A stretch of DNA of 64,000 nucleotides from an uncultured Lachnospiraceae bacterium (GTDB taxonomy: Bacteria; Bacillota; Clostridia; Lachnospirales; Lachnospiraceae). Below the pieces are notes generated by a model, which was given only the letters and a program-made list of their open reading frames with translations, did not search any database and was not told where the DNA came from. Made by a program: the position numbers and the translations under genes. The DNA lies in the NCBI GenBank assembly GCA_902774125.1, contig CACYHD010000002.1:19267-83266 (forward strand), given 5' to 3'. Positions within the stretch are counted from its first letter, which is position 1; each line of letters starts with the position of its first letter. Shown here piece after piece: positions 1 through 64,000 of this stretch.

Positions 1-98
1 GATGTTCTTCCACCCTCTGTAAACTTACTTAGAGGTATTCGTCTATCCTTTTTTTCTTCTCTTGTAGGCTTAGGCGCCTTGGCCTTTTTATCAAACAT
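1..98 (-). CDS. N-terminus of an unknown protein, cut by window edge
   Basis: An ATG at 96-98 is preceded by a GGGAGA ribosome binding site and opens a frame that runs off the window without a stop. The visible 32 residues start MFDKKAKAPKPTREEKKDRR and are very rich in Lys and Arg, with no hydrophobic segment. This looks like a charged cytoplasmic tail or N-terminal extension; too little is visible to assign a family. It follows the VanZ-like gene after a 35-base gap, so it may be co-transcribed with it. Confidence 0.55.
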   Translation of the reverse strand, partial: MFDKKAKAPKPTREEKKDRRIPLSKFTEGGRT

Positions 99-133
99 TT
101 TTTCTCCCAGATTTATTGTTTACTTATATGTGA

Positions 134-583
134 TCACTGCACTAGCCTTGCAAAAAGATAACAAATGTATCCGACAAAGCCACCGACAGTATTAAGTATT
201 ATATCGTCAATATCAAAAGCTCCGACTACAGTAAAGTACTGAATTAACTCGATAGCTGCTGACAAAGCAACAGTCAAAGCCATTACTGTAAAAAAGTTTT
301 TAAGGTATTTCTTTTTTGCACTTGCAGGAACTAACAATCCGAAAGGAACAAAAATCAAAATGTTACCTACCAGATTAGTCAACGTGATCCCCCAACCATA
401 CGTATACCTCATACTCCAAAATCTTTTTATTTCTTTAAATGGAACGACATTGAAAGTTCTGCTTCTTCCTTGAATCTGTCTACCCAAATCATCGCTAAAA
501 AACATAAAGAAAATCAACAGAGCAATATATGCAATTAACAATATTCTATTTAAAATTCTTCCTTTTCTTGCACGAGAAGACAT
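134..583 (-). CDS. VanZ-like membrane protein
   Basis: A 149-residue integral membrane protein with about four membrane segments: near residues 12-30, then the stretch containing GWGITLTNLVGNILIFVPFG, then two more to the C-terminus. The LGRQIQGRSRTFNVVPF and NLVGNILIFVPFGLL patterns are typical of the VanZ family, which takes its name from the teicoplanin-resistance accessory protein. Most family members have no known role. The start follows an AAGGAG site in the 15-base gap after pyrE, so the two genes are probably transcribed together. There is no vancomycin-resistance context here, so no resistance role should be inferred. Confidence 0.8.
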   Translation of the reverse strand: MSSRARKGRILNRILLIAYIALLIFFMFFSDDLGRQIQGRSRTFNVVPFKEIKRFWSMRYTYGWGITLTNLVGNILIFVPFGLLVPASAKKKYLKNFFTVMALTVALSAAIELIQYFTVVGAFDIDDIILNTVGGFVGYICYLFARLVQ

Positions 584-598
584 TAATTAACTCCTTGA

Positions 599-1261
599 TT
601 ATTTTACTCCATATTCTTCGTAATAAGCATCGATTCTAGACATTAGTTCGTCGTCTAGTTTGTTTTTGCTTGATAGGTATTCTACTACTTCTTCCATTGT
701 TACAATAGCGTTAGCGTCAAAACCATATTTTTCCTTGATTTCGTCTAATGCGCTTTTGTTAGTAGTCAAACCTTTTTCCATTCTGTTGAGAGATACCATT
801 AGGCCGATAATCTCAACATCACCCTGCTCTTTGATAATAGGGAATGTCTCTTCGATTGACTTACCTGATGTAGTAACGTCCTCGATAATTACAACCTTAT
901 CTCCATCCTTCATCTTACTTCCTAGAAGGATACCTGTATCTCCGTGGTCTTTAACCTCTTTTCTATTAGAACTATACTTGATCTCCTTGCCGTAAAGTTC
1001 ACTAAAAGCAATACATGTAGCAACACCTAGAGGAATTCCCTTATATGCCGGTCCAAAAAGAATGTCAAAATCATCTCCATAATTGTCATGAATAGCCTTG
1101 GCATAATACTGACCTAGCTTGTGTAACTGACTTCCTGTAACATAAGCGCCTGCATTCATAAAAAATGGGGATTTTCTACCACTCTTAAGTGTGAAATCTC
1201 CAAACTTCAATACATCGCTTTCAATCATAAAATCAATAAATTCCTGCTTGTATGCTTCCAT
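599..1261 (-). CDS. pyrE: Orotate phosphoribosyltransferase
   Basis: Catalyses orotate plus PRPP to orotidine 5'-phosphate, step five of UMP synthesis, in the cytoplasm. The 220-residue length is normal. The PRPP-binding loop VVIIEDVTTSGKS is at residues 123-135, and the N-terminal LKSGRKSPFFMNAG segment is typical of the family. A GGAGGAGAG ribosome binding site precedes the ATG. It lies downstream of the other pyr genes on the same strand but is separated from pyrD by the M64 peptidase gene and a terminator-like repeat, so it probably has its own promoter. Confidence 0.96.
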   Translation of the reverse strand: MEAYKQEFIDFMIESDVLKFGDFTLKSGRKSPFFMNAGAYVTGSQLHKLGQYYAKAIHDNYGDDFDILFGPAYKGIPLGVATCIAFSELYGKEIKYSSNRKEVKDHGDTGILLGSKMKDGDKVVIIEDVTTSGKSIEETFPIIKEQGDVEIIGLMVSLNRMEKGLTTNKSALDEIKEKYGFDANAIVTMEEVVEYLSSKNKLDDELMSRIDAYYEEYGVK

Positions 1262-1295
1262 TTTTGCTCTCCTCCATTTTTTAAATATCTGTTAT

Positions 1296-1324
1296 ATCTT
1301 ATCACGAAAAAACAAGTTAAACAA
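1296..1324 (-). promoter_or_regulatory. Candidate promoter for pyrE
   Basis: On the minus strand a TTGTTT -35 box (1319-1324) and TAAGAT -10 box (1296-1301) are 17 bases apart, upstream of the pyrE ribosome binding site. The region is A+T-rich and other weak matches exist. I see no PyrR-type attenuator hairpin here. Confidence 0.35.
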
Positions 1325-1423
1325 TCCCATTATATGCCCATTTATAGTGCATTTTTTATAGCTTGCCCAAAAATAGATATTCCAAAAAGATCAGTTTTTA
1401 AATACTATAAATACTCACATTGA

Positions 1424-1499
1424 AAAAGTGGTTTCTTAAAAAACATTTTAATAAGGCAATAAGATTTGCCTTATTAAGTTTTTTTTAGAAACCACTTTT
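1424..1499. repeat. Palindromic repeat, short version; likely terminator of the M64 gene
   Basis: A near-perfect palindrome of 76 bases. The arms begin AAAAGTGGTTTCTTAAAAAA and continue through ATTTTAATAAGGCAA; the other arm is TTGCCTTATTAAG followed by a T-run and AGAAACCACTTTT. It starts 23 bases beyond the stop of the M64 peptidase gene. On the minus strand the hairpin ends in a short U-run, so it can act as a terminator. The same arm sequence bounds a much longer palindrome at 39615-39828, so this is a dispersed element and not only a local terminator. Confidence 0.85.
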
Positions 1500-1522
1500 A
1501 TAATTTGATGTAACAAAGCTAT

Positions 1523-4500
1523 TTAATAATTAACCTTTGAATAGCCGCTGTTTACCACAGACAAAATGTTGTTGTACAAATAGTTGTGTCTGTTGGCGTT
1601 AGGCATCTTTCTGTTTTTGTATAGATTGTCTGCTACGTCATAAACATTGTATGTAACACTGTCTGAATATGAAACAGTTCCGTCTGTGTACTTGGCATAT
1701 GCTCTTGCTACAAACTTGGCCTGGAATTCCTTCTTAGTATTTACTGCAAATAGCATTGTCATAGCATAAGAAGATGCCATTGGCGAATTAGATGAAACTG
1801 TAGCAAGCTTTCCTGTGTTAGTACTCTTGTATGTTGCTACACTTGAGTTTTTGCTTCCAAGTACAAGATCTGAAGCTGAAACTTTGCTGCTTAGACCGTA
1901 AATCATTCCAGATTCCTGCAATGTCTTTCCGTTGTTTTTGCTGTCAACAGAGTATACAACTCTCATACCGTTTTTGCTTATGCCGATGCTGTAACCGTTG
2001 ATTTCTACGCCGTTGGCAATTGTGCCTACCTGGCTGGCCTTAACAAACGCGAAGAAGTCTACGTTCGCAACATAATAAGCATTGTTCTCTGTAACATACT
2101 TAGTGATAATTGTATGCTTGCCTGATGATATTTCCTTGCTTAGTGTTCCTTCCAAAGTTCCATACTCGGCCCATGAACCAGCGTTGTTAGGAAGCGCGAT
2201 GTTTCCTACATGGTTGTTAGTGTTATCAACATATACTTCAATATGTCCTGATGCCACACCTCTTGGACTTGAGTATTTGAGTTTGAAGCCTCTTGCTTTT
2301 TCGCCAAAGTTGACATTCTCATAAGTCATTGTCACGCCGTTAGTAATACCACCGATGTTGTGTCCGTTACTTGCGTTGCTGTTATCATCGATTACACCAC
2401 CCTGATTAGATGTGAAATACTCTGCCTCGATAGTTCCAAAAGCGTTAAGTATTCTTGGCGCTGTAGTTGTTGGCGCCTGTGTTGTAGTTGGTGTAATGTC
2501 TTCCATCTTGAATGATGTAATATCAAACTTAAGTCCTGCCGGAGCAGATCCCAAGTCGAAGAACATCTGTGCTGTACCACCTGATGTGAAATTAACTGAT
2601 ATCTGGCTATTGCCGTTTGCAATTGTAGTTGTCGCGCTTTCAGTTCCTGTTTTGTCCTCTTTGAATTTGACATTAGATACTGCTGCGCTTGATGTATATC
2701 CTACAGTACATCTATACTGATGTCCTGCTGTCAAACCAATCTCTTTAGTTTTGAGCTGAATAGACCACTCGCCACCGCCGGCGTTTTGTACGTAGAGTTT
2801 AAAGTTGCCATAAGAGCCACCGTCCTTGTAGCCACCTGTCGGATTGCCGCCCCAACCGTTAGCGAAGTATGTTGACCAATAGTTGAGCTCTGTCCACTCC
2901 GCTCCTGACTTTGTGTAACCTGATGGCAATGTGCCGCCACCGCTCACTTCCTGACTCTGGAATGCAAAAACAGGATATCCTGAGCCTTGCTTCCAAACGT
3001 TGTGAACTGAGTTAAGTTTATTAGTTAGTGATCCATTAGAAAAGTCTGAATCGTTTTTGCTCACTGCTCCATTGTCTGAAGTTGATGTTCCTGCAAGGAA
3101 GTAGCAAGACTCAACACTTCCGCCTGGCTTATAACCAACTATACCGCCGTTAAATCCATTGCCAGTATATGTTGAACCTCTGTTATAGCAGTTTTTGATA
3201 AGACCACCGTCTTGCCATCCAACCATACCGCCGCAAACCTGGCTAGTTGATGTAACACTTGCAATATTGTAGCAATCTTCAATAACGCCTCCGCTTACAA
3301 GGTGTCCTGCGATACCGCCTACGCCGTTAGAAGCTTTAACGCTTCCTGACATAGAACACTGTTCGATTCTACCTTTACACTCACCTGCAATACCGCCAGT
3401 GTACCATTCGTCACTTGTTATGTTGCAGTTATCAAGTGTAAGATTCTTTACAACACCAGTCTCGCCTACTTCAGAGAATAGGCCATAACCTCTGCCGCTT
3501 GCGCTAACTGTTAGGTTAGAAATCTTATGTCCGTTACCGTTGAATGTTCCGTTCCAAGAACCTACTCTATTTATTGTTCCATTAAAGTTAATGTCGTTGG
3601 CCAATGTTACTGTTTTGCCGTTTGAAGCTGCGCCATTTGCAAGCTTTTCGAGTAGTGCTCTGAGTTCTGATGCATTAGATATTACTGTGTTGTCAGCTAT
3701 TTTTTTGCCAATATCTTCAGCAATCACCTGTCGAATCTGTCTCTTACAAACTTCACAAAACTCCTTCTTCAAGTAACGCATCTCACAATTTTCGTGTGGA
3801 CGATACCAGTCATTGACTCCTGCCTCGCTAAAAGGATACAAGCCAACATTGTTTTTGCCGACAAGATCGTGCCACTTACAATTGTTAGGATTGCTCTCGT
3901 GAGTTCTGTTAGGTGCTTCACTTCTGTTCCACTGATCTGTTGTTGACTCCCAGTACTCATCAGCTAGATGACCGCCTGTATGACCAAACTCGTGAAATGC
4001 TATATCCGCAGAGTCAGAATGAGCTGATAGACAGCAAACGCTTCCACCTGAACCGCCGTACTTGTCACTATTACATACTACGATAGGACATACGCATTCT
4101 GGCATGTACTGCTTAACAATATTCCAAACTCTATCATAATCGTGAACACAAACTAATCTCTCGATTCCGTTGTTGTTGAATGTTGCCTTAAAAAATGTAT
4201 CGTATGGTGCGTTAGGATCTAATGAAGTACCGCTCGCATTAGAAACTGTACATACCGCACGAATGTTAATCTTGTTGCGGATATTACTCTCATTAAATGG
4301 AGATCTCTCCATAAAGTAGTTAGCCATTCTTTGAGCTTGCTGCAAAAACTTGTCCTGCTCACCGGCTGTATATCCGTCACCACAAATAAGAATACAGTAG
4401 TTCTCTGAATCAGAACCGTTGTTAACTAATTCTCTTGTTGCAAAGTTATATGTCTCTGCAATTTGAGTTACTTCGCCTCTCTTAGCTCTAGCCGCATCAC

Positions 4501-4711
4501 TAAAGTCAACAAAACTACTTGTATCTACTTCTTCGTGATGAAGTTTTCCGCTAGGTGAAAAAACCTCAACTAGCTCTGTTGCACGCTCAGGTTTCTTTTC
4601 CTCGCCTGCAGTTTCAATAGCCCAAACCAAATTAGGAACAATTGAAACAACTAATGCTAACGCCAAAAAAGAAGCGCCAATTTTTCTAGCCCATTTCTTC
4701 AAGTTATTCAT
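1523..4711 (-). CDS. Secreted M64 (IgA-peptidase-type) metallopeptidase with carbohydrate-binding domains
   Basis: A 1062-residue secreted protein. The start at 4711 is chosen because GGAAGGAG precedes it; an upstream ATG at 4744 has no such site. A signal peptide covers about residues 1-32. The peptidase domain carries the zinc motif HEFGH at 240-244 with a third ligand-like Asp at 251, the pattern of peptidase family M64, whose founding member is the Clostridium ramosum IgA peptidase. Next come several GLUG-type repeats (GGIAGE, GGIAGH, GGMVGW, GGIVGY), a CBM4/9-like beta-sandwich, a short TTTQAPTTT linker, a CBM6-like domain (starting GTIEAEYF) and a C-terminal beta-rich domain I do not recognise. 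I infer it cleaves host or dietary glycoproteins; IgA specificity is not shown by the sequence. Confidence 0.88.
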   Translation of the reverse strand: MNNLKKWARKIGASFLALALVVSIVPNLVWAIETAGEEKKPERATELVEVFSPSGKLHHEEVDTSSFVDFSDAARAKRGEVTQIAETYNFATRELVNNGSDSENYCILICGDGYTAGEQDKFLQQAQRMANYFMERSPFNESNIRNKINIRAVCTVSNASGTSLDPNAPYDTFFKATFNNNGIERLVCVHDYDRVWNIVKQYMPECVCPIVVCNSDKYGGSGGSVCCLSAHSDSADIAFHEFGHTGGHLADEYWESTTDQWNRSEAPNRTHESNPNNCKWHDLVGKNNVGLYPFSEAGVNDWYRPHENCEMRYLKKEFCEVCKRQIRQVIAEDIGKKIADNTVISNASELRALLEKLANGAASNGKTVTLANDINFNGTINRVGSWNGTFNGNGHKISNLTVSASGRGYGLFSEVGETGVVKNLTLDNCNITSDEWYTGGIAGECKGRIEQCSMSGSVKASNGVGGIAGHLVSGGVIEDCYNIASVTSTSQVCGGMVGWQDGGLIKNCYNRGSTYTGNGFNGGIVGYKPGGSVESCYFLAGTSTSDNGAVSKNDSDFSNGSLTNKLNSVHNVWKQGSGYPVFAFQSQEVSGGGTLPSGYTKSGAEWTELNYWSTYFANGWGGNPTGGYKDGGSYGNFKLYVQNAGGGEWSIQLKTKEIGLTAGHQYRCTVGYTSSAAVSNVKFKEDKTGTESATTTIANGNSQISVNFTSGGTAQMFFDLGSAPAGLKFDITSFKMEDITPTTTQAPTTTAPRILNAFGTIEAEYFTSNQGGVIDDNSNASNGHNIGGITNGVTMTYENVNFGEKARGFKLKYSSPRGVASGHIEVYVDNTNNHVGNIALPNNAGSWAEYGTLEGTLSKEISSGKHTIITKYVTENNAYYVANVDFFAFVKASQVGTIANGVEINGYSIGISKNGMRVVYSVDSKNNGKTLQESGMIYGLSSKVSASDLVLGSKNSSVATYKSTNTGKLATVSSNSPMASSYAMTMLFAVNTKKEFQAKFVARAYAKYTDGTVSYSDSVTYNVYDVADNLYKNRKMPNANRHNYLYNNILSVVNSGYSKVNY

Positions 4712-4798
4712 TTTTTCTCCTTCCGTATACACTGTTCTAACCAAAAATAATTCTTTTCACGTTGGTCTTAAATGTTTCCGTCTCTTAACATTGCTTGC

Positions 4799-4827
4799 AT
4801 TATAGCATAGCCAGTATTATTTTTAAA
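4799..4827 (-). promoter_or_regulatory. Candidate extended -10 promoter for the M64 peptidase gene
   Basis: The minus strand has TATAAT (4799-4804) preceded by TGC, an extended -10 element. A weak TTTAAA lies 17 bases upstream at 4822-4827. The untranslated leader would be about 80 bases. Confidence 0.5.
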
Positions 4828-4865
4828 TTAAAAAACATACCATAACAAAATACAATGCATATTTC

Positions 4866-4911
4866 AAAAAAAGAGGAATTACCTTTTTATTACATAAGGC
4901 AATTCCTCTTA
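4866..4911 (-). terminator. Terminator after pyrD
   Basis: GAGGAATT and AATTCCTC form a stem. On the minus strand it is followed by a U-run (the A-run just left of the stem on the plus strand). It closes the pyrC-pyrF-pyrK-pyrD transcription unit. Confidence 0.75.
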
Positions 4912-4943
4912 TTATTTTATGACATATGTCTATCTGTTTTTAT

Positions 4944-5037
4944 CTCGTTCGGTCAATCAACTCATTAATATTTTTATTTAACGAGGCCAATCAACTCATT
5001 AATTTTTTTATTTAACGAGGCCAATCAACTCATTAAT
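4944..5037. repeat. 34-bp tandem repeat copying the 3' end of pyrD
   Basis: The last codons and stop of pyrD (encoding about INELIGLVK plus stop) are followed by two further copies of the same sequence, each offset by 34 bases. The first extra copy (about 4982-5007) is nearly identical; the outer one (about 4944-4974) has diverged. Because 34 is not a multiple of three and the copies lie after the stop, the protein is unaffected. Confidence 0.85.
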
Positions 5038-5922
5038 ATCTTTAACGCCATGTCTAATCATGTACTCCTCAATTCCCTTAACAACCTCTTCTGTTGCTGT
5101 TGGATTATAGAAGTTAGCAGTTCCAACTGATACCATTGTTGCGCCGGCAAGAATCATTTCGATAGCATCCTCGTATGTAGCGATTCCACCCATTCCGATA
5201 ATCGGTACATCAACAGCATTGGCAACTTGATAAACCATTCTTACTGCAACAGGATGAATAGCTGGGCCTGACAATCCACCAGTTTTGTTTGCAAGAACAA
5301 AGTTTTGTCTTTCAATATCAATCTTCATTCCTGTAATTGTGTTAATAAGTGATAATGCATCTGCGCCACCGCTAACTGCAGCTTTGGCCATCTCAGTAAT
5401 GTCAGTTACGTTAGGGCTAAGCTTCATAACTACCGGCTGCTTAGCAACTTTTTTGACTTCCTTAGTAATAGCTTCAACCGCCTTAGGATCCTGGCCAAAA
5501 GCGATTCCACCTTCCTTAACGTTAGGGCATGAAATGTTAATCTCTAACATATCCACATCCTCGTCTGCCATCTTTTCTACAACATCAATATATTCCTCTG
5601 TGCTATGACCGCAAACATTTACAATAATCTTTGTGTCGAACTTGCGCAAAAACGGAATGTCTCTTGATGCAAAAACATCAATACCAGGGTTTTGTAAACC
5701 TACTGCGTTAAGCATTCCACCGTATGTCTCTGCCACTCTTGGAGTTGGATTTCCTTCCCAAGGAACTGATGCCACACCTTTTGTAGTTACAGCACCTAGC
5801 TTGTTCAAGTCAACGAACTGACTGAACTCCTCGCCTGATCCAAATGTACCTGATGCAACTGTTACAGGATTTTTGAATTCAACTCCTGCTATATTTACTT
5901 TTGTGTTAATATCCTTATTCAT
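5008..5922 (-). CDS. pyrD: Dihydroorotate dehydrogenase B, catalytic subunit
   Basis: Oxidises dihydroorotate to orotate with FMN. It is a class 1B enzyme that works with the PyrK electron-transfer subunit and NAD. The 304 residues include the active-site Cys of the ISCPNVKEGG motif (C132), the signature of the 1A/1B class, and the FMN-phosphate loops IIGMGGIATYEDA and MVSVGTANF. AGAGGAA precedes the ATG. pyrK ends 28 bases upstream, consistent with a co-transcribed heterotetramer. Confidence 0.96.
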   Translation of the reverse strand: MNKDINTKVNIAGVEFKNPVTVASGTFGSGEEFSQFVDLNKLGAVTTKGVASVPWEGNPTPRVAETYGGMLNAVGLQNPGIDVFASRDIPFLRKFDTKIIVNVCGHSTEEYIDVVEKMADEDVDMLEINISCPNVKEGGIAFGQDPKAVEAITKEVKKVAKQPVVMKLSPNVTDITEMAKAAVSGGADALSLINTITGMKIDIERQNFVLANKTGGLSGPAIHPVAVRMVYQVANAVDVPIIGMGGIATYEDAIEMILAGATMVSVGTANFYNPTATEEVVKGIEEYMIRHGVKDINELIGLVK

Positions 5923-5950
5923 ATTATTCCTCTTTGTTAATAAGATTGTT

Positions 5951-6718
5951 TTATAATTCTATTTCATTAGCGTCAAAAACAGGACCATCCTTGCATATAC
6001 GCTTGTTGTTTACGTTAGAATGAGCATCCTTTTCCTTAGTCTTGCATACGCAAGCTAAACATGCACCGATGCCACATGCCATTCTCTCTTCTAGAGATAG
6101 CTGGCATTCCATATCTCTGTCTAGCGCCCAAGTCTTTAATGCTCTAAGCATAGGCATAGGACCGCAAGCATACATCACATCTCCACTAACTTTTTCTGCA
6201 TCCATAGCATCGATTACAGTTCCGTGTGTTCCAACACTTCCATCATCAGTTGCAATCACAACTGTTGCATACTTTTCTAACTCTTTCTTTAGGAAAAGTT
6301 CACTGTCTCTGTATCCAACAACTGCTGTAACATTTTCTTTTCCTATCTTGGTTGATAGTTGCTTAGCTAGTTCTGTCATAGGAGGAATACCGATACCACC
6401 TCCAACAAGCACAGCCTTTCCATCTCTCATTGAAAAGCCATTGCCCAGAGGCCCGATTAGCTCAATACTATCTCCAGCTTTATAGCCTGATAGCTGCTTA
6501 GTTCCGCATCCAACTACTCTGTATACTACTCTTAGTTTTCCATCTTCTACTTCACAAATACTAATAGGACGTGGAAGAAGCTTAGATTCATCATGAACAT
6601 ATAAGTCCACAAACTGACCTGGTACAGCTGTATCAGCCGCCTTAGTCTCAATCCACATACTATAAATATCTGTTGCTATACATTCCTGTGATATGATTTT
6701 TGCTGTTTCTTTTTTCAT
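5951..6718 (-). CDS. pyrK: Dihydroorotate dehydrogenase B, electron-transfer subunit
   Basis: A 255-residue iron-sulfur flavoprotein that passes electrons from PyrD to NAD. It has an N-terminal FAD-binding barrel (RPISICEV), an NAD-binding Rossmann part (VLVGGGIGIPPM), and a C-terminal [2Fe-2S] site with Cys at 215, 220, 223 and 242 (MACGIGACLACVC region). AAAGGAA precedes the start. It lies directly upstream of pyrD, as in other Firmicutes. Confidence 0.96.
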   Translation of the reverse strand: MKKETAKIISQECIATDIYSMWIETKAADTAVPGQFVDLYVHDESKLLPRPISICEVEDGKLRVVYRVVGCGTKQLSGYKAGDSIELIGPLGNGFSMRDGKAVLVGGGIGIPPMTELAKQLSTKIGKENVTAVVGYRDSELFLKKELEKYATVVIATDDGSVGTHGTVIDAMDAEKVSGDVMYACGPMPMLRALKTWALDRDMECQLSLEERMACGIGACLACVCKTKEKDAHSNVNNKRICKDGPVFDANEIEL

Positions 6719-6736
6719 TATTATTTCCTTTGCTTT

Positions 6737-7684
6737 TTAATTAACCTTATCTACATCTTTATTACTTGTTCTTATAATATAGTGAGGTCTCTGCTTAACC
6801 TCCATATAAGTTTTAGATAAGTACTGTCCGATGATTCCGATGCAAAACATCTGTGTTCCACTTAGTAGCGTGATAATACATACAAGTGAAGGCCAACCTG
6901 CAACCGGATCACCCCAAACAAACTTTCTTACAATAATAAAAACAATTGCAAGAAAAGCGACAATTGTAAATATAATTCCAAGGAAAGATGCAATAGCTAG
7001 TGGCGCATTAGAGAAGTTTACAATACCGTCAATTGAGTACTTCACTAGTGACCAAAAACTCCACTTAGTCTCTCCTGCTGCTCTCTCAACATTCTCGTAC
7101 TCTAACCACTTAGTTTTGTATCCAACCCATCCAAAAATACCTTTGGAAAATCTGTTGCGCTCGCTCATCTCGATTACCGCATCTACCATATCGCGTTTCA
7201 TAAGTCTGAAGTCTCTCGCTCCATCAACGATATCCGCATCTGAGATTCGATTGATTATGCTATAAAAACGTCTGGCAAAAAATGATCTGATTTTGCTTTC
7301 GCCCTTGCGAGTAGCTCGACGTGTAGCCACACTGTCATAGCCTTCTTCCTCGATAAGTCTAGTCATCTCTGGCAATAGACTTGGTGGGTCCTGCATATCA
7401 GCATCCATAATTGCAACATAATCTCCTGAAGCATTGCAAAGTCCTGCATACATAGCTGCTTCCTTGCCAAAATTTCTTGATAGCTCGATAAAAACAACTC
7501 TTGAATCCTGCTCTGCAATTTTTTTGAGTTCAGGAACTGTTGCATCACTTGATCCATCATCTACAAAAATAAATTCGAATGCGTATGACATCATTTTGCC
7601 TGAAACTTTTTTTAGCTCATCATGCAACAACGTAATCATTTCTTCTTCGTTATAGCATGGTATTACTAATGAAATTTTTTTCAT
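6737..7684 (-). CDS. Family 2 glycosyltransferase, polyprenyl-phosphate sugar synthase type
   Basis: A 315-residue membrane-associated glycosyltransferase. The N-terminal GT-A domain has VIPCYNEEE, FVDDGSSD and the metal-binding IMDADMQDP. Two C-terminal membrane segments (about 235-260 and 270-295) match the GtrB/DPM1-like group, which moves a sugar from a nucleotide donor onto undecaprenyl phosphate. It sits inside the pyr operon between pyrF and pyrK with 18-27-base gaps and its own GGGAG site, so it must be co-transcribed with UMP synthesis. The lipid-linked sugar could feed the large membrane protein at 11867-14143, but that is inference. Confidence 0.88.
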   Translation of the reverse strand: MKKISLVIPCYNEEEMITLLHDELKKVSGKMMSYAFEFIFVDDGSSDATVPELKKIAEQDSRVVFIELSRNFGKEAAMYAGLCNASGDYVAIMDADMQDPPSLLPEMTRLIEEEGYDSVATRRATRKGESKIRSFFARRFYSIINRISDADIVDGARDFRLMKRDMVDAVIEMSERNRFSKGIFGWVGYKTKWLEYENVERAAGETKWSFWSLVKYSIDGIVNFSNAPLAIASFLGIIFTIVAFLAIVFIIVRKFVWGDPVAGWPSLVCIITLLSGTQMFCIGIIGQYLSKTYMEVKQRPHYIIRTSNKDVDKVN

Positions 7685-7711
7685 TATAAATATCTCCCAA
7701 GTTATGTTTTA

Positions 7712-8623
7712 TTAAAATATTGTTTTGATATCTTCAATCATGTTGATTGTAGCCTGTCTTGAAGCATCAGCGTATGTAGCTTCATCAAAGCCTTCTAGAT
7801 TCTTGTATGCGCAGATGATTCCTCTTGATGAGTTAACGATAGCGCCCAATCCGTCCTCGTTGAAGAATGGCTTAAGGTCTGCTGCTGTACCACCTTGTGC
7901 ACCGTATCCAGGCACTAAGATGTAGCTCTTAGGCATTACTTTTCTAAGAACATCACCCATCTCTGGATAAGTAGCGCCTACAACTGCACCGATGTAGCTG
8001 TAGTCATCTCCCATACAATCCTGGCCCCACTCTCTAACCTTGTCACCTACAAGTTCGTATAGTGGTCTTCCATTTACATTTCTATCCTGGAACTCGCCTG
8101 ATGATGGATTAGATGTCTTAACAAGAATGAATAATCCCTTTTTCTCTTCCTTGCACACATCTACAAAAGGCTTTATTCCGTCTGTTCCAAGATATGGATT
8201 AACTGTAACAAAATCCTCATCAAATGGTCTGAATTCATTATTACCAACTTTAATCTTGCCAACGTGAGCTGTTGCATATGCAGCTGATGTTGAACCGATA
8301 TCGCCACGCTTAGCATCACCGATTACTACCATGTCCTTAGACTTAGCGTAGTCTACAGTTTTTTTGAACGCCACTAGTCCAGGAATACCGAACTGCTCGT
8401 ACATAGCGATCTGTGGCTTTACTGCTGGTGCAATATCATATATAGCGTCAATAATACCTTTGTTGTACTGGAAGATTGCCTCTCCACATGCCTCCAAAGT
8501 CTCACCGTGCTCTTTAATTGCAGCATCCATAATGTGACTTGGAACGTAGTCAAACATTGGATCTAGTCCAACAACAATAGGTGCTTCCATCTTTTTAATT
8601 TTGCTTACTAATTTGTTAATCAT
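7712..8623 (-). CDS. pyrF: Orotidine 5'-phosphate decarboxylase, type 2
   Basis: Decarboxylates OMP to UMP, the last step of the pathway. The 303 residues and the GDAKRGD active-site motif (D103, K105, D108) match the longer subfamily 2 enzymes and not the 230-residue E. coli type. PYLGTDGIKPF is also a subfamily 2 signature. AGAGGAAAG precedes the ATG. It lies 21 bases after pyrC. Confidence 0.95.
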   Translation of the reverse strand: MINKLVSKIKKMEAPIVVGLDPMFDYVPSHIMDAAIKEHGETLEACGEAIFQYNKGIIDAIYDIAPAVKPQIAMYEQFGIPGLVAFKKTVDYAKSKDMVVIGDAKRGDIGSTSAAYATAHVGKIKVGNNEFRPFDEDFVTVNPYLGTDGIKPFVDVCKEEKKGLFILVKTSNPSSGEFQDRNVNGRPLYELVGDKVREWGQDCMGDDYSYIGAVVGATYPEMGDVLRKVMPKSYILVPGYGAQGGTAADLKPFFNEDGLGAIVNSSRGIICAYKNLEGFDEATYADASRQATINMIEDIKTIF

Positions 8624-8643
8624 ATCTTTCCTCTTTTCTTTTA

Positions 8644-9939
8644 TTAAATCGCTTTTAAACCTTCGTTATCAGAGTATACTACATTACCGTCTGTAATTGT
8701 ATACTTGACTTTTCCAAATAGCTTGTATCCGTTGTATGGAGTGTTGTGTCCCTTAGATTCGAACTTGTTCACATCCACTGTGTATTCCTCATCAGGATTA
8801 ATAATAGTTATATCTGCTACACATCCCTCTGCGATATTACCTTTGTTAATTCCAAGTACGTTGGCAGGGTTGTAACTCATTTTTGCCGCCATCTGCATTG
8901 GAGTCAAAAATCCTTCTTTCACTAGATATGTGTATGTTAGTCCAACAGATGTTTCTAGACCTACAATACCAAAAGGTGAATTGTTGAAACCTTTGCTCTT
9001 CTCCTCTGCACTATGTGGTGCGTGGTCTGTTGATATAACATCCATTATATCCTGGCTAAGTCCCTTGATAAGTGCATCCACATCTTCTCTTGTACGAAGT
9101 GGTGGATTCATCTTGAAGTTGGCATCATCTCCCGGAATATCGTCTGTAGTCAAAGTGAAGTGATGTGGACAAACCTCACCAGTAGCCTTAACGCCTTTGG
9201 CCTTGGCAACTCTTAACATCTCCACTGAATCCTTTGTCGAACAATGACAAAGATGAAGTGTCGCTCCAAGTTTTTCTGCCAGATTAATATCTCTCTGAGC
9301 AATTATATCTTCGACCTCGTTGGCAATTCCTTTGAGCCCTAGCTTAGTAGCGTTGCTGTCTGCATTCATTACACCGCCTTGAACTAGATTGATTTCCTCA
9401 CAGTGTGCCAAAACAGGAACGCCTAGCTCTTTGGCTTTGGCCATAGCCTTTTCGTAAACAGCCTCATCCATTACTGACTTGCCGTCTTCGCTTATAGCAC
9501 ATATGCCTGCTTCCTTGAGAGCCTTCACATCTGTTATTTCCTTGCCTATCATTCCTTTTGTGACAGCTCCAACCGGAAGAACGTTGATATATTTTTCTTT
9601 ATTGTTTTGGTCAATTATGTACTTAACTATTTCTACTGAGTCAACAACAGGTGTTGTGTTAGGCATACAGCATACAGTTGTAAAACCACCTTTGGCTGCC
9701 GCTCTCTGTCCTGTTGTAATGTCTTCCTTGTATGTCTGGCCCGGATCTCTGAAGTGAACGTGAAGATCTATAAGTCCCGGCATAACAAAGCATCCATTAG
9801 CATCGATAGTCTTATCAGCTGTCTCGTTAAGTTCAGCTCCAACCTTTTTTACAATTCCATCCTCCACATAAACATCTAGAATCTCGTCTGTGTTTGTGGC
9901 TGGATTAATAACTCTTCCGTTTGTAATTAATAATTTCAT
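8644..9939 (-). CDS. pyrC: Dihydroorotase
   Basis: Cyclises carbamoyl aspartate to dihydroorotate. The 431-residue class I (amidohydrolase) enzyme shows the zinc site DLHVHFRDPG (H60, H62), AHCEE, CHCSTK and the DHAPHS segment. It starts one base after the stop of the upstream membrane protein gene, with its GAGGAAAT ribosome binding site inside that gene's end. The two are therefore translationally coupled. pyrB, pyrI and carAB are not in the window. Confidence 0.95.
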   Translation of the reverse strand: MKLLITNGRVINPATNTDEILDVYVEDGIVKKVGAELNETADKTIDANGCFVMPGLIDLHVHFRDPGQTYKEDITTGQRAAAKGGFTTVCCMPNTTPVVDSVEIVKYIIDQNNKEKYINVLPVGAVTKGMIGKEITDVKALKEAGICAISEDGKSVMDEAVYEKAMAKAKELGVPVLAHCEEINLVQGGVMNADSNATKLGLKGIANEVEDIIAQRDINLAEKLGATLHLCHCSTKDSVEMLRVAKAKGVKATGEVCPHHFTLTTDDIPGDDANFKMNPPLRTREDVDALIKGLSQDIMDVISTDHAPHSAEEKSKGFNNSPFGIVGLETSVGLTYTYLVKEGFLTPMQMAAKMSYNPANVLGINKGNIAEGCVADITIINPDEEYTVDVNKFESKGHNTPYNGYKLFGKVKYTITDGNVVYSDNEGLKAI

Positions 9940-9940
9940 C

Positions 9941-11839
9941 TTATTTCCTCTTATAAACTTTTACGTATGCATTTCCCTCATTAATCAACTCATACTTGCC
10001 TGAATTGAGATAATTGTTATCGAATTCTGTCTGTTCCTTGGCATCAACCGAATCGATTACAACGTAGTCAGGGTTTTCGTAATATTTTTTTCCTGTAACA
10101 TTGCCATTGGCATCTTTAATATCCTGTGGATAACCAATGTCATAGCACTGAAGATGTCTTGAAAAATGTGGCATCAAGAATCCAGTTGTCACAACACTAG
10201 CATCGTTAGGAATAGCATCGATTGCTTTGTCTAGCTCGACGATTCTAGCCTTGTTGCTAGCGTATCTATCTGAATAACTGATTGCTCTTGGATATACCAA
10301 GCCGCTAAACATAATAACAGCAATAATCACTCCAGCCCATACTCTTGTTTTTTGCTTTCTCACTGAAACACCTGCAAGATTCATCACTATGATGTAGAAG
10401 AACAATGCAATATGTCCAACGTTGTACTGGAATCCAATATCGTGCTGATACTGGTATGTTGTAATTAGACTGAGCACTACGAATGCTCCGAACAAAATGT
10501 ATCTGCTATATTTTTTGCCTGTTGAAAAGACAAGTGCGCCGATTGGTGCGAACATGCTTATTATATATCCAATCTTGTCCATCTGTGTTGCATCGGCATT
10601 AGATATCATCTGATTAATCGCATAGGCTGGATTAGTTAAGAACACTATGATAATCTGTCCCAATCCGCCTGACTTGTCATAGAACATATTGTCATATCTA
10701 AAGTCCAATGCTCCCAAGCCGTAGCTGTTAATTATTGCTAGGGCGATGGCGAAATAAATTGCGCTAACCGCGATAAATATAATTCCTCTCTTTTTGTCTT
10801 TTCTTGAGAACAACCAGAATGCTCCAAGAATCATAACGTACATAGGAGCATCTTCTTTGACCATAAATGTTAGTATGAGCAATATCGCTGTTGGAATATT
10901 TTTCTTAGTTTCTACTGCCCATATAAACATCAGCAATAGGAATGTCAAAAATGTATTCTCATGAATGTCATAAAATGTTCCAGCTACTGTTGCCGGATAG
11001 AATGCATATAGTGCCACAAGTCCAACAATAACTTTGTTCTTAAGTTCGAAGTGCTTGCCCAACAAATAAATTGGTATTACTGGTAGCGCCACAAGCACAG
11101 CCTGAACGATTGCTATTGTAATCTGACTTGGGAAAATAAAATAAAATGGTAATGCCACATAAAAAATTGGTGAAACGTGAACTGCGTTGTGAGATAGCAT
11201 ATATCCTCTCTCTGCAGTTGTTGCGATCTGACCTTTTTGCTTCATGTACTCGAATATCTGCGCAAAAATACCGAAGTCGAATGTAGCATTAGAATAAGTT
11301 CTGTATCTCATAATGCCTATGAAGGCAACAAGTCCAAAAATCAAAATTCCAAAAACTGCAGTCACAATTTTTAGCGCCTTTGTACTTAGCTTGTAATTAC
11401 CTGCAAGCTTGAATATATCTTCTCTGCAATAATAAAATACTGCTACTGCTAACATACCCATAAGTGCCAATAAGCAAACTTGTCCAATTGGATTGTTAGA
11501 TGCTGCATTAAAATCAACTTGCTCTGACTTGATTGCTGTGAGAATAAAATACACAAGCACGAGTGCTAAAAGCACAATCTTCGCTACCGGTTTTTTGAAA
11601 TATGAGATAACTCCCATAATCGCCGCGCCTACTAAAATAAGCAAAACAAAAACTGCTAGATTAGTTGTTGCAACATAGTCAATATTGTCTAACTGTCTGA
11701 ACGATTTCATAATTAGGTTAGCAAAAACCCATCCGCCGATAACTGATACAAAAAACATTTCTATAAGTGCTTTTTGGTTATCAATCAACTTAGCAATAAA
11801 TCCGTTCTGTGGCTTTTTATCCGTATTATTAGTTTTCAT
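9941..11839 (-). CDS. DUF2079 polytopic membrane protein
   Basis: A 632-residue protein with about 12-13 membrane segments and a short soluble C-terminal part. The FDFGIFAQIFEYMKQKG and LSHNAVHVSPIFYVALPFYF stretches are characteristic of DUF2079, a family with GT-C-like topology and no established reaction. The C-terminal domain (ASVVTTGFLMPHFSRH, YVVIDSVDA) would lie outside the membrane. It is coupled to pyrC by a one-base gap. I think a glycosyltransferase-like role in envelope glycan assembly is plausible but unproven. Confidence 0.75.
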   Translation of the reverse strand: MKTNNTDKKPQNGFIAKLIDNQKALIEMFFVSVIGGWVFANLIMKSFRQLDNIDYVATTNLAVFVLLILVGAAIMGVISYFKKPVAKIVLLALVLVYFILTAIKSEQVDFNAASNNPIGQVCLLALMGMLAVAVFYYCREDIFKLAGNYKLSTKALKIVTAVFGILIFGLVAFIGIMRYRTYSNATFDFGIFAQIFEYMKQKGQIATTAERGYMLSHNAVHVSPIFYVALPFYFIFPSQITIAIVQAVLVALPVIPIYLLGKHFELKNKVIVGLVALYAFYPATVAGTFYDIHENTFLTFLLLMFIWAVETKKNIPTAILLILTFMVKEDAPMYVMILGAFWLFSRKDKKRGIIFIAVSAIYFAIALAIINSYGLGALDFRYDNMFYDKSGGLGQIIIVFLTNPAYAINQMISNADATQMDKIGYIISMFAPIGALVFSTGKKYSRYILFGAFVVLSLITTYQYQHDIGFQYNVGHIALFFYIIVMNLAGVSVRKQKTRVWAGVIIAVIMFSGLVYPRAISYSDRYASNKARIVELDKAIDAIPNDASVVTTGFLMPHFSRHLQCYDIGYPQDIKDANGNVTGKKYYENPDYVVIDSVDAKEQTEFDNNYLNSGKYELINEGNAYVKVYKRK

Positions 11840-11866
11840 CTTTCACTCCCTTGGTTGACATAATAT

Positions 11867-14143
11867 TTATTTCCAGAACATTATTGAATGATACATATTG
11901 TAGTAAACGTCTGGATGTCTGTTAACAGTCTCGTTGAATCCCGTTCCGATTGTTAACAAAATGTTTATTATTATTGTAACTAGAATTAAGGCAATAATTA
12001 CTTTGTTAGCGTACTTGCTAACATTGTTAGTATTGGCCCATTGAGCAATGGCAAAAACAACAAATACCAAACTTATTGTAAATGCCCAGCCGTAATCTAG
12101 TGCATATCTAAATGATGTACCGCCCATTGCTGTAGATGCATAGCATGATAGCAATCCTACTAGCAAGCATGAAATCATTGTTACCTTATCAATAACCTGT
12201 CCTTTTTGCTTGTTGCTTGTTAACAACATTTTTTGCTTAGTTGCATATGGCATTGCGAACAACAACCACATAACAGGATATGCTAGCATTCCAACTCCTG
12301 CCATTGTAAACATGTAACCATTGTACTGTGGTGATGCGTTTTGCATTGATAGGAATGGGAACGTTGACATAGTTGATGGCATATCCAACAATCCGTTATA
12401 TATTGCAACCGGAAGCTTACTCAAATCAGCCAATGAATAGTAATGTGTGTTGAACAATGTAAGCTGATACTTAACACCGAAGTCAAATGGACTTCCAAAT
12501 CTTCCATAATTGTATGCCATCAAAAGCACACCGATTACAACATAAGGAATGGCAACATATGCGATATATTTAATGTTTTCTTTGGAGAAAACTTTTTGGA
12601 AGAATGCTGTTACAGCATTGCTTTCCTCTGTATCCTTCTTGCTGTTTTTGAACAAATAATAAATAATGCTTATTCCTACAATCAATGAAGCAAAAGCAAA
12701 TGTAGGCTTGCAACCTACTGATAAGGCCATACATATAGCTCCAACAATCCACAAATATGGCTTACTGTTTTTTTCTGTGAGCGCTCTGTAGAAGCAATTG
12801 ATTCCTCCTAGCACTAACGCCAATCCTGACATTGGTGAAAGCTCATAAATCTTAGCTCCCATAAAGCATGATGTGACAAAAACAGTGCTCATCGCCATTG
12901 CCATGCATCCTATTACAGTCCACATATTGAGCCCTTCTCTGCGCTTAGCAATGTTGTACACAAGTCTTGCCATAAGTGCCGAAATGGCAACCGCGAGTAA
13001 AAGTGTGACAAATCTTGTTGTAAGCAGGCAGCCTGTAATCAAGTACACTGGCAAAAATACTAATACAACCGGAACCGGTCCGTAATATGTATAGTAATGG
13101 CCATTGTAGTAGGCCTCGTCCCATCTGTAATTTGTTCCTTTTTGTTTTACGTAATTATCTCTATCGTTAGGTGAGTAAGTCTTACCCTGTTTATCTAATT
13201 CCTTGAGAGCAGCTAACTGTGGCTCATCAACGTTTTTGTCCCCCGGAAGAATATTATCAAGATGCAACTGTCCGTGGGCCAAAGCCAAAGTCAACTGATG
13301 ATACTGATCTAATCCCGAAGATACCTCAGTATCTAGCCTGTCAAAAATTCTACTTTCGCCATCTTCCATTTGGCTCTGAGAAATAAAACTTAGAAAAATA
13401 ATTTGCATAGCTAGCAAAACAATAATAGCTGTTCTTCTAACCTTCTGGCTCTTCTTGCCTCTAAACTTGTAATCTCTGTATTCATAAATGCAAAGTGCAC
13501 AAAAAGCCAACAAAATCATAACAAGAACTCTGGCTGTGTTAATCTGGAACGGAACGTGTGCATTCAAGTTGATAAGCATCACTCCGTTTTCAATGTTCTG
13601 GCCGCCTTCATGTTCAATGATTCCGCCGTCCATAGTGTCCTTCGACTTGATTTCTAGCTTAAGTGCTTGTACCTTGCCAACTACATGAAGTCGTATAATC
13701 TCGCTTCTAGCAACATCTTTTTGAACGACAACTTCGTCGCTAGATGTTTTTTTGAAATCGCTAAAAACCTCATCCTTGTAAGACACATTAACCTCAGCGT
13801 TAGCAACATTGCTTGGAAGTTTTATCTCTACATTTCCAACTTTTTTATTAATATCGTTAATTTCTACTGTAGTCAGATCGTTACTCTTATTAACATTGAC
13901 ATTTTCACTATTAGCCTTGGGCTGATTATTAGCGTACTCAATTTCGTAGCTACTTTTTGTAAGACCTTTTCCCGCGTTGTCAAAAACAACATAGTTAAAA
14001 ACCAAGGCCTCACACACAAATGCAATCATCATAGCTGCTGCTATAAATGCAAAAATACCTTTTTGGTCCAAATGTATTTTGAAAAATGCAATATAAATTG
14101 CTACGCTTACTAAAATTCCTAAAACTAATGATGCTACTCCCAT
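11867..14143 (-). CDS. Large polytopic membrane protein, GT-C glycosyltransferase-like
   Basis: A 758-residue protein with three N-terminal membrane segments, an extracytoplasmic beta-rich domain (about residues 80-210), and about ten further membrane segments. The acidic FDRLDTEVSSGLDQYHQL and YYGPVPVVLVFLPVY stretches resemble GT-C transferases that use lipid-linked sugars, but I cannot name a family. TAGGAGA precedes the start. It ends 27 bases before the DUF2079 gene. With the polyprenyl-type glycosyltransferase downstream, it could form a lipid-linked glycosylation pair; this is inference from position. Confidence 0.6.
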   Translation of the reverse strand: MGVASLVLGILVSVAIYIAFFKIHLDQKGIFAFIAAAMMIAFVCEALVFNYVVFDNAGKGLTKSSYEIEYANNQPKANSENVNVNKSNDLTTVEINDINKKVGNVEIKLPSNVANAEVNVSYKDEVFSDFKKTSSDEVVVQKDVARSEIIRLHVVGKVQALKLEIKSKDTMDGGIIEHEGGQNIENGVMLINLNAHVPFQINTARVLVMILLAFCALCIYEYRDYKFRGKKSQKVRRTAIIVLLAMQIIFLSFISQSQMEDGESRIFDRLDTEVSSGLDQYHQLTLALAHGQLHLDNILPGDKNVDEPQLAALKELDKQGKTYSPNDRDNYVKQKGTNYRWDEAYYNGHYYTYYGPVPVVLVFLPVYLITGCLLTTRFVTLLLAVAISALMARLVYNIAKRREGLNMWTVIGCMAMAMSTVFVTSCFMGAKIYELSPMSGLALVLGGINCFYRALTEKNSKPYLWIVGAICMALSVGCKPTFAFASLIVGISIIYYLFKNSKKDTEESNAVTAFFQKVFSKENIKYIAYVAIPYVVIGVLLMAYNYGRFGSPFDFGVKYQLTLFNTHYYSLADLSKLPVAIYNGLLDMPSTMSTFPFLSMQNASPQYNGYMFTMAGVGMLAYPVMWLLFAMPYATKQKMLLTSNKQKGQVIDKVTMISCLLVGLLSCYASTAMGGTSFRYALDYGWAFTISLVFVVFAIAQWANTNNVSKYANKVIIALILVTIIINILLTIGTGFNETVNRHPDVYYNMYHSIMFWK

Positions 14144-14198
14144 AATGTCTCCTATATTTTAATAATGTTCGGTGTCCAACTACAATAAACTAAAACTA

Positions 14199-14846
14199 TT
14201 ATTTGTTATCGTTTGAGTCCACTTCTTCATACTCAACATCAACGACCTCATCGCTTGAGATAACGGTCATGTTCTGTTCTTTGTTCCATTTTTTGATCTG
14301 ACCAGATACGCTAAATGTTGTAATAAGGTTGATCAATCCTGTGAAAGCGATGATTACGCCTGAAGCCTGAACCATAAAGTCGCCGGCTGTCTTGGAATTG
14401 TCATCACCATGGTTAAGTGGAGCCATCATAAGCAAGATGCCGACAATTACAAACAATGCTGCGACAACTAGCATTGGAACCCAATGTCTGCCCATTCGCT
14501 TAAGGTCAAAGGCGTTCTCCACCTTCATCAATCCACTAATCAAAACAATAACTGCAATTAGATATGTAATTAATGAGAATATTATATCCATACGAGTCAA
14601 AACAACTATGCCTAGAACTGCAAAAATAATTCCCATAACAAGCTCATATCTAAAAATATCCTCTACGTTGCGTCGTCTAAAAAATTCAACAAAGTGTCTG
14701 AAAGCATAAACGAATATTATTGCTGCAAGCATAGCGCCAATAATTGTTTGGCTTTCCTTAGGATTGAAAAACATAATGCAACCTAAGCCGATACACAATG
14801 CTGAAAAAAGAACCATTTCCCATTTTAAACTTTTCAAATAATTCAT
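14199..14846 (-). CDS. DUF308 (HdeD-like) membrane protein
   Basis: A 215-residue protein with about six membrane segments arranged in pairs (LKWEMVLFSALCIGLGCIMF, then repeated hydrophobic blocks), typical of the DUF308/HdeD family. The C-terminal 40 residues are acidic and soluble. The ATG at 14846 is preceded by AGGTGA; an in-frame ATG ten codons upstream lacks a site, so the shorter form is chosen. Family function is unclear, with HdeD of E. coli linked to acid resistance. Confidence 0.75.
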   Translation of the reverse strand: MNYLKSLKWEMVLFSALCIGLGCIMFFNPKESQTIIGAMLAAIIFVYAFRHFVEFFRRRNVEDIFRYELVMGIIFAVLGIVVLTRMDIIFSLITYLIAVIVLISGLMKVENAFDLKRMGRHWVPMLVVAALFVIVGILLMMAPLNHGDDNSKTAGDFMVQASGVIIAFTGLINLITTFSVSGQIKKWNKEQNMTVISSDEVVDVEYEEVDSNDNK

Positions 14847-14900
14847 ATCTTCACCTACTTTTAAAAAAATATGCATTTGATAATAAATGCTAAATATAAT

Positions 14901-14936
14901 AATTAAGAATATAGAAATAATTCTATATTCTTAATT
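14901..14936 (-). terminator. Hairpin after purL
   Basis: A perfect 16-bp stem (14901-14916 with 14921-14936) around an ATAA loop lies 13 bases past the purL stop. It is very A+T-rich and lacks a clean U-run, so it may act as an RNA-end hairpin or a weak terminator. Confidence 0.6.
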
Positions 14937-14948
14937 ACTAATTATTGT

Positions 14949-17900
14949 TTATTTGAAGTATTCTACACCTGACTCGAATACCTTCATGTCTTCTTCGCCG
15001 TAAATGTTCATGTTAACACTTCTGCCCTTACGCTCGATATGAGCCATCTTACCGAAGCATCTACCGTCTGGACTTGTGATACCTTCGATAGCCATGTAAG
15101 AACCGTTAACATTCCATTCCTCATCCATTGTAGGCTGTCCACTCTCATTAACATACTGAGTTGCAACCTGACCGTTAGCAAACAAGTCTGCAAGAACTTC
15201 CTTAGGAGCAACAAATCTTCCCTCTCCGTGTGAAGCTGGGTTAACGTATACTCCGCCAAGCTCTGCCTTAGCAAGCCATGGTGACTTGTTACTTACAACC
15301 TTAGTGTGAACCATCTTTGAGATGTGACGGTTGATTGTGTTGTATGTTAGAGTTGGTGAACCTTCCTGCTGTCCTGTGATCTCACCGTTAGGAACAAGTC
15401 CTAGCTTGATCAAAGCCTGGAATCCGTTACAGATACCTAGTGCCAAACCATCTCTCTCGTTAAGCATCTTCATAACTGCTTCTTCAATCTTAGGATTTCT
15501 GAATGCAGTAGCAAAGAACTTAGCTGAACCGTCCGGCTCATCACCGGCACTAAATCCACCTGGGAACATAAGAATCTGTGCTTCGTTAATTGCCTCTGTA
15601 TAAGCATCAACAGACTCTCTAATATCTTCTGGTGTAAGGTTCTTGAATACCTTTGTTATAACATCAGCTCCAGCCTGTTCGAAAGCCTTAGCTGTATCGT
15701 ACTCACAGTTTGTTCCTGGCATTACAGGAATGAATACCTTAGGTCTTGCAACCTTGTTGTTGCAAACATAAATCTGACCTTTATCATAAATTGTGCTATC
15801 AACAATAGATGTATCTTTGTGGCTTCTTGTTGGGAATACTTTTTCTAATGGTTTTTCCCATGTCTCAATAGCCTTGTCTAGGTTGATTGAAACATCGCCC
15901 TTGATAAGTGCATTCTTATCATTAGTATCACCTACGTTGTCATAGCTGATTGTAATGTCATCTTCTCTTCCCTCTGCAATCTCGGCAACGATGTCACCAA
16001 ATGCTGGAGCGAATAACTCATCTGTTGGGAAGGCATCACATATAGTTGCACCTACCTTGTTACCAAATGCCATCTTACTGATTGCTGGAATAACACCCTT
16101 AGCATCTAGTGCATAAGCAGAAATGATAACTCCACTCTGAATCATCTCGTGGATCTTGTCATACATTTCTTTAACCTGAGAATATACAGGCTTGCCAAAC
16201 TCATCCTTGGCGATGCTAAATCTAACAATCTTGTGACCAGCGCCCTTAAATTCAGGTGTGATGATGTCTTTTTCCTTGGCAACATCAACAGCAAATGAAA
16301 CAAGTGTTGGTGGAACATCGATATCATTGAATGTTCCTGACATACTATCCTTACCACCGATTGATGGTAACTCAAATCCCATCTGAGCATCATATGCACC
16401 TAGTAGTGCTGCAAATGGCTGGCTCCAACGACTTGGTTCCTCGCTCATTCTTCTGAAATACTCCTGGAATGTCATTCTAATCTTTTTGAAGTCACCACCT
16501 GTTGCAACAACCTTAGCAATAGAATCAACTACAGCATAGATTGCACCGTGGTATGGACTCCAACTTGATAAGTATGGGTCAAAACCATAACTCATAATTG
16601 TAACTGTATCGCAATCTCCCTTAAGTACTGGAAGCTTAGCAACCATTGACTGTGTTTCTGTCAACTGATACTTACCGCCGTGTGGCATAAATACTGAACC
16701 GGCTCCGATAGAACCGTCGAACATTTCTACCAAACCTTTTTGTGAACATTCATTAAGGTCTGACAATGTCTCTAACCACTTAGCCTTGACATCGCTAACT
16801 TCTTCTTTGTTGAAGAAATCATCACTATGTGAAGGAATGTCTACAAGTACCTTTGCCTCCTGGTGTGCTCCGTTTGTGTCAAGGAAAGCTCTGCTTAGGT
16901 TAACAATTTCTTTGCCTCTCCACTCAAGAACTAATCTAGGATCCTCTGTAACCTCTGCAACAACAGTAGCCTCTAAGTTTTCCTCCTCAGCATATGCTAG
17001 GAATTTATCAACATCTTTAGGATCAACTACTACTGCCATACGCTCCTGTGACTCAGAAATAGCAATTTCTGTTCCATCAAGACCAGCGTACTTCTTAGGT
17101 ACAAGATCTAAGTTTATGTGAAGTCCGTCAGCCAACTCACCGATAGCAACTGAAACACCGCCGGCACCAAAGTCGTTACACTTTTTGATAATGTGACTAA
17201 CTTCTTCTCTTCTAAACAATCTCTGTAGCTTACGCTCTGTTGGTGCATTACCCTTCTGTACTTCTGCACCGCACTCTTCAATTGATTCCTCTGTGTGAAT
17301 CTTAGAAGAACCTGTTGCACCACCGCAACCATCACGTCCAGTTCTACCACCTAGTAAAACGATGATATCACCTGGGTCAGATGTAAGACGCTGAACAGCT
17401 CTACGAGGCGCAGCACCCATAACAGCACCGATTTCCATTCTCTTAGCAACGTAGTCTGGATGATAAATTTCCTTAACAAGACCTGTTGCAAGACCAATCT
17501 GGTTACCATATGAGCTATATCCATCAGCAGCTCCCTGAACTAGCTTACGCTGTGGAAGCTTACCCTGCATTGTTTCATCTAATGACTTAGTTGGGTCTGC
17601 AGCACCTGTAACACGCATTGCCTGATATACATAAGTACGTCCCGAAAGTGGATCTCTGATAGCTCCACCTAGACATGTTGCAGCACCACCGAATGGCTCG
17701 ATTTCTGTTGGGTGGTTGTGAGTTTCGTTTTTGAAGTTAACTAACCACTCTTCAGTCTTGCCATCTACCTCAACTGGCACAACGATAGAACAAGCGTTAA
17801 TCTCGTCTGACTCTTCCTGGTCATCTAGCTTGCCATCTTTCTTAAGCTTTCTCATAGCCATAAGAGCAAGGTCCATTAGACATACGAACTTGTCTTCTCT

Positions 17901-18704
17901 TCCCTTGAAAATCTCTTCTCTAGTCTCTAGATACTCTTTGTAAGTTGATTCCATTGCCTCTTTGTAGAAACCGTCCTTGAACTGAACATCAGTAAGTTCA
18001 GTGTTGAATGTAGTATGACGGCAATGATCTGACCAATAAGTATCCAAAACTCTAATTTCTGTCATTGAAGGATCTCTGTCTTCGTCATTCTTGAAGTAAT
18101 TCTGAATGTGCAAGAAATCCTTGAAAGTCATTGCAAGACCCAAAGAATCATAAAGTTCCTTTAAAGGCTCTTCATCCATATCCTTGAATCCATCAAATAT
18201 AATTACATCATCTGGTTCTTCAAAATCTGTAACTAATGTTTCAGGCTTTTCCAAACCAGTTTCTCTTGAATCTACTGGGTTGATACAATAATTTTTAATC
18301 TTAGCGAACTCGTCGTCACTAATATTTCCCTCTAGAACATATGTTGTTGCGCTCTTGATAATAGCATTCTCATCTTCCTTCAAGAACTTAACACACTGTT
18401 CTGCTGAGTCAGCTCTCTGATCGAACTGGCCTGGCAAAAATTCTACAGAAAATACCTTAGACTTGCTTGAATCGCAAGGGAATGTCTCTTCATAGACATC
18501 ATCTACCGGCGGTTCAGAAAATACAGATGTCAAAGCCTTAGCATATGTTTCATCTGAAATATTCTCAACGTCGTATCTAACTAATACTCTCGCTTTATCT
18601 AAACCTTCAATGCCTAGATAACCCTTAATGTCCTCTGTTAACTCCTTTGCAGCCATAGCAAAGTCGTTTTTCTTTTCTACGTATACACGTCTTACGTTAC
18701 CCAT
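14949..18704 (-). CDS. purL: Phosphoribosylformylglycinamidine synthase, single-chain form
   Basis: Converts FGAR, glutamine and ATP to FGAM in purine synthesis. At 1251 residues it fuses the synthetase and the glutamine amidotransferase, unlike the PurS/PurL/PurQ set of Bacillus. The synthetase part has the FKNETHNHPTEIEPFGGAAT motif. The C-terminal amidotransferase (from about residue 985, PGTNCEYDTA) has the nucleophile Cys1092 in GICNGFQAL. GGAGGAAAAATG gives a clear start. It stands alone between a hairpin on each side, with no other pur gene in the window. Confidence 0.97.
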   Translation of the reverse strand: MGNVRRVYVEKKNDFAMAAKELTEDIKGYLGIEGLDKARVLVRYDVENISDETYAKALTSVFSEPPVDDVYEETFPCDSSKSKVFSVEFLPGQFDQRADSAEQCVKFLKEDENAIIKSATTYVLEGNISDDEFAKIKNYCINPVDSRETGLEKPETLVTDFEEPDDVIIFDGFKDMDEEPLKELYDSLGLAMTFKDFLHIQNYFKNDEDRDPSMTEIRVLDTYWSDHCRHTTFNTELTDVQFKDGFYKEAMESTYKEYLETREEIFKGREDKFVCLMDLALMAMRKLKKDGKLDDQEESDEINACSIVVPVEVDGKTEEWLVNFKNETHNHPTEIEPFGGAATCLGGAIRDPLSGRTYVYQAMRVTGAADPTKSLDETMQGKLPQRKLVQGAADGYSSYGNQIGLATGLVKEIYHPDYVAKRMEIGAVMGAAPRRAVQRLTSDPGDIIVLLGGRTGRDGCGGATGSSKIHTEESIEECGAEVQKGNAPTERKLQRLFRREEVSHIIKKCNDFGAGGVSVAIGELADGLHINLDLVPKKYAGLDGTEIAISESQERMAVVVDPKDVDKFLAYAEEENLEATVVAEVTEDPRLVLEWRGKEIVNLSRAFLDTNGAHQEAKVLVDIPSHSDDFFNKEEVSDVKAKWLETLSDLNECSQKGLVEMFDGSIGAGSVFMPHGGKYQLTETQSMVAKLPVLKGDCDTVTIMSYGFDPYLSSWSPYHGAIYAVVDSIAKVVATGGDFKKIRMTFQEYFRRMSEEPSRWSQPFAALLGAYDAQMGFELPSIGGKDSMSGTFNDIDVPPTLVSFAVDVAKEKDIITPEFKGAGHKIVRFSIAKDEFGKPVYSQVKEMYDKIHEMIQSGVIISAYALDAKGVIPAISKMAFGNKVGATICDAFPTDELFAPAFGDIVAEIAEGREDDITISYDNVGDTNDKNALIKGDVSINLDKAIETWEKPLEKVFPTRSHKDTSIVDSTIYDKGQIYVCNNKVARPKVFIPVMPGTNCEYDTAKAFEQAGADVITKVFKNLTPEDIRESVDAYTEAINEAQILMFPGGFSAGDEPDGSAKFFATAFRNPKIEEAVMKMLNERDGLALGICNGFQALIKLGLVPNGEITGQQEGSPTLTYNTINRHISKMVHTKVVSNKSPWLAKAELGGVYVNPASHGEGRFVAPKEVLADLFANGQVATQYVNESGQPTMDEEWNVNGSYMAIEGITSPDGRCFGKMAHIERKGRSVNMNIYGEEDMKVFESGVEYFK

Positions 18705-18785
18705 TTTTCCTCCAATAATTATCTAATGTGATTATTATTTACTACTGAAACTATAGTTAGCCCCAGTTTGCCAATATTTTACCAT

Positions 18786-18824
18786 AAATCAGCGGGTTTT
18801 GCGATACCCAAAACCCGCTGATTT
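18786..18824 (-). terminator. Terminator after the HAD phosphatase gene
   Basis: A perfect 16-bp stem (18786-18801 with 18809-18824) with a G+C-rich core and a 7-base loop lies 10 bases past the HAD gene stop. It closes the four-gene glycan unit and separates it from purL. Confidence 0.75.
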
Positions 18825-18834
18825 AACGTAATTA

Positions 18835-19461
18835 TTAAAACTTTTCTACCTTGAATATTCTTGCACCGCTTCTATGTGCCGCTTGAAGCCCAACTGGAGA
18901 ATCTTCAAAAATAATGCTGTCACTTTTATCACATCCGAAGTGCTCCATAGCTAGCAAGTAACATTTAGGATCAGGCTTTTGTTCCTTGACATCTTCCTGA
19001 GTAAAAACGTAGTCGAATAACTCTGCGTGACCAAAATGGTCTAGTATCTCATACACATTCTTTTTGGATGCCGTTGTAACCAAAGCAATATTATACTCAC
19101 CTTTAATAAGCTCAATTATGTTGAACAAATGCTCATTGACTCTAATCTTATCAAGGTATGACGTGTACAAGTCTTTTTTGTACTGATGAATTCTCTCAAG
19201 CATAGCCTCATCCACAAGCTGTTCAACCTCATCCTTAACAGTCTCACTGTCCGCTGGCTTATTTTTTTGGCCAGCGATATGCTGAGCTGCAATCATCGGC
19301 ACAAAAACCTTATAATTGTGTCCATAGCATTCATTGATGAAAAAGTCTCTGTCTAAACTGAGTCCCTCTCGCTCAACAGCTGTCTTGTATGAATAATAAT
19401 TAGAATCTATTGTGTCATATAATGTTCCATCCATGTCGAACATAGCCAACTTATTTTTCAT
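18835..19461 (-). CDS. HAD-superfamily phosphatase
   Basis: A 208-residue cytoplasmic HAD hydrolase with motif I FDMDGTLYDT (nucleophile D9, acid D11), motif II VTTASKK, and motif IV FEDSPVGLQAA. The alpha-helical cap between residues 20 and 90 fits the phosphoglycolate phosphatase/beta-phosphoglucomutase group. Its ribosome binding site GAGGAGG is formed by the last codons of the upstream kinase-fusion gene, with no intergenic base, so the two are translationally coupled. A phosphosugar or phospho-alcohol substrate made within the unit is likely, but the substrate is unknown. Confidence 0.8.
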   Translation of the reverse strand: MKNKLAMFDMDGTLYDTIDSNYYSYKTAVEREGLSLDRDFFINECYGHNYKVFVPMIAAQHIAGQKNKPADSETVKDEVEQLVDEAMLERIHQYKKDLYTSYLDKIRVNEHLFNIIELIKGEYNIALVTTASKKNVYEILDHFGHAELFDYVFTQEDVKEQKPDPKCYLLAMEHFGCDKSDSIIFEDSPVGLQAAHRSGARIFKVEKF

Positions 19462-21348
19462 CTAATCCTCCTCAAACATTTTTACAACATCGTTCAAAAC
19501 AACAATGAGCCCTGCGTAAAACAATAGTGCTCTCTTGCCGTCCTTGGCAATCTTGTATGGCAATAGTCTTAGCCAATGAATCACCTCGTGGTAATAAATA
19601 CTTTTAACTCTGTCCTGGCCAAGTTTTTCCATCATGAATTCGTGGAAGCGCTTGTACATCTGCTTGTACACAGAAGAGTTAATATGAACAAAGTCTATTC
19701 TGTTAGTTCTCACATCCACCTCACGAGTGGCCATCAAAAACTCGTATCCGCCGTGCATAGACTGAAGCAACTTGCCGTAGTCGAGGTTAGGGGATTCGTG
19801 CACATTGCCTGTATTAGGATCGATTATATAAAAATCGTCATCGTCCTGTTTGCAAACGATATTTTCAATCGTCATATCTCCGTGAATCACAGAATACTTG
19901 TCATTCTCAAAAATTCCAGCCAAGTAATCCGTATCCAAAAACTTTTCTAGCACTGGAAGGTTGTCGTACTCCACACCGTTGATAACTATTTTTTTGTATT
20001 TGAGCAGTGGCTTAATAACTGCTGCTTCCTTAATTCTACGCAAGTTGGCATCGACCTTGCCCTCCACATACCGGGCAATAGTTTCATGGTCTGCATCTCT
20101 GACATCAACCTTGTATATAGACTTCTCTAAAGCTTGTATAGCTCTCTCAAGCTTATCCCAACTCTTCTCAATTGGCATCGAGTGAATGTATTCAAAAAAT
20201 CCAACGGTCGAGCTGTAATATGGCATGTCGTAGTAACAATAGCCATCGTTTTTTTCATCCTTAATTATTTCCGGCAATGGCAAAATGTCCTTGTACTTCT
20301 CAATCCACTGTATCTGATCAAAAAGCTTATCGCCGTCTTTGCCAAATGCATATTTTCTAAAAAATGTTTTGTCGTCATCCATGCAGAGCATTGTTGTGGC
20401 ATTAGACCCAGCAGAGTAATCTCTAATTATCGAAATATCTCTGTTGATTGCCAGATATTGATCCACATACTCACGGTTATGGTTAGAAAAATAACTGTCC
20501 AAAAACTGTAGCTTTTCTTCCTTGTTGAGCTGTGGTAACAAATTGATATGCTCATCACTGCTAGCTTTGCCCTGGCTTCTCTTAAAGAACAATGAGATAG
20601 CCAAAAGCAATAATAGTGGCACGAATATATATAGCGCCATAAACACTGTCTGCTGGCCAACCTTTATCGTACTTCTTGTAATACTGTTAGATGTAAAGAA
20701 CATTAGGAAAACATCTGTCCATGAGCCCTTTTTCGTCTTTGTCAACAAAAACTCAGAAAAAGCGAAGTAGGACGAAACGTAAAGCCCCCACATCACAACA
20801 GTGTACACAATCATTTTTAGCTTACTTATTTTTTTGAATATATCACTAAAGTTCCATATAAGTGCCCAAAACAAAAACAAAACAAATGATTCAATTCGTT
20901 TGTTAAATATACTCGCTATCACTCTCACTATTTTTTTGATTACGTTTCTAAAAACGTAAACCAAAACAGTTGCAACTAATAGCCCTGCTGTTAACAGAAC
21001 ATAAAAGCGGGCAGATAGCTTTATGTCATCGCCGCCTATTCCACATACATATAGGGCAACAAAAATAAACCCAACCGAAACGATATCCAAGTATCTATCA
21101 ACGATTACTGTTGAAAAAGATAACGCCTGTCCATTCTTCATCTTGCGTCCACTGAACCAAGCTCTAAACAAATCTCCAAGCTTGAACGGAACGAAGTTAC
21201 TTATAATAAATCCCAAAGAAGTCGATTGGATCAAATTTCTAGTGTTAGGCTTTTCGTATATATCAATAAATAATTTCCATCGCGCTGTTCTAACTAAGTG
21301 AGCCAATGTCATAGCCAGTATAGCAACAGCCAATATTAGATATTCCAA
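19462..21348 (-). CDS. Flippase-like membrane domain fused to a choline/aminoglycoside-kinase-type domain
   Basis: A 628-residue two-part protein. Residues 1-260 have about seven membrane segments and the RTARWKLF, NFVPFKLGDLFRAW and DRYLDI motifs of the UPF0104/LPG-synthase membrane family (MprF flippase-like). Residues 270-628 form a kinase of the aminoglycoside phosphotransferase/choline kinase fold. The catalytic loop HGDMTIENI begins at H489, and the metal-binding IIDPNTGN is near 508. The start is TTG, preceded by AGAGAGGA eight bases upstream inside the end of the nucleotidyltransferase gene. It may phosphorylate a small sugar or alcohol while the membrane domain handles a lipid-linked product. 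Roles are inferred. Confidence 0.8.
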   Translation of the reverse strand: MEYLILAVAILAMTLAHLVRTARWKLFIDIYEKPNTRNLIQSTSLGFIISNFVPFKLGDLFRAWFSGRKMKNGQALSFSTVIVDRYLDIVSVGFIFVALYVCGIGGDDIKLSARFYVLLTAGLLVATVLVYVFRNVIKKIVRVIASIFNKRIESFVLFLFWALIWNFSDIFKKISKLKMIVYTVVMWGLYVSSYFAFSEFLLTKTKKGSWTDVFLMFFTSNSITRSTIKVGQQTVFMALYIFVPLLLLLAISLFFKRSQGKASSDEHINLLPQLNKEEKLQFLDSYFSNHNREYVDQYLAINRDISIIRDYSAGSNATTMLCMDDDKTFFRKYAFGKDGDKLFDQIQWIEKYKDILPLPEIIKDEKNDGYCYYDMPYYSSTVGFFEYIHSMPIEKSWDKLERAIQALEKSIYKVDVRDADHETIARYVEGKVDANLRRIKEAAVIKPLLKYKKIVINGVEYDNLPVLEKFLDTDYLAGIFENDKYSVIHGDMTIENIVCKQDDDDFYIIDPNTGNVHESPNLDYGKLLQSMHGGYEFLMATREVDVRTNRIDFVHINSSVYKQMYKRFHEFMMEKLGQDRVKSIYYHEVIHWLRLLPYKIAKDGKRALLFYAGLIVVLNDVVKMFEED

Positions 21349-21362
21349 TTCACAAATCCTCT

Positions 21363-22100
21363 CTATAGTAATTGTTCTAGTCTAGTATCAGAACACGCCT
21401 CATCATACTCATCCGGTGTTCCAAAAGAAATATGCTCGCCGATATTAAACGTTGTAATATCGCAGCCATCCTTGGCCATTTCATTGTAAACGCCGCTGAC
21501 AAAAAACTCGCTGTACGCGCAATGCTTCAAATATTCTTCTGTGTACTTTTCAAAAACATTTCTATTTTTGAAATAATAAGCACCACATATTGCCTCATCG
21601 CTTGCCACTTGCTTTTCTATTGTTCCAGTCACCTTGCCATCTTCAAAAATAACATAGCTAAAGGCAGGATTGTCTGACTTAAATGTAAGTAACGCTCCGT
21701 CGAATCTATCAAACTCTCCTTTGCTGCAATAATCATAAAAATCCTGTGACAAAAATGCGTGATCGCAGTCATTGAACAGTATAGGAAGGTTATCGTTAAT
21801 ATTTCTCACACCTTCCTTGCATGTCAAAACAGCGCCATTAAGCACTTCTGGAATCACTTCAATATTAGCATCAGGAAAATATTTTTTTATCTCCTGATCA
21901 ATCTGAAATCTGTCTATATGATCTTGTAACACGACAAATGTCAAATCTTCAATACTCACGAACTTGGCCACTGACTTAGTAGCCCAGTAAAAAAACGGTT
22001 TATCCTGTAGCATTATAAGCGGCTTAGGCACATTGAATCCCTTGTTACCAAATCTTGTTCCGCCGCCACCCATTGGCATTATTAAATGTATTTTTTCCAT
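21363..22100 (-). CDS. Sugar-phosphate/alcohol-phosphate nucleotidyltransferase
   Basis: A 245-residue GT-A-fold nucleotidyltransferase. The NTP-binding loop GGGGTRFG is at residues 11-18 and the conserved PKP at 25-27. FNDCDHAFL holds the metal-binding acidic residues. Length and motifs fit enzymes that make NDP-sugars or CDP-choline-like donors. No clear ribosome binding site precedes the ATG, which lies two bases from the glycosyltransferase stop, so translation probably depends on coupling. It likely activates the product of the neighbouring kinase. Confidence 0.82.
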   Translation of the reverse strand: MEKIHLIMPMGGGGTRFGNKGFNVPKPLIMLQDKPFFYWATKSVAKFVSIEDLTFVVLQDHIDRFQIDQEIKKYFPDANIEVIPEVLNGAVLTCKEGVRNINDNLPILFNDCDHAFLSQDFYDYCSKGEFDRFDGALLTFKSDNPAFSYVIFEDGKVTGTIEKQVASDEAICGAYYFKNRNVFEKYTEEYLKHCAYSEFFVSGVYNEMAKDGCDITTFNIGEHISFGTPDEYDEACSDTRLEQLL

Positions 22101-22102
22101 AA

Positions 22103-22894
22103 TTATTTGTTAGTAAAAACTGTATCTGAGATATACTCATCAACAATCTTATCCCTCATTTCACTTTCTATATATTTTTTTCTTCTAAAGAAATACTTGA
22201 AGCACATCTTAATCATATTAGTAGAGAGGTTCATAAATTTCATATTAGAAACTTGGTCATCCTCTCTCCATGTTATTGGATAAAACCATATTTTGTGCTT
22301 GTAGCATCTGTGAGCCAAAACCATAACTGCGTTAAAGTACAATGCATCTGGAAACTTCTCAAAATACTCACTCTTAAGTGTCTCTACTTTGTAAAGGTTA
22401 AGTCCTGAGCCCAAGTCTTTAATTGACTTGCCTGCAGCCAATGTAAACAATAGGTTAAAACAATGATTGCCCCAAATTCTAATTTTGGAATAGCCTATAA
22501 GCTTGGAGCCCTTAACGAATCTTGAACCTAGGCAACAATCGTAGTCTCTGTATTCTCCACTTTTGAGCAATGGAATAAAGTCATCTATTCTTCCCTGGTC
22601 ATCTCCGTGCAATGTAATAACATAGTCAAATCCATTATCAATAGCATAATGAAATGCAACCTTGTGAGAACCACCTAACCAATAGTTATCGCTGTTAGTC
22701 ATAATCGTGACAGGGATATCCAGATTGTTTTTGGCGTAGTCCTCTGCTGCCTGCACGCTGTTGTCAGTACTTCGGTTATTAACTACTATAACCTCACTTA
22801 TATATTGGGATACTTCACCTTTTAACTGTGCCAAAACACGTGGTATCTGCTTTTCACAGTTATACATAGGTATAAATACTAGTATTTTGTCCAT
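22103..22894 (-). CDS. Family 2 glycosyltransferase
   Basis: A 263-residue GT-A glycosyltransferase with IPMYNCEK, VVNNRSTDNS and the DxD-like HGDDQGR motif. The C-terminal region has no clear membrane segment. The start at 22894 is chosen for its GGAGGC ribosome binding site; an ATG six codons upstream has none. It is the first gene of the four-gene unit and presumably transfers the activated group or a sugar to a membrane acceptor. Confidence 0.85.
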   Translation of the reverse strand: MDKILVFIPMYNCEKQIPRVLAQLKGEVSQYISEVIVVNNRSTDNSVQAAEDYAKNNLDIPVTIMTNSDNYWLGGSHKVAFHYAIDNGFDYVITLHGDDQGRIDDFIPLLKSGEYRDYDCCLGSRFVKGSKLIGYSKIRIWGNHCFNLLFTLAAGKSIKDLGSGLNLYKVETLKSEYFEKFPDALYFNAVMVLAHRCYKHKIWFYPITWREDDQVSNMKFMNLSTNMIKMCFKYFFRRKKYIESEMRDKIVDEYISDTVFTNK

Positions 22895-22928
22895 TGTCGC
22901 CTCCGTAAACATTTATTCTTTCCTTAAA

Positions 22929-22957
22929 ATTATATTATATACCCCATTAAACTTCAA
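22929..22957 (-). promoter_or_regulatory. Promoter of the four-gene glycan unit
   Basis: On the minus strand TTGAAG (22952-22957) and TATAAT (22929-22934) are 17 bases apart. The predicted start of transcription leaves a short leader with the GGAGGC site of the glycosyltransferase gene. Confidence 0.65.
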
Positions 22958-23024
22958 TCTAATTGTAGTTTGATTGGTGTTGTCTATGTGGAATTCATCA
23001 CTATTACCCTATTTAATAAAAAAA

Positions 23025-23052
23025 TCTCCGGATTGAATAATCAATCCGGAGA
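23025..23052 (-). terminator. Terminator after the GH81 gene
   Basis: A perfect 12-bp stem (TCTCCGGATTGA with its complement) around ATAA, followed on the minus strand by a run of U residues. It lies 15 bases past the GH81 stop. Confidence 0.88.
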
Positions 23053-23066
23053 CTTATTAAAGTTTA

Positions 23067-26000
23067 TTATTTAACTTTTTTGATTGCTGACCAAGCACCG
23101 AATGCTGCTGGTAATCCTTCAACCTTATTGTAAGCTCTAACTCTTACAAATAGTCCCTTCTTACCTTTGAGTTTCTTGTGTTTGATTACAAGCTTAGCTT
23201 TATTCTTCTTAACATATTTCTTGAATAATGCTTTCTTGTTCTTCTTAGCATTCTTCTTAGTCTTGTAAACTGCAACTTGGTAGCCCTTGCAAGCAACCTT
23301 CTTAACTGTGATAGTTAATTTCTTAGCAGATTTCTTCTTCTTAGCAATCTTCTTAATCTTAACCTTAGCAGGTTTCTTAACAGATGCTGCTGTAGTAGCC
23401 TTATCGCCTGATGGCTGTACAGTTGTTTCTGTAGAAGGCTTTCCTGTAACATCACCACTTGGATCTGTCACATCACCTGAAGATGCTTTTGTTGTAGTAT
23501 CTGCTTGTTTCTTAGTTGTTGTTCCAGCTGGATCTGTGTCATCCTGTGGAGCAGTCCAAGGCTGTCTAGTTGTAGTTGCTCTAGTAGATGCACTTGGGTC
23601 TCTAGTTGGAAGTGTAATATCTGGATCATCATCAGGATCATCATCTATTACAGGACCACCTGGAGCTTCCTTAATACTAATCTTAGCTGTAACACCTTCA
23701 CTTTCGATTTCGTTACGAACTGATGTTACCTTAATTACGTGTGATCCACCTTCAAGAGCAGAGTATGTATATGTACCTGCATTAGCTAGGTTCATACCTA
23801 CTAGGTTATCATCCACATAAATTCTATATGTCTGATCATTGTATCCTGGATTAGCAAATGAAACAGCAATCTGTCCATCTCCTGGGCTTGTCAATGCAAG
23901 TCCCTCTGCTTCCTTAGGTAAATACTTTTCAGGGTCACCCATAACTGCGATTTCTCGCATCTGGTATCCCCAACCACCTACATTTTCAGTCATGTTAATC
24001 TTAACAAAGTTAACAGTTCCTTGTGTATAAGCATTAGTATTAACCTTAACTTCTACTGGATCAGCGTATGTACCATTTGTTACATTGGCAACTGTCTGAT
24101 AATTTTCGCCGTCCTTAGAGAACTGAATGTTAAACGCCTTAGCATATGTATTGTTGTTAACGAACTTGATAAGTACTTCGTTAATATCCTTAGCATCATA
24201 TGCTTTCTGTAGTTCCATTGTGATAGTAGCGTTAGGTTCACCCCAAACTGTCTCTACCATATCACCGTTCATGTCTGAATCAACAAGTTTCTTAGGATCC
24301 TGGCTACCTTCCTTAGTGTAAATATCCTGAACTGTTACAGTAGCACCCTTAGCGAAGTTCATAGGTGTTTTAACGTAATCTCTTAGAGAGCCGTCTGCTA
24401 CTTCTACAGTCTTAGTAATACCTTCTGAAAGCTTACCGTCATAGTATCCAAATGCCTTAAGCGTATGTCTACCTGCTGTAGCATCTAATGTGCCACTACC
24501 TGCATTGATAAGGTCTGTAACCTTAACACCATCTAGGAAGATCATATACTTGTATCCATTTTGGTTCTCACCAGCTGTGATAGTGTAATCAATCTGCAAT
24601 GCCTTTTTGCCAGAAACTGTAAAGTTAGCTGGATCTGCACAATGCTCTGATTCTATAGGTTCTGCGTTAGTATTAGTTGATAATACTGCTGCTTCTTTAA
24701 TCTGGAATCCATAGGCCTTATGTCCATTTAATGTAATCTTAACATATCTAGTTGTCTTTAATGTTCCTGAATAATCAAGTAATGGAATTACTGCAAGGCC
24801 ATTATCACTAGCAGCATATGTTGTTGTAAAATCTTTCACCTTCTTAAAGTCAATACCTGTATCAGATAATGAAATTGTATAACTATCAGCGAATGTTCTA
24901 TCATTCTGGAACTGAACAGCAATAGCATCGATTCCACTAGTATTGTATGTTTCACCTAAGTCGATAATGATATCTTCTTTCGTTCTAGTGTCATCCCAAG
25001 CTGTTCCGTAGAAGTTACTCTCCAAGTTACCGTCTGTAATAACATTAGGTGTCTTACTTCCTTCGTTAGGATTGTTAGATGAAACTGAAACAGATTTGCC
25101 GATTGCAATGTTGTACTTGCTATCGCTTACCATTTCTCTGTATGTAGCCTGTGGTCCAACTGTTACTGCACATGTACCTGTCTTACCGGCAATAGTACAT
25201 GTAATGTTAGTTGTACCTTCCTTAAGTGCTGTAATAGTACCGTTGTTATTAACAATAGCTACTTCCTTATCTGTACTATCCCAAACCGGATTAATATCAT
25301 CTGTTGTATCTTCAGGTGTAACTACAGCTGTAACAGTATCACTTGACTTAGCTTTCATAGTAAGAGCTGCTGGCTTGATATCAACTCTAGTAACATGCTT
25401 AGCCTCTGATACTACAACCTTACATGTAGCAGTCTTATTACCAACTGCTGCAGTAATAGTAGCTTCACCTATCTTGTTAGCTGTAACAAGACCTGTGTTA
25501 GATACTGATGCAACCTGAGCATTGTTAGATGACCAAGTAACAGTATCTGCTGTTAGTGGCGCAAGCTGTAATGTCTTACCTACTGCTATATTAGCATTAG
25601 TAAAGTTTAGACCGATTGTTCCACTAATAATAATATCTGATTCTACTACGTCAGAAAGTGCCATACCTTTTCTGTATGTAACAGCCTTAACGATAGTAGA
25701 CTTGCTAACCTTAAATGGTTCTGAGTATGTCTTAGAATCTTCTGTTGGTGTAGTACCATCAGTTGTGTACTTAACCTCTGCACCTGCAACTGCTGTATCT
25801 AATGTTACAGTCTGCTCTCCGTTATATGTACCTGATACTGGAGTAATTGTAGGAGCTTTAGCTTTGTTAGCACCATAAACTTCCATCTCAAAAATTCTAA
25901 CACCGAAGTTCATTGAACGCTTACGTGCCTGCATTCTTACATATCTAGCTTCTGTAGCTTCGAAGATAGTTGTAACGTAGCCAGCCTTACCTGTCTCATC

Positions 26001-29000
26001 AGCTACCTTCTTCCATGTTTCTCCATCGTTTGAAACCTGGATTTCGTACTTGCTAGCCATAGCTGCTTCCCAGTTAATCTTAACTGTGTTAATAGCCTGC
26101 TTAGCACCTAAGTCTACCTGAATCCACTCGTTATCAGTGTTTTCTGCCTGCCATGAAGTAGTTAAATCACCGTCAACGATTGTTGCAGCCTGGTTAGGTA
26201 CTGAACTAGCCTTAACTACTTTGCCTAGAGCTAGGTTGTCAGCACTCTGAATTACATCACCATCGATAACAAAGTTACATGAAGCATATGCTGAATCAAT
26301 GTTTCCATTCTTAACTGCAAGTGCCTTAACTGTGCTATCAGATGAAATCATAAACTTGCCATCATACTTCTTAGAAGCGACTGATGGAGGTGTACCATCT
26401 GTTGTATAGTAGATTGTTGCTCCCTCGTCCTCGCAAGTTAGCTCAACCATCTGTGTATCATCAAATGTTACTGTACCAGTAGCATTCTTTTTAACTTCAC
26501 CACTCTTAAGACCAGTTGCATTGATCTTAGGTGTTGCTGTCTGTACGTATTCAAATCCGCCTGCCTCGTCAATATCAAACTGAACAAGACCCTTTGATGA
26601 AACTTTGGCTTTGCCAAGTTTCTGACCAGTCTTTGTATTAACTACATAAACTGTCTTAGTACCACCAGTTGGGTTCCAAACCTCACCTGTGTAGTATGTA
26701 TTACCGCCTTCTACCTTCTTGTATACAGAACCACCGATAGTCTGTCCAACGATAGCATAGTCGTTAGTTCTATGTCCGATAGAATCCATAGCAGAGATGA
26801 ACCACAATGTGTTAGCTCTATCTTCCTTCTGCATTCCGTTAACGCCAGCCTCAAACTTCTGGTAAGCTAGCTCAGGATCTGTCTGAGATAGGAATGGCCA
26901 TGTAATATGCTGCCATCCGTTATCTGGGTTAGAGTAATCTTCCTTCTTAGCAATATTACCCTTTCTTACTTCTATAGATGCTGCTCTGTCAGTTTCGTCT
27001 AATAGACCCTGATATGCTGCAGCACATTTTTCCTGATTCAAACCATAGTTAGTTAAGTATTCTGAGATAGGTAGCCACTGAATACCGTAGATGTATAGAG
27101 GCTGTCCACCAAAGAATGTACCGTAGCTGTATGATGCGCCGTAAATCTGACCTGTTCCCTGGAATGGATATTCCTTCTTCCAGTTGTCTCCGTCATAATC
27201 GAACCAGTACTGAAGAATAGCTTCCATCTCAGTTGTGAAACCGTAAGCACCGGCATCAACATACTTGTCCTGCTTAGAAGCTTCACCCCATAGATACATA
27301 CCTACCCATGAGAATAGTGACTCTGATGCAGACTCTTGGTTGTTACCGTCATCGTTATCTGCATAACCGCCAGCCCATGAATGTCCTGAATACTGGTCAA
27401 ATGATCTGAACTTACAGAACATATTGCCGTCGTCTTCTGGCTCTTCTGGATCAGCATAGTCACGAAGCATAATTTCGATCATATCCTTATAATCATTGTA
27501 GAACTGCTTATCGTATGTTGCTAATACTGCAGAACCAAACATGAAATAACCATATGTAAAGTGGTGGTCACAGATAGCTGCGTTAGCACCATAAGCACTT
27601 TCAGGATAGTAAACTGTACCCCAGTCCTTATTGTAAATCAAGTAACATCTATCTCCGTCACCGTTGTATGTATACCAGTCAACCAAAATCTTCTTAAGAT
27701 CCTTAAGTAACTGGTCTCTCATTTCTGTCTCACCAATCTGATCAGCCATAAGAGCTGTGATTGCTAGAGGATGAACAGCCTTGCCCTGCCAGTAAGCATC
27801 AGCGTTAGGACCTGTTCCAATTTCGTTCATAACAGTTGCGATATATTCCTTAATCTCATTACCGTTAAGCTTGTCGCTATTAGGTCTGGCAAATGTAGGA
27901 ATCAAACCTGCGAACTGCTGTGTTGTTGTAAGAGTATTGGCGAACTTACCTTTCATCTTACCTCTGATTGATGGGTAAACAATATTACTATTCTTTACAT
28001 CATCAGAATGCTTCCACTGATGTGGATAGAATGTCTGCAATGTCTCATTGCTAAAACCACTTCTAACTGACTCAGTAGTAGCCTTATATGTTGTAACAAT
28101 CTTAGAGTTATCTCTACTATATGTATATGTTACCTTAGTGTCTTTAACATGAGCATATCCATGCTGATAGTATGTCTCGATATCACCCTTCTTGAGCATA
28201 CCTGCATATGATAGATATGAATCATTTCCAGTAAATGTTACTTTGATCTTAGTGTTGCCGCCTACAGACATAGTAGTAAACTTAGTTCCTGCAGGTGCAC
28301 ATACTACAAAGTATGTTCCGTTGTTATTACCTCTCTCATTTTCTTTATCATATGTTCTAAATCCAATATGATCAGTAGTAACAGTCTGCTCTGCTTCTGT
28401 CAAAATAGCATTACCGTTGCCGTCAAAAATTTCTTTAATTGACTGTGAATTAATAAATACGTCTTTTGTCTTATAAATCTTAGAGAAGATGTATGGAGAA
28501 CCCTTAACAAATGTAGATTCCATCTTAAGACCTTCCTCATCACAAAGTCCCAAATCTACATGGTAATCTCCATAGCTTTCTACTCTATCGTAAGCACTAC
28601 TTCCTTCAAGACCATCAGGCACAGCATAAAAGTCAACTAAGTGCTCTGCATAATATCCCATACCCAAATCGTCTTCTCCACGTTCGTCAGTGAAACCTTC
28701 TGAACCTAGAGTAATACCTAATCCCTTTTTGGAGTACTGAGCCATCAAAGGATGAATGATGTCTCTGTTACCAAAAGTCTTAATCATAGCTGATGACCAC
28801 CAGCTGTTAGAATCGATAGGTGTCTTAACCTTATCTGGATTAACGAATGTAGGTAACTTGTTAAGCTCCTTCTTAATCTCACCAGTTACGTAAGAACCTT
28901 TTCCGTAAGGATTATTAATTATTTGACGAGTTGGAAGTTCATGAATATCTTCATTAACCTGGCTTTCTCCAGGAACATATTCGTAAACCTCTAGTTCTCT

Positions 29001-30269
29001 AATACAATGTCCACTTCCGCTTTCTACCTTAGAATAACCTAGGAATCTAACATATCTTACGTTAGTTCTGTAGCATGTGAACATATCAACCATATTCATA
29101 TAACCACGCATGTTTCTATGAATAGTTGTCCATTCCTTCTTATCTGAAGAAATCTGAATATCATAAATCTTAGCACCATCAGCGCCAAACTTAGTTACGA
29201 CTCTTCCGATGTTGTACTGTCTTCCCAAGTCGACAACTAACCACTGATCGTCTTCGCCCTGGTATGATGTGAAAGATGTAGAATCATTACCATCGACAGC
29301 GTTTTCAGGTCTGATTTCCTTATATGCATCTGGCTTAATATTGCCGTCAGCATCCTTCATCCACCACTCATCTCTTGTACCTGAGCATGTAACGTCTTTA
29401 TTCAAAGCAAGGTTAGTACCATAGTTAGGTGGTCTCTTGTTAGCACCGCCAGTACCCCAAACTTGGAATTCGAACAAAGAAGATCCCCAGTTAGTAGCTC
29501 TCTGTGTGCAAACTAGCTTCACATATCTACCTGTATTTTTAGTCCACTCATCAGTAGACAAAGTCTCTTCTAGATTGTCGTTAAGATAATTAACCTCAAC
29601 CTGCTCTTCTGCTTCAAAATCAATCTCACCAGTTTTAACTTCTGTTGTCTGATTGTTTTTGTCATACAATACAACTTTCATTGTATGTCTACCTTGAGTC
29701 ATAGAAACATCAGCTGTTTCTCTCTCTCTTTTCTCCCAAGTGAAGTTGTCAGCAGCTGTTGCAACCTTCCCGTCGATAAAAACAGTTACAACAGTATTAG
29801 CAGTCTTTTCCCAGTCAACCTGGAACATTAATCTACCATCGCCTAGCTTGCGCAAATATCTGTAAGATATTTCCATTCCAGTCTGGTTGTAAACTGTACT
29901 CTTTTTGCCACGAGAAAAAACAGTATCCCATCTGATACCATCGTCTGATAGCTGTATGTCAAAGCCCTTGGCATACGCTGCTTCCCATTTAAAAAAGATA
30001 CTATCAATTGTGGCAACCTTACCCAAATCCACAGATAACCATTCGTTCTTGTCATCCATGTCTGCTTGCCAACGTGTAGTAGTGTTTCCATCTACTGCAT
30101 TGTCTTCATTGTTACCTGAACTTGCAGATACAGGTCTGTCCTTGGACAAGTTGTATGGCGTATTGTCGTCTGCCGCCTGAACTTTAAAAATCTGTCCAGT
30201 TGGAGTCACTGAAAAAGCCATTACTAATACAAGAACCAATGAAACAACTTTACCCCACATTTGTTTCAT
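23067..30269 (-). CDS. Secreted multidomain GH81 endo-beta-1,3-glucanase
   Basis: A 2400-residue secreted enzyme; characterised GH81 proteins are usually 700-1100 residues. Order: signal peptide (1-32); discoidin (F5/8 type C) domain apparently split by an inserted beta domain (33-275); second discoidin domain (285-440); GH81 catalytic domain (about 470-1165) with the NQESASE motif placing the likely catalytic acids at E979 and E983. Then come chitobiase-C-like (about 1240), discoidin (1335-1470), chitobiase-C-like, two Ig-like group 2 domains, and two more discoidin-like domains (from about 1725 and 1965). A fibronectin-III-like domain, a Thr-rich linker, and a very Lys-rich C-terminal module (2315-2400) finish it. 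GH81 cuts laminarin, callose or fungal wall glucan internally. No sortase motif is visible, so surface retention may be through the basic module. GGAGGAAAAG precedes the ATG. Confidence 0.88.
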   Translation of the reverse strand: MKQMWGKVVSLVLVLVMAFSVTPTGQIFKVQAADDNTPYNLSKDRPVSASSGNNEDNAVDGNTTTRWQADMDDKNEWLSVDLGKVATIDSIFFKWEAAYAKGFDIQLSDDGIRWDTVFSRGKKSTVYNQTGMEISYRYLRKLGDGRLMFQVDWEKTANTVVTVFIDGKVATAADNFTWEKRERETADVSMTQGRHTMKVVLYDKNNQTTEVKTGEIDFEAEEQVEVNYLNDNLEETLSTDEWTKNTGRYVKLVCTQRATNWGSSLFEFQVWGTGGANKRPPNYGTNLALNKDVTCSGTRDEWWMKDADGNIKPDAYKEIRPENAVDGNDSTSFTSYQGEDDQWLVVDLGRQYNIGRVVTKFGADGAKIYDIQISSDKKEWTTIHRNMRGYMNMVDMFTCYRTNVRYVRFLGYSKVESGSGHCIRELEVYEYVPGESQVNEDIHELPTRQIINNPYGKGSYVTGEIKKELNKLPTFVNPDKVKTPIDSNSWWSSAMIKTFGNRDIIHPLMAQYSKKGLGITLGSEGFTDERGEDDLGMGYYAEHLVDFYAVPDGLEGSSAYDRVESYGDYHVDLGLCDEEGLKMESTFVKGSPYIFSKIYKTKDVFINSQSIKEIFDGNGNAILTEAEQTVTTDHIGFRTYDKENERGNNNGTYFVVCAPAGTKFTTMSVGGNTKIKVTFTGNDSYLSYAGMLKKGDIETYYQHGYAHVKDTKVTYTYSRDNSKIVTTYKATTESVRSGFSNETLQTFYPHQWKHSDDVKNSNIVYPSIRGKMKGKFANTLTTTQQFAGLIPTFARPNSDKLNGNEIKEYIATVMNEIGTGPNADAYWQGKAVHPLAITALMADQIGETEMRDQLLKDLKKILVDWYTYNGDGDRCYLIYNKDWGTVYYPESAYGANAAICDHHFTYGYFMFGSAVLATYDKQFYNDYKDMIEIMLRDYADPEEPEDDGNMFCKFRSFDQYSGHSWAGGYADNDDGNNQESASESLFSWVGMYLWGEASKQDKYVDAGAYGFTTEMEAILQYWFDYDGDNWKKEYPFQGTGQIYGASYSYGTFFGGQPLYIYGIQWLPISEYLTNYGLNQEKCAAAYQGLLDETDRAASIEVRKGNIAKKEDYSNPDNGWQHITWPFLSQTDPELAYQKFEAGVNGMQKEDRANTLWFISAMDSIGHRTNDYAIVGQTIGGSVYKKVEGGNTYYTGEVWNPTGGTKTVYVVNTKTGQKLGKAKVSSKGLVQFDIDEAGGFEYVQTATPKINATGLKSGEVKKNATGTVTFDDTQMVELTCEDEGATIYYTTDGTPPSVASKKYDGKFMISSDSTVKALAVKNGNIDSAYASCNFVIDGDVIQSADNLALGKVVKASSVPNQAATIVDGDLTTSWQAENTDNEWIQVDLGAKQAINTVKINWEAAMASKYEIQVSNDGETWKKVADETGKAGYVTTIFEATEARYVRMQARKRSMNFGVRIFEMEVYGANKAKAPTITPVSGTYNGEQTVTLDTAVAGAEVKYTTDGTTPTEDSKTYSEPFKVSKSTIVKAVTYRKGMALSDVVESDIIISGTIGLNFTNANIAVGKTLQLAPLTADTVTWSSNNAQVASVSNTGLVTANKIGEATITAAVGNKTATCKVVVSEAKHVTRVDIKPAALTMKAKSSDTVTAVVTPEDTTDDINPVWDSTDKEVAIVNNNGTITALKEGTTNITCTIAGKTGTCAVTVGPQATYREMVSDSKYNIAIGKSVSVSSNNPNEGSKTPNVITDGNLESNFYGTAWDDTRTKEDIIIDLGETYNTSGIDAIAVQFQNDRTFADSYTISLSDTGIDFKKVKDFTTTYAASDNGLAVIPLLDYSGTLKTTRYVKITLNGHKAYGFQIKEAAVLSTNTNAEPIESEHCADPANFTVSGKKALQIDYTITAGENQNGYKYMIFLDGVKVTDLINAGSGTLDATAGRHTLKAFGYYDGKLSEGITKTVEVADGSLRDYVKTPMNFAKGATVTVQDIYTKEGSQDPKKLVDSDMNGDMVETVWGEPNATITMELQKAYDAKDINEVLIKFVNNNTYAKAFNIQFSKDGENYQTVANVTNGTYADPVEVKVNTNAYTQGTVNFVKINMTENVGGWGYQMREIAVMGDPEKYLPKEAEGLALTSPGDGQIAVSFANPGYNDQTYRIYVDDNLVGMNLANAGTYTYSALEGGSHVIKVTSVRNEIESEGVTAKISIKEAPGGPVIDDDPDDDPDITLPTRDPSASTRATTTRQPWTAPQDDTDPAGTTTKKQADTTTKASSGDVTDPSGDVTGKPSTETTVQPSGDKATTAASVKKPAKVKIKKIAKKKKSAKKLTITVKKVACKGYQVAVYKTKKNAKKNKKALFKKYVKKNKAKLVIKHKKLKGKKGLFVRVRAYNKVEGLPAAFGAWSAIKKVK

Positions 30270-30338
30270 AACTTTTCCTCCTATAATGTGCCTATTAAAT
30301 TAGTCCCGTAGTGAATATAACACCCCAAGAATAACTAT

Positions 30339-30367
30339 ATTATATAAAGTGCTCGAATTGACAACAA
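30339..30367 (-). promoter_or_regulatory. Promoter of the GH81 gene
   Basis: On the minus strand TTGTTG (30362-30367) and TATAAT (30339-30344) are 17 bases apart, about 70 bases upstream of the ATG. The same -35 box and spacing occur before the GH16 gene at 39907-41274. Confidence 0.65.
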
Positions 30368-30441
30368 GTGTTGAGATTTTAAGCCAATAAACTTTTAACA
30401 CTTTATGACAAATGCATCACAGTTCTATCGTTTTTCGCACT

Positions 30442-30475
30442 AAAAAAGGACAAGTTTATACTTGTCCCTTTTTTT
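30442..30475. terminator. Terminator after the GH25 gene
   Basis: GGACAAG and CTTGTCC form a stem bounded by an A-run on one side and a T-run on the other, so it could work in both directions. It lies 43 bases past the GH25 stop and isolates that gene from the GH81 promoter. Confidence 0.85.
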
Positions 30476-30517
30476 AATAGTGTCACTCTTTATTATAAGT
30501 TTTATTTTTTCGTTTTG

Positions 30518-31570
30518 TTATTTAGCTCGGCAACATAGCGCTTTTCCGAAGCCTCCGGCGTAAACCTTCTCGCCGATTGAATCAATGTTAAATGGCTTCA
30601 CTCGCACATAATATTTCTTTTTGGCTTTCAATCCCTTGATTGTTATTGATTTATTTGTTGTCGTTTTTTTCTTGTAGTTTTTGAAAGTCTTCGATGTGGA
30701 ATATTGAATTCTATATCCCTTGGCGTACTGAACACCGCCCCACTTAACTGTCAATTTTTTGCGACCAACCGTAATCTTTTTGACTGACGTCTTGTCAGGT
30801 ACTACTGTGACATATCCCTGGTTAGAGGCTAGCTTCTTAGCGCTGTACTTGCCAATCCAAAAATTGAGATCCACTCCGCCTTTAATGCCATTGACTCTAC
30901 CCAAAGATGTACATTGCCACATCTGGTATGTTCCCTTATACTCGCACGTATTGCGGTAAGCTGCGACCCACTTGTACCACTCTGAGTTAGATGCCACAGA
31001 GCTTGGAAGATAGTTGTTCCACCAATTTAAGTTCGCGTATACACCTACTTTATAACCTGCATCACTCACAATCGACAAAAAAGTCTTGGCGATTTGGCCT
31101 CGTTTCTTTTTGCTCAGTCTCGCCTGAGTGGGATGTTCCATATCATAGTAAATAGGAAATTTGAGTTTGTGATTCTGGCACATTCTAAGAGCCTGACAAG
31201 CTTCGTTCATAGCTTTTGTTGTGCTAGTAGCTGTCGAATATAGATATACGCCGTATGGGATATTATATTTTTCGCAGCCCTTTGTGTTTTTTTCAAAATT
31301 AGGATCATCTACTCGCTTGGAATCTGCGCATCGTATAATAGCAAAATCCACATCCGTCTTGGCCACCTTGGCCCAGTTGATATTGCCATTCCACAGGCTC
31401 ACATCTATGCCCTTCATTGTAGCGCCTTTTATAACCTTGCCCTGATTGTTAACGAACTTGCCGCTAGAATTTTTGGACCAGGCTTTGTATGCACTGACTT
31501 GGCTTACGCTGACACTTCCAATTGCTATTGATAATATAATTGTAAAAATAAATTTGGTTGTTTTACTCAA
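30518..31570 (-). CDS. Secreted GH25 lysozyme (N-acetylmuramidase) with fibronectin-III-like tail
   Basis: A 350-residue secreted peptidoglycan hydrolase. A signal peptide covers about 1-27. The GH25 domain (about 50-250) has GIDVSLW (D56) and YYDMEH with the likely catalytic acid E145. Residues 260-350 form a Lys-rich fibronectin-III-like module similar to those of the neighbouring GH81 and GH16 proteins. The start is TTG, supported by AAGGAG seven bases upstream. It lies between the CoA operon and the GH81 gene and may remodel the cell's own wall or attack other bacteria. Confidence 0.9.
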   Translation of the reverse strand: MSKTTKFIFTIILSIAIGSVSVSQVSAYKAWSKNSSGKFVNNQGKVIKGATMKGIDVSLWNGNINWAKVAKTDVDFAIIRCADSKRVDDPNFEKNTKGCEKYNIPYGVYLYSTATSTTKAMNEACQALRMCQNHKLKFPIYYDMEHPTQARLSKKKRGQIAKTFLSIVSDAGYKVGVYANLNWWNNYLPSSVASNSEWYKWVAAYRNTCEYKGTYQMWQCTSLGRVNGIKGGVDLNFWIGKYSAKKLASNQGYVTVVPDKTSVKKITVGRKKLTVKWGGVQYAKGYRIQYSTSKTFKNYKKKTTTNKSITIKGLKAKKKYYVRVKPFNIDSIGEKVYAGGFGKALCCRAK

Positions 31571-31599
31571 ATAATCGCTCCTTAATGCAAACTGTAATT

Positions 31600-31625
31600 A
31601 TTATAAATATAGGATGTGATGACAA
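31600..31625 (-). promoter_or_regulatory. Candidate promoter for the GH25 gene
   Basis: TTGTCA (31620-31625) and TATAAT (31600-31605) occur on the minus strand with only 14 bases between them; a weaker TAATAA gives 16-base spacing. No terminator is visible after coaBC, so read-through is also possible. Confidence 0.35.
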
Positions 31626-31634
31626 TTAGATATA

Positions 31635-32825
31635 TTACATCTTACTTACAATAGCATCTATAATAACCTTGGCTACATCACTCTTAGATGCCATAGGTAT
31701 TTTTTGAGTTTCATCCTTTGTGATAATAGTTACAGCGTTAGTTGAAGTTCCAAAACCCGCGCCTTTTTCCTTGACATTGTTAGCGCAAATCATATCTAGC
31801 CCCTTCTTTTCTAACTTAGCCTTGGAGTTTTCGATCATATTCTCTGTTTCCATAGAAAAACCGCAAACTAACTGATTCTTTTTGTTTTTCATTAATGTTC
31901 CAAGAATATCATCTGTGCTTTCTAGTTTGATGCACATTTCGTCCATAGTGCTCTTTTTGATTTTGTTATCAGCAACGTTTCTTGGTCTGAAGTCTGCAAC
32001 AGCCGCACACATTATTACAACGTCGGCTTCGCCAAAGTGCTTCTCCATTGCATCCTTCATATCTGCTGCTGACACAACATCTACAACATTAACAAACTGT
32101 GGCTTATCTATACTTGTAGGGCCTGTCACTAGTGTAACATTGGCGCCACGTTTTCTCGCATTAGCAGCCAAAGCATATCCCATTGTTCCAGTTGAATGAT
32201 TAGTAATAAATCTAACAGGGTCAATCGCTTCACGTGTTGGTCCCGCACTTACAAGTACCTTTTTGCCGGCCAGATCCTTGTCAAACTCAATAGCATCTAG
32301 AACGTATTCAAGCAAAAGCTCTGGGTCTGGCATCTTACCTTTTCCAGTATCTCCACACGCCAAATATCCTGACGCCGGATCAATAATGTGATATCCGTAA
32401 TCAGAAAGTTTCTTGATATTATCCTGAACTATTGGGTTTTCGAACATATTAGTATTCATTGCTGGAGAAATATACACAGGACACTTAGCCGCCATCACTG
32501 TTGTAGTCAACATATCGTCAGCGATTCCTCCGGCTATCTTTCCAATAACGTTGGCTGAACATGGAGCAATCATAAACAAATCTGCCTTCTTAGCCAAAGA
32601 AACATGCTCAACATTAAACTGGAAATTTCTATCGAATGTATCAACAAGACACTTGTTAGATGTCAATGTCTCAAATGTAATAGGATTAATAAAGTTCGTT
32701 GCATTCTGAGTCATAATAACATGAACATCACAGCCCAGTTTTACAAGACTGCTTGCCAAACTTGCTGTCTTGTACGCAGCTATACTTCCTGTCACTCCTA
32801 GCACTACTGTTTTATCTTTTAACAT
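31635..32825 (-). CDS. coaBC: Bifunctional phosphopantothenoylcysteine decarboxylase / phosphopantothenate-cysteine ligase
   Basis: Carries out two steps of CoA synthesis: ligation of cysteine to 4'-phosphopantothenate (CoaB) and decarboxylation (CoaC). The 396 residues are the normal fused length. The N-terminal flavin-binding CoaC part has the active-site His74 (EHVSLAK) and the PAMNTNMFEN signature. The C-terminal CoaB part begins near KVLVSAGPTREAIDPVR and has ADNKIKK. AGAGGT precedes the ATG. It is the last gene of the pantothenate operon. Confidence 0.96.
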   Translation of the reverse strand: MLKDKTVVLGVTGSIAAYKTASLASSLVKLGCDVHVIMTQNATNFINPITFETLTSNKCLVDTFDRNFQFNVEHVSLAKKADLFMIAPCSANVIGKIAGGIADDMLTTTVMAAKCPVYISPAMNTNMFENPIVQDNIKKLSDYGYHIIDPASGYLACGDTGKGKMPDPELLLEYVLDAIEFDKDLAGKKVLVSAGPTREAIDPVRFITNHSTGTMGYALAANARKRGANVTLVTGPTSIDKPQFVNVVDVVSAADMKDAMEKHFGEADVVIMCAAVADFRPRNVADNKIKKSTMDEMCIKLESTDDILGTLMKNKKNQLVCGFSMETENMIENSKAKLEKKGLDMICANNVKEKGAGFGTSTNAVTIITKDETQKIPMASKSDVAKVIIDAIVSKM

Positions 32826-32863
32826 TTTTTACCTCTTACTTTCTCTACCTAGACTAATCCCGA

Positions 32864-33265
32864 TTACTGGATTCTCTCTACGTCGTACAAGGCACCTGCC
32901 TTTTCGTAATTAGTAACTCTTGAGATACTGTTGTCGTCGTTGACAAAAACAACCTTAGGCTTGTTAGCTTCAACTTCCTCAGGTGTCATCTGAGCGTAAC
33001 TCATTATAATAACCTTGTCACCAACGTTAACCATATGAGCTGCTGCTCCGTTAAGACAAATCACTCCTGATCCGGCCTCGCCTGCGATTACATATGTTTC
33101 TAGTCTGTTGCCATTGTCCACGTCTGCGATTTGTACCTTTTCGTATTCATAAATACCTGCGTTTTTGAGCAAATCCTCATCAATAGTAATAGAACCAACA
33201 TAATCTAATCTGGCCTCTGTAACTGTTGCTCTGTGAATTTTGCTTTTTAACATATTTAACTGCAT
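32864..33265 (-). CDS. panD: Aspartate 1-decarboxylase, pyruvoyl-dependent
   Basis: Makes beta-alanine from aspartate for pantothenate. The proenzyme (133 residues) self-cleaves at the Gly24-Ser25 bond in YVGSIT, which gives the pyruvoyl group on the new N-terminus. The start at 33265 is chosen because AAGGAG lies five bases upstream; a second ATG four codons later is 17 bases from that site. It lies 25 bases after panC. Confidence 0.95.
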
Positions 33266-33290
33266 AATAACTCCTTATAAATTGCGTTTA

Positions 33291-34133
33291 TTAGTCAATA
33301 ATAAAATTATCAATCAATCTTGTGCTTCCAATATAAACTGCAATAGCAACTAGCATTGGCGCCTTAACTTCTTTTTGCTGCTGCATTGTAAGACCATTCA
33401 CCGCCTTAACGTAGTCAATCTTAGCAAGTGGCTCGCTGTTAATCAACTCGCTCATCTTCTGAACAACAACATCGGCATCCTTCTCGCCAGCCTCAACTAG
33501 TTCCTGTCCTAGCTTGATAGACTTGCTAAGAATTAGTGCTGCCTTGCGCTCCTCGTCAGATAGATAAGTGTTTCTTGAACTTTTGGCCAAGCCGTCTTCC
33601 TCGCGGATAATAGGACATCCAATCACCTCGATATCCATGTTAAGATCCTGAACCATATGCTTGATAATAGCTAACTGCTGAGCATCCTTCTGACCAAAAT
33701 ATGCGCGGTCTGGTGTTACAATGTTGAACAACTTATTTACAACTGTACATACACCTCTGAAGTGAACTGGTCTAGACAATCCACATAGCTCCTCAGTCAA
33801 AACATCCATATCTACATATGTACTAAATCCATCAACATACATTTCTTCTGGAGTAGGGGCAAAAACAATATCTGCTCCTAGGCTCTCGCAGTATGCTGTA
33901 TCTTTTTCCAAATCTCTTGGGTAACTAGACAAGTCCTCTGATGGTCCGAACTGCATTGGATTGACAAAATCACTTACAACAACTTTGTCGTTTTCTTCTA
34001 CAGCTTTTTTAATCAAACTTCCGTGTCCCTCATGCAAATACCCCATTGTAGGAACTAGTCCAACACTTAGGCCTTCTCTCTTCCACTGTTTAACATTTTC
34101 TCTTACTTCTTTAATTGTTTTTAAAACTAACAT
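33291..34133 (-). CDS. panC: Pantothenate synthetase
   Basis: Joins pantoate and beta-alanine with ATP. The 280-residue nucleotidyltransferase-fold enzyme has PTMGYLHEGHGSLI, FVNPMQF, YFGQKDAQQLAII and the SSRN loop. A GGGAAAGGGA site precedes the ATG. It lies between panB and panD in the operon. Confidence 0.96.
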   Translation of the reverse strand: MLVLKTIKEVRENVKQWKREGLSVGLVPTMGYLHEGHGSLIKKAVEENDKVVVSDFVNPMQFGPSEDLSSYPRDLEKDTAYCESLGADIVFAPTPEEMYVDGFSTYVDMDVLTEELCGLSRPVHFRGVCTVVNKLFNIVTPDRAYFGQKDAQQLAIIKHMVQDLNMDIEVIGCPIIREEDGLAKSSRNTYLSDEERKAALILSKSIKLGQELVEAGEKDADVVVQKMSELINSEPLAKIDYVKAVNGLTMQQQKEVKAPMLVAIAVYIGSTRLIDNFIID

Positions 34134-34160
34134 AATCGTCCCTTTCCCAAATGTATTGTA

Positions 34161-34988
34161 TTAATATAATTTTTCTATAACTTCATCATCGATAGCGTAA
34201 GTGTGTTCTTCGCTAGGGAATGTACTGTTTTCCACTTCTTTTTTGTATTCGGCAAAAGCATTTTTCATTACCTCACCAACAGATGCGAACTGCTTAACAA
34301 ACTTAGGCACATAATCGCTAAACATACCTAGCATGTCCTGGTATACCAAAACCTGTCCATCGCATCCAGCTCCTGCACCAATTCCGATTGTTGGAATAGA
34401 CAACTTCTCTGTAACATGCTTAGCCAAAGCTGCTGGCACGCCTTCAAGAACAACCATAGACGCTCCTGCCTTCTCAACTGCCAATGCATCTTCAAGAAGT
34501 TTTTTGGCTGTAGCCTCTGTTTTGCCCTGCACCTTGTATCCGCCAAAAGAATTAATTGACTGTGGTGTAAGTCCGATGTGTGCACATACTGGAATTGACG
34601 CCTTAACAATCGCCTCAATCTGTGGGCATACCTCAACGCCGCCTTCTAGCTTGACAACGTTAGCGTGACCTTCCTTGACCAAACGGCCTGCATTGACAAC
34701 CGCATCATATACTGATGTCTGATATGACATAAATGGCATATCGCATACTAACAAAATATCATTGATGCCTCTTGATACCGCAGCGCAGTGATGTATCATA
34801 TCCTCCATTGTAACTTGCAATGTATCATCATAGCCCAACATTGTGTTGCCTAGTGAATCTCCAACAAGAATAGTGTTAATTCCAACTTCTTCCATAAGCT
34901 TAGCTGTTGAATAATCATAGCATGTTAGCATTGTGATTTTTTCGCCTTTTTCTTTTTGAGCCTTTAATGTTGTTATTGTATTTTTCAC
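34161..34988 (-). CDS. panB: 3-methyl-2-oxobutanoate hydroxymethyltransferase
   Basis: Makes ketopantoate from alpha-ketoisovalerate and methylene-THF. It has [34 protein letters not shown] and [20 protein letters not shown], all PanB hallmarks. I place the start at a GTG (34986-34988). GGAGGAG lies just upstream of this GTG, while the in-frame ATG at 35003 has no ribosome binding site because the GGAGGAG falls inside it. The GTG form is 275 residues, close to other PanB proteins. An ATG start would give 280 residues. Confidence 0.95.
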
Positions 34989-35005
34989 TTCAGTCTCCTC
35001 CATTA

Positions 35006-35818
35006 TTAAGTAAGTATTTCTTTCATTGCTGAGTAATCTCTATCCGGATTTTTTCTTGTTGCGACATTCAAAACCTCTTTTGACATCTCCACATACGCTT
35101 TTCTCTTATCAGCGTTTAATGCATCAATGTGTTTTTTGACCGTCTCAACATCTCCTCGCTCAACAGGTCCTGTAAGGGCGTGTTCTGTTCCGTCTTCAAC
35201 AATATGTTTCATGTTGCCTTTTAATATAGGAATCAAAGCCTCATGCGGGATAATGGACTCTGCCATATCCACAAGACCCACAACAAGATTGCTAGCCATT
35301 GTTGCCGCTGCGTGATACAACACTTTGTCCTCAGTGTTAATTGTTCTCACATTGGCACCAAGGGATTCAAAAAGCCCCTTAACGTCTGCAAGTTTTTCAC
35401 TGTGTCCTTCAATTGTAAAAAATATATTGGATAATTCTTTGTACGATTCGTATTTGTTACTAATCGCAAATAATGGATGGATAGAATAACCATAACTAGA
35501 ATGATTATCGATTCCCGAAAAGATTTTGGAAGATAGCGAGCCACTTGTATGGCACACTATTTTGTTAGTAAAAGAAATCTGATTAATCTGCTCCCAAATC
35601 TCGCTAATGCAATCATCAGGAACTGTTATAAATAAGATTTCGCTGTCCATAACTAAGTCACTAATGGACGAGTAATATTTAGAATTAGTAAATGAGGCTG
35701 CTTCTCTTGCACTTGCCTCGCACTTACTGTAATAACCCACTACATTTAGATTGTGGGTTTCAAAAAATTTTCCTAGGGAAAAACCAACTTTTCCCGCACC
35801 TATAAATCCAATTTTCAT
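35006..35818 (-). CDS. Rossmann-fold reductase in the pantothenate operon, PanG-like ketopantoate reductase
   Basis: A 270-residue NAD(P)-binding protein with the N-terminal loop [17 protein letters not shown] and a C-terminal helical part (DUF2520-like; [20 protein letters not shown]). It is not a classical PanE sequence. The pathway needs a ketopantoate reductase between PanB and PanC, and no panE is present here. The PanG type of reductase, described from pan clusters in Francisella and some Firmicutes, fits its position. The ATG at 35818 is preferred because GGAAGG lies at good spacing; an ATG two codons earlier almost touches that site. Function is inferred from context. Confidence 0.72.
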
Positions 35819-36009
35819 GGGCATCCCTTCCTTTCTGGCGTCATTATTGTTTTGCGCCTAGGGACAACGAGTCTTACTCTTTCGATGCAAGCTACGCTCA
35901 CTCAATCAAATCATAGATTCTTTTATAACAGTATAGTTCCTTTCGGATACCATCCGCGAATAATTTATCACAATACAGGCATTTACGCAAGTATATATTG
36001 CATATTAAA

Positions 36010-36039
36010 ACAGGATTGATGAATAAACACCAATCCTGT
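36010..36039 (-). terminator. Terminator after the glucan phosphorylase gene
   Basis: ACAGGATTG pairs with CAATCCTGT. On the minus strand the stem is followed by four U residues. It lies 20 bases past the phosphorylase stop. Confidence 0.75.
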
Positions 36040-36058
36040 CTATTATTGTTAATTATTT

Positions 36059-39000
36059 TTATTCAAAGAATACCTTAACAGCCTTAATCTTACCGTCACG
36101 AATATCCTCAGCAAGCTGTCCCTTGATTGTGTTATCGTTAGAAACAACCTGGCCGTCAACTTCGATCTTAGTAACTTTTGCTGCGTCATCGCCGTATGTC
36201 TTCTTGCCTGTGTTGTTAACGTATGTTACATCACATGATGATAGAAGTCTGAATGTAGCTTCTCCATCCTTGAATAGCCAATCTGCTAACTTAGGCTCGA
36301 AGTTAAGTACTAGCTCACCATTCTCATATGTGAACACCTTAGAACCGATAAACATTTCAATCCACATAGACATCATCTCTGTTGTAGAACCTGAAAGTCT
36401 AGCAACGAATCCTCTACCGTGAATGTCCTTGTTAGGGTTAACACTTGATGCAAGGAATGATGAATTCTCTAGTGTACTTCTTCCATACATTTCTGGATCT
36501 AGGAATGGAATAAGTGCACGAGTGATTGTGTCATAGTACTCATCGTAAAGTCCAGCCTTAATCATAGCAAGGATGTACTTATATTCCATATGTAGGAATA
36601 CGTTTTCTCTCTCCTGCCATCCTGGTGTGAAGGCTCTACATCTACCGTTTTCCATTGAGCAATCTTCGATTGAAGCACTAGTTTTGTACATAGCTAGTTT
36701 TTCATCATATAGGCCAGTTTCTTTAACTTTGTTAAATAGTTCTCTAGCCTTTTCTGTCTCAATGTATCCCATCATTCTAGCTGGTCCCTCTAGGAAGTAA
36801 GGAAGTGCAACTGTCTTGAATGCCTTAACCTTAGCTTTTGGAAGACCATAATGACTTATAACTGCCTCGCCGTTAGCGTCTTTTACTTCTTCAAAATCTG
36901 TTACTTCGTGAGTTAGGTATGTAGGAACAATTCCGTTACCCATCTCTACAGCCTTGTCGATACCCTTAGCCAACTTGTCTGAGAATGCCTTGAAGATTTC
37001 AACTAGCTCTGACTTAGCAACCTCTGTCTCATCACCTGAGAAGTATAGCTTAACCTTAGCTCTGTAATCTTCTCTAATAGAAGCAACCTTATCCCAGTAA
37101 TCGAAGTCTGATAGGCTTCCTGCATTGTATTCATCAAGAGCAGCCTTAACATCCTTTAGATACTGTGCAATCTCAGCTGGGAATGTAACTGTTCCCTCAC
37201 CGTCAAAGTTAGCAACGATAAAGTCAACTAATCTCTTTAACTCGAAAGTCTCAGGTGTACCTGAACCGAATAGTCCTGGAAGACCGTTCATAGCATCGTT
37301 CCAACCTGGCTTTCCACCTTCCATCTCAACACCGATGCCGTCAACGTCCATCTGTGCGAACTTAGAAAGTGCTAGTGTAACCATCTTTACTGCACATGTT
37401 GTGTAGTAAACTTTCTGGTCAGGTGTCTGCATCCAGTTAGTAGCCCACTTGTTAAATCCAGGACGAGCAAGTTTTTCTTCATCTTCCTGCTCCATACCAT
37501 ACTGTCTTACATCACCGTTATTGTTAATAACATATTTTTCATCTCTAGGAACTACTATAGCAACACTGTCATAGAACTTATATGTTTTGTCGCCAAATAG
37601 CATTTCTTCCTTCTTATCTGGGAATACTGATAGATAGTTATCTACTAGATCCATATTGTAATCCCAGTGGTCACTCCAATATCCTTCGCCAAAACCAGCT
37701 TCGATATTCTGATCGCAATCTTCTAGAATTGCAGCAACAAAATCGCCATCATCAACTGTTAGCTTGATTCCGTTTCTAGCAATAGTATTAGAAATCTGAC
37801 CAGGAGTGAACTTGCCTTCTACGATATCAAGAATCTTAGAAGCATCACCATCAATACTATTCTTAACATAAGACTTAACGCTGTCTAGCTTGTCAGCCTT
37901 AACATTGAATAGGCTAGGTCTAACCTCTAGTGGGTTGTAACCATCAGCCTGAACAAGACTGAAGAAAGTCTTAACGTTAAAGTCACCAATATCTTTGTTA
38001 AAGAATACGTCATTACGTCTATTCTGTGAAACATCACGGAAGTTACCATTACCCTGTGAGTAGTACTCAGCAGCGATTGAGAAGAAGTTGTAATCTCTTT
38101 CTGGATCTCCGTGCTTACGGCTGAACAAGTGAATAACTGACTTGTTGCCATCTTTATTAAGTACATATGGATAACCACCTCTTAGGAAGTTATCAAGATA
38201 ACACTGCTCTACATACTGATCAAATGTACCAGCGGCAGTTGTTGTTTTTACATCTGAAGTGAAGCTGTCTGCTAGCTCCTCAGCTTCCTTAGCCTTAGCT
38301 TCAATATAACCAGCCTTAACGAAGTCTTTGGCCTTTTCGTTAATCTGCTCAGGAGTACCTGCATAACCCATCATTGAGTCGAAGCTAATCTTCTGATCAA
38401 CATCTAGGCTAGCCTTAAATGGAGTAAATCCACATGGTACCTTATTGGCAAAACACTGTTCCTTAGATGTAACAGCATCCAAGCCACCTTCGGCAAAAAC
38501 AGCTGCAGTCTTGAGAGATAGGTCATAGCCAAATACTGTATCTACATCATAGATAACGTCTCTTAACTTGCCATCCTTAACTGTTAGGTAGTAGTAACCG
38601 CCTTCAACTGCTGAAACCTCAGCTGAATCCTTAGTTGAAGCTCTAAGTGTATAGTAAGGAATCTTATTATCAATATTTTTGATATATGCCCAGCTCTTGA
38701 ACAAGTTAGACATTTCCTTGAACTCGCTATTGTTAATACCTGATGTGATAATCTTTGGAAGACCATCAATCACTTCAATATTCATAGGCTTTTCAGAAAT
38801 ATTTTTAACGCTAACCTGACGAACTAATGCGCCAATGCTCTCGTTAGGTAGAATAAAGTAGTTAACTTTAATCTCAATTCCCTTGGCTTCATTTCTTTCG
38901 ATAACCTTAAAACTATTCTTGTTCATTCTAATCTGACGCTTAGCATCATCGTCATAATTAGCGAATGGCTCATAGTAGTTGCCATCAATTCTCAAGAAAG

Positions 39001-39238
39001 TTCTGAATCCCTTTGTTGTAGCATTTTCATATGCGATATTTGCAGTATTGAATTCCATAATGGCATTGCCCTTATTGTCGATACCAAAACTGTGCATACC
39101 CTGACCTCTATTAGTATAGAAAGTCCACATTGGAATTCCTCTAACACCAGCTAGTCCCGGCAAGAAACTAGAAAAGGCTGGTTTTTTGTCATAATCATCA
39201 ATGACAAAAGTTTTTCCTTCAAGTCTGTAATTATCCAT
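36059..39238 (-). CDS. Inverting beta-glucan phosphorylase, probably beta-1,3-oligoglucan (GH94/GH149/GH161 type)
   Basis: A 1059-residue cytoplasmic enzyme without a signal peptide. It resembles cellobiose-phosphorylase-like proteins: an N-terminal beta-sandwich (TFYTNRGQGMHSFGIDNKG), a helical linker, an (alpha/alpha)6 barrel and a small C-terminal domain. The PGWNDAMNGLPG motif puts the likely general acid at D648. GH94 enzymes are usually about 800 residues; the larger size and the GH81/GH16 neighbours favour the beta-1,3-glucan phosphorylase families GH149 or GH161. It would split imported oligosaccharides with phosphate to give glucose 1-phosphate. The ATG at 39238 follows AAGGAG by six bases; an earlier TTG has no such site. 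Confidence 0.78.
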   Translation of the reverse strand: MDNYRLEGKTFVIDDYDKKPAFSSFLPGLAGVRGIPMWTFYTNRGQGMHSFGIDNKGNAIMEFNTANIAYENATTKGFRTFLRIDGNYYEPFANYDDDAKRQIRMNKNSFKVIERNEAKGIEIKVNYFILPNESIGALVRQVSVKNISEKPMNIEVIDGLPKIITSGINNSEFKEMSNLFKSWAYIKNIDNKIPYYTLRASTKDSAEVSAVEGGYYYLTVKDGKLRDVIYDVDTVFGYDLSLKTAAVFAEGGLDAVTSKEQCFANKVPCGFTPFKASLDVDQKISFDSMMGYAGTPEQINEKAKDFVKAGYIEAKAKEAEELADSFTSDVKTTTAAGTFDQYVEQCYLDNFLRGGYPYVLNKDGNKSVIHLFSRKHGDPERDYNFFSIAAEYYSQGNGNFRDVSQNRRNDVFFNKDIGDFNVKTFFSLVQADGYNPLEVRPSLFNVKADKLDSVKSYVKNSIDGDASKILDIVEGKFTPGQISNTIARNGIKLTVDDGDFVAAILEDCDQNIEAGFGEGYWSDHWDYNMDLVDNYLSVFPDKKEEMLFGDKTYKFYDSVAIVVPRDEKYVINNNGDVRQYGMEQEDEEKLARPGFNKWATNWMQTPDQKVYYTTCAVKMVTLALSKFAQMDVDGIGVEMEGGKPGWNDAMNGLPGLFGSGTPETFELKRLVDFIVANFDGEGTVTFPAEIAQYLKDVKAALDEYNAGSLSDFDYWDKVASIREDYRAKVKLYFSGDETEVAKSELVEIFKAFSDKLAKGIDKAVEMGNGIVPTYLTHEVTDFEEVKDANGEAVISHYGLPKAKVKAFKTVALPYFLEGPARMMGYIETEKARELFNKVKETGLYDEKLAMYKTSASIEDCSMENGRCRAFTPGWQERENVFLHMEYKYILAMIKAGLYDEYYDTITRALIPFLDPEMYGRSTLENSSFLASSVNPNKDIHGRGFVARLSGSTTEMMSMWIEMFIGSKVFTYENGELVLNFEPKLADWLFKDGEATFRLLSSCDVTYVNNTGKKTYGDDAAKVTKIEVDGQVVSNDNTIKGQLAEDIRDGKIKAVKVFFE

Positions 39239-39308
39239 ATTCTTCTCCTTCAAAAAAGTTATCGCTCATCGCGAAATATTTAATCAGCCCAAACGGGCGT
39301 CTTATTCT

Positions 39309-39337
39309 ATTTTACTAATGTTTTTGCCTATCTTCAA
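39309..39337 (-). promoter_or_regulatory. Promoter of the glucan phosphorylase gene
   Basis: On the minus strand TTGAAG (39332-39337) and TAAAAT (39309-39314) are 17 bases apart. The leader of about 60 bases contains a small GCCC/GGGC hairpin (39287-39298) near its 5' end. Confidence 0.6.
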
Positions 39338-39392
39338 TCTCTTTTTACACTAAAAACCGTACATTTTTATAACTTTACGGGTGTTTTTTCAA

Positions 39393-39612
39393 AAACTATG
39401 CAAATTGAATAATTTGAAATCAAGCCAAATGCATCCCAAACGGCCAACCGGCTCGGATGTATGCAAACCCACTGAAACAGAAAATTTGAAAATACATACG
39501 AAATGGCCAACCTGCCCAGATGTATGCAAACCCACTGAAACAGAAAATTTGAAAATGCATACGAAATGGCCAACCGGCCCAGATGTATGCAAATTGAAAA
39601 AATTGAATTCAA
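39393..39612. repeat. 63-bp tandem repeat, about three and a half copies
   Basis: Units start at about 39393 (diverged), 39456, 39519 and 39582 (partial), each offset by exactly 63 bases. The shared core is GATGTATGCAAAC, a CTGAAACAG block, and GGCCAACCGG. Since 63 is a multiple of three, frames stay open on both strands, giving false ORFs of 81 to 110 codons. Neither has a ribosome binding site or a recognisable protein, so I treat the region as non-coding. The array touches the long palindrome on its right. Confidence 0.85.
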
Positions 39613-39614
39613 GC

Positions 39615-39828
39615 AGTGGTTTCTAAAAAAACATTTTAATAAGGCAAGTAAAGATTTCTGAAAAAAATAACAAAAATATGGGGTAATTTGTCTGACCACA
39701 AGTCATCCAAATTTAGGGCAGCCTGAAGGAGTTTTCATCAAGAAAACTCCTAAATCTGCCCGACCCCATATTTTTATTATTTTTGAAGATAAATCTTCTT
39801 GTCTTATTAAGTTTTTTTAGAAACCACT
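39615..39828. repeat. Long nested palindromic element (214 bp), related to 1424-1499
   Basis: The ends AGTGGTTTCTAAAAAAAC (left) and its inverted copy (right) match the arms of the palindrome at 1424-1499. Inside are further paired blocks: AAAAATATGGGG with CCCCATATTTTT (39674-39776), and GGGCAG with CTGCCC flanking an inner GGAGTTTTC/GAAAACTCC hairpin. The whole element can fold into one long stem with bulges. It lies 79 bases past the stop of the GH16 gene. No reading frame for a transposase is present, so it resembles a MITE or a palindromic intergenic unit. Confidence 0.82.
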
Positions 39829-39860
39829 TTTATAATGTGATATCAAACAAGTCATATCAA

Positions 39861-39912
39861 AAATATCTTTTTGAAATATCTTTTTGAAATATCTTTTTGA
39901 AATATCTTATTG
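39861..39912. repeat. 13-bp tandem repeat overlapping the GH16 stop codon
   Basis: Four copies of AAATATCTTTTTG in direct tandem. The last (39900-39912) differs by one base and contains the stop codon and final Gln codon of the GH16 gene. It appears to have grown from the 3' end of the gene, like the repeat at pyrD. Confidence 0.9.
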
Positions 39913-41274
39913 GTATACGCGGACTGAGTCAACGTACATGTAGTCTTCGTATGTTTCAATATTGCCCTGTGTCTTCACATTAGTCCAATATGTAGGTGAC
40001 ACATCTCCACCTAATGTTCCACCAATCGCACAGTTTAATATTAGATAGAATGGCTGCTTGAATGGCCATGCTCTGTTGTCTTCCATATAATTGTCCATTG
40101 ATGAATATACAAGCGGATCATAAACCCATGTTACCTTGCCGTCGATTGTGAACTTAACACCATCGTTTAGCCACTCAATTCCATAAGTGTGGTATGCCTT
40201 TGTTGCATCTGCTACTGTTGTATCAGTGTGCTTGTTACCTGAGTAGTTAGGCAATCCATTATATTTTCCACAGTGAATTGACTGAGGAATTATTGTTTTG
40301 GCCAGCTCCGGAGTTGTCTCAAAAATATCAATCTCGCCGCATGCAGGCCAACTTCCTGGTCCTAACATCCAACCTGCTGCCCATGTACCTCTACCCTTAG
40401 GCATAATAACTTTCATCTCAACCTTGGCGTACTGAACAGAATACTGTCCTTTAGTCCAAATCTTTCCTGAATAGTAAGATTTTTCCACGCCCTTGCGAGC
40501 GTTTTTGTCGTACTTAAATGTTGGAGTAATAACTAGCGCTCCATCCTTAACCTTGCAGTAATCAAGCTGATAGTTTTGGAGTTCATGGTTACCGTAACCG
40601 CCGTCGCCCTTGGCACCTTCATTGTTCCACTTAGTCATGTCAAGCTTGTCGCCATTGAACTCATCATTCCAAACAAGCTTCCATGTTTTTAGTCTGTTAC
40701 TTGCAGGTGACATAGATGCCTTTGTTTTGCTATTACCGATAGCTTTCACCTTATAGTAGACAAAAACACCCTGCGTAATATTTTTATGGTCATAAGATGT
40801 AGCCTTTATTGTTGCTATTTTTTTGAAGCCGCTAGAAGCGTTAGTTGAAAAATACACTTCATACTTTACTGCTCCCTTGGCCTTGGCCCAGCTAACCTTG
40901 GCAGATGTACTGCTAGTTAGAGCTGCTGTAACTTTTTTGACCTTAGCAGGATTTACTGTAACTGGTACTTTCTTCTTGCTCTTCTTTACTTTAATTGTCA
41001 CAGTTGTTTTGCCTGTCTTGAGACCTTTTACCGTAACAATAGATTTTTTGCCCTTTTTGATTTTGGCAATCTTCGCAATCTTTTTGTTGGCAGTTGTTGC
41101 TGTTGCTTTACCCTTAACAACAACAATATCTGTACTTCCAGCAGTCATAGAAAGCTTCTTGCCAAACATGATTTTGACAGCCGCTTCTGTGTCAATAGTT
41201 CCTTGAATCATAACAGTAGTCGCAAACATTGCAAAAGACAAAACTACTGCCGTTAGTGTCTTAATATATTTCAT
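39907..41274 (-). CDS. Secreted GH16 laminarinase (endo-beta-1,3-glucanase), copy 1
   Basis: A 455-residue secreted enzyme. A signal peptide covers about 1-31, then a Lys-rich Ig-like module (to about 110), a fibronectin-III-like domain (115-200) and a GH16 domain (200-455). The catalytic motif EIDIFE gives nucleophile E314, D316 and acid/base E319. WAAGWMLGPGSWPACGEIDI is typical of laminarinase-type GH16. GGAGG lies five bases before the ATG. It is the downstream paralogue of the GH16 gene at 42589-43959. Confidence 0.92.
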   Translation of the reverse strand: MKYIKTLTAVVLSFAMFATTVMIQGTIDTEAAVKIMFGKKLSMTAGSTDIVVVKGKATATTANKKIAKIAKIKKGKKSIVTVKGLKTGKTTVTIKVKKSKKKVPVTVNPAKVKKVTAALTSSTSAKVSWAKAKGAVKYEVYFSTNASSGFKKIATIKATSYDHKNITQGVFVYYKVKAIGNSKTKASMSPASNRLKTWKLVWNDEFNGDKLDMTKWNNEGAKGDGGYGNHELQNYQLDYCKVKDGALVITPTFKYDKNARKGVEKSYYSGKIWTKGQYSVQYAKVEMKVIMPKGRGTWAAGWMLGPGSWPACGEIDIFETTPELAKTIIPQSIHCGKYNGLPNYSGNKHTDTTVADATKAYHTYGIEWLNDGVKFTIDGKVTWVYDPLVYSSMDNYMEDNRAWPFKQPFYLILNCAIGGTLGGDVSPTYWTNVKTQGNIETYEDYMYVDSVRVYQ

Positions 41275-41308
41275 GTGTACCTCCGTGAATAATAAATATC
41301 CCTTAATT

Positions 41309-41337
41309 CTTATATTATTCTACTAGTTATCCAACAA
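41309..41337 (-). promoter_or_regulatory. Promoter of GH16 copy 1
   Basis: On the minus strand TTGTTG (41332-41337) and TATAAG (41309-41314) are 17 bases apart. The -35 box lies within a CCAACAA/TTGTTGG inverted repeat, which could serve as the end of the upstream gene or as an operator. Confidence 0.55.
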
Positions 41338-41378
41338 CAATTCAATCTCTTTTGTTGGCTTTTCACACTTTATTATCA

Positions 41379-42491
41379 CTATTGAAACTGAACATTTATT
41401 ATTACAAATTCTGACTTGGCGCCTGTCTTAAATGGCATTCCCCAGCCAGACATGCCGGAGCTTACTTCATAGTATGTTGAACCTCTTTTTTCAAGGCCGT
41501 ATGTTTTTTCATTAGCGCCACTCCACTCGCCAAAGTAACCTAGAGGAAACATTTGGCCGCCGTGTGTATGCCCGCAAAGAACTAGATCTGCTCCTGCTTT
41601 TTGTTGAGCCTTAAAATCGTGTGGCTGGTGGTCCAAAACAATCATATACTTGCTCTCATCAAGACTTTCAGTGAGTTCCTTCATAGACTTGCGCTCATTT
41701 TCAAATCGTCTATCCATTCTACCAACGACATAAAATGCGCCATCCACTAACTTCGCTTCATCTATCAGAGCCTCTACTCCATTGTTTTTGAGTTCCCTCT
41801 CCAAGTCGCCCATATTATATTCTCTATTGTAAAAATATGATGGATCGTGGTTACCGGTAATGAAATACACACCATACTTAGTCTTGAGCTGTCCCAAAGC
41901 TTTGCACGCTTCTATCATGTCTTCCTTAGATGTGTCATCGTCCACAAAATCACCAGTGATAAAAACAACATCTGGGTTTTGTGCCTTAACCTTCTCTAGT
42001 TCATCAGCGAAACCCTCTCCGTCAAACGTTGTTCCTATATGCGTATCTGTAATCTGTGCTATTTTTAAACTCGTCAAACTCTCACCTTTGTTGTTAGATG
42101 CGTCTTTGTTTGAAGTTATCTGGTAAGTTGTCTTCACTACGTTGTTGTCGTTGTAACAAGCATATCCCAGATAAGCTACAGTCAAACAAACTGCTACAAG
42201 ACATACAATATAGCCATTAACTTTTTTGTGTGTTGCCTTGTGGATAATTAATGCAACTATATTAGCAATCAGCCAAAAAATCATTAAGTGTATTGCTATA
42301 ACGACAGTTACAACCATATTAATCAGGTAACCTACTGCCAACAAAACAATAATAATTAATGCTGGAAAAATGTTTTTCTTCCATTTTTGTTCACCGGCTA
42401 AGTTGTCAATAAACTGCAGTTTTCTCACTTGAAAATATGTATAAATAGAAAACAAAAATCCGATAGCTGCCACAATTATCATAAATCCCAT
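41379..42491 (-). CDS. Membrane-anchored metallophosphoesterase
   Basis: A 370-residue protein with three to four N-terminal membrane segments (to about residue 115) and a calcineurin-like phosphoesterase domain. The motifs are DTHIG, GDFVDD, GNHD and GHTHGGQ, in family order, for a two-metal site. This arrangement matches YkuE/UDP-diacylglucosamine-hydrolase-like enzymes, but the substrate is unknown. It sits between the two GH16 genes, after a terminator. Confidence 0.85.
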   Translation of the reverse strand: MGFMIIVAAIGFLFSIYTYFQVRKLQFIDNLAGEQKWKKNIFPALIIIVLLAVGYLINMVVTVVIAIHLMIFWLIANIVALIIHKATHKKVNGYIVCLVAVCLTVAYLGYACYNDNNVVKTTYQITSNKDASNNKGESLTSLKIAQITDTHIGTTFDGEGFADELEKVKAQNPDVVFITGDFVDDDTSKEDMIEACKALGQLKTKYGVYFITGNHDPSYFYNREYNMGDLERELKNNGVEALIDEAKLVDGAFYVVGRMDRRFENERKSMKELTESLDESKYMIVLDHQPHDFKAQQKAGADLVLCGHTHGGQMFPLGYFGEWSGANEKTYGLEKRGSTYYEVSSGMSGWGMPFKTGAKSEFVIINVQFQ

Positions 42492-42541
42492 TGTATGCCT
42501 CCTTCAACTTTTGAGTTGTTATGCTAGGTATAATTTTAGCA

Positions 42542-42571
42542 CAAAAAAAGAGACGCCTAAAGCGTCTCTTT
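42542..42571 (-). terminator. Terminator after GH16 copy 2
   Basis: AGAGACGC and GCGTCTCT form the stem, with an A-run on the left of the plus strand that gives a U-run on the minus transcript. It lies 18 bases past the GH16 stop and ends the long transporter-GH16 transcription unit. Confidence 0.88.
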
Positions 42572-42588
42572 AAATCATTTAATTATAA

Positions 42589-43959
42589 TTACTGGTAAAC
42601 TCTTACTGAATCGAAGTATAGATAATCTTCATATGTTTCGATGTTACCATTTGTCTTTACAAGTTTCCAGTAGTCAGGTCCAACATTGCCACCAAGTGTA
42701 CCACCAATAGCACAGTTCATAATTAGATAGAATGGTCTCTTATATGGCCAAATATCATCTAATGAAGTTGGATTTGGATCAAATGTATATTTGGATGGAT
42801 CATAAGTACCATTTAGCTTACCATCAATATAGAATGAAATATGTGTTGGTGTCCATTCAGCTGTATATGTATGGAACGCTGTTGTTGCTGTAGGAACTTT
42901 TGCATCAAAATGCTTTGGTCCAGATGATGTTTTCATTCCATTATATTTCTTACAGTGAATTGTCTGTGGTATACTCTGCTTTAAAGGATCAGAAGTTGTC
43001 TCAAAAACGTCAATCTCACCACAATCTGGCCATCCGCCTGGTCCTAACATCCAACCAGCTGCCCAAGTACCTTTACCCTTAGGCATCTTAGCTGTGAACT
43101 CGATTTTTCCATATGTGAACAAATGGCTTGAACCTCTTGTCCATAGCTTTGTTGAATAATATGAATTAGCAACACATTTTTTCTTAGACTTATCCCACTG
43201 GAATGTTGGCTTAATAACTAGAGAACCATCTTTTACTTCGCAGTAATCCATCTGATAATTCTGTAGCTCGTTATTACCATAACCGCCTGCTCCAGTAGCG
43301 CCCTTATTGTTCCACTTAGATGTATCTAGTGAAGTTCCACTAAATTCATCATTCCAAACAAGCTTCCAAGTCTTAACATATGCTACAGGTGAGTAAGCGC
43401 CCTTAGTGCTCTTGCTTCCAGTAGCTCTAACCTTGAAATAGTATCCTGTTCCAAGAGCTAGATTTGTGTTTTTGAAAGAAGTTGTCTTTGATGTACCAAC
43501 CTTAGCAAATCCTGTTGAAGCGTTTGTTGAACGATAAATTTCGTATCCAGTAGCAGCCTTAGCTTTTGTCCAAGTTAGAGCTGCTGTTGTGTTACCTTCA
43601 AGTTTTCCTTGAATTTCGCTAACCTTAGCTGGATTTACAGTTACAGGAACTTTCTTTTTACTCTTTTTAACTTTTACAGTAATTTTAACCTTACCAGACT
43701 TGTAACCTTTTACTGTAATAGTTGACTGTTTCTTTGTTGCTTTAACTTTTGTTACCTTTGCAATTTTATTGCTTGATGACTTAGCTGTAGCTTTTCCCTT
43801 TACTACAATAATATCTGTAGATCCAGTTGTGATTGTAAGTTTTTTACCAAACTTGATTTTTACAGCTGCCTGTGTATCAACGTTGTTAACAAGTGATACA
43901 GATGCAATCATCACGATAGAAAAAATTACAGATAACAATTTTTTCATTTTTTTCATCAT
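42589..43959 (-). CDS. Secreted GH16 laminarinase, copy 2
   Basis: A 456-residue secreted enzyme with the same order as copy 1: signal peptide (about 1-31), Lys-rich Ig-like module, fibronectin-III-like domain, and GH16 domain. The catalytic motif EIDVFE gives E315, D317 and E320. The start is one of two adjacent ATGs (43959 and 43956) after GGGAGG; an upstream in-frame ATG lacks a site. It follows the permease gene by 49 bases, which hold a hairpin, so it is probably part of the transporter operon. Confidence 0.92.
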   Translation of the reverse strand: MMKKMKKLLSVIFSIVMIASVSLVNNVDTQAAVKIKFGKKLTITTGSTDIIVVKGKATAKSSSNKIAKVTKVKATKKQSTITVKGYKSGKVKITVKVKKSKKKVPVTVNPAKVSEIQGKLEGNTTAALTWTKAKAATGYEIYRSTNASTGFAKVGTSKTTSFKNTNLALGTGYYFKVRATGSKSTKGAYSPVAYVKTWKLVWNDEFSGTSLDTSKWNNKGATGAGGYGNNELQNYQMDYCEVKDGSLVIKPTFQWDKSKKKCVANSYYSTKLWTRGSSHLFTYGKIEFTAKMPKGKGTWAAGWMLGPGGWPDCGEIDVFETTSDPLKQSIPQTIHCKKYNGMKTSSGPKHFDAKVPTATTAFHTYTAEWTPTHISFYIDGKLNGTYDPSKYTFDPNPTSLDDIWPYKRPFYLIMNCAIGGTLGGNVGPDYWKLVKTNGNIETYEDYLYFDSVRVYQ

Positions 43960-43978
43960 ACTACCTCCCGTTGTAATC

Positions 43979-43997
43979 CTCAGGCGGCCTAAGCCGC
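43979..43997 (-). promoter_or_regulatory. Intergenic GC-rich hairpin between permease and GH16
   Basis: GGCGGC and GCCGCC around CTAA form a strong short hairpin just past the permease stop. It lacks a U-run on the minus strand, so it fits RNA processing or stabilisation better than termination. Confidence 0.55.
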
Positions 43998-44008
43998 CTT
44001 CAGCATTT

Positions 44009-44962
44009 TTATTCACCAGTAATACCTGTGTTTTCGATACCCTGAATGAATTGTTTCTGAACTAATGCATATAGAATTAATAGCGGTAAGATTGAAATCA
44101 ACGTAGCTGCCATTCGCTGCGCTTCATTGACTGCTGTTTCCGCACCACCAGTACTGTTACTATACAATGTCAACTGACTAGGTATAAGTTCTACAGCACT
44201 TCTAAGCATAGTGTTAGTTGTATATGTTTCATTCCAGTTAAATACGAATGAGAACAAGAATACAACTAAGATTGTTGCAGCTGATAATCTAATAGCAACG
44301 TGATAGAACACCTTCATTGAACCTGCTCCGTCGATCATTGCTGCTTCATCTAATGACTTAGGAATCATATTGAAGAAGTTATAGAAAATCAAAACTAACA
44401 TTGTTGAATATGTACCTTGGCCTAGGATTGCCATTACAATCTGAGGAATTGGTGTACCAATTAACTGAATTCCTGTTAATGTCTTGAATGATGTAAAAAT
44501 CATAAGACGAGGAACTGTTAATAGTGGTATAGGTAGAATAAATGCAAGTATAAGCATTACAAACCAAACACCTCTACCCTTGAATGTATATCTTGATAAT
44601 GCAAATCCTGTTGTAGCCGACACCGCTGTTTGTCCTATAGCAAGTATTCCTGAGAATATTATAGAACCAAAAAGTGATGTAGGTATGTCGAGGGTTTTGA
44701 TTGCGCTACCAAAGTTATCAAAAGTAGCGTGCTTAGCAATCCATGTAATAGAAGGATCAATCAAGTCCTCAGTTGTCATAATTGACTTAGAAATCATCTC
44801 AAAAATAGGATTTAAGTATACATATCCGATACAGATAAGTAGGAAATAAATTGCTATTTTTGCAATAATGTTTACTAATTTTAATTTTTTGAATTTGGCA
44901 AAGTTAAAGTTTTTGATAAATGACAAAACTGAATTCTTTGCACTAGTTATTTTATTTGCCAT
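44009..44962 (-). CDS. Sugar ABC transporter permease, MalG type (pair 2)
   Basis: A 317-residue CUT1 inner permease with six membrane segments. The EAA loop ...SLDEAAMIDGAGSMKVFYHV contacts the ATPase. The start at 44962 is set by AGGAGG, which lies within the end of the upstream permease gene, giving an 11-base overlap. It pairs with the MalF-type gene upstream. Confidence 0.92.
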   Translation of the reverse strand: MANKITSAKNSVLSFIKNFNFAKFKKLKLVNIIAKIAIYFLLICIGYVYLNPIFEMISKSIMTTEDLIDPSITWIAKHATFDNFGSAIKTLDIPTSLFGSIIFSGILAIGQTAVSATTGFALSRYTFKGRGVWFVMLILAFILPIPLLTVPRLMIFTSFKTLTGIQLIGTPIPQIVMAILGQGTYSTMLVLIFYNFFNMIPKSLDEAAMIDGAGSMKVFYHVAIRLSAATILVVFLFSFVFNWNETYTTNTMLRSAVELIPSQLTLYSNSTGGAETAVNEAQRMAATLISILPLLILYALVQKQFIQGIENTGITGE

Positions 44963-46190
44963 ATAACTTCGCCTCCTTCTTCTGATGTCTCTTCTGAGCA
45001 GCAAGTCTTCTCTTCTGCTGCTTCTCTAGTTTCTTAAGTTTCTTCTCCTGCTTCTGTCTAGCCTTGATGTCCTTAGGTTTTCTATCTCTGAACAACAAGA
45101 ATACAATACCGATTATGATCAACGCCACGAAGGAATAAATCCATGCGTACGTTGCGGCGAATCCCAAACCACCGTTAGTATCCTCAGTAGCCTTTTCAAT
45201 CAATTCGTAAACAGGGTTGATTGAATCATACATACCTAACTGGATAACTGTAAATACAGTGATGATAAGTCCGATTGACTTAAGCATTGGAATTGTAATC
45301 TTCCACATAATCTGCCATGCATTAGCAGAGTCGATCTTAGCAGCTTCATAAATACTTGGGTTAATTTTCTGCAAACCATTGATAAATAGTACAATAGGGA
45401 TTCCAGTAAACCAAAGTATAATTGACAAGTGATCAAATATTCCCGCAAGACCTGATGCTAATCCTGGAGAGTAGCTCTCAATAATCTGCATAATGAAAAT
45501 ATTTGAGTAAGCGTTTGTACTAATTGCTTCTGCTGAAGCTTCAGCTGTACCTGCTGACTGTACTGTCAAAATCTGGCTCATAACCGGACCTGACATAATG
45601 ATAACTGGTAGGAAATAGATTGTTCTTAGAATTCCCTTACCAACGTTAATCTTACATAGCAAGTAAGCGATAATAAATGACAATACTACTACGATAAACG
45701 CATATGGAATAATCATCTGTAAGTAACTAAGCAACGCAGCTAAGAATTTTTCGTTCTTGAAGAATGCTGTGTAGTAGTTGCTAACACCGTTCCATTTGAT
45801 ATCGTAACCAAAAATAGTTGATTTTACGTTTGTAAAACTTAAGTAAATTGTCATGATGAATGGAAATGCTGTAAACACTAGGAAACCAATAATCCATGGT
45901 GCCATAAATGCATAACCTGTTCTGTTCTGACGCTGTTGATAAGTTTTAAGCTTTTTCTTCTTTCCTGAAGAAGCTCTCTTGGCTTCTTTATCGGCAGCCT
46001 TTTTAAGTCTTGCCTCATACTTAGCTTTTTCTTTCTTATCCTGTGCATCAATTTTGGCCTGCTGCTTTGGTGTGGAAGCAACACGTGTTCTTTTAGCTTC
46101 TGCCCTTTTCTCTGCTTTTACTTCTCTAGCAGCTTCTTTTTCAACTTTAGTAAGTCTCTTTTTCTTTGGGGCTTTTTCTTTTTTAGCCAT
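44952..46190 (-). CDS. Sugar ABC transporter permease, MalF type with basic tails (pair 2)
   Basis: A 412-residue CUT1 permease. Six membrane segments span about residues 90-365, with an EAA-like loop (NPSIYEAAKIDSANAWQIM). Unusual are an N-terminal 85-residue and a C-terminal 45-residue tail made almost only of Lys, Arg, Ala, Glu and Gln, both predicted cytoplasmic. Family members are normally about 290-320 residues. The stop and the upstream gene show a one-base overlap (TAATG). Confidence 0.9.
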   Translation of the reverse strand: MAKKEKAPKKKRLTKVEKEAAREVKAEKRAEAKRTRVASTPKQQAKIDAQDKKEKAKYEARLKKAADKEAKRASSGKKKKLKTYQQRQNRTGYAFMAPWIIGFLVFTAFPFIMTIYLSFTNVKSTIFGYDIKWNGVSNYYTAFFKNEKFLAALLSYLQMIIPYAFIVVVLSFIIAYLLCKINVGKGILRTIYFLPVIIMSGPVMSQILTVQSAGTAEASAEAISTNAYSNIFIMQIIESYSPGLASGLAGIFDHLSIILWFTGIPIVLFINGLQKINPSIYEAAKIDSANAWQIMWKITIPMLKSIGLIITVFTVIQLGMYDSINPVYELIEKATEDTNGGLGFAATYAWIYSFVALIIIGIVFLLFRDRKPKDIKARQKQEKKLKKLEKQQKRRLAAQKRHQKKEAKLYGK

Positions 46191-48688
46191 TATTTAACAC
46201 CCCCTTCCACAACAATTGCGCTCTGAGCGTTAACGCTCTTGCCTTTTACAGTAACTTTATCGTTAGTGTAGTTGATAATTACTGTTTTCTTATATCCGTC
46301 TTTTTCGTACTCGTTGGCGATAACACCGTCTTCAAGTACTGTTCTGTTAGTCCACTTGAATCCGCTAACGTTCTTCAATGTGTCATTAACAGTATTATAA
46401 ATTGTTCCAATCAACTTCTTGTACTGAGTAAACTCTGTTGAATAGTAATCAGCAGATGTTGTAGCAGCCAACAAGTATGAAGGCTTCTTAGTCAATACAA
46501 ATGATGGTGAAAGGTTGTAGTCTATCATCTTAAGCATATCTGCCTTAGAGTAGAATGAGAAGTTAGAATATGGAGCATATACTTCCATAGTTCCGCTTAG
46601 TACCATCTGTAGGAAAGGTACTGTATCTGTCTCATATACATACTGAGATGTGCCTACCATAGACTGCAAATATCTATCTGTGTATTTCCACAAATACTGG
46701 TTAGGATTAACCATGTTGAGTTTTACATCCTTATGAATATCTGCAAATACATTGCCAAACATCTTGATTGCCTCAGGTGCTGTTGTAGAACCACTGTTTG
46801 AATAAGTAGTTACTAGCTTGTTAGAAATACCTGCTACAGTAAATGACTTAGCGTACTCTTCAATATCCATATCATCATACAAGTCTTCAATCCATTCAAC
46901 ACTGCTTTCAGGTGTAGCATAACCAAACTCTGAAACAGGTACATTCTTAGGAAGAATTTCTGACTTATCTAACTCTAAATATTTAGTGTTCAAGTGACTT
47001 GCAGCTGTCTTGTAATATCCAACCATATCCTCATTGATCAATGAGAAGTCTCTTGAGAATGATACATCAATATCCTTCTTAGCGAAGTTAGTCATAAGGT
47101 CTTCGAACTCACCCTTTGAACCTACAGCTGAAGAAATGCTTGTGCTGTTAGGCTTAGCAAGTGTCTCACCCTTATTCTGCCAACCAATCAATCCTGAATT
47201 GATGTTCTTAACACCGTTTTTGTTTAATGTGTCAATAATGTTTTTGACATCATCACATGATGTAACTTCTACTTCCTGAGTAGAGAAAACACCCTTCTTA
47301 GAATCTGACATTAGGAAGTCAATTCTAATAGGAACATCTCCACTTGTGCTAACGTTTTCTTTGAGGATTTTCTCATCGATTAGATGTTGCTTGTAAGCCT
47401 TAGCCATACCAACATAATCTGCTGATGGTGTTCCGTCGCTTCCGTCACCACTTAGGAAATCATAAGTAATATCTACATCAAACTTATTAGCTGTATCCTG
47501 TACCTTACGATAAGAATCGCCTGCCTGGTTTGTTACCTGGAAGAATTCTGAGTTGTAAGTAAATGATGGATAAGCATAAGTATATTTGATCTTATTCTTT
47601 TCAGTTGATGATGGTACTACATTGATTTTCATGTACTCGTCGCCGCCATCAGCGTATGCAACGAATGCTGCCTGTGTTCCATCACCGTGACTGATACCAT
47701 ATACTGGCATTGTTGGACTACTTAGAGGAACAGCATCATTAAGCTTTTCCTGATAGTACATATTTGTTGCAGGATCTGCACCATATACGTTTCCTTCGTA
47801 GTCTGAGAACTTAGCTTTGTTTTTCTCGAATCTCATCAAAGCACCACTTCCGTCTGGTACCAAAACGTAACCAGGTGTAAGTGTCTTAGACTTGATTGTT
47901 GTCCAGTCTTCTTCTGCCTTGTTGTATACCTTAATGGCACCACCGCTGGCTCCGAGGAATGGAGTAACTACTAAACTCTTAACTTTGGCAAGTGACTTGC
48001 CTTTAATATCATCTTCCATTTCTTTTTGAGGAACCTTATAGTTGATTGTTCCATCTTCGCCGAAAGTGATATATACGTTCATTGTTACGTTGCCTTCATC
48101 AACTTTGAACTTACATTTAAGTTTGAACTCATTAGATTTAACTTTTGAAAGTGTTGATGAACCATCTCTAGCAACTTCTGCTGCAGATGAAACTCTAGAT
48201 GTTGACATACCTTCACCTGAACCCTCGTAGTACTCAAGTGTAATAAGTGAATTAGCCATAGCAGTAAACATTGAGTTAAGGCTATCCTCCTGAGGAGTGT
48301 TTGCTAACTCTTTGGCTTCATCTAGTGAAATTTCTTCATCTTCTGCATATTGCTTTAATGTCTTTTCGTTTTCTGCCTCTTTGGCAGCCTTGATGTCCTT
48401 ACTGAAAGGAGCATCAACACCAGTCTTCCATACGTAACCATTGTTTTTGTCCTTGATAGCGATAATATCTCTATCTTCTCTCCAATAGTATTCGTACTTG
48501 CCTGACTGATAAATTTTATTGTAGCCCTTCTTGCTTATCTCAAGTTTCTCAGAAACCTTTTCAGGTGCCTTACGAGTATCTCTGTTTGTGTTTAGATAAG
48601 CTGCTGCTACAGCTACTGTAACGGAAAGTAGGCCTAAGATGACAACAACGCTAACTGTTTTTTTGATAATTCTAGCCGCCTGTGACAT
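46190..48688 (-). CDS. DUF5696-type membrane-anchored extracytoplasmic protein
   Basis: An 832-residue protein with one N-terminal membrane segment (about 11-32), the rest extracytoplasmic. It shows the DUF5696-like pattern known from Firmicutes sugar ABC operons. Parts such as GYVLVPDGSGALMRFEKN and PVYGISHGDGTQAAFVAY suggest a beta-rich N-terminal region and a C-terminal barrel-like region as in glycosidase-related folds, but I cannot name catalytic residues. It overlaps the upstream NHL/Yip1 gene by 17 bases, with GGAGG inside that gene. Expected role: glucan handling or support of the transporter. Confidence 0.7.
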   Translation of the reverse strand: MSQAARIIKKTVSVVVILGLLSVTVAVAAAYLNTNRDTRKAPEKVSEKLEISKKGYNKIYQSGKYEYYWREDRDIIAIKDKNNGYVWKTGVDAPFSKDIKAAKEAENEKTLKQYAEDEEISLDEAKELANTPQEDSLNSMFTAMANSLITLEYYEGSGEGMSTSRVSSAAEVARDGSSTLSKVKSNEFKLKCKFKVDEGNVTMNVYITFGEDGTINYKVPQKEMEDDIKGKSLAKVKSLVVTPFLGASGGAIKVYNKAEEDWTTIKSKTLTPGYVLVPDGSGALMRFEKNKAKFSDYEGNVYGADPATNMYYQEKLNDAVPLSSPTMPVYGISHGDGTQAAFVAYADGGDEYMKINVVPSSTEKNKIKYTYAYPSFTYNSEFFQVTNQAGDSYRKVQDTANKFDVDITYDFLSGDGSDGTPSADYVGMAKAYKQHLIDEKILKENVSTSGDVPIRIDFLMSDSKKGVFSTQEVEVTSCDDVKNIIDTLNKNGVKNINSGLIGWQNKGETLAKPNSTSISSAVGSKGEFEDLMTNFAKKDIDVSFSRDFSLINEDMVGYYKTAASHLNTKYLELDKSEILPKNVPVSEFGYATPESSVEWIEDLYDDMDIEEYAKSFTVAGISNKLVTTYSNSGSTTAPEAIKMFGNVFADIHKDVKLNMVNPNQYLWKYTDRYLQSMVGTSQYVYETDTVPFLQMVLSGTMEVYAPYSNFSFYSKADMLKMIDYNLSPSFVLTKKPSYLLAATTSADYYSTEFTQYKKLIGTIYNTVNDTLKNVSGFKWTNRTVLEDGVIANEYEKDGYKKTVIINYTNDKVTVKGKSVNAQSAIVVEGGVK

Positions 48689-50738
48689 TTCTTATTACCT
48701 CCTTTCCAACTGTTACTAAGAAATCTGATAGCTGATCCCACATGATGAGAACAACTAATACTACGATTGCAGCAATCAACATAAATACTGCTGTAATGAT
48801 CAAGCTGACTACAGTTCTACCGAACTCATAATCATGTACTGTAGCTAGTCCCTCGAATATTGTAGCGATTGACCAAACAGTACCAACCATCATAATTACT
48901 GTTAGTATAAATGCTTCGTTATATGTTAATACGTAAGATGCTCCAATTGTAATAACCATTGAGAACATTACTGGCATTAAACCATATGCTGGAATCATAA
49001 ATACTTGCTTTAATGTACCGTCACCATCTGTGATACTTGTTACTAAGTAGTTACAGATAATGAATAGAATCAAAATAGCAAAGAAACCAACGATTACAGC
49101 ACCCATATCCATATCTTCAACGTCTGTGTACTGATAAATGAATCCCTTACCAGTTTGATACCACATATAAACACCGAAGAATACAACATATATAATCAAT
49201 GCTGCTAGTGGTGAACCGTGCTTATTAACCTTGATATCATAATATCTGTCGATTGGATGTCTTGCACATTTGAACGCATATCCGATTTCGCTAAGCACTG
49301 GCACCTTGCCAAGTTTCTTATATAATGATTTTCTCTTCTTTTTGAACTTACCTTTTCTATCAAAAATGCTGAATGCAATCTTCAATACGATAAGAATCAA
49401 AACACAAATTAGGAATGGTCCTAAATATTTTTGAATAGCTTTATTTCTAACTTCCCAGAAGGCATCTGAGTAACCAGCTCTGTTACCGGCAATCTCGAAG
49501 TCCTTCATAGCCTTAGAATACTTTTCATCGTTAAGGTATGCCTTGGCAACACCGTTGTGAGCTAGCACAGACATCTGGTTAAGTCTTAATACGTAACTCC
49601 AATTAGCTAGAGCCTCGTCATAATTACCTTTCTCGTATTCCTTAAGGGCGTGGAAAATAGTTGTAGCATACTCTGTTGGGATGAAAGATTGTAGATAACC
49701 TTTCTCGCCGTCTGCTGTCCAAATATTTCCTTTGTTATCAACAGCAATTGTTACTAATGATTTGAACAAACCTGAAACGTCAAGGTCACTTACCTGTGCA
49801 CCGAAGCTAAAGATTAGTTCGCCTTCTCTTGTGTACACATTGATGAAACCGTCAGTATCAGATGTGTAGATAATTCCGTCTCCATCAACCCAAACGTCTG
49901 TCATGTTTTCTGTACATACAACAGGGTTTGTGAACATGTTAGATCCATTAGTACTATGTTTCTTAAGAAGATCTTCACCCTCACCCATACATACTGAGTA
50001 AGCTGCACCGTGAACATCTACAAAAACATTTGAGAATGTTGTTGGTGTTGTGTTAAGAAGCGCTGAATTCTTTTCCTGCTCCTTAGTGTAAATCATCTTT
50101 AAGAACACCTGCTGAGGTGTTAGCACAGTTTTATTAGAAGCAAAGTATCCTAGGAATTCTCCTGTTTTTGCCAACTGAATAATACCATTGTAAACACCTT
50201 CTGAAACGATATATAAGTTGTCACCACTGTCGATAGCAACTTTGATTGGCTCGTAGTTAGTATCGGCAAAAATAGGTGCGTCTGGCTTATCATAACGTCT
50301 TTCGTAATTCAAATCCTTGTCGAATTTGAATACTGTTTTGGCGCCAGTATCTGCTACGTATAGCTCACCGGCATTTGTTAGGAAGAGACCCATTGGCTGA
50401 TTAAATCCTGAGAATCTCTTATCCTTAACTGTGTCTTTGGAAATTTCTTTTACAACCTTTTCCTTGTCTAGGCTGTAAATAAGAACTCTACTGTTACCAG
50501 TATCAGAAATGTATGCATTGTTGTCCTTGTCGATGAACATATCAGAAGCATTAGATAGTCCAATGCCTGTAATAGTTCTATCTGGCAAATATGCATCCTG
50601 TGTTCTTACATACTCGCTCTCATCATCAAGAGTGTATGTATAACTTGTCGCCTGTGAAGCTGACACTGATATAACACTCATTATCACCATGGCTACTGCA
50701 AGGAGCAGCATAGATGATTTCTTTAGTAAACCTTTCAT
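48672..50738 (-). CDS. NHL-repeat / TPR / Yip1-domain membrane protein
   Basis: A 688-residue protein. After a signal peptide (about 1-27) come NHL-type repeats (about 55-370; DNNAYISDTGNSRVLIYS is a clear one), a short TPR-like helical stretch (380-440), one membrane segment (about 445-465), and a C-terminal Yip1-like region of about five segments. The NHL propeller would lie outside the cell. It sits between permease pair 1 and the DUF5696 gene, with GGAGG before the ATG, and so belongs to the transporter operon. A sensing or scaffold role is inferred. Confidence 0.78.
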   Translation of the reverse strand: MKGLLKKSSMLLLAVAMVIMSVISVSASQATSYTYTLDDESEYVRTQDAYLPDRTITGIGLSNASDMFIDKDNNAYISDTGNSRVLIYSLDKEKVVKEISKDTVKDKRFSGFNQPMGLFLTNAGELYVADTGAKTVFKFDKDLNYERRYDKPDAPIFADTNYEPIKVAIDSGDNLYIVSEGVYNGIIQLAKTGEFLGYFASNKTVLTPQQVFLKMIYTKEQEKNSALLNTTPTTFSNVFVDVHGAAYSVCMGEGEDLLKKHSTNGSNMFTNPVVCTENMTDVWVDGDGIIYTSDTDGFINVYTREGELIFSFGAQVSDLDVSGLFKSLVTIAVDNKGNIWTADGEKGYLQSFIPTEYATTIFHALKEYEKGNYDEALANWSYVLRLNQMSVLAHNGVAKAYLNDEKYSKAMKDFEIAGNRAGYSDAFWEVRNKAIQKYLGPFLICVLILIVLKIAFSIFDRKGKFKKKRKSLYKKLGKVPVLSEIGYAFKCARHPIDRYYDIKVNKHGSPLAALIIYVVFFGVYMWYQTGKGFIYQYTDVEDMDMGAVIVGFFAILILFIICNYLVTSITDGDGTLKQVFMIPAYGLMPVMFSMVITIGASYVLTYNEAFILTVIMMVGTVWSIATIFEGLATVHDYEFGRTVVSLIITAVFMLIAAIVVLVVLIMWDQLSDFLVTVGKEVIRNVTGG

Positions 50739-50748
50739 ATGTGCCTCC

Positions 50749-51618
50749 TTACTTAATACCTGAACTAGCCATAGTGTTCATAACCTTAGACTGCATTGCG
50801 ATGAAGATAACTAGGGTAGGAATAAACATAATTAAGTTCGCCGCTGCTACCATACCGGCTGCAGACATTGCGTTATTAACACCGATGGAGTTAACGTAGT
50901 ATGTCAATGTTCTTAATGCTTCGTTTGTAATATAGTTGTTGGACGTTTCCACATTGCCCCAAACCTGCTGGAATGTCAAAACGACTGATGTAGCTAGGGC
51001 TGGCTTTGTTAGTGGAATAATAATCTTTCTAAGGATTGTTATATCTCCAGCACCGTCCACTACTGCTGCCTCTATTAGCGCATCTGGAATGCCGTCTACG
51101 AACTGTTTAACCAAGAATAAGCCTACTGGCATCGCTATTAGAGGTAAAATGTGTGCAAACCATGTGTTGTATGCACCTACATTTACGATAATCAAGTATC
51201 TTGGAATTGATACGGCTGTTGCTACGAACATTAGGGCCATCTGGTTGATTTCCCATAGAGCGCCGCTGGCTTTGAACTTTTTCTTAGAGAAAACGTAAGC
51301 AGCCATAATTGTAATGATTAAGTTAAGAACAACTGTTAATACTGTTACAATTAATGAATTCAAGAAATATCTTGACATTGGAATACCTGTTGAACCTGCT
51401 AAGTTCAATAGGTTTTTAAAGTTGTCTAAAGTCGGATTATATACGAACAAACTTGGAGGGAACTTGAACAATTCGCCTAGAGGCTTGAACGCATTACCAA
51501 TTAAGAATACTACCGGGAGAATCATAAATACTGATAATGGTAATGATATAACATGGAATTTAATCTGACTTTTTGAAAATCTTGATGGATTAATTCTATT
51601 ACCTTGAAAATTAGCCAT
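50749..51618 (-). CDS. Sugar ABC transporter permease, MalG type (pair 1)
   Basis: A 289-residue CUT1 permease with six membrane segments and an EAA loop (IPDALIEAAVVDGAGDITIL). GGAGG precedes the ATG. It is 14 bases after its MalF-type partner and ends ten bases before the NHL/Yip1 gene. Confidence 0.93.
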   Translation of the reverse strand: MANFQGNRINPSRFSKSQIKFHVISLPLSVFMILPVVFLIGNAFKPLGELFKFPPSLFVYNPTLDNFKNLLNLAGSTGIPMSRYFLNSLIVTVLTVVLNLIITIMAAYVFSKKKFKASGALWEINQMALMFVATAVSIPRYLIIVNVGAYNTWFAHILPLIAMPVGLFLVKQFVDGIPDALIEAAVVDGAGDITILRKIIIPLTKPALATSVVLTFQQVWGNVETSNNYITNEALRTLTYYVNSIGVNNAMSAAGMVAAANLIMFIPTLVIFIAMQSKVMNTMASSGIK

Positions 51619-51632
51619 TTATATCCTCCTTT

Positions 51633-52574
51633 CTAATATTCATCTTTTTCTGTAAATAGATTATTTGCTACCTTACTACATACCCATACTAGACAGAGCA
51701 ATGCAACTGATACAGCTGAGGCGTATCCCATTTCGTAACGTACATAAGCGTAGTCATCGATATGGTTAGCAATTAGCTGACCGGCATAGTCTGGTGTTGG
51801 GTTCGCACCTGCTAGGGAAACACCGATCCAACCCATGTTGAAGGCGTTTACGATAGACATAACGGCACCAAATAACATCTGTGGTTTCATTGATGGCACA
51901 GTAATGTAAATAATTTCCTGTGCTCTGTTTTTGATTCCGTCCACATATGCAGCTTCGTATAATTCTTGATCGATGTTCATGATACCTGAGAGCATGGACA
52001 AGAAGCCGATACCCATTGATGACCATAACGATACAAAAATCATAATTTGCATAAAGTAGTCAGAACTAATCAACCATTGTACTGGTTGGTTGATAAAACC
52101 AAGTTTTTGCAAATAAGCATTAGCAAGACCTGACTGGTCACCTGAGAAGATTGTCTTCCAAATAACCTGAATCATAAGCATACCAACCATTGAAGGTGTA
52201 TACATTGCTAGTGCATAAATTGTTCTAGCACGTGGTGTAACCTGAGCCAAAACCCAAGCCATGATAAATGATAGAACATAACCACCAACACCTACTACGA
52301 TAGCGTAGAGAATTGTGTTAGGTAAAACGAATTTCATAAATACTTCATCGCCTGTAAGCAATGTGATGTAGTTATTCATACCTGCAAAAGAAGGAGTGTT
52401 AATTACATCAAAGTAAGTAAATGATAATCCTATAGCGATAACGATAGGAAGTAAAATAAATGAACAAAACATTATCGCATAAGGTAGTAATAATGCAAAA
52501 GATCTAAATCCGTCTGTTTTTAGCGGATTATGTCTTTTTTTGCTTACGCTGTTTACAGCAACTGCCTCTGCCAT
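51633..52574 (-). CDS. Sugar ABC transporter permease, MalF type (pair 1)
   Basis: A 313-residue CUT1 permease with six membrane segments and an EAA loop (DQELYEAAYVDGIKNRAQEI). Unlike the pair 2 MalF it has no long basic tails. The start ATG shares one base with the stop of the large substrate-binding protein gene (TAATG), so translation is coupled. Confidence 0.93.
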   Translation of the reverse strand: MAEAVAVNSVSKKRHNPLKTDGFRSFALLLPYAIMFCSFILLPIVIAIGLSFTYFDVINTPSFAGMNNYITLLTGDEVFMKFVLPNTILYAIVVGVGGYVLSFIMAWVLAQVTPRARTIYALAMYTPSMVGMLMIQVIWKTIFSGDQSGLANAYLQKLGFINQPVQWLISSDYFMQIMIFVSLWSSMGIGFLSMLSGIMNIDQELYEAAYVDGIKNRAQEIIYITVPSMKPQMLFGAVMSIVNAFNMGWIGVSLAGANPTPDYAGQLIANHIDDYAYVRYEMGYASAVSVALLCLVWVCSKVANNLFTEKDEY

Positions 52575-55500
52575 TATTTTTTACCTCCTTTCGCCTTATC
52601 TTTGTTAGCCTGAATCCAATCATAACCGCGAAGTTTGAACTTCTTGATCATCTTGCCGTCGGCATTGTAATATCCAAGCTCCTGCATCTTACGAACAATC
52701 TCTTTGTTAACATCAGACTTAGCTTCGTCTACAGCAACCTGTGCAGATATACCGTCGAATACCATTGATGTCCAAATGTTAGAAATAGTTCTCTCTAGTA
52801 GATACTGACCTGGAGTTCTTGTTACGTCAGTTACGTACTGAATCTGATCCAATACGATGTTTTTGTCTTTCTCATCCATTGAGTTATTTCTTAGGGCATC
52901 CATATTAGCTGATAACCAGAAATATGTCTTCCCGTATGATGAGCGAAGTGTGTAACTGTACTCTGTCTGAACGTCTGTGCTTGTCCACCATTTTAGGAAG
53001 TCCCAAGCAACATCTTTTTTGTCAGAAGACTTGAAGATAACACCACCAGTACCGTTAGCAACGAATGTTCTGTTAGTTGTTCCGTCTTCCTGTACTGTTC
53101 CGATATATGGAGCGATTCCCCACTTACCGTCTAACTCCATAGCACCGTTTTTAATTAGAGTGTAATCTTCCATACCGATGATACCGATTGGAAGTACTGA
53201 GTATCTAAACGAGTTAAAGAATGTGTTAACACTAGTCTGTAGTGAGTACTTAGTGAATAGGTCGCCTAGGAACTGTAGTCCCTTAACAGCCTTCTTAGTA
53301 TCAACACCAGTTGTTACAAGTCCCTTGTCATCCTGAACATATAGTGAACCACCATTCTGTAGCACCATAGGAGCTGTCTGGTAGAACCACTTGTATCCTG
53401 TAGCACCAAGTGAGATGTTGTGATAGAAGTTCATACCGTATCTCTGTAGAGTAGGCAAAATATCTATTAGCTCATCCCAGTTATCAGGAACTTCTAGTCC
53501 TAACTGTTTGAAAATATCTTTTCTATAAACTACTGCATTAAAGTCTGTTGTTTCTGGAATAGCATACATTCCCTCGTTATATACGTATGATACGAATGCA
53601 CCTGTTGGGAATCTGTTAGCTACCTGCCAGAAGTCATCGAACTTAGACAAATCATACAAAGCACCACGGCTTGATAAGTCAAATGGTACGTATGACATTA
53701 ATCCAAGGGCAACGTCTGGAGCTTCATCTGCTGCGATAGCAAGTGTTAGCTTGTTAACGTCAGGCATTGCTGCGATTTGAACTTTAACGTCCTTGCCATA
53801 TTTTTCTTTGTAATACTGCTTGAATTCTGTATCAGCCATTTTCTGAAGTAAGTCTACGTGAGTGATAGCTCTGTTAACCCAAATTGTAAGTGTTTCTGGA
53901 TCGTTAGCAGCTCCTGTAGAATACTTGCTAGATGTAAATGTGTTAACAAGTGATCTGATACCTGTCCACAATGCGCCACCAGCACTTGGGTTGGCTTTGC
54001 CGATTTCATCTTCATCGCCGATTACATAAATTCTATCAAGAATAAAATCATTAGATGTTACTTCTGTTGTGAAGTTACTTAATGATACAAGTACTGAGTT
54101 ATCAGCACCAGTCAAATCTGTTAAGTGAAGAGCAATATCATCTGGATATTCTTCCATAATATCAATGTACTCTTCAGCTTCATCTAAGTAAGTAAGTACA
54201 GCGCCGGCATTACCGTTGTCTGAGTAATCCTGAAGCATAAATCTAATATGCTGAATAACTGTCTCGTATGCCTCTAAGTACTTAGCCACATTAGGGATGT
54301 ACTTAGTCATCTTCCAGTTACGGTTCTCATCCGCTTCCTTACCTGTGATCTTAGTAATTTCCAATTGGAAGTTTGTTACATGCTGTTCAATAAGTAGGGC
54401 ATATCTATAAGCTTCCATAATAGGTGAGTTTTCCTGTTTGATAGTAATAGTATGCTTACCCTTTGTTAGATAGAAGTTATATTTTTTGCCATCCTTGTCA
54501 GACAAAACTTCGTTGGCATATCCTGATGATGTAGCATCAAACTGATAGTTGTACATCTCAGCAAATGGAACTTCGCCATCTAACTTGATTGTCTCAAATG
54601 TAACAAATTCTTTTTTGTTGTTTTGATAATGGAAAGCTAGGTTGTAATTACCAGTTTTCTTAACGTCAATTGTGTAATTAACTTCAATACCTGCTTCCTT
54701 CCAGTTCAATGTATTAAGCTTTTCTGTATCTATATTGAATCGTGTAAGTGAATCCTTAGCAACTGAGCCATAAATAGCATCTGTTGAGTTCTTACTTGAG
54801 TAGTAAACTGCGTCAACCTGTAACTGAGCATCCTTGTCTGTTACAAGCTTTTCGCCTGAATGCTTCTTAGCATACTCCTTGTAAGACTTAACATTTTCTT
54901 TTGCTGCCTCAGCCTTAATCTGACCTAATGCCAAACCACTTGATGATACGTTCGTAATCTCAATCTTGTTAGAACCCTTCTTTAGGTAAAAACAAAGAGG
55001 AGTTGTTGAAGTATATGTGTTGTTGTATAGATATACACTAGCCCATTCTTGGATTTTATTTTGGCTTGGAGCCATCTCATCGCCATAGCTATCTACTGGG
55101 AACTTCTTCTTATCAGAACTACTTATAAAGTCCTGCTTTCCTGAGTCATCCCAGTTAACACGCATTGAGATTGTATTCATTTCTGTATAATCCTGCTTAC
55201 CGTTAACTGCTACGCTAACTGTATAATCTGACAAAGATTCGCCAGCAGAAATATAATCAACGTTTAGATAATACAATCCTTCCTTGGCAACAGAAACATC
55301 ATAGACTGCCTTGTCTTGGTAATCCAAGTCTTTCATGTCATGCTTATAGTTAGTGATAGCTTTTGGCGCATTCTTTGTTTTTGCAGCGTAGTCCTTAGTA
55401 GAAACTCCGTCTTTAATCTGCGCTGTTGCTGTACCTTCACCAATCTTCTTTTCGGCTGCAATAAAATCTGAGTAGTAAACTTCAGCCTTCTCGCCTTTTT

Positions 55501-55663
55501 TCAAATAAGATTCGTTGAGTAACTTATAAGCAGCCTTGAAATCACTCTGACTTACGTCTTTGATATATTCTGGCTCTGTCTTCAAAATAACTCCAAAAAG
55601 TAGAGCGCAACCACCAGCTACAACAGCTATTGCAACTAATATGCTAATAAGTTTTGTTTTCAT
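52574..55663 (-). CDS. Extra-long substrate-binding protein with N-terminal carbohydrate-binding-like domains
   Basis: A 1029-residue surface protein; typical family 1 substrate-binding proteins are 400-450 residues. It has an N-terminal membrane segment or weak lipobox (VAGGC near 16-20), two beta-sandwich domains (about 95-260 and 280-430), a helical connector (about 440-560), and a type I substrate-binding domain (about 590-1029; DEAPDVALGLMSYVPFDL, ETTDFNAVVYRKDIFKQLG). GGAGAA precedes the ATG. The added sandwich domains probably bind polysaccharide so that products are captured close to the permeases of pair 1. Confidence 0.85.
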   Translation of the reverse strand: MKTKLISILVAIAVVAGGCALLFGVILKTEPEYIKDVSQSDFKAAYKLLNESYLKKGEKAEVYYSDFIAAEKKIGEGTATAQIKDGVSTKDYAAKTKNAPKAITNYKHDMKDLDYQDKAVYDVSVAKEGLYYLNVDYISAGESLSDYTVSVAVNGKQDYTEMNTISMRVNWDDSGKQDFISSSDKKKFPVDSYGDEMAPSQNKIQEWASVYLYNNTYTSTTPLCFYLKKGSNKIEITNVSSSGLALGQIKAEAAKENVKSYKEYAKKHSGEKLVTDKDAQLQVDAVYYSSKNSTDAIYGSVAKDSLTRFNIDTEKLNTLNWKEAGIEVNYTIDVKKTGNYNLAFHYQNNKKEFVTFETIKLDGEVPFAEMYNYQFDATSSGYANEVLSDKDGKKYNFYLTKGKHTITIKQENSPIMEAYRYALLIEQHVTNFQLEITKITGKEADENRNWKMTKYIPNVAKYLEAYETVIQHIRFMLQDYSDNGNAGAVLTYLDEAEEYIDIMEEYPDDIALHLTDLTGADNSVLVSLSNFTTEVTSNDFILDRIYVIGDEDEIGKANPSAGGALWTGIRSLVNTFTSSKYSTGAANDPETLTIWVNRAITHVDLLQKMADTEFKQYYKEKYGKDVKVQIAAMPDVNKLTLAIAADEAPDVALGLMSYVPFDLSSRGALYDLSKFDDFWQVANRFPTGAFVSYVYNEGMYAIPETTDFNAVVYRKDIFKQLGLEVPDNWDELIDILPTLQRYGMNFYHNISLGATGYKWFYQTAPMVLQNGGSLYVQDDKGLVTTGVDTKKAVKGLQFLGDLFTKYSLQTSVNTFFNSFRYSVLPIGIIGMEDYTLIKNGAMELDGKWGIAPYIGTVQEDGTTNRTFVANGTGGVIFKSSDKKDVAWDFLKWWTSTDVQTEYSYTLRSSYGKTYFWLSANMDALRNNSMDEKDKNIVLDQIQYVTDVTRTPGQYLLERTISNIWTSMVFDGISAQVAVDEAKSDVNKEIVRKMQELGYYNADGKMIKKFKLRGYDWIQANKDKAKGGKK

Positions 55664-55711
55664 TGTCGTTCTCCATTCTTTTTAGATTATTTCTTTATTT
55701 ACAGCGTAAAA

Positions 55712-55742
55712 GCGGAACCATCAGTATTTGTGACAGTTCCGC
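55712..55742 (-). promoter_or_regulatory. Hairpin between the two substrate-binding protein genes
   Basis: GCGGAAC and GTTCCGC (55712-55718 and 55736-55742) form a stem followed on the minus strand by UUUUA. It may act as a partial terminator so that the first binding protein is made in excess over the transporter. Confidence 0.55.
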
Positions 55743-55823
55743 AATCACGTTTAAGTTTTCTTAAGCTTAATCTTAATTATGATTAGTATTATTAACTCTC
55801 GCTTAATCTACCTACGGACTGCT

Positions 55824-57497
55824 TTATTTAAAATCAGCGTCTGTCTTTCCGTAGTATTTCTTAAGAGCTTCTTTGAATGTTGCCTGAGCCTTGTCAATTC
55901 TCTTGTTGATTGTTTCTGTCCAGTCAGCAAGTTTTGATTTAACTTGGTCTCCCCAGTTCTTGTCTGTCATCCAAGCACCAGCTACATCCTCGCTGTTGCA
56001 GTTACGCCATTCGAATAGTGTATCCTTATCTTCACCATTCTCCTTAACTGTCTTAGTCCAGCACTTGTCGATGTAATCCCAAGACTTACCTTCCTTAAAT
56101 AGCTTAACTACCTTCTGGAAGCCCTTCTTGTCTTTGTATACTTTGTGAGCTGGATGGCTATTCCAAATATCCATCTGGTCATTGTATGCATCACCAGTTA
56201 CAACTGGGAATGAATCGTTAGCAGCTGAATTCTTCTTAGCGCCGTTTTCTGTCCACTTCTGATCAAATACAGCCTGCTTAGCTTCTGTTGAAGCTGTCAT
56301 ATATGTAGCATATGTATAAGCTAGGTCTAACTTAGCTTTTTCTTTCTTGCTCCAGTCGTTGTTTCCATCGTCAGCTGCGTAGTTGTGTAGAGCGATTGGG
56401 TCTACTACAAGTCTGATGCAGTTGTCATTGTACTCTGTTGATGGGAATGGATAGAAGTCCCAATCAGTTGAGTTGATGTAAACACCTGAGTCCTTAGCAG
56501 AATCATCAGCACCAGCTGTTAGATACCAAGGATCTTCACAGTTAACAAGTGTTCTGTTGTTACAGAAGAATGACCATGAGTAACCTTTGTTCTCTTTTGC
56601 AATATCTGCTGAAAGCTCTTCCTTACCCATTGCTGTATCAATTGAAGCTGCAGCAATCTTTGTAAGGTATTTTAGCATTGACTTAACCTGCTCGTTGTTA
56701 AGGTCAATTGAATTTTCTTCCTTAATCTGCTTGTTGATTGTATCAACACCCATGTTTACGATATCAAGTGGTCCGTGACCGTCGTGACCTGCTGGGTCAG
56801 TAGCGGCATGCTTGATACCCCAGAATGTCTTGTTGTCGCCCTGTGAAATGAAATCAACGAACTCGTCGATTGTCCAGTCTTCACTAGGAACGTCAATGTT
56901 GTTCTTTGTTGCCAAAGCTTTGTTAATCCAAATACCCCATGGAATTGAGTATGATGGAAGTGCAGCCTGCATTCCATAATAGTTCATGTTGTCCATAAGA
57001 CCTTTGTTGTAAGCCTTGTATGAATCTTCTTTCTTATATACTGATAGGTCAGCTACAAGACCTTTTTCGATGTCTGCGCAAAGATCTGTAACGCCCCAGA
57101 TATCAGGATACTTACCGTGGTCAGCCTTGAAGTTTTCCATTTCCTGTGACCAAGAAGGTGTTCCTGGCTGGTTAGGATCTCCTGACTTAGCCCAAAGGTT
57201 AATCTTAACATTTGGGTAATGTTCTTTAAATGCCTTTGCTACAGCGTAGTGCTGTGCAAGAGTTGATGAAGTTAGTTTGCTAGGGCTGATGTCCTGTCCA
57301 CCAAGATCTTCATAATACTTGCTGTCTCCGCCCCATGTCATAATGTCGATGCTACCTTTAACATCTGTGTCTACCAATCCACTTTCCGCTGCTGGATCAG
57401 TAGCGCTTCCACCGCCACAACCTGTGAATGTTAATGCAGACACTGCTAAAACACCTGCAAGCATTACAGATAATGACTTACGTCCAAATTTTTTCAT
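55824..57497 (-). CDS. Lipoprotein sugar-binding protein of a CUT1 transporter
   Basis: A 557-residue substrate-binding lipoprotein. The signal peptide ends in a lipobox with Cys27 (LTFTGC), followed by a short Gly/Ser/Ala stretch. IDIMTWGGDSKYYEDLGG, WIDEFVDF-like helices and PLAL-type loops fit large (about 500-residue) binding proteins of oligosaccharide importers. AGGAGG-type sequence precedes the ATG. It is the first gene of the transporter cluster and has the strongest promoter match there. Ligand is inferred to be beta-1,3-gluco-oligosaccharides. Confidence 0.9.
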   Translation of the reverse strand: MKKFGRKSLSVMLAGVLAVSALTFTGCGGGSATDPAAESGLVDTDVKGSIDIMTWGGDSKYYEDLGGQDISPSKLTSSTLAQHYAVAKAFKEHYPNVKINLWAKSGDPNQPGTPSWSQEMENFKADHGKYPDIWGVTDLCADIEKGLVADLSVYKKEDSYKAYNKGLMDNMNYYGMQAALPSYSIPWGIWINKALATKNNIDVPSEDWTIDEFVDFISQGDNKTFWGIKHAATDPAGHDGHGPLDIVNMGVDTINKQIKEENSIDLNNEQVKSMLKYLTKIAAASIDTAMGKEELSADIAKENKGYSWSFFCNNRTLVNCEDPWYLTAGADDSAKDSGVYINSTDWDFYPFPSTEYNDNCIRLVVDPIALHNYAADDGNNDWSKKEKAKLDLAYTYATYMTASTEAKQAVFDQKWTENGAKKNSAANDSFPVVTGDAYNDQMDIWNSHPAHKVYKDKKGFQKVVKLFKEGKSWDYIDKCWTKTVKENGEDKDTLFEWRNCNSEDVAGAWMTDKNWGDQVKSKLADWTETINKRIDKAQATFKEALKKYYGKTDADFK

Positions 57498-57550
57498 TCT
57501 TTTATCCTCCTTATGATTTGTTGAAAAAATTCACTTACATAAGAAAATCC

Positions 57551-57602
57551 TCATAGTGATATTCCTATGACAAATTTTAACATAGCGATAGGTTAAATTC
57601 AA
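57551..57602 (-). promoter_or_regulatory. Promoter and operator-like inverted repeat of the transporter cluster
   Basis: TTGAAT (57597-57602) and TAAAAT (57574-57579) lie 17 bases apart on the minus strand. Just downstream, at about the predicted transcription start, is a 20-base inverted repeat with TCATAG and CTATGA arms (57551-57556 and 57565-57570) and an ATAT centre, in a position where a repressor would block transcription. Confidence 0.55.
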
Positions 57603-57650
57603 CAAAAAATAAACAAAAACAACCCATTTTTTTATACAATTTTCACAAAC

Positions 57651-57680
57651 AAAAAAGAGATGCATAAGCATCTCTTTTTT
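57651..57680. terminator. Terminator after the surface carbohydrate-binding protein gene
   Basis: AAAAAAGAGATGC and its complement form a 13-bp stem around ATAA, with A- and T-runs on both sides, so it can work in both directions. It lies 18 bases past the stop. Confidence 0.88.
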
Positions 57681-57698
57681 TATTAAATGAAACTAATA

Positions 57699-58523
57699 TT
57701 ATTCAGCTTCTCTTCTTCTTGTGAATACAACGATTACTGCTGCTGCAACTACTGCTGCTGCGCCAAATACGATTGGCTCGAAGTCGCCTGTTGCAACTGT
57801 TGTGTTAGGATCTGATACTGTGTTGCCAGCATCTGGTGTAACTGTACCGTTGTTGTTAGGATTTACAACGTTACCGCCACCTGTGTTAGTGTCAGTATTA
57901 CCAGTACCACCGTTAGATGGTGTTGAAGCGCTAACTTCCTCTAGTGAGAATCCTGTACACTTGATTGTTGTCTTGTGCTCTGCTGAGTAGTCAGAAGGAA
58001 GTCTTCCGTCTAACTTCTTGTTAGGAGCGTATTTATATCTAACCTTAGCATCCTTATCTGTTGCAACGCCAGCTCTGTCACCGAAGTCACCACCTACTGC
58101 GAAGTAGATTGAGTTAGCATTGTACTTAGCTGTGAATGTCTTGTTGATTGAAACTGACTTACCTTTCTTGCAGTCAACCCACTGACCTAGGTTCATCTGT
58201 GATCCTGTTTCATTACCAATCTTGATGTAAACCCACTTATCAAAAGCTGAAGATGAAAGAGTACATTTTAGTGTGTACTTCTTACCTTTTACGATGTTCT
58301 TCTTCTGGCTGATCTGGCCACCCCAGCAGCCGCCCCATCCGATTGAAAGAATGTTACATGTCCAACCTGAAGCGTTGCCTGAGAACTTAGCTTCTGTTCC
58401 TTCGTACCAACCTGAGTTAAGACCAAAATAAGTCTTCCATGAAGCAGCTGATACTGTTGATACTGTACCAATAACTAGTACAAGCGCAGCTGTTAAAGCT
58501 ACAATTTTCTTCATCATTTTCAT
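57699..58523 (-). CDS. Cell-surface carbohydrate-binding protein with C-terminal membrane anchor
   Basis: A 274-residue secreted protein. A signal peptide (about 1-26) is followed by one CBM4/9-like beta-sandwich (about 30-205), a Gly/Asn/Thr-rich linker, and a C-terminal anchor of one hydrophobic segment and an RRR tail. VATGD just before that segment looks like a non-canonical sortase signal (compare LPxTG). AAGGAGG precedes the ATG at a nine-base gap. Its own promoter and terminator make it a separate unit. I infer it holds glucan at the surface for the adjacent transporter. Confidence 0.72.
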   Translation of the reverse strand: MKMMKKIVALTAALVLVIGTVSTVSAASWKTYFGLNSGWYEGTEAKFSGNASGWTCNILSIGWGGCWGGQISQKKNIVKGKKYTLKCTLSSSAFDKWVYIKIGNETGSQMNLGQWVDCKKGKSVSINKTFTAKYNANSIYFAVGGDFGDRAGVATDKDAKVRYKYAPNKKLDGRLPSDYSAEHKTTIKCTGFSLEEVSASTPSNGGTGNTDTNTGGGNVVNPNNNGTVTPDAGNTVSDPNTTVATGDFEPIVFGAAAVVAAAVIVVFTRRREAE

Positions 58524-58637
58524 TATATTGTTCCTCCTTAAAAATAGCCCTGACTAGAATAATTAGTACAGGCGTCACTTGATAATATCCGTTTACCAAG
58601 CACTATAAATTATGCGGATTACTCCTTTATAACTGAT

Positions 58638-58666
58638 AATATAGCATTATTGATTTCAGTTTGCAA
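58638..58666 (-). promoter_or_regulatory. Promoter of the surface carbohydrate-binding protein gene
   Basis: On the minus strand TTGCAA (58661-58666) and TATATT (58638-58643) are 17 bases apart. The leader is about 105 bases. This lies in the divergent region 58524-58811; no convincing plus-strand promoter was found there. Confidence 0.6.
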
Positions 58667-58811
58667 CTCATTTTTTATTATTTATCACATTTCCATTTCT
58701 ATTTGCAAATTTATAGTTTATAATGCTTATAGCGCATCAATATCCGCGCATCCAAAAACAGCCATTTGGCACACAATATTACATGTTTTTACATTATAAT
58801 AGGAGCTAATT

Positions 58812-59528
58812 ATGATAAGATCAATTTTTGTAGCACTTTATTTGCTATTATTTCTAATTATTTCATTGCCACTTATGCTTGTGTTTTTGCTAGTCAAGCT
58901 GTTTAGCAAAAAAGCCTGCGACTATTTGAGTATGTTTTGGGTATGTAAGGTAGGCTTGGGCATAGTTTCACATATTTGTGGCATTAAGTACAATCTCAAA
59001 GGCAGAGAGCTTATCCCTAGAGACGAAGCCGTTCTATTTATAGGTAACCATCTTTCAATTCTTGATACAATTGCTTTGTATCCATTAATGGTCCGTCCTA
59101 CAGGCTTCATCGCCAAAAAAGGATTACTCAAAATTCCAGTAGTCAATCTACTTATGATGTTTATGCATTGCTATTTCTTAGATAGAGAAGACCCAAGAGA
59201 CGGCCTTAAGATGATTAACAAGTCTTGCGACTTAATCAAAAACGGCACTTCTATCGTTATTTTTCCAGAGGGAACTCGTTCTAAGACCGGTGAACTTCTA
59301 GACTTTAAGGAAGGAAGTTTCAAGATTGCACAAAAAACTAAATGCACTGTTGTCCCTATGAAGATTTCATATGATTCTCCTGTTTTTGAGGATCATCTTC
59401 CAATTTTCAAAAAAACAACAGCTTCTATCACATTCCTAGAGCCTATTAAAACTGCTGATTGGGAGAGAAAAGAATTCAAGCAGCTAAGTGAAATGACACG
59501 ACAAGCCATTCTTGAATGTGAACAATAA
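58812..59528 (+). CDS. 1-acyl-sn-glycerol-3-phosphate acyltransferase (PlsC type)
   Basis: A 238-residue membrane enzyme that adds the second acyl chain to make phosphatidic acid. An N-terminal membrane hairpin (about 5-32) precedes the catalytic NHLSILD motif (H80, D85) and the substrate-binding FPEGTRS motif near 155. AGGAGC precedes the ATG. It is divergent from the carbohydrate-binding protein gene and is followed by a small membrane protein gene after 57 bases. Confidence 0.92.
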   Translation: MIRSIFVALYLLLFLIISLPLMLVFLLVKLFSKKACDYLSMFWVCKVGLGIVSHICGIKYNLKGRELIPRDEAVLFIGNHLSILDTIALYPLMVRPTGFIAKKGLLKIPVVNLLMMFMHCYFLDREDPRDGLKMINKSCDLIKNGTSIVIFPEGTRSKTGELLDFKEGSFKIAQKTKCTVVPMKISYDSPVFEDHLPIFKKTTASITFLEPIKTADWERKEFKQLSEMTRQAILECEQ

Positions 59529-59585
59529 AAATGATAAAATAGCACAAGGCGTTTAACGACTATTAATATAACGGAGGTATCAATT

Positions 59586-60032
59586 ATGACAGGAATTGTT
59601 GCACTAAGCACTCTTTCAATCGTACTTATAGTAATTACAGTAGTTCTACTTGCTGCAGTAATCGCACTATATTTCATCGGCAAAAGAGCTGAAAAGAAAC
59701 AGGATGAACAGAAAGCTACTATGGAGCAGAACTCACAAGTAGTAAACCTATTCGTTATAGATAAGAAGAAACTTAGATTAAAAGACGCAGGTCTTCCTTC
59801 AATCGTTATGGAGCAGGCTCCTAAATATGCCAAGAGAGCTAAGCTTCCTATCGTAAAAGCTAAGGCAGGCCCTAAGGTACTAAATCTTATCGCTGATTCA
59901 AAGGTTTATGATCAGATTCTTCCTAAGCAGGAGCTTAAAGCAACTATTAGTGGTATTTACATCACTAAGGTACAGAGACTTAGAGGTCCAGTTGCAGAGC
60001 CAAAGAAAAAGAAAAAATTTGGAAGAAAATAA
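59586..60032 (+). CDS. Unknown single-pass membrane protein
   Basis: A 148-residue protein not recognised. One N-terminal membrane segment (about 7-32) is followed by a charged 100-residue soluble part with regular beta-like blocks (VVNLFVIDKKKLRLKDAGL, GIYITKVQRLRG) and a Lys-rich end (PKKKKKFGRK). The type II-like topology, with Lys/Arg after the segment, places the soluble part in the cytoplasm. GGAGG precedes the ATG. It follows plsC on the same strand and ends in a terminator, so it is probably part of the same unit. Confidence 0.6.
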   Translation: MTGIVALSTLSIVLIVITVVLLAAVIALYFIGKRAEKKQDEQKATMEQNSQVVNLFVIDKKKLRLKDAGLPSIVMEQAPKYAKRAKLPIVKAKAGPKVLNLIADSKVYDQILPKQELKATISGIYITKVQRLRGPVAEPKKKKKFGRK

Positions 60033-60041
60033 TCCAAAAAC

Positions 60042-60069
60042 AAAAAGAAGGTTTTTAAACCTTCTTTTT
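60042..60069. terminator. Bidirectional terminator between converging genes
   Basis: AAAAAGAAGGTTT pairs with AAACCTTCTTTTT with almost no loop. A- and T-runs on both sides allow it to end both the plus-strand unit and the DUF1934/ispE unit, which converge here. Confidence 0.85.
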
Positions 60070-60088
60070 TTGTGCCTAAAAATATGTA

Positions 60089-60505
60089 TTAATCCAGCTT
60101 AACCCTCATCTCCAAGTTAGTGTCAGCCATCAACTGACCACCCTGCATCAATGAGTATATTATTTCCAAGTCAATTATATTATCATTTTTTGAAACTTTT
60201 ACACACTCTGTAATAATACCAAGCTCCGCCATGCCGTATGGAGTATTAAGTTTCATTGAAGTACTTTGCATCTCCGCAAAGTCCATGGCGTATGTTGCAG
60301 CTCCACTTCTCTCAAGCGTAGCCTCGCCTTTCTTGAACGTCAACTTAGTGAAAGTTTCTCTGCCGTCATCTGCTGACTCTGTGTAGTTAACGACATAACC
60401 ATTATCAGTTTTTTCCACCTGACCTCTAACGCAAACCTCAATAATATCTTTTTCGCCATCTAACATCTGTATACTTTTTAGTTCTATATAAGAATTGTTA
60501 TTCAT
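60089..60505 (-). CDS. DUF1934 (YwiB-like) beta-barrel protein
   Basis: A 138-residue cytoplasmic protein. The pattern of alternating strands (VNYTESADDGRETFTKLTFK, ERSGAATYAMDF, NTPYGMAELGI) fits DUF1934, a small calycin-like barrel of unknown role common in Firmicutes. GGGGGC precedes the ATG. It follows ispE by 14 bases and ends at the converging terminator. Confidence 0.82.
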   Translation of the reverse strand: MNNNSYIELKSIQMLDGEKDIIEVCVRGQVEKTDNGYVVNYTESADDGRETFTKLTFKKGEATLERSGAATYAMDFAEMQSTSMKLNTPYGMAELGIITECVKVSKNDNIIDLEIIYSLMQGGQLMADTNLEMRVKLD

Positions 60506-60519
60506 TTTGCCCCCTTGTT

Positions 60520-61383
60520 CTACTTATTATAAAAACCTGTCAAATGTACCTGCTCCATGCCTTCCATCGCCTCAAGAGCATTGGCTGCATCCTCGGCCTT
60601 TTTTCTGTCGTCAAAAATGCCAAAAACAGTCGGACCGCTACCGCTCATCATAGCGCCTAACGCTCCCTTTTCAGTAAGTACATCCTTAATCACGCTGACA
60701 ATGCCATGCTTAGGAATAGTAACTTCTTCAAGAACGTTACATATATTAGAAGCAACCTTTTTGATGTCGCCATTTTCTAAAGCTTCAATCATAGCTTCTG
60801 TGTCAGGCTTATTACAAGGTGTTATCTTGTCAATCTCGCCGTACACAAAGGCTGTAGAAACAGATATATCAGGCTTCGCCAAAACAATATGTGCCTGAGG
60901 TACTGCAGGAAGCTTGGTCAAAACCTCGCCGATTCCCTGAGCTCTACGAGTTCCTTCCATAATACAATATGGAACATCAGCGCCAAGCTTTACACCTCTA
61001 TCACATAGTTCCTGATCGCTCAAGCCCAAATCAAACAATTCATTAACAGCCTTCAATGTAGCTGCACAATCTGCGCTGCCGCCAGCCATACCCGCAGCTA
61101 TAGGAATACGTTTTTGGATGCTAATGTCAACACCCTCACCGACACCGAACTCGTCCATCAAAACTTTGGCAGCCTTGTAAGCAAGATTAGATTCGTCATT
61201 AGGAATCTTCCCTGTGTTGCTGCTAACGCTTATGCCAGAATCAGTTTTTTTGACCGTTACTTCATCATACAAGTCAACCGTTTGCATGACCATATCCAGT
61301 TCGTGATATCCGTTAGGCATCAATCCGACAACATCAAGAGTTAAATTGATTTTGCCGTAGCCCTTTTTAGTAATTTGATTCAT
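60520..61383 (-). CDS. ispE: 4-diphosphocytidyl-2-C-methyl-D-erythritol kinase
   Basis: A GHMP kinase of the MEP isoprenoid pathway. The 287 residues have AYGKINLTL-like N-terminal, the ATP loop PIAAGMAGGSADCAA, and GAMMSGSGPTVFG near the C-terminus. The ATG at 61383 follows GGGGAG by seven bases; an upstream in-frame ATG lies before the phosphomutase terminator and lacks a site, so it is rejected. Confidence 0.95.
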   Translation of the reverse strand: MNQITKKGYGKINLTLDVVGLMPNGYHELDMVMQTVDLYDEVTVKKTDSGISVSSNTGKIPNDESNLAYKAAKVLMDEFGVGEGVDISIQKRIPIAAGMAGGSADCAATLKAVNELFDLGLSDQELCDRGVKLGADVPYCIMEGTRRAQGIGEVLTKLPAVPQAHIVLAKPDISVSTAFVYGEIDKITPCNKPDTEAMIEALENGDIKKVASNICNVLEEVTIPKHGIVSVIKDVLTEKGALGAMMSGSGPTVFGIFDDRKKAEDAANALEAMEGMEQVHLTGFYNK

Positions 61384-61401
61384 AATTACTCTCCCCTTTA
61401 T

Positions 61402-61428
61402 AAAAAAAGCGCCACAATAATGTGGCGC
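61402..61428 (-). terminator. Terminator after the phosphohexomutase gene
   Basis: GCGCCACA with TGTGGCGC around ATAA, followed by seven U residues on the minus strand. The ribosome binding site of ispE begins only a few bases later, so ispE depends on read-through or on a promoter inside the mutase gene. Confidence 0.88.
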
Positions 61429-61434
61429 CATAAT

Positions 61435-63168
61435 TTATTTCATCATATTATCTACTAATGTTACTACTGAGCTGCCAAGCTTTTCAATCTTGTCTGCTGC
61501 ATCAGCGTGACTCTCGCCCTTTAGTCCGTAGTAGAACTTCAACTTAGGTTCTGTACCTGATGGTCTGATTGCAACCCAAGCACCACCTTCTAATTCGTAA
61601 TACAATACATTAGATTCAGGAAGACCTGTAGGTGTCTCTTCATTAGTAGCTACATCTACGATTACGCCCTTCTTGTAATCTCTAATCTTGCATACTTTGT
61701 AGTCACCCAGACTCTTAGGTGCGTCACTACGTAGGTTCTCAATAGTACGGCCAATCATCTCGATGCCTTCCTTGCCTTCCTTAGTAATTGACTTAACCTG
61801 ATCTGCCCAGTAACCATATCTTGCATACATTTCGTTAATCTTATCATATAGTGATAAGCCTTTAGTCTTATAGTATGCAGCAGCCTCACAAAATGCCATA
61901 ACTGCTACTACAGCATCCTTATCTCTAGCGTGAGTACCGATTAGGTATCCGTAGCTCTCCTCGAATCCTAAGCAGAAATGACCTTTGCCTGTCTGCTCGA
62001 ACTGAAGAATCTTTTCACCGATATATTTGAAACCTGTCAATACTTCGATTAGCTCAACACCATAGTAAGCTGCGATGTCATTAGCCATATCTGTACTAAC
62101 AATAGTTTTGATTAATGCTCCATCTGCTGGCAATGTGTTAGTAGCCTTCATCTCGCCAATTTCGTACTCAGCAAGAAGGCAACCTTGCATATTACCTGTT
62201 AGTGGATGATATTCGCCCGGCTTTTCGCCCTTAACATAAATACCAATTCTATCTGCATCAGGGTCTGTAGCAAGAAGCAAGTCAGCTCCAACCTCAGTAC
62301 CTAACTTAACTGCTAGCTCGAACGCCTGCGCAGCTTCTGGGTTAGGATATGGGCATGTAGGAAAATCACCGTTAGGCAATTCCTGCTCTTCTACTACATA
62401 CACATTCTTGAATCCTAGTTCATCAAGAATTCTTCTACAAGGAATGTTTCCTGTTCCGTGAAGCGGTGTGTAAACAATCTTGATGTCGTCCTTAACCGCA
62501 TCAATAGCATCCTGATGTCTCACAAGCTTCTTAAGCTCGCTAATATATCTATCATCTATTTCCTTACCGATAACTACGTACAAACCAGCCTTAACAGCTT
62601 CGTCCTTGTCCATAGTTTTGGCATCTGTAATACCAACCTTGTTAACATCTTCTGTAATACCGATATCGTGAGGTGGTGTAACCTGTGCACCATCTTCCCA
62701 ATACACTTTGTATCCATTATATGCAGCAGGGTTATGACTTGCAGTGATGTTGATACCTGCAATACAACCTAGCTCTCTTACCGCAAATGATAGCTCAGGA
62801 GTTGGTCTTAGAGACTCAAAAACATAAGCTTTAATGCCATTAGCGTTAAGACATAGCGCTGCAGCATCAGCAAACTCTGGAGACATGTGACGTGAATCAT
62901 ATGCGATAGCAACACCGCGATCTCCACCATTCACTTTGTTAATGTAGTTAGCAAGACCCTGTGTAGCTTTTCTAACTGTGTAGTAATTCATACGATTTGT
63001 ACCAGCACCAATAATGCCTCGAAGACCTGCTGTACCAAATTCTAGTTCTTTATAAAAACGCTCTTCTATTTCTTTTTCGTCATTAGAAATGCCTTGTAAT
63101 TCTTTCTTTGTTTCTTCATCAAAATATGGATTTGATAACCATTCATTGTATAGATCTTTGTAACTCAT
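61435..63168 (-). CDS. Phosphoglucomutase/phosphomannomutase (alpha-D-phosphohexomutase)
   Basis: Interconverts hexose 1- and 6-phosphates. The 577-residue enzyme has the phosphoserine loop ITASHNP (Ser144), the metal-binding DPDADRIG, and the sugar-binding GFEESYGYL and RPSGTEPKLK motifs. GGAGG lies six bases before the ATG at 63168; an earlier ATG lacks a site. It could take glucose 1-phosphate from the glucan phosphorylase into glycolysis, though it is not in that cluster. Confidence 0.93.
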   Translation of the reverse strand: MSYKDLYNEWLSNPYFDEETKKELQGISNDEKEIEERFYKELEFGTAGLRGIIGAGTNRMNYYTVRKATQGLANYINKVNGGDRGVAIAYDSRHMSPEFADAAALCLNANGIKAYVFESLRPTPELSFAVRELGCIAGINITASHNPAAYNGYKVYWEDGAQVTPPHDIGITEDVNKVGITDAKTMDKDEAVKAGLYVVIGKEIDDRYISELKKLVRHQDAIDAVKDDIKIVYTPLHGTGNIPCRRILDELGFKNVYVVEEQELPNGDFPTCPYPNPEAAQAFELAVKLGTEVGADLLLATDPDADRIGIYVKGEKPGEYHPLTGNMQGCLLAEYEIGEMKATNTLPADGALIKTIVSTDMANDIAAYYGVELIEVLTGFKYIGEKILQFEQTGKGHFCLGFEESYGYLIGTHARDKDAVVAVMAFCEAAAYYKTKGLSLYDKINEMYARYGYWADQVKSITKEGKEGIEMIGRTIENLRSDAPKSLGDYKVCKIRDYKKGVIVDVATNEETPTGLPESNVLYYELEGGAWVAIRPSGTEPKLKFYYGLKGESHADAADKIEKLGSSVVTLVDNMMK

Positions 63169-63193
63169 AATAAACCTCCAAAAAATCTTATTC

Positions 63194-63222
63194 ATTATAC
63201 AATAAACAGCAAGCAAAAACAA
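63194..63222 (-). promoter_or_regulatory. Promoter of the phosphohexomutase gene
   Basis: On the minus strand TTGTTT (63217-63222) and TATAAT (63194-63199) are 17 bases apart, with a short leader to the GGAGG site. This is the best promoter match in the window. Confidence 0.7.
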
Positions 63223-63245
63223 TTAGATATTTTTACAAATGTGTC

Positions 63246-64000
63246 CTATTTTATCAAGGATAAAACGTACTTTTCTAATGCCTCTTTATTATTCTCATCC
63301 GGATACTCCAAAACATGTTCCAAACAAGCTTTGAGAAGTATTCCAACCTCTTTGCCCGGAACTACTCCTAGGGCAATCAATTCGTTGCCGCCAATAGCAA
63401 GTTCCTTAAGAGATGTGCATACATTGTTTTCCATAATATAGTCGAACTCTTTTTCAATCTTCTCAATCATAGGGATGCCGGATTCTCTAGCATTTTCAGT
63501 CTTGCCTTCTATATCAGCACGCATTATCAACAACAATCCCGTGAACAAATCCTTGCCAACTGCACTTACAAGTTTTCTAACATAATATCCTGTTACATTT
63601 CTTGTGCGTTTATCGTGGTATTTAATGAGAACCTTCACGTTATCAATAGTTTTGTTATCCATTCTAAGGCGCTTCATTATGGACGCAGCTTTTTTGGCGC
63701 CAGCTTCCTCGTGTCCCTTGAAGTGAGTCGTTCCGTTATAGAACTTGCCAACATCAGGCTTGGCAACATCGTGAAGAAGTGCAGCCCATCGCAACGTTTT
63801 GGTTGGCGGGATGTTTTCTATAACCTTGATTGTGTGAACACCAACGCTATAAATATGGAAAGTGTTAGTCTGTCCACATTCCATCATACTGTCAAACTCA
63901 GGAAGTACAACCTTCGTGATTCCTAACTCGTACGCGTCTACAAGTTTAGATGGATTGTCTGAGAGAATCAGTTTTTCGATTTCTTCTCTTATTCTTTCTT
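63246..64000 (-). CDS. tRNA CCA-adding enzyme, C-terminal part, cut by window edge
   Basis: The frame continues past 63887 to the window end without a stop, so the ATG at 63887 is internal. The visible 251 residues include the IREEIEKLILSDNP linker, KVVLPEFDSMMEC, then an HD domain (LLHDVAKP) and a C-terminal helical region. These are typical of Firmicutes tRNA nucleotidyltransferases that carry an HD domain after the RNA-binding part. The catalytic nucleotidyltransferase head lies outside the window, so its active site cannot be checked. Confidence 0.85.
   Translation of the reverse strand, partial: ERIREEIEKLILSDNPSKLVDAYELGITKVVLPEFDSMMECGQTNTFHIYSVGVHTIKVIENIPPTKTLRWAALLHDVAKPDVGKFYNGTTHFKGHEEAGAKKAASIMKRLRMDNKTIDNVKVLIKYHDKRTRNVTGYYVRKLVSAVGKDLFTGLLLIMRADIEGKTENARESGIPMIEKIEKEFDYIMENNVCTSLKELAIGGNELIALGVVPGKEVGILLKACLEHVLEYPDENNKEALEKYVLSLIK

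Follow-up and report, generated by a model that had tools for sequence, protein, structure and literature searches.

Seven genes that recur together in many bacterial families, each time with neighbouring enzymes suited to other sugars, suggest a type of sugar importer not described before. We examined one copy in the window (the whole 64,000-nucleotide stretch of DNA analysed, from an uncultured bacterium of the gut-dwelling family Lachnospiraceae), and judge it rather probable that the operon encodes an enlarged CUT1-type ABC sugar importer, with two MalF/MalG permease pairs (f–g and F–G), a tethered long binding protein (B), a lipoprotein binding protein (S) and two dedicated extra proteins (Y and D).

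Layout of the operon

The operon genes are all on the minus strand in the order B-f-g-Y-D-F-G, followed by a GH16 gene and preceded by S. The lipoprotein solute-binding protein S (557 residues, 55824..57497) was recognized by its lipobox (TGC), and the membrane-anchored binding protein B (about 1000 residues, 52574..55663) by its SBP_bac_1 domain. Next come the first MalF-type permease f (51633..52574, BPD_transp_1 5.1e-13) and the first MalG-type permease g (50749..51618, 8.8e-12), then Y (48672..50738), comprising a signal peptide, an NHL propeller, a TPR region and a Yip1 membrane domain, and the DUF5696 protein D (46190..48688), with an N-terminal hydrophobic anchor. The second pair consists of the MalF-type F (44952..46190) and the MalG-type G (44009..44962, BPD_transp_1 2.4e-10), whose best start, judged by start codon and ribosome site, is the ATG at 44962 (the listed open reading frame extends to 45004). 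The last gene encodes a GH16 glucanase (42589..43959, listed frame to 44016; GH16 2.6e-17), which more likely starts at the ATG at 43959, preceded by GGGAGG, and so does not overlap G. Open reading frames and Pfam matches thus bear out the gene content and order given by the sequence-only reading, namely two permease pairs flanking the NHL/TPR/Yip1 and DUF5696 proteins, with binding proteins ahead and GH16 last. Its description of starts and stops that overlap or nearly touch from 44009 to 55663 is also accurate: from B to G there are gaps of 14 and 10 nt, and the remaining joints overlap.

A terminator-like hairpin (42571-42547) lies 3' of GH16. The minus-strand stem-loop between S and B (55690..55780; fold z -5.6, with none of 200 shuffles as good) is possibly an attenuator or mRNA stabiliser. 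Upstream, on the same strand, is a gene for a 274-residue secreted protein with a C-terminal membrane segment (57699..58523), probably a transcription unit of its own, because a terminator-like hairpin (z -6.4) separates it from S. The protein gave no Pfam match, has homologues at four other loci (L002, L003, L004 and L006), and is possibly a surface carbohydrate-binding protein.

Recurrence and joint evolution

Among 398 sampled genomes of the host's phylum, 37 contain a D scoring above 300 bits, and all 37 also contain Y; the single further genome with a strong Y match holds a fragment of it at a contig end. Copy numbers from this search are lower bounds, since at most three D and two Y candidates were scored per genome. 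DUF5696 was above its cut-off in none of 14 control genomes outside the phylum. The module reaches six copies in one genome. A six-frame search assigned gene classes at 108 loci, and all seven (B, f, g, Y, D, F and G) are present in 92; of the remaining 16, eight run into contig ends and eight hold Y-D-F-G only. D is followed by F–G in 105 loci, and the remaining three are truncated by a contig end; Y is present in 106, as two open reading frames in 56 and one in 50. Seven loci place B-f(-g) behind Y-D-F-G. Each of the 15 families has one or more loci with the complete set, and NCBI annotates the same order for Butyrivibrio fibrisolvens D1 and Paenibacillus cellulosilyticus plasmids. The sequence-only reading had made its proposal depend on these genes occurring together elsewhere, which they do.

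The genes evolve jointly, with gene distances correlated at r 0.86-0.95 across 88 loci and 0.90-0.98 over 29 within-genome pairs. The correlation is higher for f–g (0.954) and Y–D (0.948) than for f–D (0.87). Y-D-F-G looks like a core and B-f-g like a second block. Against this, B tracks the two blocks to much the same degree (0.91-0.93) and nearest neighbours concur in part only (36-50 of the 88 loci); moreover, genes inherited together need not encode a complex. Y and D are very likely working parts of the module, because they are no less constant than F–G, in 37/37 genomes and 15 families.

Permeases and their ATPase

Pfam finds BPD_transp_1 in f, g and G. F has no Pfam match, and its NCBIfam permease matches are weak (best 2.4e-5); it belongs by family profile to a permease family of 107 open reading frames with the ATPase-coupling (EAA) loop kept. 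Column counts find the loop glutamate in 96/96 f, 97/98 g and 107/107 F proteins, and in 94 of 105 G proteins, with aspartate in nine more. A pattern search for the motif matched 93/96, 98/99, 72/107 and 75/105, respectively, the lower counts reflecting a pattern that allowed too little variation at Ala and Pro. The loop glycine is replaced by serine in 10/107 F proteins, including that of the window. Both pairs, i.e., all four permeases, therefore keep the coupling loop of CUT1 MalF/MalG proteins.

In line with the sequence-only reading, a pattern search of the window found no open reading frame with Walker A plus LSGGQ. A single TOBE_2 match occurs in the host genome, which is 92.7% complete: an unlinked UgpC/MsmX-type ATPase (G000:C33; NF008653 500.6 bits, cut-off 432), which we infer serves the operon. 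An ATPase encoded outside the operon is ordinary for CUT1 transporters, according to passages of PMC12838199 and PMC12710961. Permease twinning at D loci is more than chance: among the matches listed for seven genomes (149 of 171 used, with a search profile built from D loci), a second MalG-like permease is encoded on the same strand no more than 10 kb away for 14/14 inside D loci and 12/135 outside.

Binding proteins and Y

B matches maltose-type binding proteins and carries SBP_bac_1 at residues 605-899 (4e-26), as an extracytoplasmic sugar-binding protein of a CUT1 importer does. CBM_35 is found in 23 of 49 B homologues at E<=0.1 (best 2.8e-8) and is absent from the window's own B, suggesting that the N-terminal half is CBM35-like in part of the family. 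For S, a class present in many loci, no Pfam match of its own was found. In Y, the Yip1 domain (PF04893) scores 60.3 bits against a curated cut-off of 28.6, NHL is found by Pfam and TPR falls below cut-off; the Y family profile matches beta-propellers and TPRs in the PDB.

D as a relative of GH129 glycosidases

D scores 459.2 bits for DUF5696 (PF18952), with a curated cut-off of 25.6. A single-sequence PDB search gave nothing useful, and the family profile matched the GH129-like DagB (5opq, 7.2e-14). Comparison with GH129 by hhalign (probability 99.3, E 1.7e-20 over 586 columns; E 0.61 for Y as control) has an identity of 12%, so that catalytic columns could be misaligned. By profile, D is distantly related to GH129-type glycosidases over its full length, and NagBb (5wzn) and DagB match most of it. 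Conservation was scored at the columns of the NagBb catalytic acids Glu478, Asp330 and Asp435. The last of these is named in PMC5698469, which also gives DagB a beta-sandwich, a TIM barrel and a C-terminal Ig-like domain. All three acids are kept in 8/8 GH129 rows and 2/2 shorter relatives outside the module, and in 0/62 D proteins; Asp is kept at the Asp435 column in 19/62, Glu at the Glu478 column in 16/62, and both in 3/62. DagB is active without the second NagBb residue (part of PMC5698469), and loss of that residue alone is therefore no proof of inactivity. D appears to descend from a GH129-like glycosidase, to have lost the catalytic acids on the way and, unlike NagBb and DagB, is encoded in a permease operon with Y. 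Since no D keeps the three acids found throughout the GH129 rows, it is probably a dead glycosidase retained as a transport part.

Cargo and known systems

On the same strand, the window also encodes a second GH16 glucanase (39907..41274, 2.5e-14), a GH161-type beta-1,3-glucan phosphorylase (36059..39253), similar at full length to the GH161A structure 9qqk (E 1.9e-246, residues 13-1061 of 1064), and a 2400-residue protein (23067..30269) that combines GH81 (Glyco_hydro81C 2.5e-43) with F5/8 type C domains. Because of GH81, GH161 and the two GH16 enzymes, the cargo of this operon looks like beta-1,3-glucan. Elsewhere the module neighbours GH10, 67, 43, 26, 28 and 42, fucosidase, alginate lyase and other enzymes, so it is not a glucan importer as such. 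Of the glucan importer proposed by the sequence-only reading, with the Yip1 and DUF5696 proteins as working parts, the conserved module and its constant Y and D hold up, and beta-1,3-glucan fits this window; a general restriction to glucan does not hold.

The CUT1 system Athe_0595-0598 of Anaerocellum bescii resembles the window operon in its binding proteins (two per system), MalF/MalG permeases and shared MsmK-type ATPase encoded elsewhere, and differs in having one permease pair, as described in part of PMC12838199; Yip1 and NHL are absent from that paper's text. The GH161 beta-1,3-glucan utilisation clusters of PMC6484121 resemble it in GH161, GH16 and ABC genes for beta-1,3-gluco-oligosaccharides, for the most part without an ATPase gene; that paper's text mentions no Yip1, NHL or DUF, and its figures may hold a twin pair. 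Yip1 is likewise absent from the main text of PMC6484121, PMC12838199, PMC10318527, PMC12827396, PMC12710961, PMC8579813 and PMC4765114. DUF5696 is named in none of the papers searched. Among the matches listed, literature on Yip1 and on NHL with permeases yielded no operon of this kind, and further matches contained none of Yip1, DUF5696 and PF18952.

Proposed mechanism and alternatives

In the enlarged importer, outer GH81 and GH16 would cut beta-1,3-glucan into oligosaccharides for B and S to bind. D, a dead glycosidase tethered at the outer face, would hold or orient the chain at the mouth of F/G, and Y may be a scaffold joining D to the permeases, its propeller and TPR lying outside the cell and its Yip1 domain within the membrane. 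The shared ATPase would drive both pairs, and the chains would be phosphorolysed inside by GH161. That B, f, g, Y, D, F and G form one physical machine, in which two ABC cores sit side by side on a Yip1/TPR/propeller scaffold, a dead glycosidase threads the glycan, and enzymes and binding proteins are swapped for new sugars, is a tentative extension that we hold to be doubtful. The presence of binding proteins and of permeases of MalFG type led us to reject a role in export or envelope assembly.

The operon might instead encode a pair of ordinary CUT1 transporters that handle different chain lengths, with Y and D as a sensor, reporting substrate or regulating the permeases, outside the transport path. 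Each pair has its own coupling loop, B-f-g is separable from Y-D-F-G, and several loci have two or more binding proteins, all of which fit such an arrangement; the lack of any known signalling domain in Y or D (Pfam, NCBIfam) and the constancy of F–G behind D make it rather unlikely. We give slightly less weight still to D being an active exo-glycosidase with shifted catalytic residues, trimming oligosaccharides at the surface before uptake as the built-in enzyme of an importer. Its full-length similarity to GH129-like enzymes, the use of partly different acids by DagB (part of PMC5698469) and a near-universal acidic column (position 723 of the window's D, Asp/Glu in 60/62) would suit an enzyme. 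Against activity, the 62 D proteins share no invariant Asp or Glu, 43 lack Asp at the Asp435 column common to NagBb and DagB, and D stays constant among operons whose neighbouring enzymes act on different sugars. Least probable of all, and by our estimate quite improbable, is a transferable operon held together by co-inheritance, its two pairs without physical coupling. For 31 of 32 loci in multi-copy genomes, the closest D belongs to a different genome, which would follow if the block moves or was duplicated early; on the other hand, composition is kept across the 15 families, and twinning is rare among the other listed MalG-like genes.

Implications

In the SusCD-type systems of Bacteroidetes, which are TonB driven and Gram-negative, surface glycan-binding parts are fixed beside the transporter and the enzymes vary. 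The module described here likewise combines fixed surface parts with varied enzymes, and differs in its proteins and in being of ABC type; the single physical machine, if real, would amount to a Gram-positive equivalent of SusCD and assign a transport role to DUF5696 and to a bacterial Yip1 protein. The fixed gene set makes the question of two cores testable in laboratory strains, and reading D as a dead glycosidase offers a testable function for DUF5696. Being found in 37 of 398 genomes, with up to six copies in one, the module may account for a substantial part of the sugar that these bacteria take up.

Operon layout and protein architecture

The gene cluster lies on the minus strand and encodes, 5' to 3', a 274-residue surface protein, a lipoprotein solute-binding protein (S), the approximately 1000-residue binding protein B, a first MalF/MalG permease pair (f and g), the NHL/TPR/Yip1 protein Y, the DUF5696 (PF18952) protein D, a second permease pair (F and G), and GH16. 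The sequence-only reading had described a tightly packed gene set, and indeed the adjoining genes from B through G overlap or are spaced by 10–14 nt. Because of their ribosome sites, the starts of G and GH16 are now placed at 44962 and 43959. A terminator-like hairpin is located at the 3' end of the 274-residue gene, a terminator follows GH16, and a strong stem-loop (z −5.6) between S and B (window 55690–55780) possibly allows differential expression of S. The genome itself (1.9 Mb, 86 contigs, 92.7% complete) is most closely related to Lachnospiraceae assemblies, several of them of ruminant-gut origin.

B is a binding protein joined to a long N-terminal half, which has CBM_35 similarity in 23 of 49 homologues (E ≤ 0.1). 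Y comprises a signal peptide, a beta-propeller and TPRs, with six hydrophobic segments toward the C-terminus in the window's copy. Of 106 D proteins, 97 are hydrophobic over a segment near the N-terminus, with a lipobox in 18; for both Y and D we infer the membrane sidedness.

The seven genes occur and vary together

Among 398 genomes of the phylum, a strong DUF5696 match (>300 bits) is present in 37, tallied from individual rows as 15 families and 20 genera, and two further genomes pass the cut-off weakly. In the same genomes the Y profile matches 68 (E 1e-15), of which 38 are strong (E below 1e-50) and the other 30 span part of the NHL region only. All 37 D genomes fall within the 38 strong-Y genomes, and the one additional genome has an incomplete Y gene where a contig ends. 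The gene classes were counted in 107 loci plus the window, which were chosen for carrying D and show its companions rather than its frequency: Y is beside D in 106 of the 108, the remaining two starting at a contig edge within D, and all seven classes (B, f, g, Y, D, F and G) are present in 92. The association of DUF5696, Yip1/NHL and two permease pairs raised from the window alone thus holds across genomes. Of the 16 incomplete loci, eight are cut by contig ends (L007, L008, L110, L122, L130, L138, L140 and L147) and eight contain Y-D-F-G only, four of which (L076, L081, L084 and L093) have little upstream contig as well. B-f(-g) is located behind G in seven loci, and three of the 15 families (f59, f106 and f132) showed no other arrangement. 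At locus L156, g is displaced from behind f to behind S, still within the cluster. In a control of seven genomes, 12 of 135 MalG-like genes outside D loci have a same-strand second one at most 10 kb away, versus 14 of 14 inside. The gene grouping is well supported.

Pairwise distances of the seven genes co-vary across 88 loci (r 0.86–0.95). They co-vary as well between copies within one genome (r 0.90–0.98; 29 pairs, 13 genomes), a comparison in which shared species descent cannot explain the correlation. The correlation is 0.954 for f-g and 0.92–0.95 among Y, D, F and G, lower between f or g and these four (0.86–0.90), and about equal for B with all others (0.91–0.93). Nearest-neighbour agreement is partial, D's nearest neighbour being common to another gene in 36–50 of 88 loci. 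Y is split into two ORFs in 56 loci and is a single ORF in 50 (a few truncated); NCBI annotates the halves in B. fibrisolvens as an NHL repeat protein and a YIP1 family protein, which the fusion ties together.

D is related to GH129 glycosidases

Against the PDB, the D profile matches the GH129-like enzyme DagB (5opq, E 7.2e-14), the GH129 enzyme NagBb (5wzn, 2.7e-10) and 8rzg, and relatives match DUF5696 plus GH101, GH129 or DUF6259 models. A GH129 profile of eight proteins (56–76% identical to one matching NagBb at 2.3e-266) aligns with the D profile over 586 columns (E 1.7e-20, 12% identity), while the control, Y, gives E 0.61. Judged by these profiles, that D is a glycosidase relative is well supported.

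As reference columns we used the NagBb catalytic acids Asp435, Asp330 and Glu478. In the joint alignment all three are kept in eight of eight GH129 rows, and operon D proteins (n = 62) keep their equivalents in 19, 2 and 16 cases, respectively; Asp435 and Glu478 coincide in three, all three in none, and the window's D has none. This loss points, with moderate support, to a dead glycosidase, although at 12% identity these columns may be out of register. Two shorter DUF5696-like proteins outside the module, at L176 622–2355 (L198) and L177 179–1978 (L199), keep all three acids; Y, F and G are absent from their loci, and an ordinary MalFG-like (f-g-like) pair lies behind the former. They may represent a step connecting the enzyme with the transport component. 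DagB combines a beta-sandwich and a TIM barrel with an Ig-like domain; Asp435 of NagBb is conserved in it, whereas NagBb's other catalytic residue is not (PMC5698469).

Permeases and ATPase

The EAA-loop Glu is kept in all four permeases (among 105 G proteins, 9 have Asp and 2 have Asn), as is the acidic residue after it; the next Gly is kept in f, g and G, and is Ser in 10 of 107 F proteins, including the window's. Given these loops, each of the two pairs is expected to work with an ATPase. Three of 108 loci contain ORFs that combine Walker A and LSGGQ, and ugpC lies directly upstream of the module in P. cellulosilyticus. The single TOBE_2 match in the window's genome (92.7% complete) is a UgpC-type ATPase on a different contig, and contig C65 of that genome carries an additional MalF-type permease with its binding protein.

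Cargo and conservation of the module

In the window, a GH161-type phosphorylase (36059–39253; in Pfam by itself, no more than a weak match to GH94), two GH16 and GH81 concur in pointing to beta-1,3-glucan as the cargo. Seven of the 108 loci were found to contain GH161: that of the window, those of five close relatives, and L166. The 2400-residue GH81 protein (23067–30269), which has Big domains and matches F5/8 type C five times, is possibly the main outer beta-1,3-glucanase, and a phosphoglucomutase-type gene near the operon (61435–63222) could consume Glc1P from GH161. A 1073-residue protein with Peptidase_M64 and CBM_6 domains is encoded at 1523–4744. The proposed glucan importer fits the window, but elsewhere other enzyme families adjoin the module: among the commonest 25 families per scan (150 of 213 same-strand neighbours of at least 380 residues) are GH30, 42, 43, 26, 28, 10, 67 and 3, melibiase, alginate lyase and fucosidase, along with CBM65 proteins (12 of 71). 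With neighbours so varied, the module is shared between loci and the enzymes are swapped. On a Paenibacillus cellulosilyticus plasmid (L197), the module adjoins ugpC and several LLM flavin-dependent oxidoreductases; this setting hints that something besides plain plant glycans is imported there.

DUF5696 was not found in the literature text searched, nor was such an operon in the literature matched for Yip1, NHL, PF18952 and permeases, most subscription papers lying outside both searches. We hypothesize that the seven proteins B to G form a single machine. The module is a real, widely conserved enlargement of the CUT1 sugar importer, apparently new to print.
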